Shown here one piece after another: positions 1 through 39,320 of a stretch of DNA of 39,320 nucleotides (within the stretch, counting starts at the first letter, position 1; each line of letters begins with the position of its first letter). Made by a program: the position numbers and the translations under genes. The notes beneath the pieces were generated by a model. It did no database searches. It saw only the letters and a list, made by a program, of their open reading frames with translations, and was not told the DNA's origin. The DNA is from Desulfobulbaceae bacterium (GTDB lineage Bacteria; Desulfobacterota; Desulfobulbia; Desulfobulbales; Desulfocapsaceae): positions 1-39,320 of the forward strand of contig WBUQ01000025.1 in NCBI GenBank assembly GCA_008933635.1. The letters run 5' to 3'.

Positions 1-228
1 GCCCCCGACCTGGACTATGCCGGGCGGCTGGAGTTGCTGACCGCAAGCGGCATTGCCCTGTGGGACGTCATCGGCAACTGCCGGCGTCCAGGCAGCCTCG
101 ACAGCGATATCGAACCGGAATCGGTGGCGGTCAACGATTTTGCCCGCTTCCTTGCCGCCCACGCCGGCATGCCCTACGAAGAGAAACTGGCCCGCTGGCA
201 TGCCGTCCTGGCGGAACTGCTCCGCTGA
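1..228 (+). CDS. DNA-deoxyinosine (hypoxanthine) glycosylase-like protein, 3' part, apparently internally deleted
   Basis: The frame is open from base 1, so the 5' end lies outside the window. The translation contains GIALWDVIGNC, RPGSLDSDI and NDFARFLAAH, which match the middle of uracil-DNA glycosylase-superfamily hypoxanthine-DNA glycosylases. These enzymes excise deaminated bases in the cytosol. In that family about 40-45 residues normally follow NDF..FL..H, including an FFNG-type strand and the LPSTSPA-type active-site loop, before the C-terminal helix. Here FLAAH runs straight into AGMPYEEKLARWHAVL, which resembles the segment after the missing loop. This points to an in-frame deletion that would remove catalytic residues, so the product is probably inactive. 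The family match is from memory of the motifs. The next gene is convergent, 83 bases away. Confidence 0.6.
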   Translation, partial: APDLDYAGRLELLTASGIALWDVIGNCRRPGSLDSDIEPESVAVNDFARFLAAHAGMPYEEKLARWHAVLAELLR

Positions 229-311
229 GCAGCGCCAGCTGAAATCAAGGGGATATGGGCCCGGAAAGTCCGCTTTCTACCGCCATGGCTCACAGGTGCT
301 GTCCTGAGAGG

Positions 312-1493
312 TTACAGCGCTGCCTCATAAATGGCCGCGACATCTGCATCTTTCAGTTTCGTGGGATTGGTCAGACCGCACGCATCCTTCTGGGCGTTGC
401 CGGTCATGATGGCGATATCCTCCTTTCTGACATTCTTGCCATAGCGTTTGCCAAGTTCGATCAGGCCGGCAGGGATGCCGATGTCCTTGGACAGCTGTTT
501 GATGGCGTCCAGACATTTCTCGGCGGCGGCGCGGGCCGAGAGGCCGGAGACATTCTCGCCGAGAAACCTGGCCATATCGACATAGCGTTCGAGTTTGGCG
601 TTCAAATTGGCACGCTGCACATGCGGCAGCAGGATGGCGTTACACTCACCGTGGGGAAGATCGTAAAAGCCGCCCAGCTGGTGCGCCATTGCATGAACAT
701 GACCAAGACTGGCATTATTGAAGGCCATACCAGCCAGATACTGGGCATGACACATGCCGTCCCGCGCCTCAAGGTCCGTACCGTTGGCGACAGCCTTGCG
801 CAGGTATTTGGCTATCAGCTCGATAGCCTTCTGGGCGCAGGCGTCGGTCATAGGCGTGGCGATGGTGGAGACGTAGGCCTCGACGGCGTGGGTCAGGGCG
901 TCCATGCCGGTAGCTGCCGTCAAGGCCGGAGGCATGCCGACCATCAGCAGCGGGTCGTCAATGGCGATGCCAGGGGTAACCCGCCAGTCGACGATGGCCA
1001 TCTTCACCTTCCGGGAGGTGTCGGTAATGATACAGAAGCGTGTCATTTCCGAGGCGGTGCCGGCCGTGGTGTTGACGGCGAGATAGGGCGGCATCGGCTT
1101 GGAGGATCTATCCACGCCCTCAAAGTCGTGGATTTTGCCGCCATTGGCGACGACAAGGCCTATGCCCTTGCCGCAGTCGTGAGAACTTCCGCCACCTAAA
1201 GAGATAAGGGAATCACATTTTCTCGATTTGTACACCTCAACCCCGGTGTGAACGTTATGATCGGTCGGGTTGGGGATGGTTTCATCATACACCTCGTATT
1301 TCATCTTAGCGGCGTCAAGCAGATCAGTGATCTGCTTGGTGATGCCGCAGCCAGTTATACCCTTGTCGGTGACAATCAGAGGTTTTTTTCCTCCGAGTGC
1401 TTTGATCTTGTCAGGTATCAGTTTTGACGCGCCGATACCGATAAGTGTGACACTTGGAATAAAAAAGCCATATACCATTTCTTGAGTTGCCAT
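312..1493 (-). CDS. Iron-containing alcohol dehydrogenase
   Basis: The 393-residue product has the usual length for group III iron-dependent alcohol dehydrogenases (the FucO / YiaY / Bacillus Mdh-like family). These are cytosolic NAD(P)-dependent enzymes interconverting primary alcohols or diols and aldehydes. The NAD-binding GGGS motif is at residues 100-103. The metal ligands are all recognisable: Asp198 and His202 in MDALTHA, His267 in the VHAMAH segment and His281 in LPHGE. The start at 1493 is preceded by AGAGGGATATT, a good ribosome site. The gene reads leftwards, convergent with the glycosylase-like fragment, and lies downstream of a long intergenic region that may hold its promoter. 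The exact substrate cannot be told from sequence; ethanol, methanol or propanediol are all possible. Confidence 0.93.
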   Translation of the reverse strand: MATQEMVYGFFIPSVTLIGIGASKLIPDKIKALGGKKPLIVTDKGITGCGITKQITDLLDAAKMKYEVYDETIPNPTDHNVHTGVEVYKSRKCDSLISLGGGSSHDCGKGIGLVVANGGKIHDFEGVDRSSKPMPPYLAVNTTAGTASEMTRFCIITDTSRKVKMAIVDWRVTPGIAIDDPLLMVGMPPALTAATGMDALTHAVEAYVSTIATPMTDACAQKAIELIAKYLRKAVANGTDLEARDGMCHAQYLAGMAFNNASLGHVHAMAHQLGGFYDLPHGECNAILLPHVQRANLNAKLERYVDMARFLGENVSGLSARAAAEKCLDAIKQLSKDIGIPAGLIELGKRYGKNVRKEDIAIMTGNAQKDACGLTNPTKLKDADVAAIYEAAL

Positions 1494-1868
1494 AATATCC
1501 CTCTCTATTGATCAGATTATTGCGGGGTGCGTGGCGGTCATGCAACACGATGTGTCATGCCGCTCAACGGGTGTCTCTCTGGGGATATATGCAGCTTTCC
1601 TGTCAACCTTTGGTTCTCTGTAACAGAATGAGGTATCACCTCCTTATGAACCTGGCTCAGGATTGCGCAGGAAAGAGGTAGTGCCGCTTCGACCGGGAAC
1701 TACCCGGAATTGAGAGGTGGTCTTCTAAGATGAGGCGCTCCTGAAATGCGACTGCGCTCAGATAGCGATGGCTGCAGAAAGGGAGAGCGGCAGGTTAGAG
1801 AATATCTCTCGTTTCCAATAGATACCCCCTGTCAGTGCTCAGAGATCAGGCAATTATCCCGGTAATCT
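1494..1868. other. Intergenic region upstream of the alcohol dehydrogenase
   Basis: About 375 bases without a convincing gene on either strand. G+C is lower than in most of the window. On the minus strand it would be the leader of the alcohol dehydrogenase. A TTGACA is visible there (plus-strand TGTCAA near 1600) but has no -10 box at 16-18 bases. A perfect Shine-Dalgarno string (AAGGAGGTGAT, minus strand, about 1636-1646) has no start codon at a usable distance. The 28-base rRNA-like string listed separately lies inside this stretch. Confidence 0.5.
1635..1662 (+). other. 28-base string resembling joined 16S rRNA 3' and 5' ends
   Basis: Bases 1635-1646 read ATCACCTCCTTA, identical to the conserved 3' tail of 16S rRNA including the anti-Shine-Dalgarno. 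Bases 1647-1662 read TGAACCTGGCTCAGGA, which differs at one position from the conserved 16S 5' segment TGATCCTGGCTCAGGA. Flanking bases do not continue the rRNA match on either side. It is not an rRNA gene. It may be chance or the trace of an unusual event. Confidence 0.4.
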
Positions 1869-1994
1869 CTACTGAAACAATGTAGAGCAATTGTGTTCGA
1901 AAGCAAGGGCGGGAGGCCAGCTTTCTGGAGGGCTTCCGGTCTTACCGGGGCAGGGTGGAACAGGAGTATAGGTGATGGTGTCGGTTGCGTTCAT
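1869..1994 (-). CDS. Candidate 41-residue proline-rich small protein
   Basis: An ATG at 1994 (minus strand) follows AAGGAGGATATC, a near-perfect Shine-Dalgarno at good spacing. The frame runs 41 codons to TAG. The peptide begins MNATDTITYTPVPPC, has PP pairs at about residues 13-14, 22-23 and 27-28, two Cys (15 and 36), and ends STLFQ. There is no membrane segment or signal peptide. I do not recognise a family. It is co-directional with the alcohol dehydrogenase downstream and the receiver gene upstream. The ribosome site is the main evidence; codon use cannot be judged at this length. It could instead be non-coding. Confidence 0.35.
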   Translation of the reverse strand: MNATDTITYTPVPPCPGKTGSPPESWPPALAFEHNCSTLFQ

Positions 1995-2115
1995 GATATC
2001 CTCCTTTCAGGTTGATTCTGGTTCTGAAAGAAAGGTTTACATCTTTAAGCCAAACGTAATGGCCAGCTGTGAGCCCCAACATGCCGGTTTCACAAGTCAG
2101 CATATCTCCTCTGGT

Positions 2116-2159
2116 GCCAAACCGGGCCTAAGCCCAATCAGCACCTGCACCGGTTTGGC
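2116..2159. repeat. 10-bp perfect inverted repeat with 24-base loop
   Basis: GCCAAACCGG (2116-2125) pairs perfectly with CCGGTTTGGC (2150-2159). An alternative inner hairpin, GGGC-CTAA-GCCC, sits at 2124-2135 and competes with the left arm. On the minus strand the structure lies between the end of the receiver gene and the candidate small ORF at 1869-1994. It could be a terminator without a U-tract, an RNA regulatory structure or a protein-binding dyad. No known riboswitch consensus is recognised. Confidence 0.55.
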
Positions 2160-2167
2160 CCTCCCAC

Positions 2168-2188
2168 TGAGGCTTCTCTTTCGCCTCA
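2168..2188 (-). terminator. Possible hairpin terminator of the receiver gene
   Basis: TGAGGC and GCCTCA form a 6-bp stem around a 9-base loop, about 30 bases beyond the stop codon of the minus-strand receiver gene. There is no U-tract after it, so termination is uncertain. Together with the neighbouring 10-bp inverted repeat it makes a structured 3' region. Confidence 0.3.
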
Positions 2189-2217
2189 CAACTCCCCGTA
2201 GACTCGCTTACTTGTCA

Positions 2218-2745
2218 TTATTCCGCTGGAATCACTGCATCCGGTCCCTGCTCAAACAATTCGTCAATCTTCGCCGCAAGCTTTTTTGCGGTGAACGGTT
2301 TGTTTATCAGATGCAGCTTTCTCTCAGCCAGCTCCTTGCCGGCAATGACGTTGTCGCTGTATCCTGACATAAAAAGGCACTTTATTCTTGGATGGAGTGT
2401 GATCACCTTGTCGGCCAGCTCAAGACCATTCATTTCCGGCATGATCACATCGGAGAGCAGCAATTCGAGGGTACTGGGGTGTTCGCTGGCGATGCTCAGG
2501 GCTTTGCCGGGGCTGCTGGCCGACAACACGGTGTAGCCCAGGTTCTGGAGCATATGTTCGGTCATCTTGAGGATTGCCTCATCATCTTCAACAATGAGCA
2601 CGGTCTGACCGCGCCCATCACTGGATACGGCAGCGAGACGCTGAGCCGCCGCATCGCTGGATAATTCTTTTCCACCCGCTGCCGCCGCTGCGGGAATTTT
2701 TTTCCCTGTCACATTCTCTTGGCCGGTATCACAAGGAAAAGACAT
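2218..2745 (-). CDS. Orphan response-regulator receiver protein with hybrid-kinase-like linker
   Basis: The 175-residue protein has an Ala-rich, low-complexity N-terminus (about residues 1-46) followed by one receiver domain (about 48-168). The acidic pocket is Glu53-Asp54-Asp55, the phospho-acceptor is Asp99 in LLSDVIMP, and Lys149 is in INKPF. There is no DNA-binding or enzymatic output domain. The domain most resembles the C-terminal receivers of PAS hybrid kinases (MNGLELADKV, CLFMSGYSD), and the linker also looks like theirs, so it may derive from a hybrid kinase that lost its kinase part. The ATG at 2745 has AAGGAG upstream. It probably acts as a phosphate sink or single-domain signalling partner; the cognate kinase is not evident. 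Confidence 0.85.
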   Translation of the reverse strand: MSFPCDTGQENVTGKKIPAAAAAGGKELSSDAAAQRLAAVSSDGRGQTVLIVEDDEAILKMTEHMLQNLGYTVLSASSPGKALSIASEHPSTLELLLSDVIMPEMNGLELADKVITLHPRIKCLFMSGYSDNVIAGKELAERKLHLINKPFTAKKLAAKIDELFEQGPDAVIPAE

Positions 2746-2854
2746 TCAAATTCTTCTCCTTACATATCGGGCAGATAGGATCATTTTCTCTGCTTATGCA
2801 CACCTGGCAGCCCCATTGCAAACCACCGGCTCCAACCGATATACACCGTTCCAC
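2729..2854 (-). CDS. Candidate 41-residue Cys-rich micro-protein overlapping the receiver start
   Basis: A GTG-initiated frame (start 2854) encodes 41 residues with CQVC and CPIC separated by ten residues, plus one earlier Cys. This spacing is typical of a small zinc ribbon. The frame ends 17 bases inside the receiver gene in another frame, and its KE codons after CPIC carry the AAGGAG of the receiver's ribosome site. That would couple the two translations. Its own ribosome site (AGGAAAATAACA) is weak. I cannot name a family, and a fortuitous frame remains possible. Confidence 0.35.
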   Translation of the reverse strand: MERCISVGAGGLQWGCQVCISRENDPICPICKEKNLNVFSL

Positions 2855-2887
2855 TGTTATTTTCCTATTCAGACTGCGAGGTGAACA

Positions 2888-3388
2888 ATGCTGACCAAGA
2901 ACGTCTCGACCACCCCCGTTATCGCAATGTTTCTGATCCTATCCGCTACCGGAGTCCTCCTCATGCTGCACGCCGGCGGCAACGGCACTAAAGCTATCCA
3001 TGAATGGCTGGGGGTGGCCTTCATCCTCTTCGGCGTCCTCCATGCGCTTGCAAACTGGAATCTGACCAGGCGCTATCTTCGCGGATTGAAGGGGGGCATC
3101 ATCGCGACGGCGGTCATCGCCTCCCTCGGTCTCACCGGCATCGATTCCAGAGATTCCCCTGCCCCTCCCATCAAAGCCCTTCTCTCGACGGTCCACCATG
3201 CACCGCTGAACAACGTCGCAGCACTCTACGGCAGATCGCCTGACGTTCTCGCCGGCCAGCTGCAGGATAATGGGTACACCGTCGCCGGCCCCGATCGGTC
3301 GCTGGAAGAAATTGCACGTGACAACGGCACCGATCCGGATAGGCTCCTGGCGGTGCTTTCCCCGAGGACCGAAACGGGCAGGCATTGA
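2888..3388 (+). CDS. DUF4405-type membrane cytochrome-like protein with C-terminal extension
   Basis: The 166-residue protein starts with two membrane helices (about residues 9-29 and 40-57). It holds HEWLG (His38) and LHALANWN (His52), plus His28, the histidine pattern of DUF4405 flavinylation-associated cytochrome domains. A third short hydrophobic stretch (about 70-85) precedes a soluble C-terminal part (about 100-160) with LNNVAALYG and LEEIARDNGTDPDRLLAVL, which resembles the small helical unit often following DUF4405. It is likely a b-heme electron-transfer membrane protein; heme binding is inferred from the family. GAGGTGA precedes the ATG. It stands alone on the plus strand, divergent from the receiver gene. 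Confidence 0.8.
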   Translation: MLTKNVSTTPVIAMFLILSATGVLLMLHAGGNGTKAIHEWLGVAFILFGVLHALANWNLTRRYLRGLKGGIIATAVIASLGLTGIDSRDSPAPPIKALLSTVHHAPLNNVAALYGRSPDVLAGQLQDNGYTVAGPDRSLEEIARDNGTDPDRLLAVLSPRTETGRH

Positions 3389-3395
3389 CAATGCC
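3381..3395. promoter_or_regulatory. 15-base perfect dyad (possible operator)
   Basis: GGCATTGACAATGCC is a perfect palindrome with 7-bp arms and one central base. It overlaps the stop codon of the DUF4405 gene and contains a TTGACA hexamer. No good -10 box follows at 16-18 bases, so a promoter is not established. It lies 119 bases before the efflux operon and could be an operator for it. Confidence 0.3.
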
Positions 3396-3513
3396 GGCCG
3401 CACCGAGCAAAAAATCATGGGAAAATACCTCAAATGCGGATTAACTGGGGAGATCTGCATCATCAGAGGCCATAGGAGCGGGGCACCGTTGCTTTTTAAA
3501 AGGTAATATATTG

Positions 3514-5007
3514 ATGTCATTCAGAATACAGCGTTGTCTCCTCCCCATTGCCCTGCTGCTGCTCGCGGCCTGCGCCCCTGTCGGGCCCGACTACAGGCCG
3601 CCTGCCACCGTCATGCCGGGCACCTGGGCCGGCGACCGTGGCCAGACCGCCACCGGCCTGGCTGACAGCGCCGAACGTTGGTGGGGGCTGTTCGACGACC
3701 CCGTCCTCACCGCTCTCGTCGAGCGGGCCCTGGAAGCAAACCACGACCTGCGCATCGCCACCAGCCGGATTACCGCCGCCCGGGCCAGGCTGCGACTGAC
3801 CTCCGCCGCCGCCAACCCGACCATCGATGCCGGCGCCGGGTACAGCCGTTCCCGCCGCAGCGAGAACACCGGCGGCAATGGCGGCGGCGCCAGCAGCAAC
3901 GGCAGCCAGGACCTGTTCGAGGCCGGCTTCGACGCCGACTGGGAGATCGACCTGTTCGGCGGCCAGCGCCGCGCCGTCGAATCGGCAGCGGCCACCCTCT
4001 CCGCCACCGAGGAGGACCGCCGCGATGTCCTGGTCACCCTCGAGGCCGAGGTGGCCCGCAGCTATTTCGACCTGACCGGCAACCGGCGACTGCTGGCAAC
4101 CGCCCGGGACACCATGGACGCCCAGGAGAAGACCCTGAGCGTGGTCGACGGCCGGCTGCGGCTCGGGCTGGCCTCCGGTCTCGAATCCTCCCAGGCGAAG
4201 ACCCAGGTATCGCTGATCGCCGCCCGGATCCCCGACCTCGAGCAGCAGATCGCCGCCAACATCAACCAGCTGGCCCTGCTGCTCGACCTGCCGCCGGCCG
4301 CAATGGCCCGGCGCCTTGACGTCTCCGCCCCGTCGTTCCGGCTGCCGGCGACCCTGCCTGCCGGCCTGCCTTCCGACCTGCTCCGCCGCCGGCCGGACAT
4401 CCGTCGGGCCGAGCGGACGCTGGCGGCCGCCACCGCCGAGGTCGGGGTTGCCACCGCCGACCTCTTCCCCCGCTTCTCGCTGGCGGCCCTGGCCGGCCTG
4501 CAGAGCGCCAGCCTCTCCGATCTGGTCAGCTCGGGCAGCCGCTACTGGTCGATCGGCCCGTCCTTCAGCCTGCCCCTGTTCGATCGCGGCAGGCTCTACG
4601 CCGCCCTGGACATCACCGAAGCGGAGCTGGCGGAGATGCTGGCGAGCTACGAGAAGACCGTGCTGGCCGCCCTGGTCGAAACCGAAACGGCCCTTGTCCA
4701 CTACAGCCGCGAGCAGGAGCGCCGCGACCGGCTTGCCGAGGCGGTCGCCACCGCCCGCCAGGCGGCGGTCTTCAACGAGGGCCTGTACGCCGCCGGCCTG
4801 GCCGACCTCACCGACGTGCTGGACAGCCAGCGCACCCTCCTCGCCGCCGAGGACCAGCTGATCGACAGCGAGCGGCAGCTTGCGCAGAACGTCGTCGCCC
4901 TCTACAAGGCCCTGGGCGGCGGCTGGGAGATCAGCGGACCGGCAGCAGCAGCCGCCGCCGCAGACGGCAAAAAACCACATACCGAGACCACCGGGATATC
5001 CCCATGA
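3514..5007 (+). CDS. RND efflux outer-membrane lipoprotein (NodT/OprM family)
   Basis: The 497-residue protein is the TolC-like outer-membrane channel of a tripartite pump. The signal peptide ends in a lipobox LAAC with Cys20. Family motifs follow: VGPDYRPP, WWGLFDDP with LVERALEANHDLRIA, the repeated ARA-rich helices, and LLRRRPDIRRAERTLAAATAEVG (shown in parts). Length is typical. The ATG at 3514 is chosen; an in-frame TTG at 3511 is also possible, with AAAAGG just upstream. The stop overlaps the adaptor start (ATGA). G+C jumps sharply at this gene relative to the first 3.4 kb. The gene order outer-membrane factor, adaptor, permease forms one operon, and no regulator gene is adjacent. Substrates cannot be inferred. 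Confidence 0.93.
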   Translation: MSFRIQRCLLPIALLLLAACAPVGPDYRPPATVMPGTWAGDRGQTATGLADSAERWWGLFDDPVLTALVERALEANHDLRIATSRITAARARLRLTSAAANPTIDAGAGYSRSRRSENTGGNGGGASSNGSQDLFEAGFDADWEIDLFGGQRRAVESAAATLSATEEDRRDVLVTLEAEVARSYFDLTGNRRLLATARDTMDAQEKTLSVVDGRLRLGLASGLESSQAKTQVSLIAARIPDLEQQIAANINQLALLLDLPPAAMARRLDVSAPSFRLPATLPAGLPSDLLRRRPDIRRAERTLAAATAEVGVATADLFPRFSLAALAGLQSASLSDLVSSGSRYWSIGPSFSLPLFDRGRLYAALDITEAELAEMLASYEKTVLAALVETETALVHYSREQERRDRLAEAVATARQAAVFNEGLYAAGLADLTDVLDSQRTLLAAEDQLIDSERQLAQNVVALYKALGGGWEISGPAAAAAAADGKKPHTETTGISP

Positions 5008-6215
5008 CGCCCATACCCCCTGCACCTTTTCACCGACGATCGTTCCCGATCCGCTGCCGCCATCTTTTCCCGCTGATCGCGGTCACCGTCCTGCTGCTGG
5101 CCGGCTGTTCCGGCGGCGACCAGAAGGGGAAGAACGGCCCCTCCGGCCGCAAGCCGGCAACCACGGTGACCACCGCTCTCTGCGTCGCCAGGGACGTGCC
5201 GGTCGGCATCGAGGCCACCGGCCGGGTCGAGGCCTCGGCCTCGGCGGAGATCAGGTCGCAGGTCGGCGGCATCCTCGAGACCGTCCACTTCACCGAAGGC
5301 GCGCCGGTGCGGCGGGGGGAGATCCTCTTCACCATCGATCCCCGTCCGTACCAGGCGCAGGTCAAGGCCAGGGAGGCCGCGCTGGCCAGGAACCAGGCCG
5401 AGCTGGCCAACGCCGAGATGGAACTGCAGCGCTACCGCCCTGCCGCCGGCAAGGGATTCGTCTCCCAGGCCCAGGCCGACCAGGCGGCCACCCGGGTCGC
5501 CAGCCTGAAGGCCACCGTCCGGGCCGACGACGCCGCTCTCGAGAGCGCCCGCCTCGACCTGCAGAACTGCAGCCTGAAGGCGCCGTTTGACGGGCTGGCC
5601 GGCGAGATCGCCAGCGATGCCGGCAATCTGGTGAAAGCCAACGCCGACTCCCCGCTGGTGACGATCAACCGCATCGCCCCGGTCGACGTCGCCTTCGACA
5701 TCGCCGGCGAACGGCTGGCCGAGGTGCGGCGGGCCATGGCCGGCAAGCGCCTCGCCGTCTCCGCAGCCATACCCGGCAACGGCAGGATGAGCGTCGACGG
5801 CCGGCTGACGTTCATCGACAACGGCATCGATCCGGCCACCGGCACCATCCGCCTGAAGGCCGAATTCGCCAATGCCGGCCGGGAACTGTGGCCCGGCCAG
5901 CTGACCGCCGTCACCCTGCTGCTCGGCAGCCGCAAGGGCGCCCTGGTGATCCCCAGCCAGGCGGTGCAGATCGGCCAGGACGACTCCCATGTCTTTGTCG
6001 TCAGGGATGACGACACGGTCGAGTACCGCCGGGTCGTCACCGGCATCGCAGCCGGCGGGGAGACGGTGATCGAAGGGGGCCTGGCAGCCGGCGAGCGGGT
6101 GGTGACCGACGGCCACCTGCAGCTGGTCGACGGCGGCGCGATCGAGGATCGCGGGCCCAAACCGGAAGCAGGCAAAACCATGGAAAAACCAGCAGCCAAG
6201 GAAGGCGGCAGATGA
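5004..6215 (+). CDS. RND efflux periplasmic adaptor (membrane fusion protein, lipoprotein)
   Basis: The 403-residue protein is an AcrA/MdtA-type adaptor linking permease and channel. A signal sequence ends in LLAGC (Cys35). The lipoyl half-motifs are GRVEASASAEIRSQVGG-ILETVHFTEGAPVRRGEILFTIDP (shown in two parts) and LKAPFDGLAGEIASDAGNLV, flanking a coiled-coil hairpin (about residues 115-185). Beta-barrel and membrane-proximal parts follow (about 215-380). The C-terminus is a charged Lys/Glu tail. The ATG overlaps the channel gene's stop by 4 bases, and the gene's own stop overlaps the permease start, indicating strong translational coupling. Confidence 0.93.
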   Translation: MTPIPPAPFHRRSFPIRCRHLFPLIAVTVLLLAGCSGGDQKGKNGPSGRKPATTVTTALCVARDVPVGIEATGRVEASASAEIRSQVGGILETVHFTEGAPVRRGEILFTIDPRPYQAQVKAREAALARNQAELANAEMELQRYRPAAGKGFVSQAQADQAATRVASLKATVRADDAALESARLDLQNCSLKAPFDGLAGEIASDAGNLVKANADSPLVTINRIAPVDVAFDIAGERLAEVRRAMAGKRLAVSAAIPGNGRMSVDGRLTFIDNGIDPATGTIRLKAEFANAGRELWPGQLTAVTLLLGSRKGALVIPSQAVQIGQDDSHVFVVRDDDTVEYRRVVTGIAAGGETVIEGGLAAGERVVTDGHLQLVDGGAIEDRGPKPEAGKTMEKPAAKEGGR

Positions 6216-9200
6216 CCGGCGGCATTTCCGACCTCTGCATCCGCCGGCCGGTGATGACCGTGCTGGTGATGGTGTCGATCATGCTCTCCGGCCTGATCGG
6301 CTACCGTCTGCTGCCGGTCGCCGACCTGCCCAACGTCGATTTCCCGACCATCCAGGTCAGCGCCTCGCTGCCCGGCGCCAGCCCGGAGACCATGGCCTCG
6401 ACGGTGGCGACCATCCTCGAGAAGGAGTTCTCGGCGATCGCCGGCATCGACTCGATGAACTCGGTCAGCTCCACCGGCCGGGTCCAGATCACCATCCAGT
6501 TCGCCCTCGACCGCGATATCGACGCCGCCGCCCAGGACATCCAGACCGCCATCGCCCGGACGGTCTCCCGCCTGCCCGACGACATGCCGTCGCCGCCGTC
6601 TTTCCGCAAGATCAACCCGGCCGCGATCCCGATCATGTTCATCGCCCTGACCAGCCCCTCGGTGCCGATGCCGGTCCTCGACCGTTACGCCCAGACCATG
6701 AGCGAGCGCCTGTCGATGCTCGGCGGCGTCGCCCAGGTGACGATCCGCGGGACCCAGAAATATGCGGTGCGGGTCCTGCTCGACCCGGACGCAATGCAGG
6801 CCTTCGACCTCGACCCGGACCAGGTGGCCGGGGCGATCAACGCCCAGAACGTCAACGTGCCGATGGGCCAGCTGAGCGGGCCGCACCAGAAACTGACGCT
6901 CAAGGCCGACGGCCAGCTCACCTCGGCCGAACAGTACCGCCGGATCGTGGTGGCGGTGCGCAACGACCGGGCGGTGCGGCTGGAGCAGGTCGCGGAGGTC
7001 ATCGACGGCATCGAGAACGACGAGGACGGGGCCTGGATGTACACCGCCCGCGACCGCGCCAATGCCATCTTCCTCGCCGTCCAGAAGCAGCCGGGCAGCA
7101 ATACCCTCGAGGTCGCCGGCACGGTCAAGGCCCTGTTCCCGGGATTCCGGGAGAACCTGCCGGACGCGGTGCGGATGACCCTGCTGCGCGATGCCAGCAA
7201 ATCGATCGCCGCCTCGGTGGAGGATGTCCAGTTCACCCTGATCCTCACGCTGGTCCTGGTGGTGCTGGTGATCTTCCTGTTCATCCGCAACCTCTCGTCG
7301 ACGATCATCCCCAGCCTGTCGCTGCCGATGTCGATCTTCGGCACCTTCGCGGTGATGTACCTGCTCGACTACTCTATCGACACCATCTCGCTGATGGCCC
7401 TGACCCTGTCGGTCGGCTTCGTCGTCGACGACGCCATCGTCATGCTCGAGAACATCGTCCGCCACCTGGAGATGGGCAAGAGCCGGATGCAGGCGGCGAT
7501 CGACGGCGCCCGGGAGGTCGGCTTCACCATCGTCTCGATGACGGTCTCGCTGGCGGCCATCTTCATCCCGCTGCTCTTTCTCGGCGGCATCCTCGGCCGG
7601 CTGTTCCGCGAGTTCTCGGTGACGATTGCCGTTGCGGTGCTGGTCAGCTGCGTCATCAGCCTGACGCTGACGCCGATGCTCGGCAGCCGCTTCCTCCGCG
7701 AGCAGCATCAGGTCCGTCACGGCCGCCTCTACCGGGCCAGCGAGCGGTGGTATCTGTGGTCGCTGGCGGTCTACGAGCGCAGCCTGCGCTTCGTCCTCCG
7801 CCACCGCCTGGCGACGATGGTCTTCTCGCTGGCCGTCCTGATCGCCACCGTCCAGCTGTTCCGGGTCGTGCCGAAGGGCTTCATCCCCTCCGAGGACCGC
7901 GACTTCATCAGCATCTCCACCGAAACCGCCCAGGACATCTCCTGGCCGTCGCTGCTGGCGCACATGCAGGACCTGGCGGAGATCGTCCGCCGCGACCCCA
8001 GTGTCGAGCGGTTCATGATGAGCGTCGACGACAGCGGCACGATGATGGTCACCCTCAAACCGCGATCCGAAAGGGAACTGAGCGCCGACGAGGTGATCGC
8101 CGGCCTGCGGCCGAAGCTGAACGCGGTGCCCGGCATCCGGGCGATGCTGGTCAACCCGCCGCCGATCAATGTCGGCGGCCGGCGGGCCCGCAGCCTCTAC
8201 CAGCTGACCCTGCAGGCCGTCGACACCGACCGGCTGTACCGGACGGCCCAGGAGCTCGAGCGGCAGATGCGGCAACTGCCGGCGATCACCGACGTGTCCA
8301 GCGACCTGCAGCTGAAGAACTCCGAGCTGCAGGTCGCCATCGACCGCGACCGGGCCCTGCTGCTCGGGGTCTCGCCACGGCAGATCGAACGCAGCCTCTA
8401 CGACTTCTACGGCGGCCGCTCGGTTTCGACGATCTACGCCCCGAATGACCAGTACGATGTCATCATGGAGGTCAAGCCGCAGTACCAGGACGATGCCGGC
8501 GACCTCGCCAGAATCCGCATCCGCTCGGCCGCAGGCAGCCTGGTGCCGCTGACCGCGGTGGTCGACATGCGCCGGGGCCTGGGGCCGCTGACCATCAACC
8601 ACTCCGGCCAGCTGCCCTCGGTGACCCTCTCCTTCAACGTCCGGCCGGGCGTCTCGCTCGGCGAGGCGGTGGACAGCCTCGAGGCGCTGACCGCCGCGCT
8701 GCCGGACGGAATCCAGTCGACCTTCCAGGGCAGCGCCAAGCAGTTCCAGGACTCCCAGGCGGCGATGGGCTGGCTGCTGCTGCTGTCGATCGTCGTCATC
8801 TACATCGTCCTCGGCATCCTCTACGAGAGCTTCATCCACCCGCTGACCATCCTCACCGCCCTGCCGTTTGCCGGATTCGGGGCCCTGGTGACCCTGATGC
8901 TGTTTAGGACCGAGCTGACCATCTACGCCTTCGTCGGCATCATCATGCTGGTCGGCCTGGTCAAGAAGAACGGCATCATGATGATCGACTTCGCCGTCGC
9001 CGCCCGGGAGGAGGGCAGGGATGCCGAGGAGGCGATCCTCTCCGCCTGCCTGATCCGTTTCCGGCCGATCATGATGACCACCGTGTCGGCGCTGATGGCC
9101 GGCATCCCGATCGCCATCGGCTATGGTGCCGGCGGCGAGTCGCGCCAGCCGCTGGGCCTGGCGGTGGTCGGCGGCCTGCTCTTCTCCCAGACCCTGACCC

Positions 9201-9283
9201 TCTATGTCACGCCGGTGTTCTACCTGTACATGGACAGGCTGCAGCAGTGGCTGGGCCGGAGAGGAGCCGGGTGGGCGGGCTGA
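6212..9283 (+). CDS. RND efflux permease, HAE1 (AcrB/MdtB-like) family
   Basis: The 1,023-residue product has the family length and its two-fold pattern of one helix, a large periplasmic loop and five to six helices. The proton-relay residues are present: Asp406-Asp407 in GFVVDDAIVMLEN (helix 4) and Lys918/919 in LVGLVKKNGIMMIDFA (helix 10). The N-terminus (ISDLCIRRPVMTVLVMVSIM) and the loop motif YGYGAG/ESRQPLG-like region near the C-terminus are typical of MdtB/MdtC-like permeases. It acts as a homotrimer in the inner membrane, exporting hydrophobic compounds by proton antiport. The ATGA overlap with the adaptor fixes the start. Confidence 0.95.
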   Translation: MTGGISDLCIRRPVMTVLVMVSIMLSGLIGYRLLPVADLPNVDFPTIQVSASLPGASPETMASTVATILEKEFSAIAGIDSMNSVSSTGRVQITIQFALDRDIDAAAQDIQTAIARTVSRLPDDMPSPPSFRKINPAAIPIMFIALTSPSVPMPVLDRYAQTMSERLSMLGGVAQVTIRGTQKYAVRVLLDPDAMQAFDLDPDQVAGAINAQNVNVPMGQLSGPHQKLTLKADGQLTSAEQYRRIVVAVRNDRAVRLEQVAEVIDGIENDEDGAWMYTARDRANAIFLAVQKQPGSNTLEVAGTVKALFPGFRENLPDAVRMTLLRDASKSIAASVEDVQFTLILTLVLVVLVIFLFIRNLSSTIIPSLSLPMSIFGTFAVMYLLDYSIDTISLMALTLSVGFVVDDAIVMLENIVRHLEMGKSRMQAAIDGAREVGFTIVSMTVSLAAIFIPLLFLGGILGRLFREFSVTIAVAVLVSCVISLTLTPMLGSRFLREQHQVRHGRLYRASERWYLWSLAVYERSLRFVLRHRLATMVFSLAVLIATVQLFRVVPKGFIPSEDRDFISISTETAQDISWPSLLAHMQDLAEIVRRDPSVERFMMSVDDSGTMMVTLKPRSERELSADEVIAGLRPKLNAVPGIRAMLVNPPPINVGGRRARSLYQLTLQAVDTDRLYRTAQELERQMRQLPAITDVSSDLQLKNSELQVAIDRDRALLLGVSPRQIERSLYDFYGGRSVSTIYAPNDQYDVIMEVKPQYQDDAGDLARIRIRSAAGSLVPLTAVVDMRRGLGPLTINHSGQLPSVTLSFNVRPGVSLGEAVDSLEALTAALPDGIQSTFQGSAKQFQDSQAAMGWLLLLSIVVIYIVLGILYESFIHPLTILTALPFAGFGALVTLMLFRTELTIYAFVGIIMLVGLVKKNGIMMIDFAVAAREEGRDAEEAILSACLIRFRPIMMTTVSALMAGIPIAIGYGAGGESRQPLGLAVVGGLLFSQTLTLYVTPVFYLYMDRLQQWLGRRGAGWAG

Positions 9284-9342
9284 TCGCCGCATACCTCCCG
9301 GACCGGCCACACCTTCACCACGGCGAGGAGAGAAAGCGCCCT

Positions 9343-9366
9343 CCCGCCACTGCGGGTCCGAATTTT
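9343..9366 (+). terminator. Weak hairpin after the efflux operon
   Basis: CCCGC (9343-9347) and GCGGG (9352-9356) form a 5-bp stem around CACT. AATTTT follows four bases later. It lies 60 bases after the permease stop and may end the operon, but the stem is short. Confidence 0.3.
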
Positions 9367-9368
9367 CC

Positions 9369-9397
9369 TTGAGTCATCGTCGCGGCCGCGCGATAAT
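9369..9397 (+). promoter_or_regulatory. Sigma70-type promoter for the cyclase gene
   Basis: TTGAGT (9369-9374) and GATAAT (9392-9397) are separated by exactly 17 bases. This matches the housekeeping consensus at 4/6 and 5/6 positions and would leave a leader of about 90 bases before the ATG at 9494. Confidence 0.5.
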
Positions 9398-9493
9398 GGA
9401 GGGGATGCCGGCAGACCGGTTCGGCAGCGCAGCGACCCTGCCGGGGAAGACCTGCTATCATTTCACATTTCGGCTCATATCACGGGGGGGACC

Positions 9494-12400
9494 ATGATCT
9501 GTCCGGACTGTCGCCTGGAGCTGCCGCACGGCTCCCGGTTCTGCAAGGAGTGCGGCCGAAAGCTCGACCTTCTCTGCAGCCGCTGCGGCAGCACTGTTCC
9601 CGCCGACAGCAAATTCTGCCTCGGCTGCGGCCAGGACCTGCGCCAACCCCGGGAACACCCGCCCATCGACTACCAGCAGCCCCGCTCCTACACCCCGAAA
9701 CACCTGGCCGACCGAATCCTTACCACGCGCAGCGCCATCGAGGGGGAACGCAAATTCGTCACCATCCTCTTCGCCGACGTCGCCGATTCGACGGCGATAT
9801 TCGCCAGATTCGACCCGGAAGTAGTCCATGAGATCATGGACGGCTGCTTCCGCATCCTCCTCGACTGCATCCACCACTACGAAGGCTCGATCAACCAGTT
9901 CACCGGCGACGGGGTGATGGCCCTGTTCGGCGCGCCCATCGCCCATGAAGACCATGCCCAGCGCGCCTGCCATGCGGCCCTGGCGATCCGCGAGGCGCTC
10001 GGCCCGTACCGCAGGCTGCTGCAGGAGAAGTACGGGATCGATTTCACGATGCGGATCGGCCTGCACTCCGGCCCGGTGGTGGTGGCGGCAATCGGCGACG
10101 ACCTGCGGATGGACTACACGGCGCAGGGGGATACGGCCAACCTGGCGTCCCGGATGGAGGTCAGCGCCGGGCCCGGCGAGATCCTGGCCTCGAGCCAGAC
10201 CTACCGGCTCTCCCGCGACTTCTTCGTCTTTGCGCCGGAGGAGATGCTGCAGGTCAAGGGCAGGACGATGCCGGTTCCCGCTTATCGCCTGCTGCGGGCG
10301 GCGGAGGTGCAGACCCGGATCGGCGCTTCGACCGCCCGCGGCCTGACCCGCTTTGTCGGCCGGGGACGCGAGCTGGAGACGCTCAGGGAGGCCTTTGCCG
10401 CCGTCGTTGCCGGCGAAGGCCAGGTGGTGGGGATCGTCGGCGAGGCCGGAGTGGGCAAGTCCAGGCTGCTGCTGGAATTCCGCCGGAGCCTGCCGGCCGG
10501 TGAAGCCGCGTGGCTGGAAGGACATTGCCTGCACTACGGCGGGGCGATGCCCTACCTGCCGGTTCTGGAGGTCATCCGCGCCTTTTTCGGCTTCAAGGAC
10601 GGAGAAGGCGAGCAGATTATCCGCGAGAAGCTGCGGCAGCGGATCACGGACCTCGACGCCGACCTCCTCCACGCCCTCCCCCCATTCCTGGACCTGCTGT
10701 CGATCGAAGCGGCCGACGACGCCTTCAGCCGGATGGAGCCGCAGCAGAAACGCAAGGTGACCTTCGAGGCGATCCGCGACCTGCTGATCCGCGCCAGCCA
10801 GGACCAGCCGCTGGTCGTGGTGGTCGAAGACCTGCACTGGATCGACCGGACGACCCAGGAGCTGCTGGACTACATGATCCACTGGCTGCCCCGCAACCGC
10901 ATCCTCCTGATCCTGCTCTACCGCCCCGAGTACACCCACCCCTGGGGCAGCAGATCCTATTACCGGATGGTCGGCCTCAACCAGCTGTCTTCCTCCAACA
11001 GCGCCGACCTGGTGGACGCCATTCTCGAAGGGGGCGATGTGGTGCCCGAACTGCGGGAGCTGATCCTCAGTCGCACCTCCGGCAACCCGCTGTTCATGGA
11101 GGAACTGACCCGCTCGCTGCTGGAGAGCGGGTCCATCGAGAAACGGGAGGATCACTTCGTCCTCCGCCGGGACGTAGCCGGCATAGAAGTCCCGGACACC
11201 ATCCACGGCATCATCGCGGCGCGCATGGACCGACTGGAAGAGAGCCTCAAGCGGATCATGCAGGTGGCCTCCGTCATCGGCCGGGAGTTCGCCTTCCGGA
11301 TCCTCGAGACCATCGCCGGGGTCAAGGAGGGCCTCAAGTCCCAGCTGATCAACCTGCAGGGCCTGGAATTCATCTACGAGAAGGGGCTGTTTCCGGAGCT
11401 GGAATACATCTTCCGCCACGCCCTGGTGCAGGAGGTGGCCTACAACAGCCTGCTGGTGTCCAGGCGCAGGGAGATCCACGAGAAGATCAGCCGGGCCATC
11501 GAACAACTGTACCCCGGGCGGCTCGAGGAGTTCTGCGAGGTGCTCGGCTACCACTATTCGCTGGGCGGCAATCTGGCGAAGGCCTACGAGTACCTGAAGC
11601 GTTCCGCGAAAAAGGCCATCCGCAACAACTCGCTGCTGGAAGGCACCCAGGTTTACCGGCAGGCGGCAGAAATCCTTGCGAAAATGCCGCAGACCGACGA
11701 GAACAGGCGCGAGCTGATCGACCTGGTGCTGTCGATGCGCGGCCCGATGTTCCGGGTCGGCGACGCCGTCGAGTATCTCCCCCTGCTGCAGAACGCCGAG
11801 AAACTCGCGGAAGAACTCGGCGATATCACGAGGAAACTGCAGATCCGCAGCGCGCTGGGGGTGTACTACATCTACCGCGGCGGCAACCCGCAGCTGGGCT
11901 GGCGCTATCTGGAGGACTGCTTCGACCGGGAGGACATCATGCACGACGTCTCGCTGATGGTCCCGATCGGCTTCGACCTCTGCACCTCGAGCCTGCTGTC
12001 GGGGGACTGGCAGCGGGTGAACCGGATCGCCCCGATCATCATCAGCCTGATCGAACGCTCCCGGACCCAGGACAGTCTTTTCGACCGGAATGCCAGCATC
12101 CACATCAGCATCATCGCCCACCTGGCCATCAGCACCATCGGCTGCGGCGACGTCGTTCGCGGTGGTCAGCTGCTGGACAAGGCCTTCGCCCTGGCCTCCG
12201 AGACCGACAATCTGGCGTCGAGGGCGTACGTCGAATGGGCCCGCGGCGTCATGCTCTGCTTCCTCGATGCACAGAGGGCGATCGGTCAGATGGAGCAGGC
12301 GATCCGCTATCTGTCGGATTCCCAGAACCTGTTGCTGCAGGGGGTCAGCTGGTGCTGGCTGGGCTATGCCCACTGCATGAATGACAAAGCCGGCGACGGT

Positions 12401-12862
12401 CTCGGCCTCATCGAGAAGGGACTCAGGATGCATACCGACCTGGGGGTTCCGTACTGGCTCTCGTTCTGCCACTTCTTCTCCAGCACCGCCCATTTCGAAC
12501 TGGGTGACATGGCCAAGGCCCGCGAGGATGCCGAACTCGCCCTGCAGTGCGCCCTGAACAACGACGAGAAACAGGTTCAGGGACTGACACGGGCCTGGCT
12601 GGGCCGGGTGCTGGCCGCCACCGGACAACGGCAGCCGGGGGAGGCAGAGGATATGCTGCTGCAGGGGATCCGGCAACTCCAGGACCTGGAGATCCTGACC
12701 CAGGAGGCGATGTGCACCATGTGGCTGGGGGAACTCCACGCGGAGATCGGCCAGCCGGATCGGGCGATGCAGGTGCTGAACAGTGCCGAAGCCATGTTCC
12801 GGGACCTGCAGATGATCCACTGGCAGCGGCGTACGGCCCGGGCCATGGAAAGGCTGGCCTGA
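9494..12862 (+). CDS. Zinc-ribbon / class III nucleotide cyclase / AAA ATPase / TPR signalling protein
   Basis: This 1,122-residue multidomain protein starts with a double zinc ribbon (Cys3, 6, 17, 20 and Cys28, 31, 42, 45). A class III adenylate/guanylate cyclase domain follows (about 85-270) with Lys87 in ERKFVTILFADV, metal-binding Asp95 and Asp139 (FTGDG), and the QGDTANLASR segment carrying the transition-state Asn and Arg. An ATPase of the AAA_16/STAND type comes next: Walker A GEAGVGKS at 316-323, Walker B LVVVVEDLHWID ending near 451. The C-terminal half is helical and TPR-like. All cyclase catalytic residues appear intact, so cAMP (or cGMP) synthesis gated by the ATPase/TPR sensor is likely. 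It is a soluble cytosolic protein. GGGGGGACC precedes the ATG, and the gene stands alone. Confidence 0.92.
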   Translation: MICPDCRLELPHGSRFCKECGRKLDLLCSRCGSTVPADSKFCLGCGQDLRQPREHPPIDYQQPRSYTPKHLADRILTTRSAIEGERKFVTILFADVADSTAIFARFDPEVVHEIMDGCFRILLDCIHHYEGSINQFTGDGVMALFGAPIAHEDHAQRACHAALAIREALGPYRRLLQEKYGIDFTMRIGLHSGPVVVAAIGDDLRMDYTAQGDTANLASRMEVSAGPGEILASSQTYRLSRDFFVFAPEEMLQVKGRTMPVPAYRLLRAAEVQTRIGASTARGLTRFVGRGRELETLREAFAAVVAGEGQVVGIVGEAGVGKSRLLLEFRRSLPAGEAAWLEGHCLHYGGAMPYLPVLEVIRAFFGFKDGEGEQIIREKLRQRITDLDADLLHALPPFLDLLSIEAADDAFSRMEPQQKRKVTFEAIRDLLIRASQDQPLVVVVEDLHWIDRTTQELLDYMIHWLPRNRILLILLYRPEYTHPWGSRSYYRMVGLNQLSSSNSADLVDAILEGGDVVPELRELILSRTSGNPLFMEELTRSLLESGSIEKREDHFVLRRDVAGIEVPDTIHGIIAARMDRLEESLKRIMQVASVIGREFAFRILETIAGVKEGLKSQLINLQGLEFIYEKGLFPELEYIFRHALVQEVAYNSLLVSRRREIHEKISRAIEQLYPGRLEEFCEVLGYHYSLGGNLAKAYEYLKRSAKKAIRNNSLLEGTQVYRQAAEILAKMPQTDENRRELIDLVLSMRGPMFRVGDAVEYLPLLQNAEKLAEELGDITRKLQIRSALGVYYIYRGGNPQLGWRYLEDCFDREDIMHDVSLMVPIGFDLCTSSLLSGDWQRVNRIAPIIISLIERSRTQDSLFDRNASIHISIIAHLAISTIGCGDVVRGGQLLDKAFALASETDNLASRAYVEWARGVMLCFLDAQRAIGQMEQAIRYLSDSQNLLLQGVSWCWLGYAHCMNDKAGDGLGLIEKGLRMHTDLGVPYWLSFCHFFSSTAHFELGDMAKAREDAELALQCALNNDEKQVQGLTRAWLGRVLAATGQRQPGEAEDMLLQGIRQLQDLEILTQEAMCTMWLGELHAEIGQPDRAMQVLNSAEAMFRDLQMIHWQRRTARAMERLA

Positions 12863-12975
12863 ACCGGCGCCGGCACGGCGCTCCCCTGCGCCATCGGCGA
12901 GCGGGCACCCTGCTCGGGGTCGGGCCCGCACGGCAACGGGGCGGACATGGGCAAGGCACCCCGCGACGGACCGAT

Positions 12976-13005
12976 TTGACTTTCCTCCCGCCACTTTGAT
13001 ACAAT
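12976..13005 (+). promoter_or_regulatory. Sigma70-type promoter in an AT-rich patch before the hybrid kinase
   Basis: TTGACT (12976-12981) and TACAAT (13000-13005) are 18 bases apart, each matching consensus at 5/6 positions. They start an AT-rich patch that contrasts with the GC-rich flanks. The leader to the ATG at 13146 would be about 130 bases. Confidence 0.5.
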
Positions 13006-13145
13006 GTAGCATAGACCAGCTATATAATTGATATACATGGTCATATGAGCTCTCCCTGACATACGGAAGATCTTTTGTCGGATAAACACCGGTACCCGTT
13101 TCCCGCCGCCGGACCGCACAGCGCAGCAGACGAGAACGTCACAGG

Positions 13146-14972
13146 ATGAAACACATCTACCGCCAGACGCTGGTCGACATGCTCAAAAAATCCATCGGCG
13201 GCGAGGCGGCCGAGAAGGCGGTGCTGCAGGCGGCGATCAGCGCCGGCATCGCCTCGAAGCAGGCGTACTCTCCGGAAGAGTTCTCCCGGATCTGCGATGA
13301 GCTGAAAAAGCGCGGGGGACCGATCAGGACCATCGCCACCATCGCCTCCGACACCACCTTCACCACCGTCTACTACCAGAAGGAAATGGTCCGTGAACGC
13401 GGCCGGAAGGAATCTCTGGCGCGGATGAGCGAGGTCCTGGAGCGGGAGGTTGCCGAACGGACCAGGCAGCTTCGCGAAAGCGAGGACAAATACCGGGTGA
13501 TCTTCGAAAATACCGGCACCGCCACGGTGATCCTGGAGGAAGATCTGACCATTTCCCTGGCCAACAGCGAGTTTGAACGGCTCTCCGGCTATTCCGGGGA
13601 GGAACTGGCCGGGAAGAAAAACTGGGGCGAATTCTTTCCCGAAGGGGACGACATCCTCTCTGAGGGCGAGTCGAAGGCGATGACCGGCCGGTGTGCGTTC
13701 CGCTTCCATGACAGACAGGGCGGGATCAGGCAGGTCTTCGTCACCCTCGGCGGCATCCCCGGGACGGCGAAAAAGGTGGTCTCGCTCCTCGACGTCACCG
13801 TCTCCAAACGGCTTGAGGCGCAACTGATGCAGGCCCAGAAGATGCAGGCGATCGGTCTGCTGGCGGGCGGTATCGCCCACGATTTCAACAACATCCTCAC
13901 CGCGATACTCGGCTACGGGTCCCTGATGCGGATGAAGACCGAAGCCGGCCATCCGGTCCTGCCCTATATCGACCAGATCGTCTCCTCGGCGGAACGGGCC
14001 GCCGCCCTGACACATGGCCTGCTGGCCTTCAGCAGGAACCAAGAGATCGCCCCGAAGCCGATCAACATCAACGACATCATCGTCACGATCGAAAAGCTGC
14101 TGCGGCGGCTGATCGGCGAGGATATCGAGCTTTACACCGACCTCTGCCCCGAGAAACTGCCGGTGATGGCCGACAGCAGCCAGATCGAGCAGGTGCTGAT
14201 GAACCTGGCGACCAATGCCCGCCATGCCATGCCGGGAGGCGGTTCCCTGGCGATCCGCACCATCCCGGTCCTGCTGGACGATGCCTACGCCCACGAGCAC
14301 GGTCTCGTCAGGCCGGGACGCTATCTGCTCCTGATGGTCTCGGATACCGGGACCGGCATGGCGGAAGCGACCCGGGAGAGGATCTTCGAACCGTTCTTCA
14401 CCACCAAGGAACCGGACCAGGGGACGGGACTGGGACTCTCCATCGTCTACGGTATCGTCAAGCAGCACGACGGCCATATCGATTGCTACAGCGAACCAGG
14501 CGTCGGGACGGTCTTCAAGATTTACCTGCCGCTGACCGAAACCGCGGCGGAGTCCGGGAAAACAGCCGCACTGCCCGCCATTGCCGGCGGGAGCGAGACG
14601 ATACTGATCGCCGAGGATGAACCCGGCATCCGGATCGTCATCAACGAGATCCTGACAGAATTCGGCTATGCGGTCCTGGAGGCCGCCGACGGCGAGGAGG
14701 CGATCACCATGTTCAGGGAGCACGGCGAGCGGATCGACCTGCTGATCCTGGACGTGATCATGCCCAGGCTGAACGGGATGGAGGCACTGCATGCCATCAG
14801 CCGGATCCGGCCCGGGATCAGGGCGATCTTCATGAGCGGCCACCCGGCCGATATCCTGCGCAAAAAGGGTATCCTGCACAATACGGCGCCGTTTCTGCTC
14901 AAACCCCTGTCGCCCCACACCCTGCTCACCACGGTGCGGCAGGTGCTCGACGCCACGGACCGGAAACAATGA
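13146..14972 (+). CDS. PAS hybrid sensor histidine kinase with C-terminal receiver
   Basis: The 608-residue cytosolic protein has an unassigned N-terminal helical region (about 1-85), a coiled coil (about 87-115), one PAS domain (about 117-225), a HisKA domain with phospho-acceptor His245 in [10 protein letters not shown], a HATPase domain (N box [13 protein letters not shown] boxes DTGTGMAE and GTGLGLSIV) and a receiver domain with phospho-acceptor Asp536 in LLILDVIMP and Lys in LLKPL. It has no membrane segment, so it probably senses a cytoplasmic signal. The autophosphorylated His should pass phosphate to its own Asp. The N-terminal segment ([21 protein letters not shown]) recurs in my memory of other sensor proteins but has no name I can give. 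The ribosome site (ACAGG) is weak. Confidence 0.92.
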
Positions 14973-15014
14973 CAGATTGACCGCAAGCACACATCCGGAC
15001 AGCGGGGGGAGAAC

Positions 15015-15254
15015 ATGGCCAAGATCTTCAAACTGCTCAGCAAACCCGGGTACGCGATCTATCTCTCCTTTCTCTGCCTGACCCTCTTCTGCCTGCCGTT
15101 CATCTCGCCGGAGCTCCCCGCCGGGGACCTCGGCCCCGTCGCGCTCTACCTCTTCCTGCTGTGGCTGTTCCTGATCCTCAACCTGTTCCTGATCGGCCGG
15201 CGACCGGACGGCCAGCCGCCCTCCGGCGAGGATGACCCGGGGAGCGGACCATGA
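15015..15254 (+). CDS. Small two-helix membrane protein coupled to the symporter-type kinase
   Basis: The 79-residue protein has two hydrophobic helices (about residues 13-32 and 40-61) and a short polar, acidic C-terminus. GGGGGGAGAAC precedes the ATG. Its stop overlaps the start of the symporter-domain kinase (ATGA), so the two are translationally coupled. The layout mirrors cbrX-cbrA of Pseudomonas, where a small hydrophobic peptide gene precedes and overlaps an SSS-type kinase gene; it also recalls the small subunits encoded beside some sodium:solute symporters. No sequence homology to CbrX is claimed. It probably assists or modulates the kinase. Confidence 0.8.
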   Translation: MAKIFKLLSKPGYAIYLSFLCLTLFCLPFISPELPAGDLGPVALYLFLLWLFLILNLFLIGRRPDGQPPSGEDDPGSGP

Positions 15255-18007
15255 TCGAACCGGCGACCCTGATTCTCGTCTTCTTCCTCTACATGGGGCT
15301 GCTGTTCTCCATCGCCGTCTGGGTCGAGCGCAGGACCGCGGCAGGCAGGGCGGTGGCCAGCAACGGCGTCATCTACGCCCTGTCGCTGGCCGTCTACTGC
15401 ACGGCCTGGACCTTTTACGGCAGCGTCGGCTCGGCTGCGGCCAGGGGCCCGCTCTTCCTCACCATCTATATCGGCCCGACGCTGGGGATCGCCCTCTGGT
15501 GGATCGTGCTGCGGCGGCTGGTGCGGCTCAAGAGGCTGCACCACATCACCAGCATCGCCGACTTCATCTCGGTCAGGTACGGCAAATCCCATGCCGTTGC
15601 GGCCATCGTCACGGTGATGGTGATCTTCGGCATCGTCCCCTACGTGGCCCTGCAGATCAAGGCCGTCATCTCGACCTTTTCCCTTATCACCGGGGCCGGC
15701 GGCGAGGCGGACGGGATCCACTATTCCCACCTCGCCATGATCGGCGCCCTGGCCCTGTTCACGATCATCTTCGGCATCCGGCACCTGGACCCGACAGAGC
15801 GCCACCCCGGCATGGTATCGGCCCTAGCCGTCGAATCCCTGGTCAAGCTGCTGGCATTCCTCGCCGCCGGCGTCTTTGTCGCCTATTTCATGTTCGACGG
15901 CGTCCAGGACATCTTCAGCCGTTTTGCCCGGGCCTTTCCCGACGACAGCACCCCCTTCGCCTGGGAGGGCCGGCAGCCCCTCATCACCTGGTTCACCTAC
16001 CTCCTGCTGTCCGGTTCGGCGATCCTGTTCCTGCCCCGCCAGTTCCACGTCACCGTTGTCGAAATCTACCACGAACGGCACATCCGGACCGCCATGTGGC
16101 TGTTCCCCCTCTACATGCTGCTGATCAACCTCTTTGTCCTGCCGGTGGCGCTGGCCGGCCTGCTCAAGGGCTATCCGGCGGCCCTGGCCGACACCTTCCT
16201 GCTCCTGCTCCCCTTCGACAGTGGCCGGCACCTGCTGTCGATGCTGGTGTTCCTCGGCGGCATCTCCGCCGCCACGGGGATGATCATGGTCGAGACCGTC
16301 ACCATGTCGACGATGACCACCAACCACCTGCTGCTGCCGCTGATCGAACGGGTCGCCGTGCTCGGCCTCCTCCGCAGGTACCTGCTGCAGTGCCGCTGGC
16401 TGGCGGCCCTGACCCTGCTGGCTCTGGGCTACCTGTTCGAACGCACCGTCGGCGAGTCGTACATGCTGGTCAACATCGGCATGATCTCCTTCGTCGCCGT
16501 CTTCCAGTTCGCCCCGGCCGCAATCGGCGGAATCTGCTGGCGCCAGGGCAACCGCCGGGGCGCCGTCCTGGGATTGTGCTCGGGTTTCGCGGTCTGGGCG
16601 TACACCCTGATCCTGCCGGCCTTTGCCCGCAGCGGCTGGCTGCCGGCCGGCATCCTCGACGCCGGGCCGCTGGGCATCGGTCTTCTGCGCCCGGAACAGC
16701 TGTTCGGGGTAACCGGCCTCGACCCGATCTCCAACGCCGTCCTCTGGTCGATGTCGGTCAATCTCGGGCTCTATGTCATCGGCTCGCTCTCATCCGAACA
16801 GGACGAGATGGAACGGGGGCTGGCCGAGGAATTCGTCGGCTCCCCCGCTTCCCCTGCCCTGGCGCGAGGGGAGGCTGCAGGCCGGCTGGTCATGGAGCTG
16901 GCGCCGAAGCGCAGCGAGGTCGAGACGATCTTCCGCCGGTACTTCCCGCCGGACAGGGCTGCGGAGATGACCCGGGCCGCCCTGGCAGGCCTGGGCATGG
17001 AGAGCAGGGAACAGATAACCCTGCCGGAGCTGATGGAGTTCCACGACGAGGCCGAACGGCGCCTGGCCGGTGCCATCGGGGCGGCGACGGCGCACCAGGC
17101 GATGAAGAGGGGGACGACCTTCTCGCCCCAGGAGGAACTCGAACTGTCGAAGCTCTACTCCGATATCCTCGCCGGCCTCAAGCTGAGCCCGGCGGAACTG
17201 ATGGAGAAGATCAACTTCTATCAGGAACGGGAGCGGCTGCTCCAGCGCCAGGCCGCCGAACTCGAGGAGAAGATCCGCGAGCGGGACCTGGAGATCGAGG
17301 AGCGCCAGCGGGTGGAACGAGCGCTGGAGGCAACCAACAGGGAGCTGCAGCAGTTCGCCTACATCGCCTCCCATGATCTCCAGGAACCGCTGCGGAAGAT
17401 CATCGCCTTCGGCGACCGGCTGCGCCTGCACGCGACAGATGCGTTGGGGGAAAAAGGCCTCGATTACCTGCAGCGGATGCAGAACGCCGCCACCAGGATG
17501 CAGCAGCTGATAGAGGACCTGCTCAACTATTCCCGCATCACGACCCGGGCCGGCCCCATCGAAGCGGTCGACCTGGCGGAGGTCATCGGCGAGGTCGCCA
17601 TCGACCTCGATTTCCGCATCGCCGAGACCGGGGGCAGACTGGAGATCGGGCAGCTGCCCGGCGTCCGTGCCGACAGGAGCCAGCTGCGGCAGCTGTTCCA
17701 GAACCTGATCGCCAACGCCCTCAAGTTCCATCGGCCCGATGAGAAGCCGGTGGTGCGGATCGAGGGACAGGCGGAGGACGGCATGGCGGAGATACGGGTG
17801 CAGGACAACGGCATCGGCTTCGACGAAAAGTACCTGGACAGGATTTTCCTGCCGTTCCAGCGCCTGCACTCGCGGGACCAGTACGAGGGCACCGGCATCG
17901 GCCTGGCGATCTGCAAAAAGATCGCCGACCGGCATGGCGGCACGATATCGGCCAGATCGGCCCCGGGCAGGGGGACGACTTTCATTCTCCGCCTGCCGGG
18001 CGTATAA
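15251..18007 (+). CDS. Sodium:solute symporter-domain sensor histidine kinase (CbrA-like)
   Basis: The 918-residue protein begins with a 12-13 helix SSS (solute:sodium symporter) domain (about 1-520), including TAWTFYGSVG and the ITSIADFISVRYG signature. A linker of about 150 residues (VMELAPKRSEVETIFRRYF onward) and a coiled coil (about 650-695) follow. The HisKA domain has phospho-acceptor His708 in ASHDLQEPLRKI, a form common in phytochrome-type kinases. The HATPase domain has LIANALKFH, DNGIGFDEKY and GTGIGLAIC. It lacks its own receiver. Such proteins couple transport or sensing of a nutrient to phosphorelay. The two receiver genes immediately downstream are the natural targets. The ligand is unknown; histidine or other amino acids are known for CbrA, but this cannot be inferred here. 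Confidence 0.93.
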   Translation: MIEPATLILVFFLYMGLLFSIAVWVERRTAAGRAVASNGVIYALSLAVYCTAWTFYGSVGSAAARGPLFLTIYIGPTLGIALWWIVLRRLVRLKRLHHITSIADFISVRYGKSHAVAAIVTVMVIFGIVPYVALQIKAVISTFSLITGAGGEADGIHYSHLAMIGALALFTIIFGIRHLDPTERHPGMVSALAVESLVKLLAFLAAGVFVAYFMFDGVQDIFSRFARAFPDDSTPFAWEGRQPLITWFTYLLLSGSAILFLPRQFHVTVVEIYHERHIRTAMWLFPLYMLLINLFVLPVALAGLLKGYPAALADTFLLLLPFDSGRHLLSMLVFLGGISAATGMIMVETVTMSTMTTNHLLLPLIERVAVLGLLRRYLLQCRWLAALTLLALGYLFERTVGESYMLVNIGMISFVAVFQFAPAAIGGICWRQGNRRGAVLGLCSGFAVWAYTLILPAFARSGWLPAGILDAGPLGIGLLRPEQLFGVTGLDPISNAVLWSMSVNLGLYVIGSLSSEQDEMERGLAEEFVGSPASPALARGEAAGRLVMELAPKRSEVETIFRRYFPPDRAAEMTRAALAGLGMESREQITLPELMEFHDEAERRLAGAIGAATAHQAMKRGTTFSPQEELELSKLYSDILAGLKLSPAELMEKINFYQERERLLQRQAAELEEKIRERDLEIEERQRVERALEATNRELQQFAYIASHDLQEPLRKIIAFGDRLRLHATDALGEKGLDYLQRMQNAATRMQQLIEDLLNYSRITTRAGPIEAVDLAEVIGEVAIDLDFRIAETGGRLEIGQLPGVRADRSQLRQLFQNLIANALKFHRPDEKPVVRIEGQAEDGMAEIRVQDNGIGFDEKYLDRIFLPFQRLHSRDQYEGTGIGLAICKKIADRHGGTISARSAPGRGTTFILRLPGV

Positions 18008-18055
18008 TGAATCAAAACCCGGAGCAAAGGCCTGTGCGCTGACAGGGGGTGCCGG

Positions 18056-18508
18056 ATGGAAGAAAACAGAAAGGGCTTCGTGATTCTGGTGGCGGAAGAC
18101 GACGATGACGACTTCCTGCTGACCCGGGAGGTGCTCGAAGAGGGCGGCATACCCGCCAGGCTCGTCCGTGTCAGGGACGGCGAGGAGCTGATGGAATACC
18201 TCCTGCGCAAGGGGGAATACGCCGACCCGCAGGACTCGCCGCCCCCCTCCTTCATCCTGCTGGACCTGAACATGCCCAGGAAGGACGGCCGCGAGGCCCT
18301 GCAGGAGATCAAGTCGGATCCGGCCCTCCGCCGGATACCGGTCGTCGTCTTCACCACCTCCAGGGCGGAAGAGGATATCGCCCACACCTACCTGTCGGGG
18401 GCCAATTCCTTCATCAGAAAGCCGGTGACCTTCGCCGACTTCGCCAGGACGGTTGCCGGCATCAAGGAATACTGGGAAGAGATCGTCACCCTGCCGCCGA
18501 TCGGGTAG
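18056..18508 (+). CDS. Single-domain response regulator (Rcp1-like)
   Basis: The 150-residue protein is one receiver domain of the cyanobacterial Rcp1 type. It has an acidic cluster (AEDDDDDF, residues 14-20), an extended loop after helix 2 (about 52-65), phospho-acceptor Asp70 in LLDLNMPRKDGREAL, and the FIRKPV lysine near its end. It has no output domain. AGGGGGTGCCGG precedes the ATG at 18056. It follows the symporter-domain kinase by 48 bases and precedes another receiver gene by 5 bases. Rcp1-type receivers pair with kinases of the SHDLQEPLR type, which fits its upstream neighbour. Confidence 0.92.
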   Translation: MEENRKGFVILVAEDDDDDFLLTREVLEEGGIPARLVRVRDGEELMEYLLRKGEYADPQDSPPPSFILLDLNMPRKDGREALQEIKSDPALRRIPVVVFTTSRAEEDIAHTYLSGANSFIRKPVTFADFARTVAGIKEYWEEIVTLPPIG

Positions 18509-18513
18509 AAGCC

Positions 18514-19209
18514 ATGGACAAGCAGAACATCCGGATCCTGCTGATTGAAGACGACCCCGACGACACGCTGCTGATCCGGGAGATGCTGGCGGAGGTCGCG
18601 AGCAGCGTCTATTCCTTCCGCCTCGACCACGCGGACACCCTGGCCGCCGGCCTTGCCGCCTACGCCACTGGCGCTCACGACGTGCTGCTCCTCGATCTCG
18701 GCCTGCCCGACAGCAACGGCATGGACACCCTCGTCGCCGCCGCCCGGAGCTGCCCGGATGGTCCGATCGTCGTCCTGACCGGCCTGACCGACGAACTGTT
18801 CGGCATCGAAGCGGTGAAGAACGGCGCCCAGGACTACCTGATCAAGGGACGGATCAGCGGCGAAATACTGACGCGCTCCATCTGTTACGCCATCGAGAGG
18901 AAGAAGCTGGAAAACGAGGAGAAGCGCCTGGTCCATGAACTGCGGGAGGCCATCGACAAGATCAGGACCCTGAAGGGCCTCATCCCCATCTGCGCCTCCT
19001 GCAAGAAAATCCGCGACGACCAAGGCTACTGGAACCAGGTCGAGGTGTATATCAGCGAGCACTCCGAGGCGGAATTCAGCCACGGGATCTGTCCTGACTG
19101 CGCGGAGAAGTTCTACGGCCGGTTCCTCAAGCGCCAGGACCACGACCCAGACCGGCCGGATGATGCCGCCCCGGATGACGACGGCCCTGCGCCGGGACGA
19201 CGCGGATGA
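18514..19209 (+). CDS. Response regulator with C-terminal Cys4 (zinc-ribbon-like) domain
   Basis: The 231-residue protein has a receiver domain (about 5-125) with acidic residues Glu12-Asp14, phospho-acceptor Asp61 in LLLDLGLPDSNG and a C-terminal Lys in DYLIKGRI. A coiled coil (about 128-155) leads to a conserved small domain: IPICASCKKIRDDQGYW followed by SHGICPDCAEKFYG, with Cys160, 163, 193 and 196. This Cys4 module is common at the ends of PAS, GAF and receiver proteins; metal binding is likely but its role is not established to my knowledge. The last 25 residues are a charged tail. It forms an operon with the kinase and the Rcp1-like receiver. Confidence 0.9.
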   Translation: MDKQNIRILLIEDDPDDTLLIREMLAEVASSVYSFRLDHADTLAAGLAAYATGAHDVLLLDLGLPDSNGMDTLVAAARSCPDGPIVVLTGLTDELFGIEAVKNGAQDYLIKGRISGEILTRSICYAIERKKLENEEKRLVHELREAIDKIRTLKGLIPICASCKKIRDDQGYWNQVEVYISEHSEAEFSHGICPDCAEKFYGRFLKRQDHDPDRPDDAAPDDDGPAPGRRG

Positions 19210-19228
19210 TCCCCGGCGCGAGCTTTGC

Positions 19229-19248
19229 AAAAGACGGCCGCAGCCGTC
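19229..19248 (-). terminator. Intrinsic terminator of the chemoreceptor gene
   Basis: On the minus strand GACGGC-TGCG-GCCGTC forms a 6-bp stem with a tetraloop, immediately followed by TTTT. It sits 6 bases beyond the chemoreceptor stop codon, in the 45-base gap between convergent genes. Confidence 0.65.
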
Positions 19249-19254
19249 GGCGCA

Positions 19255-21393
19255 TCATGCGACGCCCTTCTCCTTCAGGAACGGGACATACTTGCGGTCC
19301 GTGCCGTTGATGTGGCCGACCAGCCAGTCCTTGAGGAAATCCATCAGTTCGATCGCCACCGTGGTGTCGCCTGCGGTGAAGCGCTCCTTGAAATTTCCCA
19401 CCCTGGCGACCAGATTGCGGTGGAGGTCCTTGTGCGCGCCGGTTTCGGGATAGCCGTGGGTCGCGAACAGTTTTTCCTCCGTGCCGAAGTGGTAGACCGT
19501 GTAGTCGACCAGGCGATTCAGGATGAGTGAGGTGTCGACCTTTGTCCGCCTCTGCTTCATCGCCCGGTGCAGCTCGTTGATGATGCCGACCAGCTGGCGG
19601 TGCTGCTCGTCGATCGTTTTGAGCCCGATCATCAGCTTTCCGTCCCATGGCATCAGGTCGGCAACCGTGCCGGGCGCGGCCTGCGTCGCCAGGTCGGCCG
19701 CACTCCTGGCTGCGGTCTTGAATTCCGACGAGAGCTGGATCAGATAGCTGGCGATGCCGGCGATATCGGCCGCACTGTTTCTGACCGCGTCGCCGTCGCC
19801 TGCCAGCTCCGTCGCCGTCGCGCTGACCCTGGCGATATCGGCCGCCACCTCATTCGACACCGCCGAACTCTCGGCGACATTGCTGTTCACCTCGCCGATC
19901 CCCTGTGCCGCCTGGGCAATATTCTCGGATATCTCGGTGGTGGTCGCATTCTGTTCCTCAACCGCATGGGCTATCGCCGTGACGATCTGGTCGACCTTCT
20001 CGATGACGGAGGAGATCTGGTAGATTTCCTCCACCGTTTCGGAAGTCGACTGCTGTATCGATTCGATGCTGGACCTGATCTCCCCGGTGGCGGAAGCCGT
20101 CTGCCTGGCGAGTTCCTTGATCTCGTTGGCGACGACGGCAAACCCCTTGCCCGCCTCGCCGGCCCTTGCCGCCTCGATGGTGGCATTCAGGGCCAGCAGG
20201 TTTGTCTGTTCGGATATCTCGGTGATGGTCTCGGTTACCTTGCTGATCTCGTTCGCCGCCTTACCGAGGGCATCGACCTTGCCGGAGGAGCTCTTGGCCA
20301 GCGCCACCGCCTCCTCTGTTATGCCCCTCGCCTCCGTGGTTTTCTGGGTCACGGCGGCAAGCGAGGACGAGACTTCCCCGGTGGCCGTGGCGACAATCGA
20401 GACATTGGTCGAGGCCTGCTCGCTGGCGGCGGCAACCGTGTTCATGTTGGCGCTCATTTCCTCCGTCGCCGCGGCGACGTTGTTGGCCATGTCGGAGACG
20501 GTCGTCGCACTGTTCGCCATCCGCTCCGAGAGGCTTGTCAGTTCGTTGGAGGCCGAGGCGAGGCCGATCACCTCATCGCCCATTTTGCCGATCATCGCCC
20601 CCAGATTGACCGAGATGGTATTGAGCGCCATGACCAGCGAACCCACCTCGTCCCGGCGATCCTCGTCGATCTTCCCGGTCAGGTCGCCCTTCGCCACCTG
20701 TCCGGCAAAATTCACCGCCTGTTTTAGGCCGGTGCTGATCCCTCGCGATATGATGAAACTGAGAAAGGCGCCAATCGCTAGCGCCAGGCAGGAAACGACG
20801 AGAATCAGCGAGAGCTGGAAGGTCCTGGTCCCAGCCAGCTCTGCGCTGCCGGCCACCATGCGGGCATCGGCCTTCTCGGCGACCTGATGGAGGATTTGCC
20901 GCACCTGCTCCAGCGACGACGATGTCGACGTCTGAAAGATGTTCCGGACTTCGGGCAGAAACGCCTCGCGACGTGCCCCGTTCTCGCCGATCGCCTTCTG
21001 CATCCCGACAACCGACTGGTGCATCAGGCGGTGAGGCTCTTCCAGGCTCTTGAGCAACGGGCCGAGTTCGGGAATCCTGGCCTCGGCGTCCTCCCGTTCC
21101 TTGCCGTACAGCCAGACGCCGAGCTTGCACTGGTGATCGTCAGTCTGGACGTCGATACCGTTCATTTTCTCGTTGTACAGGATTTCAACGACCTTGTTCC
21201 GCCACTGCAGGTGATCGATCTCCTTCGCCAGCACCAGCTCCTTGATCCCCGAGAGGTACAGGCTCTCGTCGGCGCTTTTGGAGATGGAGCCGAAGCCCAA
21301 CCAGGAAACGCCGCTGATAACCGCCAGCATCAGCAGGACCAGACCGAAACCGATACCGAGCTTCGCGGCAATCGACAAATTTTTCCACCCCAT
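19255..21393 (-). CDS. Methyl-accepting chemotaxis protein with CZB zinc domain and C-terminal hemerythrin
   Basis: The 712-residue protein has an N-terminal membrane helix (about 10-32), a sensing region (about 40-175), a second helix (about 185-207), a HAMP domain, a methyl-accepting signalling domain with the hairpin tip ([21 protein letters not shown] shown in part), and a bacterial hemerythrin domain (about 590-710). The sensing region holds a CZB-like zinc site: His61, His87-x-Cys89-x2-Gly-x-Trp and His121/His125. The hemerythrin di-iron ligands are all visible: EQH, YHFGTEE, HKDLH and HINGTD. It probably directs movement in response to oxygen or redox state, with a second zinc/oxidant input. 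The start at 21393 is chosen for the strong AAGGAGGAGG upstream; an upstream in-frame ATG (21480) lacks one. Confidence 0.93.
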
Positions 21394-21451
21394 ATTCCTC
21401 CTCCTTGGATATACCTGGCAATGTTGGAATAATCCATATCCCCTCGGGCCG

Positions 21452-21480
21452 ATCATATCGCAATTACCGGCGGAAAGCAA
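21452..21480 (-). promoter_or_regulatory. Probable promoter of the chemoreceptor gene
   Basis: On the minus strand TTGCTT (21475-21480) and TATGAT (21452-21457) are 17 bases apart. The -10 box matches consensus at 5/6 positions while the -35 is weak, which suits an activated promoter. The expected leader is about 50 bases. Confidence 0.45.
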
Positions 21481-21485
21481 AACTG

Positions 21486-21502
21486 CTGAGAATTTTTCTC
21501 AG
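21486..21502. repeat. 17-base palindrome upstream of the chemoreceptor promoter
   Basis: CTGAGAA-TTT-TTCTCAG is a perfect 7-bp dyad with a 3-base centre, six bases upstream of the proposed -35 box on the minus strand. The position suits an activator or repressor site. The divergent transporter gene starts about 150 bases to the right. Confidence 0.4.
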
Positions 21503-21648
21503 AGGCCGGATCAGTGAGCTGTCTGGCCCGCCGGGACGAATTTCGCCGCGAGCCGCCGGAAATCTTTCCCTGATCGCCGGACATCGGGTATCCTGATGGA
21601 AATATGGGAATTTACGGCAAGACAACCGTCAGCAGGAGTTTACCGGTG

Positions 21649-22911
21649 ATGGGCATCACACTGACCAAGGAAGAGAGGAGCTGGGTACTTTACGACGTGG
21701 GCAACTCGGCCTTCGTGCTGGTGATGGTGACAGCCATCATGCCGATATTCTTCAAGGACTATGCCGCAAGCGGCCTGCCCGCGGCGGTCTCCACCGCCAA
21801 CTGGGGCTTCGCCAATTCGGCCGCTTCGCTGATCCTCGCACTGCTGGCACCGGTCCTGGGGGCGATGGCCGACTACCGGCACCGCAAGAAGGCCTTCTTC
21901 CTCGTCTTCCTGGTGATGGGACTCTGCTTCACCCTGGCCCTGCCCGCCATCCGGGAGGGCCAGTGGCTGCCCTGCCTCGCCCTCTTCGTGATGGCCCGGG
22001 TCGGCTGGGCCGGGGCGAACGTCTTCTACGACGCCTTCATCACCGATGTCACCAGCCATGCCCGGATGGACGCGGTCTCCTCGCGTGGCTATGCCTGGGG
22101 CTACATCGGCAGCGTCATCCCCTTTCTGGCCGTGATCGCGCTGATCCTCTCGGCCGGCATGGCGGACGGCCTGCCGGTCGTCCAGACCAAGATCGGCTTC
22201 GTCCTCGTCGCCCTCTGGTGGCTCGCCTTCTCTCTGCCGATGCTGAAAAATGTCCGCCAGGTCCATTACCTGCCGGCCTCCGCCACCTCGATCCGCGACA
22301 GCTTCATCCGGCTCTTTTCCACCTTCCGGGAGATCCGCCGCCACCGCCGCGCCTTCCTGTTCCTGCTCGCCTACTTCTTCTACATCGACGGGGTCGACAC
22401 CATCATCAGCATGTCGATGGCCTACGGCCGCGACCTCGGTTTCGGCGTCACCCTGCTGATTGCGGTGCTGCTGTTCATCCAGGTCGTCGCCTTTCCCTTC
22501 GCCCTGCTCTACGGCCGGTTGGCCGCCCGCTTCTCGGCGAAGAGGATGCTGCTGGCCGGCATTGCCGTCTACTGCCTGGTGACCTTTATGGCCTTCCTGC
22601 TGCCGTCGATTGAAGACACCGGGCTGAAAACCCTGGCGTTCTGGGGCGTCGCCTTCCTGGTGGCCTCGTCGATGGGCGGCATCCAGGCGCTGAGCCGCAG
22701 CTGGTTCGGCAAGCTGATCCCTGCCGAGAACAGTTCGGAATTTTTCGGTTTCTACAACGTCTTCGGCAAGTTCGCAGCCATCACCGGTCCCTTCCTGATG
22801 GGGGTTATCGGCCGGCTGACCGGCGATACCCGCTGGGGGGTGCTGAGCATCCTGGCCCTCTTCGTCATCGGCGCCTGGCTGCTGCTGCGGGTGGAGGAGG
22901 ACGCGACCTGA
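21649..22911 (+). CDS. UMF1-type MFS transporter (Atg22-like)
   Basis: The 420-residue protein is a 12-helix major facilitator of the UMF1/Atg22-like group. The N-terminus ERSWVLYDVGNSAFVLVM matches the family hallmark, followed by LGAMADYRHRKK (loop 2-3), NVFYDAFITDV and SSRGYAWGYIGS. Late motifs are GGIQALSRSWFGKLIP and EFFGFYNVFGKFAAITGP. Members are efflux or amino-acid/peptide exporters of uncertain substrate. I place the start at 21649, with AGGAG ten bases upstream; an in-frame GTG directly before it and an ATG at 21604 are alternatives. It faces away from the chemoreceptor gene. Confidence 0.88.
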   Translation: MGITLTKEERSWVLYDVGNSAFVLVMVTAIMPIFFKDYAASGLPAAVSTANWGFANSAASLILALLAPVLGAMADYRHRKKAFFLVFLVMGLCFTLALPAIREGQWLPCLALFVMARVGWAGANVFYDAFITDVTSHARMDAVSSRGYAWGYIGSVIPFLAVIALILSAGMADGLPVVQTKIGFVLVALWWLAFSLPMLKNVRQVHYLPASATSIRDSFIRLFSTFREIRRHRRAFLFLLAYFFYIDGVDTIISMSMAYGRDLGFGVTLLIAVLLFIQVVAFPFALLYGRLAARFSAKRMLLAGIAVYCLVTFMAFLLPSIEDTGLKTLAFWGVAFLVASSMGGIQALSRSWFGKLIPAENSSEFFGFYNVFGKFAAITGPFLMGVIGRLTGDTRWGVLSILALFVIGAWLLLRVEEDAT

Positions 22912-23068
22912 CGAGGACCGGCCGGCTCCGGCCAGCTGCTGCCCTGCGCCGGTTTTGCCCTTGTATCCCTGGCGTCCTGCTATAGATTTAAAGCAGGCCC
23001 GCACCGGCCTAATGCCGGCAAGGACGGCAGAACGGCCCCACCATCCCCTCCAGTCCTCAGGTAACCCG

Positions 23069-25912
23069 ATGCCCACCGCCACCCCCCCGGAACAGCTCCT
23101 GACAATACTCTCCCGGCTGATGGCGGAACTGCATCCGGAAGCCGCCTCGCGCCTGGACATCACCCTCGACAGCCGGCTCGACCGCGACCTCGGCCTCGAC
23201 AGCCTGGCCCGCATGGAGCTGCTGACCCGCCTCGAGCAGTCGTTTGCGGTCCGTCTGCCGGAGAAGGTGCTGACGACGGTGGAAACCCCGCGTGACCTGC
23301 TGCGGCACCTGGCCGCCGTGCCGGCTGAAGCCGCGACGGGCACCGGTTCTCAGCCGACGGAATTCGGCGCGGCGGCAGGATCGGCGGAGGTCCGCTCGGC
23401 GGCGACCCTGCTCGAGGTGCTGGACCGGCACGCCGCAGCCCGGCCGGATGCAGGCCATATCCTGCTGCTGCAGGGAGAGCGGGAACAGCTGATCGGCTAT
23501 GGCGAGCTGCGGGAGCGGGCGATCCAGGTTGCGGGGCTGCTGCAGTCGCTGCAGCTGGAACCCGGGGACAGAGTTGCCATCATGCTGCCCACCGGCGCCG
23601 ACTATTTCTTCTGCTTCTTCGGAATCCTCTACGCCGGCTGCGTGCCGGTCCCGCTGTACCCGCCGGCCCGTCCCAGCCAGATCGAGGAACACCTGCGCCG
23701 GCACCGGAAGATTTTGGCCAACGCCGGCACCAGGATTCTCGTCACCGTCCAGGAGGTCAAAACGGTCGCCCTGCTGCTGCAGACCCAGGTGCCCGTGCTG
23801 GAGCGGGTGCTGACCGTGGAGGAGCTCTACCTGCACGACCAGGCCGGCTACGCCCTGCCGGTTTCCCCGGAGTCGACCGCCTTTCTCCAGTACACCTCCG
23901 GCAGCACCGGCGACCCCAAGGGCGTCATCCTCAGCCACGCCAACCTGCTGGCCAATATCCGGGCCATGGGCCAGGTCTGCGGGGTCACCGCCGACGATGT
24001 CTTCGTCAGCTGGCTGCCCCTCTATCACGACATGGGCCTGATCGGGGCGTGGCTGGGCAGCCTCTACCACGGCTGCCGGCTGGTGGTGATGCCGCCGCTG
24101 TCCTTCATTGCCCGGCCGGAGCGCTGGCTGCAGGCAATCGACCGCTATCGCGGCACCCTCTCCGCCTCGCCGAATTTCGGCTACGAACTCTGCTGCTCGC
24201 GGCTGGACGACAAGGATCTGGCGGAGCTCGACCTCAGCTCCTGGCGCATGGCCTTCAACGGTGCCGAACCGGTGATCCCGGCCACCCTGCAGCGGTTCGA
24301 GGAGCGCTTCGCCCGCTGCGGCTACCGGCCCTCCGCCACCACTCCGGTCTACGGCCTGGCGGAATCGTCGGTGGGACTGGCCTTCCCGCCCGTCGGCCGG
24401 GGGGTGCTGATCGACCGCATCGACCGGGACCTCTTCCTCGCGAGCGGCCAGGCGCAGCCGGCGACCGACGCCCAGCGGCAGGTCTTCGAATTCGTCTGCT
24501 GCGGCCGGCCGCTGCCCGGCCACCAGATCCGGATCGTCGACGCAGGGGGCCGCGAGCTCCCCGACCGGCACGAAGGGCGGCTGCAGTTCAAGGGCCCTTC
24601 GGCGACCAGCGGCTACTTCCGCAGCCCGGACAAGACCCGCGAGCTGTTCCGCGACGGCTGGCTGGATTCCGGGGATATGGCCTACATCGCCGCCGGCGAG
24701 GTGTACATCACCAGCCGGATCAAGGACATCATCATCCGCGGCGGCCGCAACGTCTACCCGCATGAACTGGAGGACGCGGTTGGCGGCATCCCCGGCATCC
24801 GCCGCGGCTGCACGGCCGTCTTCGGCAGCAAGGACCCGAAAACCGGCACCGAGCGGCTGATCGTGCTGACCGAATCCCGCAAACGCCGCGATGACGAACT
24901 GGCAGCCCTGCGCCGGCAGGTCAACGCCGTCACCGTCGATCTTCTCGGCATGCCCCCCGACGAGGTGCTGATCGCCCCACCCGGTTCGGTACTGAAGACA
25001 TCGAGCGGCAAGATCCGCCGGGCGGCCAACCGGCAGCTCTTCGAGAGCGGCCGCATTGGCCGGAAGAAGGCCGCCGTCTGGCTGCAGCTGCTGCGCATGG
25101 GCCTGGCCGGCCTCGGTCCGCTCGCCGGCCGGATGCTGCGGCGGGCGGCCGCCACCCTCTACGCCGGCTGGTGCTGGCTGGTGCTGGGGCTGACCGGCGG
25201 CCTGTTCTGGGTGCCGATCGTCGTCTCACCGGGACTGGATTTGCCCTGGCGGCTGGCCCGGATCGGGGTTCGCCTGATCGGCCGGCTGACCGGGATCAAG
25301 ATGAGTGTTGACGGGATGGAGCACTTCCCGGCCGACGGACAGTTCCTCGTCGCCTGCAACCACATGAGCTACCTCGACGGGCTGGTGCTGACCGCGGTCC
25401 TGCCGCGGCGATGCAGCTTTGTCGCCAAGGCCGAGCTCGGGCGCAACCCGGCCCTGCGCCTGGCCCTCGAAAAACTGGGGACGGCCTTTGTCGAGCGCTT
25501 CGATATCGACAAGGGGCTGGAGGACGTGCAGAGGATCGAGGCCGCAACCGGGCGTGGCGTCAACCCGTTGTTCTTTGCCGAGGGCACCCTGCAGCGGATG
25601 CCTGGCCTGCTGCCCTTCCAGATGGGTGCCTTCGTGCTGGCGGCGCGGCAGCAGCTGCCGGTGGTGCCGGTCACCATCCGCGGGACGAGGAATATCCTGC
25701 GGGGCGGCTCGTGGTTCCCCCGCCGCGGCAGGGTCGACATCACCATCTCCGAGGCCTGCCGACCGACAGGCAGCGACTGGCCGGCGGCCATCGAACTCCG
25801 CGAGCGGGTGCGCGGCCTGATCCTCCGTCATCTCGGCGAACCCGACCTGGCCGGCGAATACACCTCGCTGACCCAGATGGATATCGCCCGACCGCCGGCA
25901 CCGGATCGCTGA
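23069..25912 (+). CDS. ACP - fatty acyl-AMP ligase - PlsC acyltransferase fusion
   Basis: The 947-residue protein joins three activities of lipid assembly. An acyl carrier domain (about 5-85) has the phosphopantetheine Ser45 in DLGLDSL. An adenylating domain of the fatty acyl-AMP ligase type (about 110-665) has YTSGSTGDPKGV at 275-286 and the FAAL-like PLYPPARPSQIEEHLRR segment, ending in SSGKIRR. After a hydrophobic stretch (about 690-725) comes a PlsC glycerolipid acyltransferase (about 730-940) with NHMSYLD (His765, Asp770), FAEGT (838-840) and VPVTIRGT. The fatty acid would be activated as acyl-AMP, loaded on the carrier and transferred to an acceptor at the membrane. The start is the ATG at 23069; a TTG at 22955 opens an implausible 38-residue extension. 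Confidence 0.9.
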   Translation: MPTATPPEQLLTILSRLMAELHPEAASRLDITLDSRLDRDLGLDSLARMELLTRLEQSFAVRLPEKVLTTVETPRDLLRHLAAVPAEAATGTGSQPTEFGAAAGSAEVRSAATLLEVLDRHAAARPDAGHILLLQGEREQLIGYGELRERAIQVAGLLQSLQLEPGDRVAIMLPTGADYFFCFFGILYAGCVPVPLYPPARPSQIEEHLRRHRKILANAGTRILVTVQEVKTVALLLQTQVPVLERVLTVEELYLHDQAGYALPVSPESTAFLQYTSGSTGDPKGVILSHANLLANIRAMGQVCGVTADDVFVSWLPLYHDMGLIGAWLGSLYHGCRLVVMPPLSFIARPERWLQAIDRYRGTLSASPNFGYELCCSRLDDKDLAELDLSSWRMAFNGAEPVIPATLQRFEERFARCGYRPSATTPVYGLAESSVGLAFPPVGRGVLIDRIDRDLFLASGQAQPATDAQRQVFEFVCCGRPLPGHQIRIVDAGGRELPDRHEGRLQFKGPSATSGYFRSPDKTRELFRDGWLDSGDMAYIAAGEVYITSRIKDIIIRGGRNVYPHELEDAVGGIPGIRRGCTAVFGSKDPKTGTERLIVLTESRKRRDDELAALRRQVNAVTVDLLGMPPDEVLIAPPGSVLKTSSGKIRRAANRQLFESGRIGRKKAAVWLQLLRMGLAGLGPLAGRMLRRAAATLYAGWCWLVLGLTGGLFWVPIVVSPGLDLPWRLARIGVRLIGRLTGIKMSVDGMEHFPADGQFLVACNHMSYLDGLVLTAVLPRRCSFVAKAELGRNPALRLALEKLGTAFVERFDIDKGLEDVQRIEAATGRGVNPLFFAEGTLQRMPGLLPFQMGAFVLAARQQLPVVPVTIRGTRNILRGGSWFPRRGRVDITISEACRPTGSDWPAAIELRERVRGLILRHLGEPDLAGEYTSLTQMDIARPPAPDR

Positions 25913-26125
25913 CCGGCAAGGCAGGACAAGCCGGCAGCGCACCGGATGATTCCGGGCGGTTATCGGATGAATGCCACATATCGCCCCTGCGATTCCCCCG
26001 GACGCAAAAGACAGTTTCCCATCAGGCCCCGGGATGAATATTGTCTCTGTATCAGCGTCCCCGCTGAAGCCGCAACATCCTCATTGCAACACCAATCTGC
26101 CAGACAACAGACAGGAGATCTCACC

Positions 26126-26899
26126 ATGAGCAATCAATTCGAAGGCAAAAAGCTGCTGGTCGTCGGCGGGACCAGCGGAATGGGCCTGCAGACTGCCAGG
26201 ATGGTCCTCGCCGAAGGCGGCAGCGCCGTGGTCGTGGGCCTCCGCCCGGAAAAGACCGAAGGGGCGCGGAAGGAGCTGGCCGCCCTGGGCCAGGTCGTGG
26301 CGCTGACCGCGGACATCTCCGGCAGGGAAGGGCTGGCCGGCCTGCTCGAGACCATCGACGGACAGCATCCCGATATCGACCTGCTGGTCAATGCGGCCGG
26401 CGTATTCTTCCCCAAGCCGTTCCTGGAGCATCAGGACGCGGACTACGACCAGTATATGGAACTGAACAGGGCGTTCTTCTTCATCACCCAGAGGGTCGCC
26501 GCCAACCTGGTGGCCAGGGAGCGCCCGGGCGCGATCGTCAACATCGGCTCGATGTGGGCCAGGCAGGCCATCGCCGCGACCCCGTCTTCGGCATACTCCA
26601 TGGCCAAGGCCGGCCTGCACTCGCTGACCCAGCACCTGGCCATGGAACTGGCGCCGAAGCGCATCCGCGTCAACGCGGTCTCCCCGGCGGTGGTGCAGAC
26701 CCCGATCTACGAAGGGTTCATCCCGAAGGCCGAAGTGCACAGTACCCTGCAGTCCTTCAACAGCTTCCACCCCATCGGCCGGATCGGCACCCCACAGGAT
26801 GTCGCCGAAGTGATCGTCTTCCTGCTGTCGGACAAGGCGGGCTGGGTCACCGGCGCGATCTGGGACGTGGATGGCGGCGTGATGGCCGGCCGCAACTGA
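26126..26899 (+). CDS. Short-chain dehydrogenase/reductase
   Basis: The 257-residue classical SDR has the cofactor motif GGTSGMG (14-20), NAAG (89-92), and the catalytic Ser142, Tyr157 and Lys161 (YSMAKAG). Late motifs are [14 protein letters not shown] and [11 protein letters not shown]. It reduces a carbonyl or oxidises an alcohol with NAD(P)H in the cytosol; the substrate is unknown. ACAGGAGATCTCACC precedes the ATG at 26126, and the frame extended upstream to 25946 has no family similarity. The leader region (25913-26125) shows lower G+C and no clear promoter. A strong hairpin follows the stop codon, so it is probably a single-gene unit. Confidence 0.92.
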
Positions 26900-26908
26900 G
26901 CCGCGGCA

Positions 26909-26943
26909 GGCGGTGTGCCTTGCCCGGTTCCGGGCACACCGCC
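26909..26943 (+). terminator. Strong hairpin after the SDR gene
   Basis: GGCGGTGTGCC (26909-26919) pairs perfectly over 11 bp with GGCACACCGCC (26933-26943), 9 bases after the SDR stop codon. There is no U-tract, so it may be a terminator of the GC-rich type or an mRNA 3'-end stabiliser. Confidence 0.55.
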
Positions 26944-27238
26944 GCGATCGATGCCGGCCCTCCTGACAGCGCTGTCCCAGTTCCTGCAGAAGGGTAAGTA
27001 TTGCCACAATTCAATTGACACCTCTCTTCCATTGCGATTAGCATTTTAATATTCCATGTTTTTATTGATTTTCCTGTTACCGTTGATGGCCTTTCTGGCC
27101 GGTCCCATCGAGCCATGAAGACGCAGCGCCGGGCCGCTGCCGAAAGGCCTGTCAGAAGATTTTGCATACCGATGGCGAAGGACACTACAGGGAGCCTTCG
27201 ACAGAATTGACACTGGGCAGGACAGGACAGATAACGGG
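26944..27238 (+). promoter_or_regulatory. AT-rich leader of the FIST operon with possible promoter
   Basis: The region before the FIST gene is markedly AT-rich between about 26990 and 27090. TTGACA (27015-27020) with TAGCAT (27039-27044) at 18 bases is a possible sigma70 promoter, giving a leader near 190 bases. The nine bases AATTGACAC recur at 27013-27021 and 27205-27213. No gene is seen here. Confidence 0.35.
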
Positions 27239-28471
27239 ATGAATGCAATCGGAATTGGCTACGGCAACGACCAGGACACCTACAGGCTGGGGCAGCGTGT
27301 GGCGGAGGCGGCACTGCAATCCGGCGGTATCGGCCGGCCCGATATGCTGATCGCTTTCTGCAGCGGTCATGGCGACCTGGGGCAATTCCATGCAGGACTC
27401 CGATCCGTCACCGGAGAAGCGACCCCGATCATCGGCGGCTCGTGCCTCGGGGTTATAACCGGCACCGAACTCTCCTACCATGGCTGCCCCGGGGCGGCTG
27501 CCGCAATACAGTCGGACTCGATCCGATTCGCAGTCTCGTCGGCCGGCGGCATGGATCGCGACGAGGCCCTGGCAGGCAAAGAGATGATCGATGCCCTGCA
27601 GCTTTCACCGGCCGACAGGCTTCTGCTGCTCTTCTACGATTCGATCCACACCCCGGCAAGCCCATCCGGCCCGCCGGTTCTCAACTATTCAGCGCCGCTG
27701 TTGCACGGAATCGAAGAGAGGCTGAAAGGCCGTGTGCCGATATTCGGCGCCGGCCTTATGGGAGATTACAATTTCGGGACAACGCAGCAGTTCTGCGGCT
27801 TTCGGGTGGATACCCAGCAGGTTGTCGGCTGCATGGCCGCCGGTGATTTCTTCGTCTACAACACGATCATGCATGGCTGCATCCCGCTCGACGGGGTCTA
27901 CCGCCGGATCACCAGGATGAAGGACGATATCATCCACGAGCTGGACGGCCAGCCGGTTGTCCCGATTATCGATCGGCTCTTCGGCAGCACCCGATGGCAG
28001 GAAGAACGCCCGATCATCAGCAATCTGACGATCGGGGTCAATCATGGGAACCGTTTCGAGAAACCCGACGAATCCCACTACGTCAACAGGCTCATCACCG
28101 GCGTCGTGCAGGGCGGGGCCGGAATCGGCATGTTCGAAGCCGACCTCGATGTCGGCCAGGAGATCCAGTTCATGATCCGCGACAACGGGATGATGATGCA
28201 GTCCGTCCGCGACAACGTCCCGGCGGTCATGGCCAGGATCGAATCCGAGGGCAAAAGGCCCTTTTTCGCCCTCTACATCGATTGCGGTGGTCGGACGGCG
28301 GAACAATCCGTCACGGAAGGCGAGGAAGCGGCAGTGATACAGAACGTGATGCAGAAAGCCGGGGTCCCGTTCCTGGGATTGTATTCCGGGGTGGAGATCG
28401 CCCCGATGCTGGGCAGAAGCCGTGGTCTGGACTGGACCGGCGTCCTCATCATCCTGGCGGAGAACGCCTGA
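27239..28471 (+). CDS. FIST domain sensory protein
   Basis: The 410-residue soluble protein has the FIST_N (about 5-215) and FIST_C (about 225-385) pattern: LIAFCSGHGDLGQF, TPIIGGSCLGVITG, RLLLLFYDSIH, PIFGAGLMGDYNFG, and the late FLGLYSGVEIAPMLGRSRGLDWTGVLIIL. FIST proteins bind small ligands, proposed to be amino acids, and are encoded beside kinases, cyclases or chemoreceptors. The gene ends one base before the start of a PAS hybrid kinase, so the two are one transcription and probably one signalling unit. The ribosome site (AGGACAG) is modest. Confidence 0.92.
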   Translation: MNAIGIGYGNDQDTYRLGQRVAEAALQSGGIGRPDMLIAFCSGHGDLGQFHAGLRSVTGEATPIIGGSCLGVITGTELSYHGCPGAAAAIQSDSIRFAVSSAGGMDRDEALAGKEMIDALQLSPADRLLLLFYDSIHTPASPSGPPVLNYSAPLLHGIEERLKGRVPIFGAGLMGDYNFGTTQQFCGFRVDTQQVVGCMAAGDFFVYNTIMHGCIPLDGVYRRITRMKDDIIHELDGQPVVPIIDRLFGSTRWQEERPIISNLTIGVNHGNRFEKPDESHYVNRLITGVVQGGAGIGMFEADLDVGQEIQFMIRDNGMMMQSVRDNVPAVMARIESEGKRPFFALYIDCGGRTAEQSVTEGEEAAVIQNVMQKAGVPFLGLYSGVEIAPMLGRSRGLDWTGVLIILAENA

Positions 28472-28472
28472 C

Positions 28473-31043
28473 ATGAGCGGAAAGGGTTCAAAGACGGAGG
28501 CCCTGGAGAAAGCGCTCGCCAATCTCGAGGCTGAACGGGATTACTATCGCCTGGTTGCCGAACGGCTTGGCCGGAAAGCCCTGGCCGACGCCCAGGACTT
28601 TTCCCGGATGATCCGGGACCTCCGGCGGAGGGAAGCGCAGCTCCACAAGGACCGGGCAGAACTCGAGAAAACCATAGCAGAACGCACCGCGGAGTTGGTG
28701 ACGCGGAATGCAGAACTCAGCGAGAGCACCCGGCGCTACGACAATCTGGTCAAACAGATCCCGCACGGCGTCTATACCCTGCGAATCGGGAACTCTGGCA
28801 GCATGCGGTTTGATTACCTGAGCCCGGTTTTCTGCGAGATTCTGGACATCGACCCTGAAGCGGTGCGGCGTGACGCAGACCTCGCCTTTTCCCATGCCCA
28901 CCCGGATGACCGCGGGGCACTGGACCACTCTGCGCGCGAGGCCACCAGACGCTGTGCCCCCTTCCGCTGGGAAGGCCGGTTCGTCATCCGCCAGGAAGTC
29001 CGCTGGATCAGGCTCGAGGCCGATCCGGCCGCGACCCCGGCCGGCGATGTTGTCTGGAACGGGGTTCTCAGCGATATCACCGAACGGCGGCGCATCCAGG
29101 ACAAACTGAAAGAGAGCGAGGAACGGCTCACCTTCCTCATCAAGAACTCATCCGACAGCCTGGTCATCCTCAACAGCGACGGGAGCCAGAGGTTCGTCAG
29201 CCCTGCGGCGGAAAGAATAACCGGATACCCGGTCAGTGAACTGGAAGGCAGGACACTCGACACGATCATTCACCCGGATGATCTCGAAGAGGTCAGAGCG
29301 GCCTGGAATGAGGCTGTCGAGCATCCCGAGAAGACCGTCACCGTCCGGTACCGGCATATCCATAAGACCAGGGGTTGGGTCTTCTCGGAGGCAATCGCCC
29401 AGAGCTTTCTGGCGGAACCTGCGATCAACGGCGTCATCGCCAGCGTCCGGGACATCACCGAGCGCAAACAGGTGGAAGATTCCCTGCGGGAGCAGCGCTG
29501 GCGCCTGGAACGCATCATCGAAGGCACCAATGTCGGCACATGGGAATGGAACGTCCAGACGGGAGATGTCATCGTCAACGAACGCTGGGCGCAGATGATC
29601 GGCTATACGCTGGCCGAGCTGGCACCCGTCAGCATCAAGACCTGGGAGATGCTGTGCCACCCGGATGACTTGCAACGCTCCGTCGCATTGCTGGAACACC
29701 ATTTTTCCGGCAATCAGCCGTACTATCACAACGAATCCAGGATGAAGCACAAGGACGGTCACTGGATCTGGATCCTCGATAGCGGCCGCGTTGTCACCCA
29801 TACCGGAGACGGCAAGCCGCTGCTGATGTTCGGCACCCATTCCGACATCACCGACCGCAAGAGGATGGAGGAACAACGGGAGAAGTTCGAAGCGCTCAAT
29901 CGCCAGATCCATAAGGCGGAGAGCCTGCACCGCATGGCCGGGGCGATCGCGCATCACTTCAACAACCAGCTCGGTGTCGTGATGGGGAATCTGGAGCTGG
30001 CCCTTGATGAGCTGCCGCGGGAAACGGCACCGGCCGAGAGCGTGGCGGCTGCCATGCAGGGAGCCCTCAAGGCGGCTGAGATCAGCGGCCTGATGCTCAC
30101 CTACCTGGGGCAGACGAGCGGCAGGACTTCACCGCTGAACCTGACCGAGATCAGCCGCAAAACCCTGCCACTCATCCAGACCACCGCCCCCGGGGACCTG
30201 CTCCTCGCCGTCGACCTGTCGGACCCTGGTCCGACAGTCAACGCCAATGAGAACCAGATCCAGCAGATTCTCACCAATCTGGCCACCAACGCCTGGGAGG
30301 CCTGCGCGGACCATGGTTCCGTGAGGATAACCGTCAGAGAGGTCCGGCAATCCGACCTCCCTGCCTCACACCGTCTCCCGGTCGACTGGCAGCCGTCGGA
30401 CCCTGCCTATGCCTGCCTGGAGGTGGCTGACACCGGCAGCGGGATCACGGACGAGGATATCGACAGACTCTTCGATCCATTTTTTTCCAGCAAATTCCCA
30501 GGCCGCGGCCTGGGCCTCCCGGTGGTGCTGGGAATTGTCAAAGCCTATGGCGGCGCGGTCTCGGTCGAAAGCGAAGTGGGACGAGGGAGCACCTTTCGCG
30601 TCCTGCTGCCTGTATCTGCCGATACGGCATCCCCTCAGACATTGCAGGTGGACAGAGCGATCCCGGAAGCAATGAGCGGAACGGTGCTGCTGGTGGAAGA
30701 TGAAGAGCTGATGCGGGAGACAACCAGAAGAATGATCGTCCACCTTGGGTTTGCATGTCTGGTGGCTAAAGACGGCGCCGAAGCGGTGAGCATGTTCCGC
30801 CAGCATGCCGACGACGTTGACGTTGTCCTCTGCGACCTCAGCATGCCGCGCATGAACGGCTGGGAGACGGTGTCGGCCCTGCGGCGGATCCGTCCAGGCA
30901 TACCGGTGGTCCTGGCCAGCGGCCACGACGAGTCCAGGGTCTTCGCGGACGGCCAGCATGACCAGCTCCAGGGCTTCCTCCACAAACCCTATCACCAGGC
31001 CTTGCTGAAGGACACGCTGGCCAGGGCGATGAAGACGGCCTGA
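28473..31043 (+). CDS. Triple-PAS hybrid histidine kinase, partner of the FIST protein
   Basis: The 856-residue cytosolic protein opens with a coiled coil (about 5-88), then three PAS/PAC domains (about 90-215, 218-345 and 345-470). A short coiled coil leads to the phospho-acceptor His494 in AIAHHFNNQLG; the usual Asp after the His is His495 here. The HATPase domain has LTNLATNAWEAC, DTGSGITDED and GRGLGLPVVLG. A receiver domain (about 735-850) has phospho-acceptor Asp788 in VLCDLSMPRMNG and Lys in FLHKPY. GGCGGAG lies upstream of the ATG at 28473. It probably relays the FIST ligand signal together with PAS inputs, but its downstream target is not in the window. Confidence 0.92.
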   Translation: MSGKGSKTEALEKALANLEAERDYYRLVAERLGRKALADAQDFSRMIRDLRRREAQLHKDRAELEKTIAERTAELVTRNAELSESTRRYDNLVKQIPHGVYTLRIGNSGSMRFDYLSPVFCEILDIDPEAVRRDADLAFSHAHPDDRGALDHSAREATRRCAPFRWEGRFVIRQEVRWIRLEADPAATPAGDVVWNGVLSDITERRRIQDKLKESEERLTFLIKNSSDSLVILNSDGSQRFVSPAAERITGYPVSELEGRTLDTIIHPDDLEEVRAAWNEAVEHPEKTVTVRYRHIHKTRGWVFSEAIAQSFLAEPAINGVIASVRDITERKQVEDSLREQRWRLERIIEGTNVGTWEWNVQTGDVIVNERWAQMIGYTLAELAPVSIKTWEMLCHPDDLQRSVALLEHHFSGNQPYYHNESRMKHKDGHWIWILDSGRVVTHTGDGKPLLMFGTHSDITDRKRMEEQREKFEALNRQIHKAESLHRMAGAIAHHFNNQLGVVMGNLELALDELPRETAPAESVAAAMQGALKAAEISGLMLTYLGQTSGRTSPLNLTEISRKTLPLIQTTAPGDLLLAVDLSDPGPTVNANENQIQQILTNLATNAWEACADHGSVRITVREVRQSDLPASHRLPVDWQPSDPAYACLEVADTGSGITDEDIDRLFDPFFSSKFPGRGLGLPVVLGIVKAYGGAVSVESEVGRGSTFRVLLPVSADTASPQTLQVDRAIPEAMSGTVLLVEDEELMRETTRRMIVHLGFACLVAKDGAEAVSMFRQHADDVDVVLCDLSMPRMNGWETVSALRRIRPGIPVVLASGHDESRVFADGQHDQLQGFLHKPYHQALLKDTLARAMKTA

Positions 31044-31137
31044 TGCGGGCCCCTCCTCAGCCTGACGGCCCGGGAAGACGCCCGACCCGCCAGCCCAACC
31101 ATCCTTCACCAGCAAACGCTCCATCAGGGGAGAGACG

Positions 31138-31812
31138 ATGAAGACTCCTGACACGCCATCCAGGTTCCCGGACAATTTCTCCAAGGCGATGATTTTCCTC
31201 CTGGCGGCACTGTTCCTGGGAGTGGCCCTTGCCGTGCCGTTCTATTACGAAACGCAGACGATGTGGTACAAGACCGGTGCCGACAGGATCATGCTCCGGG
31301 CCGGGCAGATGGCGGGCCTGTTCGCCCTTGTCCTGCTGACGGGGCAACTCCTGCTTGCTTCGCGAGTGGGGCTTTTTGAACATCTCTACGGACGCACACG
31401 TCTGCTGCGCTGGCACCAGGCCAACGGGGTGATTATCTTCTGCGCCGTCTGCAGCCATGTGCTTCTGGTACTGGCCCCCGAAGGGTTCGACAACCTGCCG
31501 ATCGGCAAAAAATACTGGCCTGAGATGATCGGCGGGGTGCTCTTCCTCCTGCTCTTCGTCATGGTGGTCACCTCCCGTTTCCGATCGTGGTTCGGCCTGG
31601 AATATGCACGATGGCGAATGCTGCATAAACCGCTGGGCTACCTCTGTCTTGTGCTCGCCTTTCTCCATGTGCGCTTTGTCAGTGAATCGTTTGCCCGGGG
31701 ATTGCCGAGAACGGTGCTGATCGCCGTCGGTATTGGCCTGGCGCTGTTCATCGGCCTTGTGCAGGTGCTGCGGCGGACCCCGGGAAGAGCACAAAGCGGC
31801 CCGCAGCCCTGA
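31138..31812 (+). CDS. Ferric reductase-like transmembrane protein (bis-heme, no flavin domain)
   Basis: The 224-residue protein has five to six membrane helices. Four histidines, His93 (RWHQANG), His107 (CSHVLL), His163 (MLHKPLGYL) and His177 (AFLHVRF), are spaced in two pairs of 14, the b-heme ligand pattern of the ferric reductase-like/NOX core. The FAD and NAD domains of full ferric reductases are absent, so electrons must come from a partner. GGGGAGAGACG precedes the ATG. It may start the following cluster or be independent; a hairpin lies across its stop codon. Confidence 0.85.
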   Translation: MKTPDTPSRFPDNFSKAMIFLLAALFLGVALAVPFYYETQTMWYKTGADRIMLRAGQMAGLFALVLLTGQLLLASRVGLFEHLYGRTRLLRWHQANGVIIFCAVCSHVLLVLAPEGFDNLPIGKKYWPEMIGGVLFLLLFVMVVTSRFRSWFGLEYARWRMLHKPLGYLCLVLAFLHVRFVSESFARGLPRTVLIAVGIGLALFIGLVQVLRRTPGRAQSGPQP

Positions 31813-31821
31813 CTGCGGGCC
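31798..31821 (+). terminator. 9-bp hairpin spanning the stop codon
   Basis: GGCCCGCAG (31798-31806) pairs perfectly with CTGCGGGCC (31813-31821) around CCCTGA. The stop codon of the ferric reductase-like gene is in the loop. No U-tract follows. It may attenuate read-through into the next genes. Confidence 0.4.
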
Positions 31822-31833
31822 TCCCTGGCATGC

Positions 31834-31843
31834 AGGAGGTGAT
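31834..31843 (+). promoter_or_regulatory. Perfect Shine-Dalgarno at an alternative start
   Basis: AGGAGGTGAT pairs fully with the 16S tail and abuts an ATG at 31844, in frame with the phosphatase gene. A second site, AAGGAG at 31886-31891, serves the ATG at 31898. The two tandem sites could give two isoforms or regulate initiation. Confidence 0.5.
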
Positions 31844-31897
31844 ATGTACAGTATTCACGGCAAAAACGGCATCCCTCCGGCCCGCAAGGAGATACCC

Positions 31898-32686
31898 ATG
31901 ACAGCCTCGTCCTCGCACCCCCTCTGCCCGCAACGCCTGCCCCTCGCCGGGGCCGTCAATTTCCGCGACCTCGGCGGCTACCGGACCGGTGATGGCCGCC
32001 AGGTGAAGCGCGGCCTGGTCTTTCGCTCCGATCATCTGTCCCGCCTGACTGCGGAGGATCAACGGATGCTGCAGCGTCTCCGGCTGAGGACGGTCTGCGA
32101 TCTGCGCACCGCCCTGGAGCAGCGGCGGAATCCCAACCTCCTGCCGCAGGATGGTTCGATCCGCCTGCTCCCCCTGCCGGTCCAGGCGGGGAACTTCGAC
32201 CCGGCCCTGGTCATGGACCGCCTGCGGGCCGGAGAACGCGACTGGCTGACCCTCGATTTCTTCATCGACGTGTACCGGCAGTATCTCGACGATTGCGGTC
32301 CGGTCTGGGGCAGGGTATTGCGGCTCATTGCCGCTCCCGCGAATCTGCCCCTGGTCTTCCACTGCACCGGCGGCAAGGATCGCACCGGGATCTGTGCGAC
32401 CCTGCTGCTGCTGACCCTGGGGGTGGGGGAGGCCGACATCTTCCTCGACCATGAGCGCTCCAACGCTTGCAATGCCGAGCGCCTGCAACCGATCTACGCC
32501 CGGTTCGCCGACCTGGGCATCGGGCCTGAGCAGGCCGCCCCCTACCTGCAGGCCCCCCGGGAGCCCCTGGCCGCGATGCTGGCGCATCTGCACAGATCCT
32601 ACGGCACGGTCGACAACTACCTGTTGTCCAGGACCGGGCTGGATCAGGAGACCATCGTGGCCCTGCGGACAAACCTGCTCGAATGA
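31898..32686 (+). CDS. Tyrosine phosphatase-like protein (Y_phosphatase3 family)
   Basis: The 262-residue protein has the VNFRDLGGY signature (20-28), RSDHLSRLT, and the P-loop HCTGGKDRTG with nucleophile Cys156 and Arg162. This family includes protein-tyrosine and lipid or small-molecule phosphatases. I choose the ATG at 31898, with AAGGAG six bases away. An in-frame ATG at 31844 has a perfect but close AGGAGGTGAT and would add 18 residues. Its stop overlaps the start of the CDP-alcohol phosphatidyltransferase gene (ATGA), so a role on a phospholipid or phosphorylated intermediate is plausible but inferred. Confidence 0.87.
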   Translation: MTASSSHPLCPQRLPLAGAVNFRDLGGYRTGDGRQVKRGLVFRSDHLSRLTAEDQRMLQRLRLRTVCDLRTALEQRRNPNLLPQDGSIRLLPLPVQAGNFDPALVMDRLRAGERDWLTLDFFIDVYRQYLDDCGPVWGRVLRLIAAPANLPLVFHCTGGKDRTGICATLLLLTLGVGEADIFLDHERSNACNAERLQPIYARFADLGIGPEQAAPYLQAPREPLAAMLAHLHRSYGTVDNYLLSRTGLDQETIVALRTNLLE

Positions 32687-33909
32687 CACCCTCATCCACC
32701 CCTGCCGGCCAGAACGACAATGCCCCGGCCCGGCGAGCGCCGGCTAGGGTGCCGTGGCCCCTGCGCCGGCAGGCGTGGCTGGCCGCAGCCCTTTTGTTCG
32801 GTCCCTGGCTGGCGACCCTTTTCCTCTGCAGCACCCATCTCCCCCCGCACCCCCTCGCCGTCTCGCTGCTGTTGCCGGGACTCATCGCGGCCATCTATCT
32901 GCAGCTGCGGCTGGCATCCCATCTGGGCGCCAATCACCGGTGCGGCGAAGCGGACCGGCTCTTCCCCACCCTGGGGATCGCCAACTGGATCACCCTGCTG
33001 CGCGGCGCGGCGGTCGTCGCCCTGGCCGGTTTCCTGCCCGTGGCCGTCCTTCCGGTTGCGGCGCGGCCGGCACCCCTGGCCTGGGCGCCGGGACTGATCT
33101 ACCTGGGCATCTCACTGGCCGATCTGCTGGACGGTTTTGTCGCCCGCAGGCAGCACCGGCAGACCGAACTCGGCCAGCGCCTGGATATCGAGACCGACGC
33201 CGCGGGACTGCTGGCGGCCCTACTGGTGGCCGTCAGCCTTGACCGGCTGCCTGCATTCACCCTGCCGGTGGGGCTGGCCTATTACCTCTTTCTCTTCGGC
33301 ATCCGGTGGCGCCGGCAGCGGCACCTGCCCCTGGTCGCGCTGCAACCGCGGCCCTCTTCGCGGATCATCGCCGGCTTCCAGATGGGAGTGGTGGCCGCGG
33401 CGCTGCTGCCCCTCTTCGATCCGCCCTTCACCTCCATCGCCGCCGCTCTCGTGATGGCGCCGCTCCTCGCAGGCTTTGGCCGGGACTGGCTGGTGGTTTC
33501 CTGCCGGCTGCATGTTGACGGCAACCAGCGCACTGCCCTGGATCGCTGGGCAGGCCTGGTTCTGGCCCGTCATCTTCCCCTGCTGCTGCGCCCGTTCCTC
33601 CTGGCCGGCGGCATCCTGCTTCAGGGCGCCGTATCCGTTCCGCATCCAGCCTGGCTGTGGGCACAGGGCATCTGCTGCCTGCTGGCCGGAGCCGGCTGGA
33701 TGGGCCGCTCTGCAGCGCTGCTGCTCGCCCTGCTGTTGAGTTGCGGTCTGGCCCCTTACGGGACCGGACTTCCGGTGCTGGTCCTTTTCGGCCTCGCCAC
33801 CGCCCTGATGCTCACCGGCACCGGCCCGCTGTCCCTCTGGTCCCCGGAAGAGGCAATCCTCTATCGCCGCAGCCGGGACGGAGCCCCGGCAGGGAGCGAG
33901 AAGACATGA
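32683..33909 (+). CDS. CDP-alcohol phosphatidyltransferase with long membrane C-terminus
   Basis: The 408-residue membrane protein contains the complete CDP-alcohol phosphotransferase motif: Asp147, Asp150-Gly151, Ala154-Arg155, Gly164, Asp168 and Asp172. It is preceded by the typical LGIANWITLLRGAA segment. The enzyme exchanges CMP of a CDP-linked donor for an alcohol acceptor at the membrane. Common members are about 200 residues; here roughly 230 additional residues with several helices follow the motif, and about 90 precede it. The ATGA overlap with the phosphatase gene and another with the next gene show tight coupling. The acceptor alcohol is unknown. Confidence 0.9.
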   Translation: MTPSSTPAGQNDNAPARRAPARVPWPLRRQAWLAAALLFGPWLATLFLCSTHLPPHPLAVSLLLPGLIAAIYLQLRLASHLGANHRCGEADRLFPTLGIANWITLLRGAAVVALAGFLPVAVLPVAARPAPLAWAPGLIYLGISLADLLDGFVARRQHRQTELGQRLDIETDAAGLLAALLVAVSLDRLPAFTLPVGLAYYLFLFGIRWRRQRHLPLVALQPRPSSRIIAGFQMGVVAAALLPLFDPPFTSIAAALVMAPLLAGFGRDWLVVSCRLHVDGNQRTALDRWAGLVLARHLPLLLRPFLLAGGILLQGAVSVPHPAWLWAQGICCLLAGAGWMGRSAALLLALLLSCGLAPYGTGLPVLVLFGLATALMLTGTGPLSLWSPEEAILYRRSRDGAPAGSEKT

Positions 33910-34970
33910 TCGGGCGTGCCGCATCATCTGCTGCGGGCTTTCTCAGCCCGCGCATCGGCTGGCGCGGACTGCTGCTGATTGCCGGCCTGGCCCTCGCCTG
34001 GCTGGCGTTGCACGGGATGCCTTGGGAACAGGCGTGGGGACAGGTGACCGGGATGGGTATCGGCGCCCTCCTGAGCGTGCTGGGGCTCAATCTGGCGATG
34101 CTGCCGCTGATGACCCTCCGCTGGTGGCAGCTCCTGCGGGCGCTGGCCGCGCCGGTCAGCCTGCGCACAGTCTGCGCCTATCGCCTGGCCGGCAACGCCA
34201 TCAGCTACCTCACCCCAGGGCCCCATTTCGGCGGCGAGCCGCTGCAGGTCTATCTCCTGCGCCACCGTCAGGACATACCGCTGCCTGCAGCCGCGATCTC
34301 GGTCGCCCTGGAGCGGCTGCTCGAGCTCTGGGCCAGCATGGTGGTCCTGGGTTCCAGCCTGATCGTGCTGACGGTTGCGGGCAGCGGGCCCTTTGCCGGG
34401 AGATGGGCACTTCCCCTGGCTGTCGCCCTGGCGGCCGCCGTCGCCGCTCTGCTGGCTGCCCTGTGCATGGGCAAACGCTCCCTCTCCCGCGCCTGCTCCT
34501 GGTTGATGCGGTTCTGCGGCATGGCCCATCGCCCGCCCACCGGTTTCGCCGGACGACTGCTGGATGGTCTCATCCAGGCCGAGATCCTGAGCGAATCCCT
34601 GCTGCGCCGGCACCGGCGGGCGTTCCTGCTGGCCAACCTCTGTTCCCTTGGCCACTGGCTCGGGGTCTTCGCCGAATTCTGGCTGATGGCGATCCTGCTG
34701 GGACATCCGCTGTCGTTGCCGCAACTGCTGACAGTCGTCATCGCCGCCCGCCTGGCCTTTCTCGCCCCCCTGCCGGCAGGTCTCGGCGTTCTCGAATCGA
34801 CCCTGCCCTGGACAACCGCCGCCCTGGGCCTGGGGAGCGTCCCAGGTCTCAGCCTCTGCCTGCTGATCCGGGTCCGCGACATCCTCTTCAGCCTGGCCGG
34901 CCTGGGATTGACCATGAAATATTTGACTTGTCCGGACAGGGCCGGTACTCTGGCTAAAGATGCAGGATGA
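33906..34970 (+). CDS. LPG-synthase-type membrane (flippase-like) protein
   Basis: The 354-residue protein has about eight membrane helices and the LPG_synthase_TM / AglD-like (UPF0104) motifs: LAGNAISYLTPGPHFGGEPLQVYLL, given here only in part as NAISYLTPG and GGEPLQ, then VALERLLEL, and the C-terminal APLPAGLGVLESTLPW. Members are proposed flippases or membrane parts of lipid-modifying enzymes; this one lacks the aminoacyl-transfer domain of MprF. The ATG at 33906 overlaps the preceding stop. Paired with a CDP-alcohol phosphatidyltransferase it suggests synthesis and translocation of a special lipid. Confidence 0.87.
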   Translation: MIGRAASSAAGFLSPRIGWRGLLLIAGLALAWLALHGMPWEQAWGQVTGMGIGALLSVLGLNLAMLPLMTLRWWQLLRALAAPVSLRTVCAYRLAGNAISYLTPGPHFGGEPLQVYLLRHRQDIPLPAAAISVALERLLELWASMVVLGSSLIVLTVAGSGPFAGRWALPLAVALAAAVAALLAALCMGKRSLSRACSWLMRFCGMAHRPPTGFAGRLLDGLIQAEILSESLLRRHRRAFLLANLCSLGHWLGVFAEFWLMAILLGHPLSLPQLLTVVIAARLAFLAPLPAGLGVLESTLPWTTAALGLGSVPGLSLCLLIRVRDILFSLAGLGLTMKYLTCPDRAGTLAKDAG

Positions 34971-35105
34971 CAGGACTCGGGCGAAGGGCGTATCTCCGCT
35001 GAACCGTCCGGGGCCAGGCCGTTTCTCTCTGCGCGCCCGCACTGTGTTCCGGTGCGGCTCGGTGCATCCACCGTCCCCTTGCAAGGAGGGCAATCTCGAC
35101 ACACC

Positions 35106-35876
35106 ATGCTGCGTCAAGATCCCCGTCCCCCCATATCCGGCACCAGCGCCAGCAAGGTCGACCCGGAGCAATGGTTCGACCAGTTGCCGACTCTGGCCGC
35201 ACAGTTCCTGGCCGAGCACCGCCGGCCGCTGGTGACGGTTTCCTATGCCCAGAGCGTGGACGGCAGCATCGCCACCCGGAACCGGGAACAGCTCCGGCTG
35301 AGTGGCCACCAGTCGATGGTGGTCACCCATCGCATCCGCGCCGCCTGCGACGCCATCGTCATCGGCATCAACACCCTGCTGATCGACGACCCCCTGCTCA
35401 CCGTCCGTCTCGCCGAAGGGCCCAACCCCCAGCCCATCGTCCTTGACAGCCACCTGCGCATCCCCCTGCAGGCCCGCCTGCTTGAACGGACCGACCTTGG
35501 CTGCTGGGTCGCCTGTACAGAAAAGGGGGATCCCGGGCGCATCGGCGCGGTGGAAAACCGGGGCGCCGAGGTCATCCGCTGCCGCCACGACCGTCAGGGC
35601 CGGGTGGACCTGCCGCATCTGCTCCAGCAGCTTGGCGAGAGAGGGATCTGCAGCCTCATGGTCGAAGGGGGCGGCCAGGTGATTTCGAGCTTCATCGAGG
35701 CGCGCTTGGCGGATCAGATGATCATCACCATCGCCCCACGTCTGGTTGGCGGCCTGCCGGTGCTGGACCGGCCGGCCGTGCGCAACGGGGCCCTGCTGCA
35801 CCTGACCACCGTGACCTACCAGCCCTGCGAACCGGACCTCATTCTCTGGGCCCGGCCGCAATGGCAGGACCCATGA
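35106..35876 (+). CDS. RibD C-terminal-type reductase
   Basis: The 256-residue protein matches the RibD reductase/dihydrofolate reductase fold: VTVSYAQSVDGSIATRN (44-60), the cofactor segment DAIVIGINTLLIDDPLLTVR (82-101), SLMVEGGGQVISSF and IAPRLVGG. In riboflavin synthesis this family reduces a ribosylamino-pyrimidine phosphate with NADPH. The deaminase domain is absent and no other riboflavin gene is near, so it probably reduces a related pyrimidine or pterin precursor. The ATG at 35106 is chosen; AAGGAGG lies rather far upstream (15 bases), and a GTG at 35052 is an alternative. Its stop overlaps the next start (ATGA). The 135-base gap before it has no recognised FMN riboswitch. Confidence 0.88.
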   Translation: MLRQDPRPPISGTSASKVDPEQWFDQLPTLAAQFLAEHRRPLVTVSYAQSVDGSIATRNREQLRLSGHQSMVVTHRIRAACDAIVIGINTLLIDDPLLTVRLAEGPNPQPIVLDSHLRIPLQARLLERTDLGCWVACTEKGDPGRIGAVENRGAEVIRCRHDRQGRVDLPHLLQQLGERGICSLMVEGGGQVISSFIEARLADQMIITIAPRLVGGLPVLDRPAVRNGALLHLTTVTYQPCEPDLILWARPQWQDP

Positions 35877-36907
35877 TGCGGCACCGGCTGGAATTTCTCG
35901 CCCCCGGCCGGGTCGCGGTGCGCGAGGGTCCGGCACCGCAGCCGGCTTTGGACCAGGTGCTGGTGCAGACCCGCTTCTCCGCGATCAGTCCCGGAACCGA
36001 GATGCTGGTGTACCGTGGGCAGTGGCCGCAGGGGGTCACGGTCGACGCCACCCTGGAGAGCCTGGCAGGCACCTTTGCCTATCCCCTGGCCTACGGCTAC
36101 TGCACGGTCGGCCGGGTGATCGCGGCAGGACCGGCGGTGGCCGGCGACTGGCCGGGTCGCCGGGTCTTCGCCTTCCATCCCCATGAAGACCTCTTCTGCG
36201 CCCGACCCTCGCTTCTGCACCCCATCCCCGATGACCTGGACGACGAGACCGCCCTCTTTCTTCCCAACATGGAGACCGCGGTCAACCTGATGCTGGATGG
36301 CGCGCCCCTGATCGGCGAACGGGTGGTCGTCATCGGCCAGGGCATCGTCGGGCTGCTCGCCACCGCCCTGCTCGCCCGTTTTCCGCTGGCGTCCCTCACC
36401 ACCCTCGAATCGCACCCTCTGCGGCGCACCGCCTCGCTCCGCCTCGGCGCCTCCCAGTGCCTCGATCCTGCAGATCCGGACCTTGACAACCTGCTGGGCG
36501 CCATTCCCTGCCAGGGCGGCCAGGCGGATCTGGTCTTTGAGCTTTCCGGCAACCCGGCAGGCCTGGACACGGCGCTGGCGGCGACGCGCCCCAGCGGCCG
36601 GGTGGTGATCGGCTCCTGGTACGGCAGCAAAAAGGCCGACCTGGATCTCGGCTCTTTCTTCCATCGCGGCCGTCTCACCCTGATCAGTTCCCAGGTGAGC
36701 GGCATCGCCCCCGCGCTCTGGGGCCGGTGGCAGGCCCATCGCCGCCTGGAGGTGGCCTGGGAGATGCTGCGCCAGGTGCAGCCCCGGACCTGCATCACCC
36801 ACCGCTTCGCCCTGGCGGATGCCGCCGAGGCCTATGCGCTGATTGACCGCTGCCCAGGCGAGACCATCCAGGTCATCTTCGAACACCCTTCCGCGCACGC
36901 GCGGTGA
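35873..36907 (+). CDS. MDR (zinc-type alcohol dehydrogenase-like) oxidoreductase lacking zinc ligands
   Basis: The 344-residue protein has the medium-chain dehydrogenase layout: an N-terminal GroES-like domain with SAISPGTEMLVYRG (36-49), a Rossmann motif VVIGQGIVG (152-160), and FELSGNPAGLDTAL. The catalytic Cys of the usual CGTD and the His of GHE are replaced (SPGTE and YGYCTVG), and the four-Cys structural zinc loop is missing. The overall pattern resembles BchC-like and sorbitol dehydrogenase-like zinc-free members. It is an NAD(P)-dependent oxidoreductase of unknown substrate. The start at 35873 overlaps the RibD-like stop. Confidence 0.87.
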   Translation: MMRHRLEFLAPGRVAVREGPAPQPALDQVLVQTRFSAISPGTEMLVYRGQWPQGVTVDATLESLAGTFAYPLAYGYCTVGRVIAAGPAVAGDWPGRRVFAFHPHEDLFCARPSLLHPIPDDLDDETALFLPNMETAVNLMLDGAPLIGERVVVIGQGIVGLLATALLARFPLASLTTLESHPLRRTASLRLGASQCLDPADPDLDNLLGAIPCQGGQADLVFELSGNPAGLDTALAATRPSGRVVIGSWYGSKKADLDLGSFFHRGRLTLISSQVSGIAPALWGRWQAHRRLEVAWEMLRQVQPRTCITHRFALADAAEAYALIDRCPGETIQVIFEHPSAHAR

Positions 36908-36928
36908 CAACCTGCAAGGAGCCACAAC

Positions 36929-37306
36929 ATGTACAGTCTCGGGATGCGGCGGGAGTTCAGCGCCCGGCATTATCTGATCGGCGGCGACTGGGGTGCGGAA
37001 AACAGCGAGCATGCCCATCGCTATCGGCTGGAGCTGGTCCTCGAGGCCCCGAACCTGGACCGGCACGGCTACCTGGTCGATATCGTCGAGGTGGAACAGC
37101 ACCTGGCGGCGGTGATCGCCGACTTTGCCGGCCGCACCCTCAACGACCTCTCCGACTTTGCCGGCCAGAACCCCAGCATCGAACGGCTGGCCACCATCCT
37201 CCATGGCGCCTTCAGGGCACGCTTCGTCCATCTCCGGCTCGAGGCCCTGACCGTCACCCTCTGGGAGGATGACATCGCCTGGACCTCCTACCGGGCGCCC
37301 CTCTGA
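36929..37306 (+). CDS. 6-pyruvoyl-tetrahydropterin synthase/QueD-fold protein with altered active site
   Basis: The 125-residue protein has the T-fold pattern of PTPS/QueD. Zinc ligands are His14 (FSARHYL), His28 and His30 (HAHRYRLE). The pterin-anchoring Glu113 (VTLWED) and the NPSIERLA segment are present. The catalytic Cys of CxxxHGH is Glu24 here, HGH reads HAH, and the Asp-His pair usually before LN is Ala67-Gly68. A Cys-to-Glu change is known in PTPS-III enzymes that cleave dihydroneopterin triphosphate, but the lost Asp-His goes further. It should still bind zinc and a pterin; the reaction is uncertain. AAGGAGCCACAAC precedes the ATG. The stop overlaps the glycosyltransferase start by one base. 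Confidence 0.85.
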   Translation: MYSLGMRREFSARHYLIGGDWGAENSEHAHRYRLELVLEAPNLDRHGYLVDIVEVEQHLAAVIADFAGRTLNDLSDFAGQNPSIERLATILHGAFRARFVHLRLEALTVTLWEDDIAWTSYRAPL

Positions 37307-38436
37307 TGCGCATCGGCCTGGTCATCTACGGCAGCCTGGAGACCCTGACCGGCGGCTACCTCTATGACCGGATCGCGGTCGAAGGCCTGGAGCGGCTGGG
37401 CCATGAGGTGGAGGTGATCGGTCTCGCCGGCGGCCCGTATCTCTCCCGGCTCGGGCATGGCTTGACGCCCGGCCTCTGCCGGCGGCTGCTGGACGGCCGG
37501 TTCGACATCCTTCTGCAGGACGAACTCTGCCATCCCTCACTTTTCTGGCTGAACCGCCGCCTGCGCCACCTGCACGGGCCGCCGCTGGTCGCCATCGTCC
37601 ATCACCTGATGTGCCGGGAACCGCGGCCCCGGTGGCTCAACCGGCTCCTGGAACTGGTTGAGCGGCGGTACCTGGCCTCGGTGGATGGCTTCATCTTCAA
37701 CTCGAAGACCACCGCCAGGACGGTAACGGCACTGGTGGGCGAGGCTCAGCCCCATGTCGTCGCCTACCCGGCCGGAGACCGGTTCGGTATCCCCCTCTCC
37801 CCTGACAGCATCAGCCAGAGAGCCCGCCGGCCAGGGCCTCTGCAGTTGCTCTTTCTGGGCAGCGTCATCCCCCGGAAAGGCCTGCTGCCCCTGCTCGGCG
37901 CCCTGGCCGGAGCAGACCGCGAGCTCTGGCGGCTGACCGTGGTGGGCAGCCTCGAATTCGACCCCGCCCATGCCGCCGCGGTCCGTGAACGGGTCGATGA
38001 GCTTGGGCTGGCCGACGCGGTCCGGTTCGTCGGCCCGTGCTCGGGTGAGAACCTGGTGGAGATCATGTCCGCCAGCCACCTGTTCTGCATGCCTTATGCC
38101 TATGAGGGGTTCGGCATCGCCATTCTTGAGGGCATGGCCTTTGGCCTGCCGGCCATCGGCTGCCGGGACGGTGCGGCCAACGAGACCATCGAGCACGGGA
38201 GCAACGGCTTTCTGCTGGCGGCCGACGACCTGGTGGGACTGGCGCCGCTTGTGGTGCGCCTGCAGCACGATCGCGAGGCCCTGCTGCGGCTTTCCCTTGC
38301 CGCCCGCCAGACCTGTGCCGGCCGTCCCGGCTGGCAGGACAGCGTGGCCGTAATAAACGCCTTTCTGGCGGAGATGCAGAGCGGACACGCACAGGCAAAA
38401 ACCGTCGCGCCGGGGAGTGGCCATGGAGGCGGATAA
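37306..38436 (+). CDS. Family 4 glycosyltransferase
   Basis: The 376-residue GT-B enzyme has an N-terminal GGYLYDRIAVEGLERLGHEVEV segment (only GGYLYDR and GHEVEV quoted as key parts), the donor-domain start LFLGSVIPRKGL, and the EX7E motif from Glu267 to Glu275 (EGFGIAILE), followed by GLPAIGCRDGAANE and GSNGFLL. It transfers a sugar from a nucleotide-sugar with retention. It is coupled to the PTPS homologue by a TGATG overlap, which recalls cyanobacterial pteridine glycosyltransferases. The acceptor may be the pterin-like product or a lipid; this is inference. Confidence 0.91.
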   Translation: MRIGLVIYGSLETLTGGYLYDRIAVEGLERLGHEVEVIGLAGGPYLSRLGHGLTPGLCRRLLDGRFDILLQDELCHPSLFWLNRRLRHLHGPPLVAIVHHLMCREPRPRWLNRLLELVERRYLASVDGFIFNSKTTARTVTALVGEAQPHVVAYPAGDRFGIPLSPDSISQRARRPGPLQLLFLGSVIPRKGLLPLLGALAGADRELWRLTVVGSLEFDPAHAAAVRERVDELGLADAVRFVGPCSGENLVEIMSASHLFCMPYAYEGFGIAILEGMAFGLPAIGCRDGAANETIEHGSNGFLLAADDLVGLAPLVVRLQHDREALLRLSLAARQTCAGRPGWQDSVAVINAFLAEMQSGHAQAKTVAPGSGHGGG

Positions 38437-39320
38437 TCTGGCCGGTGGCAGGCCGGCTCCCAAGGTGGCGGACGACTCCGGGACCGGTTTCGATCCCCGC
38501 TACCTGGCCGCCAAGAAATCCATCGATGACCGGGCCTTGAATCGCCATGTCTGGGCCGCGCTCCGCCAGGCCCTGCCGCAGGCGACCGGCGCTGCCCCCG
38601 CAAGCATCGTCGAGGTCGGCGCCGGCATCGGCACCATGCTGGCGAGAACGGTCGACTGGGGGTTGCTGAGCGGACCGGCGACCTACCTGGCCACCGACTG
38701 CGATGCCGGCCATCTCCGCCTCGCCCGGCGCTACCTTGGAGCCTGGGCCGAAGAACGGGGCCATACGCTGAATTGGCCGGAAAGGCAGCGCGGCCTCCTG
38801 TGCACCGCACAGGCCGAGATGGCCGTGGTTCTCGAGGCGGTCCGGGCCGAAGAGATGGCCTGCCGGGCCGAATCCGCAGGCACCTTCCACCTGCTCATCG
38901 CCCACGCCGTGCTGGACCTGATCGACCTGCCGGCCGTACTGCCGGGCCTCCTGTCGCTGCTCACCGACCACGGGCTGGCCTATCTCACCTGCAACTTCGA
39001 CGGCACCACCCTCTTTCTGCCCGAACACCCTGGCGGGGAAGAACAGGAAATCCTGAGGCGCTACCATGCCTCCATGGAGGCGCGGCATGCCGGGGCAAGC
39101 CGCACCGGCCGGCGGCTGCTGACCATGCTGCAGGGTCCGGGTTGCGAACTTGTGGCGGCCGGCGGATCGGACTGGGTCATCCACCCCCGGGACCATGCCT
39201 ACACCGAAGATGAAGCGCTGTTTCTCCATGCCCTCGTCGCAGGGGTGGAGCAGGAACTTGCCAGCAACAGCGGCCCCGCGCCGCCGGGCCTTGCCGCCTG
39301 GGCCCGCAGCCGGCACCGGC
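38423..39320 (+). CDS. SAM-dependent methyltransferase (runs off the right end)
   Basis: A frame from the ATG at 38423 stays open to the end of the window (299 codons), so the 3' end is missing. The N-terminus FDPRYLAAKKSIDDRALNRHVW and SIVEVGAGIGTML (SAM-binding GAGIG at 66-70) mark a class I methyltransferase. Later come ATDCDAGHLRLARRY and LIAHAVLDLIDL. The start overlaps the glycosyltransferase end by 14 bases, and the last codons of that gene contain GGAGTGG as a ribosome site. It probably methylates an intermediate of this cluster. A different frame (38773-39213) is a shadow. Confidence 0.88.
   Translation, partial: MEADNLAGGRPAPKVADDSGTGFDPRYLAAKKSIDDRALNRHVWAALRQALPQATGAAPASIVEVGAGIGTMLARTVDWGLLSGPATYLATDCDAGHLRLARRYLGAWAEERGHTLNWPERQRGLLCTAQAEMAVVLEAVRAEEMACRAESAGTFHLLIAHAVLDLIDLPAVLPGLLSLLTDHGLAYLTCNFDGTTLFLPEHPGGEEQEILRRYHASMEARHAGASRTGRRLLTMLQGPGCELVAAGGSDWVIHPRDHAYTEDEALFLHALVAGVEQELASNSGPAPPGLAAWARSRHR

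Follow-up and report, generated by a model that had tools for sequence, protein, structure and literature searches.

What do the eight genes that close this stretch of bacterial DNA make? The window – the whole stretch of 39,320 nucleotides that was analysed – is an entire contig, C182, from a draft genome of 4.5 Mb, and at its end enzymes of pterin and riboflavin type stand beside enzymes of lipid head-group, sugar and methyl transfer. The gene set very probably builds an undescribed molecule: GTP-derived, pterin-like, decorated with sugar and methyl groups and possibly attached to a lipid. Gene calling in the window, which combined open frames with Pfam and NCBIfam profile matches, reproduced all eight genes of the earlier note, the last of which runs off the contig end:

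31898..32686, + strand, Y_phosphatase3-type (PTP-fold) phosphatase (Pfam PF13350, 1e-60)
32683..33909, + strand, CDP-alcohol phosphatidyltransferase (PF01066 CDP-OH_P_transf, 3e-14; canonical motif)
33906..34970, + strand, LPG-synthase-TM/flippase-like integral membrane protein (PF03706, 7.5e-32; TIGR00374 above cut-off)
35106..35876, + strand, stand-alone RibD_C pyrimidine reductase (PF01872, 7e-43; TIGR00227 above cut-off)
35861..36907, + strand, MDR-family NAD(P) oxidoreductase, BchC/polyol-dehydrogenase-like (ADH_zinc_N PF00107, 1e-10)
36929..37306, + strand, PTPS/QueD-fold protein of a distinct subfamily (PF01242, 1e-21)
37306..38436, + strand, GT4 glycosyltransferase (PF00534, 5e-26)
38417..39320, + strand, class I SAM methyltransferase, cut by the contig end (weak Pfam match; predicted fold of a full-length relative)

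As the window spans the whole contig, the methyltransferase gene is incomplete. Neighbouring genes overlap by 4 bases (phosphatase/CDP-alcohol transferase), 4 (CDP-alcohol transferase/flippase), 16 (RibD_C/MDR), 1 (PTPS/GT4) and 20 (GT4/methyltransferase); 21 bases separate MDR from PTPS, and the coordinates confirm the previously noted gap of 135 bases between the flippase and RibD_C genes. The closest relative has the same gene order, at 78–89% protein identity, and continues past the methyltransferase with a ninth gene, for a 532-residue sulfatase-fold membrane protein (no match in a sequence search of solved structures), and then a YceI protein. Those near relatives that carry names are metagenome assemblies of Desulfobulbaceae and Desulfocapsaceae.

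Annotation pipelines label the PTPS-like protein of the cluster '6-carboxytetrahydropterin synthase, queuosine biosynthesis', yet the window protein reaches 40.5 bits against the QueD equivalog TIGR03367, far below the cut-off of 89.25 that a true QueD on another contig of the genome (C144) passes with 99.7 bits. Its predicted structure (pLDDT 93.7) lies closest to SCO6650 of Streptomyces coelicolor (PDB 3d7j) – which is also its best profile match – and then to QueD, with TM values of about 0.8–0.9 against QueD and PTPS structures. With QueD, a PTPS-I enzyme, the subfamily shares the features of the COG0720 T-fold: the fold itself, the zinc-binding His triad and the pterin-pocket Glu. Among 84 sequences, H14, H30 and E113 are found in all 84, Asp51 and an NPSxE motif are likewise invariant, and position 28 holds His in 68 sequences and Asn in the other 16. 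What sets it apart from QueD is the catalytic machinery: the Cys occurs in none of the 84 sequences, its position being taken by Glu24 in every one, and the Asp–His pair has gone, leaving variable positions. Three residues ahead of the first His of the HxH motif stands Asn in 80 of 84 sequences, and Ser or Ala usually replaces the middle Gly. None of the 84 carries the PTPS-I pattern (CxxxHGH, with catalytic Cys and Asp–His pair), and no Cys precedes the HxH as it would in PTPS-II; the published motifs are CxxxxxHGH for PTPS-II and ExxHGH for PTPS-III (PMC5041015), and the latter is absent as well. The subfamily does share with PTPS-III, the Plasmodium-type folate bypass enzyme, a Glu near the Cys position, but its motif reads ExxxHxH, with the Glu exactly where QueD has its Cys. 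Judged by these residues, the protein belongs to a distinct subfamily outside PTPS-I, II and III and is not a QueD.

The housekeeping pathways that might otherwise account for such genes are encoded elsewhere. On contig C30 a frame of 379 residues also matches RibD_C and is a separate RibD; the genome's single RibA lies on contig C231, and two FolE2 matches fall on contigs other than the window. It holds true, then, that the other queuosine, riboflavin and folate genes are missing locally, and no complete queuosine or folate pathway lies nearby to explain the PTPS and RibD-like genes. FolE1 was not found in the genome; its absence was considered as a sign of a route free of GTP cyclohydrolase I and dropped, given the two FolE2 matches. 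FolE2, moreover, already yields dihydroneopterin triphosphate, and a second route to dihydroneopterin would need a reason, which counts against the ring-closure scheme set out below.

The company kept by the PTPS gene was surveyed across genomes. Searching with the PTPS alignment returned 218 loci, 80 of which were retained; together with three haloarchaeal loci these make 83 PTPS genes, from Desulfobacterota, Chloroflexota, gammaproteobacteria, spirochaetes and haloarchaea. Within 8 kb of them we find GT4 (74), MDR (68), methyltransferase (58), RibD_C (49), flippase (37), CDP-alcohol transferase (30) and GTP cyclohydrolase II, or RibA (26). The 49 well-flanked loci (6 kb or more upstream, 4 kb or more downstream) contain MDR in 43, GT4 in 43, methyltransferase in 38, RibD_C in 31, flippase in 27, CDP-alcohol transferase in 23 and GTP cyclohydrolase II in 17. 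The Y_phosphatase3 gene is confined to Desulfobacterota clusters (9 of the 83 loci). When all open frames around the PTPS genes were clustered by connected components (antisense shadow groups, which also arose, being disregarded), the commonest further sense-strand family was a small membrane protein at about 15 loci, and no other exceeded that number. A matching gene set is also carried by Streptomyces (S. fungicidicus). These recurrence counts rule out a chance neighbourhood, and the families indeed stay together across phyla and both domains of life. The distance matrices of the gene families correlate as well (r 0.5–0.96, a level reached by no more than 1 of 200 label permutations), a sign of common inheritance rather than function, in which functional linkage and shared descent are not told apart. 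Within the same family 7 of 36 genomes had a strong match, as did 15 of 297 sampled Desulfobacterota genomes (about 5%, the present one counted) and 20 of 301 sampled Chloroflexota genomes (about 7%).

It is these homologous clusters that point to GTP as the likely starting point of the pathway, and that support the earlier suggestion of a GTP-derived pyrimidine or pterin – a description of the product that we hold with good confidence. The window itself contains no cyclohydrolase gene. In 26 clusters, however, a complete GTP cyclohydrolase II adjoins RibD_C or, in 14 cases, forms a fusion protein with it, as in Methylotuvimicrobium buryatense 5G; the three zinc-binding Cys and Tyr105 (E. coli numbering) are present in 26 of 26. 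In three Haloarcula clusters RibA is replaced by GTP cyclohydrolase III, an enzyme unrelated to it; one of the three scores 272 bits against PF05165. The S. fungicidicus cluster pairs a GTP cyclohydrolase II bearing Met105 with a creatininase, and a creatininase also lies near the gene set in Haloarcula sinaiiensis and H. marismortui. With Met at this position, SCO6655 of S. coelicolor reportedly goes no further than the formylated pyrimidine. The S. fungicidicus enzyme is presumably of the same formyl-retaining type; in archaea, relatives of creatininase (ArfB) take off the formyl group. The best argument for a diaminopyrimidine intermediate is precisely that the different GTP-opening enzymes of homologous clusters converge on it.

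The RibD_C protein of the window fits this entry point. Pfam finds no deaminase domain, so that it is not a bifunctional RibD; among solved structures it is closest to RibD and archaeal pyrimidine reductases, and it scores below the cut-off of the archaeal pyrimidine reductase equivalog. Like ArfC/Rib7 and the C-terminal domain of RibD, it would be a reductase without a deaminase; unlike ArfC/Rib7, it sits beside MDR and PTPS genes and in many bacteria is fused to GTP cyclohydrolase II.

The remaining soluble enzymes are less sharply defined. Relatives of the MDR protein share invariant S40, S43, G45 and E47 (S-x2-S-x-G-x-E), in a region that seems to lack the customary residues of a catalytic zinc site. 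The best NCBIfam match of the protein is a sub-threshold one to bchC; it is a candidate polyol oxidase, with substrate and position guessed. Among the many solved relatives of the GT4 protein are MshA, BshA, PimA and a tetrahydrobiopterin glucosyltransferase; enzymes of this kind glycosylate phosphatidylinositol, inositol phosphate and tetrahydrobiopterin. An alignment of 34 methyltransferase relatives shows a conserved N-terminal YLAAKKxxDDRALN motif. A sequence search of solved structures gave no match for this protein, and the fold predicted for a full-length relative (pLDDT 91) resembles generic small-molecule methyltransferases only.

On the lipid side, the CDP-alcohol enzyme carries the motif DxxDGxxAR(x8)GxxxDxxxD, invariant in aligned relatives, and is most like PgsA while scoring below the PgsA family cut-off. 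Transferases with the canonical motif occur in clusters of Desulfobacterota, Chloroflexota, Thiotrichaceae, haloarchaea (Haloarcula and Natronorubrum) and Streptomyces, and a PF01066 gene accompanies the cluster in Spirochaetaceae; PlsC-like acyltransferases, at 10 Chloroflexota loci, add to the lipid side. The motif was absent from 21 QueD neighbourhoods taken as a control, which were shorter. The phosphatase, whose HCTGGKDRTG loop is invariant among relatives, is a candidate for taking off a terminal phosphate.

A pathway can be proposed from these parts. GTP cyclohydrolase II – the housekeeping RibA in the lineage of the window – would open GTP to 2,5-diamino-6-ribosylamino-pyrimidinone phosphate, a step strongly supported by family and context. 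The deaminase-less RibD_C would then convert the ribosyl into a ribityl chain, in keeping with its family, RibA and such a reductase being known to yield 2,5-diamino-6-ribitylamino-pyrimidinone phosphate. Since RibD_C without a deaminase keeps the 2-amino group, the ring should be pterin-like rather than lumazine-like. Chemically, the MDR enzyme could oxidise the ribityl 2'-OH and the 5-amino group could close on the resulting ketone, giving 7,8-dihydroneopterin phosphate without GTP cyclohydrolase I; this exact route of ring closure is doubtful, attractive as its product would be as the type of substrate suited to a PTPS fold. The zinc-binding PTPS-like protein might next remodel the side chain, with Glu24 replacing Cys. 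PgsA acts on glycerol phosphate, a polyol phosphate, and a phosphatase trims the product afterwards; by analogy, the PgsA-like enzyme may put a phosphatidyl group on the polyol phosphate and the adjacent phosphatase take off the leftover phosphate. The GT4 and SAM enzymes would decorate the head group, which the flippase-like and sulfatase-fold proteins may export or finish. The likeness to PgsA, the phosphatase directly before it and the relatives of GT4 together suggest a glycosylated, methylated pterin phospholipid. We regard it as an even question whether this is one cluster for a glycosylated, methylated reduced pterin (or diaminopyrimidine) that is probably phospholipid-attached in the present lineage, and the lipid-attached form as such falls just short of even.

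The chief alternative, a possible though less probable one, is a soluble glycosylated and methylated pterin of the cyanopterin or limipterin kind, serving as cofactor, pigment or redox mediator, with the CDP-alcohol transferase, flippase and sulfatase-fold enzymes making an associated but distinct lipid or being carried along. Several clusters look like this: those of M. buryatense and several Chloroflexota have no CDP-alcohol transferase and flippase nearby. M. buryatense retains the GTP part and the methyltransferase, its nearest CDP-alcohol motif lying about 11 kb off and not being counted, so that lipid attachment cannot be universal. Twelve genomes lacked a cluster-type CDP-alcohol gene in the examined flank; four of them have no homologue at E 1e-6, whereas three hold a strong cluster-type one elsewhere and five a weak one, which in two cases (Thiotrichaceae, Spirochaetaceae) lies directly beside the cluster. 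Tetrahydrobiopterin glucosyltransferases among the relatives of GT4, in the company of many others, and pterin glycosides known from cyanobacteria (PMC13259868) likewise fit a soluble product, while the recurrence of CDP-alcohol transferases in both domains of life speaks for a lipid. A division into two adjacent operons, one for a membrane lipid and one for a pterin, acting independently, was raised in the earlier note. The 135 bases between flippase and RibD_C are real, and the pterin half stands alone in many clusters; even so, a single operon is favoured on gene arrangement, since several phyla have lipid genes next to the pterin genes, be it upstream, downstream or inverted. In Haloarcula, the CDP-alcohol gene adjoins GTP cyclohydrolase III within one run of genes that also includes MDR, PTPS and the SAM enzyme. 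Independent operons are quite improbable.

Two further readings concern the core itself. The product might be an uncyclised ribityl-diaminopyrimidine of the riboflavin/F420 branch, with the PTPS-like protein acting on the pyrimidine side chain. Such a compound is exactly what RibA and RibD_C yield, and a PTPS-like protein without the Cys and Asp–His pair of QueD would have a chemistry other than that of PTPS, but the invariant pterin-pocket Glu and NPSxE motif, and the constancy of a PTPS-fold enzyme in the cluster, make this improbable. That a standard pathway – queuosine, folate, biopterin or riboflavin – is present in some other arrangement, as the pipeline annotation would suggest for queuosine, is very hard to credit: motifs, QueD score and separate genes rule out queuosine and folate, and the entry genes for riboflavin and folate are carried by other contigs.

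The preferred product, a decorated pterin-like molecule, has partial parallels in known systems. Cyanopterin and limipterin pathways combine a pterin-type core with sugar transfer, as expected here; they begin at GTP cyclohydrolase I, and we know of no RibA–RibD_C, MDR or CDP-alcohol genes described for them. Nearest among published objects is SCO6650, which is said to lack both zinc and PTPS activity. The related gene of S. fungicidicus stands with a CDP-alcohol transferase, MDR, GT4, SAM methyltransferase, creatininase and GTP cyclohydrolase II; the window subfamily has a zinc-binding HxH and Glu24, where the Streptomyces proteins have HGAT and no matching Glu. A literature search found no description of the gene cluster or of pterin lipids. 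The enzyme families are known; their combination, like its product, seems to be new to the literature searched. A pterin mounted on a lipid would represent a new type of molecule; that bacteria and archaea have in common a widespread route to pterins which bypasses GTP cyclohydrolase I (GTP cyclohydrolase II or III, RibD_C, MDR oxidation, ring closure) and use the products as glycosylated, methylated phospholipid head groups, in lipids of a novel redox-active or light-absorbing class, is an unlikely though far-reaching conjecture. If the overall proposal is true, the routine queuosine annotation of the PTPS protein has masked a conserved metabolite made from GTP by a pathway of its own, and the role of SCO6650 would be explained. 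The metabolite is open to direct testing, as it can be sought in cultured carriers: M. buryatense 5G, H. marismortui, Bellilinea caldifistulae and S. fungicidicus.

The Chloroflexota depart furthest from the arrangement in the window. Many of their loci keep MDR–PTPS–GT4 without RibA and RibD_C, so that the precursor there must have another source, a point against the proposed pathway. Both genes are missing from 10 of 13 well-flanked clusters with a Chloroflexota Asn28 PTPS, compared with 10 of 48 clusters with a His28 PTPS from all lineages, shared ancestry being left in both counts.

In most Desulfobacterota loci, the methyltransferase gene is immediately followed by another, whose 532-residue product is membrane-bound and contains a sulfatase/LtaS-like domain; this gene was counted in 13 of the 83 homologous loci overall (L numbers denote such loci around PTPS genes of other genomes). 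The protein is probably also encoded by a ninth gene of the window's cluster, missing here through the contig end.

Sulfatase/LtaS-like membrane protein genes:
L034, 3214-4812
L035, 9300-10898
L044, from 12493

The PTPS protein itself varies at residue 28, a zinc-binding His that is replaced by Asn in 16 sequences – mostly from Chloroflexota, and mostly where clusters are without RibA and RibD_C. Asn28 may mark a PTPS subtype with a different substrate. Immediately 5' of the PTPS gene, two Chloroflexota clusters carry a 2-phosphosulfolactate-phosphatase-family gene (L086, 9248-9955; L088, 9143-9931).

A PlsC-like acyltransferase family adjoins the cluster in ten Chloroflexota loci (L063, L070, L071, L082, L086, L090, L094, L105, L115 and L119), an additional hint of lipid chemistry. 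Genes with the YceI lipid-binding fold lie close to the cluster in seven Desulfobacterota loci.

A small DUF7475-like membrane protein of Chloroflexota clusters is encoded beside either RibA or the flippase, and FkbM-family methyltransferases occur close to the cluster in three lineages, unrelated to one another (Pfam confirmed those of L037 and L103).

DUF7475-like membrane protein genes (also in 11 further loci):
L115, 6159-6569
L078, 6097-6504

FkbM-family methyltransferase genes:
L037, 10775-11680
L068, 7074-7844
L103, 4534-5946

Upstream of the cluster phosphatase gene, the window encodes a ferric-reductase-like haem membrane protein, whose homologue in L037 (2616-3959) carries FAD and NAD domains as a fusion. 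A little upstream of the cluster lies a FIST sensor-domain gene, followed by a long frame that, judged by eye, resembles a PAS hybrid histidine kinase.

27239-28471, FIST sensor-domain protein
28422-31043, kinase-like frame
31138-31812, ferric-reductase-like protein

Follow-up and report, generated by a model that had tools for sequence, protein, structure and literature searches.

A QueD-fold protein with glutamate at the catalytic cysteine position is one of a large subfamily encoded in a conserved operon

The window analyzed here is the whole stretch of 39,320 bases, which makes up contig C182 in a genome of 4.5 Mb whose nearest relatives are Desulfobulbaceae MAGs. An ORF of 125 amino acids on its plus strand (36929..37306), preceded immediately by an AAGGAG ribosome-binding site, encodes a protein of the PTPS/QueD fold according to Pfam, the ORF list, a structural model and alignments. 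Its match to the Pfam PTPS family (PF01242) amounted to 77.2 bits (E 1.4e-21; curated cut-off 22.4), while the score against the QueD equivalog TIGR03367 was 40.5 bits and did not reach the cut-off of 89.25. The DNA of homologues that are 88-89% identical differed mostly at codon position 3, which indicates a real gene under purifying selection; conservation and this codon-position pattern ruled out a decaying pseudogene or decayed QueD. A phage origin was rejected, since a search of a phage collection at E 1e-5 returned no relative. An ordinary QueD as well as a canonical RibD and RibBA are encoded elsewhere in the same genome.

The genes flanking this ORF on the plus strand overlap or almost touch. 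Upstream lie a stand-alone RibD_C-type pyrimidine reductase without a deaminase domain (35052..35876, with a real start possibly further downstream; PF01872 at 147 bits, TIGR00227 above cut-off), whose best PDB matches were RibD and 2azn, and, overlapping it, an MDR-type dehydrogenase (35861..36907) called a zinc-binding alcohol dehydrogenase. Alignment of homologues of this dehydrogenase revealed that the Cys and GHE zinc-ligand motifs are absent and that SxGTE, PH and SSQV motifs are kept instead; its best NCBIfam match, BchC, remained below cut-off. Downstream, the ATG of a GT4 glycosyltransferase (37306..38436) overlaps the PTPS stop codon (TGATG), and the GT4 gene in turn is overlapped by a class I SAM-dependent methyltransferase-like gene (38417..39319), which is cut by the contig end. 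The product of the latter had no Pfam match and is named after haloarchaeal homologues so annotated (34-41% identity). The genes from RibD_C to the methyltransferase presumably form one transcription unit. Further upstream on the same strand are ORFs for a ferric-reductase-like transmembrane protein (31138..31812), which is present in a few relatives and whose pathway membership is uncertain, a Y_phosphatase3-type phosphatase (31733..32686) present in the nearest relatives only, a CDP-alcohol phosphatidyltransferase (32683..33909; PF01066, 54 bits) with a DGxxAR...GxxxDxxxD motif and a weak match to PgsA, and an LPG_synthase_TM flippase-like membrane protein (33906..34970; PF03706, 111.5 bits). 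Other parts of the window carry an ordinary RND efflux operon (3511-9283; outer membrane protein, HlyD-type adaptor and AcrB-type pump) and a gene for a large protein combining a zinc ribbon, a guanylate cyclase domain, an AAA ATPase and TPR (9494-12862).

The original prediction held that the PTPS-like protein keeps the zinc- and pterin-binding residues of QueD and lacks its catalytic ones. When the protein was aligned to 16 canonical QueD sequences of its own phylum, this was borne out: His14 (36968-36970), His28 (37010-37012), His30 (37016-37018) and Glu113 (37265-37267) are kept, Glu24 (36998-37000) occupies the position of the CxxxHGH cysteine found in 15 of the 16, and Ala67-Gly68 (37127-37132) replace the Asp-His pair present in all 16. 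The motif thus reads E24-xxx-H28-A-H30 and not CxxxHGH as in PTPS-I. Compared with PTPS-I (QueD), the protein shares the fold, the zinc His triad and the equivalent of Glu113 but differs in the Cys and Asp-His of an enzyme that serves queuosine synthesis and has its separate copy in this genome.

These substitutions were followed in 50 relatives (29 from Desulfobacterota, 14 from Chloroflexota and 7 haloarchaeal). Glu24 and Glu113 were invariant (50/50 each), as were His14, His30, Asp51 and Glu85, and no relative had Asp-His at the aligned catalytic site; in the protein of Chloroflexota locus L107 an Asp-His occurs one residue further on, out of register with the catalytic pair. Of the three replacement residues, only Glu24 is conserved: relatives mostly have Arg, Lys or Gln at position 67 and Gly, Asp or Glu at position 68, so that just the absence of Asp-His is constant. 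Likewise, the change from HGH to HAH is present but without meaning, as position 29 is free to vary. Position 25 is Asn in 41 of the 43 bacterial proteins and Gly in the archaeal ones. Zinc ligand retention, correct for the window protein, did not prove general: His28 is replaced by Asn in 9 of the 14 Chloroflexota relatives, as is often the case among the PTPS genes of L098-L106, with Glu24 and His30 kept, and the complete zinc triad is thus not fixed in the subfamily.

The original prediction had also likened the Cys to Glu replacement to that of PTPS-III, and here it was off by one residue. Both have a Glu instead of the catalytic Cys near the HxH motif, but the PTPS-III motif is ExxHGH (PMC5041015), with Glu at n-3, whereas the window branch has ExxxHxH, with Glu at n-4. 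The window protein has Asn25 at the PTPS-III position, and because Glu24 sits exactly where the Cys was, the substitution is not that of PTPS-III. It is quite improbable that the protein is a QueD or PTPS-III enzyme which has diverged but retains dihydroneopterin triphosphate as its substrate, serving queuosine or folate synthesis by means of Glu24. The shared fold, zinc ligands and ring-binding Glu would be in keeping with such an enzyme, and PTPS-I enzymes reportedly tolerate a relocated active-site residue (Phillips 2012), but Asp-His is missing, the cluster contains no queuosine gene and the Glu does not occupy the PTPS-III position. QueD chemistry in particular is unlikely because the catalytic triad is missing, the score lies far under the QueD cut-off and the genome has an ordinary QueD gene at another place.

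The AlphaFold2 model (pLDDT 93.8) and its superposition placed the protein in the PTPS/QueD (tunnel fold) superfamily, in agreement with the Pfam score. The best PDB match was 3d7j, the Streptomyces protein SCO6650 (Z 18.5, 1.9 A over 125 residues), followed by archaeal, eukaryotic and E. coli PTPS/QueD structures, with a Z of about 16 for E. coli QueD. In a maximum-likelihood tree, which was unrooted, gives no sister group and took in one Chloroflexota sequence, the Desulfobacterota, Chloroflexota and haloarchaeal sequences formed one group apart from both QueD and PTPS-IV with support of 99/98. Judging from these sequence comparisons, the catalytic residues usual in QueD had already given way to others in an ancestor of the window protein and did not simply decay.

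SCO6650, the closest solved structure, bears the FGPAQ signature of PTPS-IV, a published class with PF00925 and PF01872 neighbours (PMC5445326). PTPS-IV resembles the window branch in that Cys and Asp-His are gone and the ring-binding Glu is invariant, and in its neighbours, which include the MDR dehydrogenase, GT4, RibD_C, GTP cyclohydrolase and CDP-alcohol transferase. The two nevertheless differ: PTPS-IV carries FGPAQ and, through Ala30, lacks one of the three His, while the window branch has [WP]GxE[NG] with Glu24 and His30. The structure paper on SCO6650 is said to have found zinc, the catalytic triad and PTPS activity all absent. FGPAQ was found in none of the Desulfobacterota, Chloroflexota and haloarchaeal groups, and the window protein itself reads WGAEN. 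Of the PTPS-IV-type neighbours, RibD_C is encoded in the window, a PF00925 gene is missing from the window cluster itself, and GCH II plus RibD_C lie beside the gene in Chloroflexota loci L095 and L107. The PTPS-IV class has been published, as has part of its neighbourhood, and the window protein is a related variant distinct in its active site. The searchable literature contained no description of the Glu-bearing ExxxHxH branch with its wider gene context; the relevant papers were those on PTPS classification only. Taken together, the groups form a natural series of active sites, with three His accompanied by Cys-Asp-His or by Glu, then Glu accompanied by Asn28, and finally two His accompanied by none of these.

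The gene neighbourhood was conserved as well. Among the loci compared, PTPS was counted 41 times, GT4 38, the dehydrogenase 36 (a count that partly reflects selection of loci via this gene), RibD_C 30, the methyltransferase 29 (plus 6 of another type) and the CDP-alcohol phosphatidyltransferase 21, the last in both domains of life. Five loci (L050-L052, L054 and L062) had been selected via the dehydrogenase, and the PTPS gene is an independent finding there; it was absent from L049 and L063, selected in the same way. Desulfobacterota loci mostly keep the order RibD_C, dehydrogenase, PTPS, GT4 and methyltransferase, with RibD_C and dehydrogenase split off in some. In Chloroflexota, GT4, dehydrogenase and PTPS occur together; four loci also have GCH II, and two have both GCH II and RibD_C. 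Haloarchaeal plasmids carry these three genes with a GCH IIa or creatininase gene (GCH IIa in Haloarcula). PTPS-IV-type proteins were encoded in the same context in Agrobacterium, Allorhizobium, Thiodictyon, Methylosinus and Streptomyces. Frequent companions in this context are flippase-like and LtaS-like proteins, the CDP-alcohol phosphatidyltransferase and GTP cyclohydrolase II/IIa. An LtaS-like protein in which ESYG, SWLAH and GDHQP motifs are conserved is common to Desulfobulbaceae, Thiodictyon and Rhizobiaceae clusters. Orthologous LtaS/EptA-like membrane phosphotransferases are encoded in Desulfobulbaceae (L003, 12493-14091), Thiodictyon (L050, 14885-16687) and Agrobacterium (L054, 4184-5770).

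Recurrence across several phyla ruled out a chance neighbourhood, and the window protein is not one odd protein but has many subfamily relatives whose operon is fixed. Among the homologues in the same context, none had the Cys or the Asp-His of QueD at the corresponding alignment positions. Together with the pattern in the 50 homologues and the QueD encoded elsewhere, this lends good support to the predicted different reaction or binding role. One locus (L064) encodes a photolyase-related protein (PF04244, 3913-5475) about 3.5 kb from the PTPS homologue; the antenna pigment product that it suggested was set aside, as the photolyase gene is not among the recurrent families.

A second RibD_C gene was present in all 21 genomes with a window-type PTPS, with the second copy above 120 bits in 20. 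Among 30 control genomes a second RibD_C turned up in 5, and just one of these was strong. Desulfobacterota clusters contain no GTP cyclohydrolase gene, while GCH II adjoins the cluster genes in Chloroflexota, Agrobacterium and Streptomyces. The GCH II of the Streptomyces clusters (L051 14593-15252 and L058 14232-14897) carries Met at a position that is Tyr in the other GCH II sequences, and it is adjoined by a creatininase-family gene, which in the clusters read was confined to those of Streptomyces and one of Haloarcula. SCO6655, a GCH II with the same Met, makes a formylated intermediate for which a deformylase would then be needed. The Met in Streptomyces and the restriction of the creatininase gene to these clusters and the one of Haloarcula would be as expected if they start from such an intermediate. 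This gene content fits a scheme in which all clusters would meet at 2,5-diamino-6-ribosylamino-pyrimidinone phosphate. The archaeal/fungal type riboflavin branch (GCH IIa, ArfB, ArfC) is similar in that GCH IIa, a creatininase family protein and a RibD_C-type reductase occur in the clusters, but these continue with dehydrogenase, PTPS, GT4 and methyltransferase and not with lumazine/riboflavin synthase.

Haloarchaea and Streptomyces make F420, and this was counted in favor of a role of the window protein in the synthesis of that cofactor. Such a role has been stated, as unpublished, for PTPS-IV (PMC5041015), but the statement does not concern the window branch. CofH over cut-off was detected in none of the 21 genomes with a window-type PTPS, whereas the same search detected it in three control genomes, and F420 synthesis is accordingly disfavored as a highly improbable reading.

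The explanation we consider best, with a probability of roughly 60%, is that the window protein acts in an uncharacterised GTP-derived pathway that proceeds via a ribitylaminopyrimidine keeping its 2-amino group and that serves neither queuosine, folate nor F420 synthesis. The fold, the pattern of residues, the subfamily, the operon and the co-occurrence were observed, whereas the substrate, step order, catalysis and product are our inference. A GTP cyclohydrolase would convert GTP to 2,5-diamino-6-ribosylamino-4(3H)-pyrimidinone 5'-phosphate; this activity may come from the GCH II of the cell's RibBA in the window genome and, for other clusters, from a GCH II or GCH IIa of their own. The stand-alone RibD_C reductase would turn the ribosylamino into the ribityl compound, which would retain the 2-amino group because a deaminase is absent. 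The MDR dehydrogenase and the PTPS-like protein may then act on the 2-amino-4-oxo pyrimidine or a pteridine made from it, and GT4 and the methyltransferase would decorate the resulting compound. Glu113 is predicted to anchor the 2-amino-4-oxo ring, and Glu24, at the old Cys position and adjoining a zinc held by His14/28/30, would be a new acid/base.

Several observations speak against this pathway. Desulfobacterota clusters lack their own GTP cyclohydrolase, co-occurrence is no proof of a single pathway, PTPS-IV proteins occur in the same context without Glu24 and His30, and many Chloroflexota proteins have Asn28. The PTPS-IV losses and Asn28 imply that not all members need the zinc, nor do all need Glu24, and they favor a binding or structural role at least in those proteins. 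It is possible, if on the unlikely side, that the window protein too is a scaffold that holds a pterin-like intermediate for the dehydrogenase, GT4 or methyltransferase without performing chemistry. Besides the losses just named, the disappearance of Asp-His throughout the subfamily and a ring-binding Glu113 invariant across all groups would agree with pure binding, but a mere binder has no obvious need for an acid at the catalytic position, where Glu24 is fixed, nor for invariant His14 and His30. As far as residue conservation can tell, the invariance of Glu24 thus argues for chemistry, while its absence from PTPS-IV, together with the existence of Asn28 proteins, argues against a universal zinc-and-Glu mechanism.

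An extension of the GTP-derived pathway, which we regard as doubtful, is that the product would be a lipid-linked, glycosylated ribityl-pterin that works as a redox cofactor in the membrane together with the b-type cytochromes encoded nearby, and that the reaction of the Glu24 protein would be new to the superfamily. The CDP-alcohol phosphatidyltransferase might take the ribityl 5'-phosphate as its polyol phosphate acceptor, and the product might be flipped by the LPG-type protein and passed on by the LtaS-like phosphotransferase.

The gene set common to sulfate reducers, Chloroflexota, haloarchaea, proteobacteria and Streptomyces appears to convert GTP to a pterin-like product. The plasmid homologues are annotated as 6-carboxytetrahydropterin synthase with a queuosine GO term, a label that arose by automatic transfer of QueD-type annotation and that the present data contradict. 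For PTPS-IV, the structure is known and the function is not agreed; the operon that it has in common with the Glu-bearing branch, present in bacteria and archaea alike, makes the pathway concretely testable and supplies the natural series of active sites described above.
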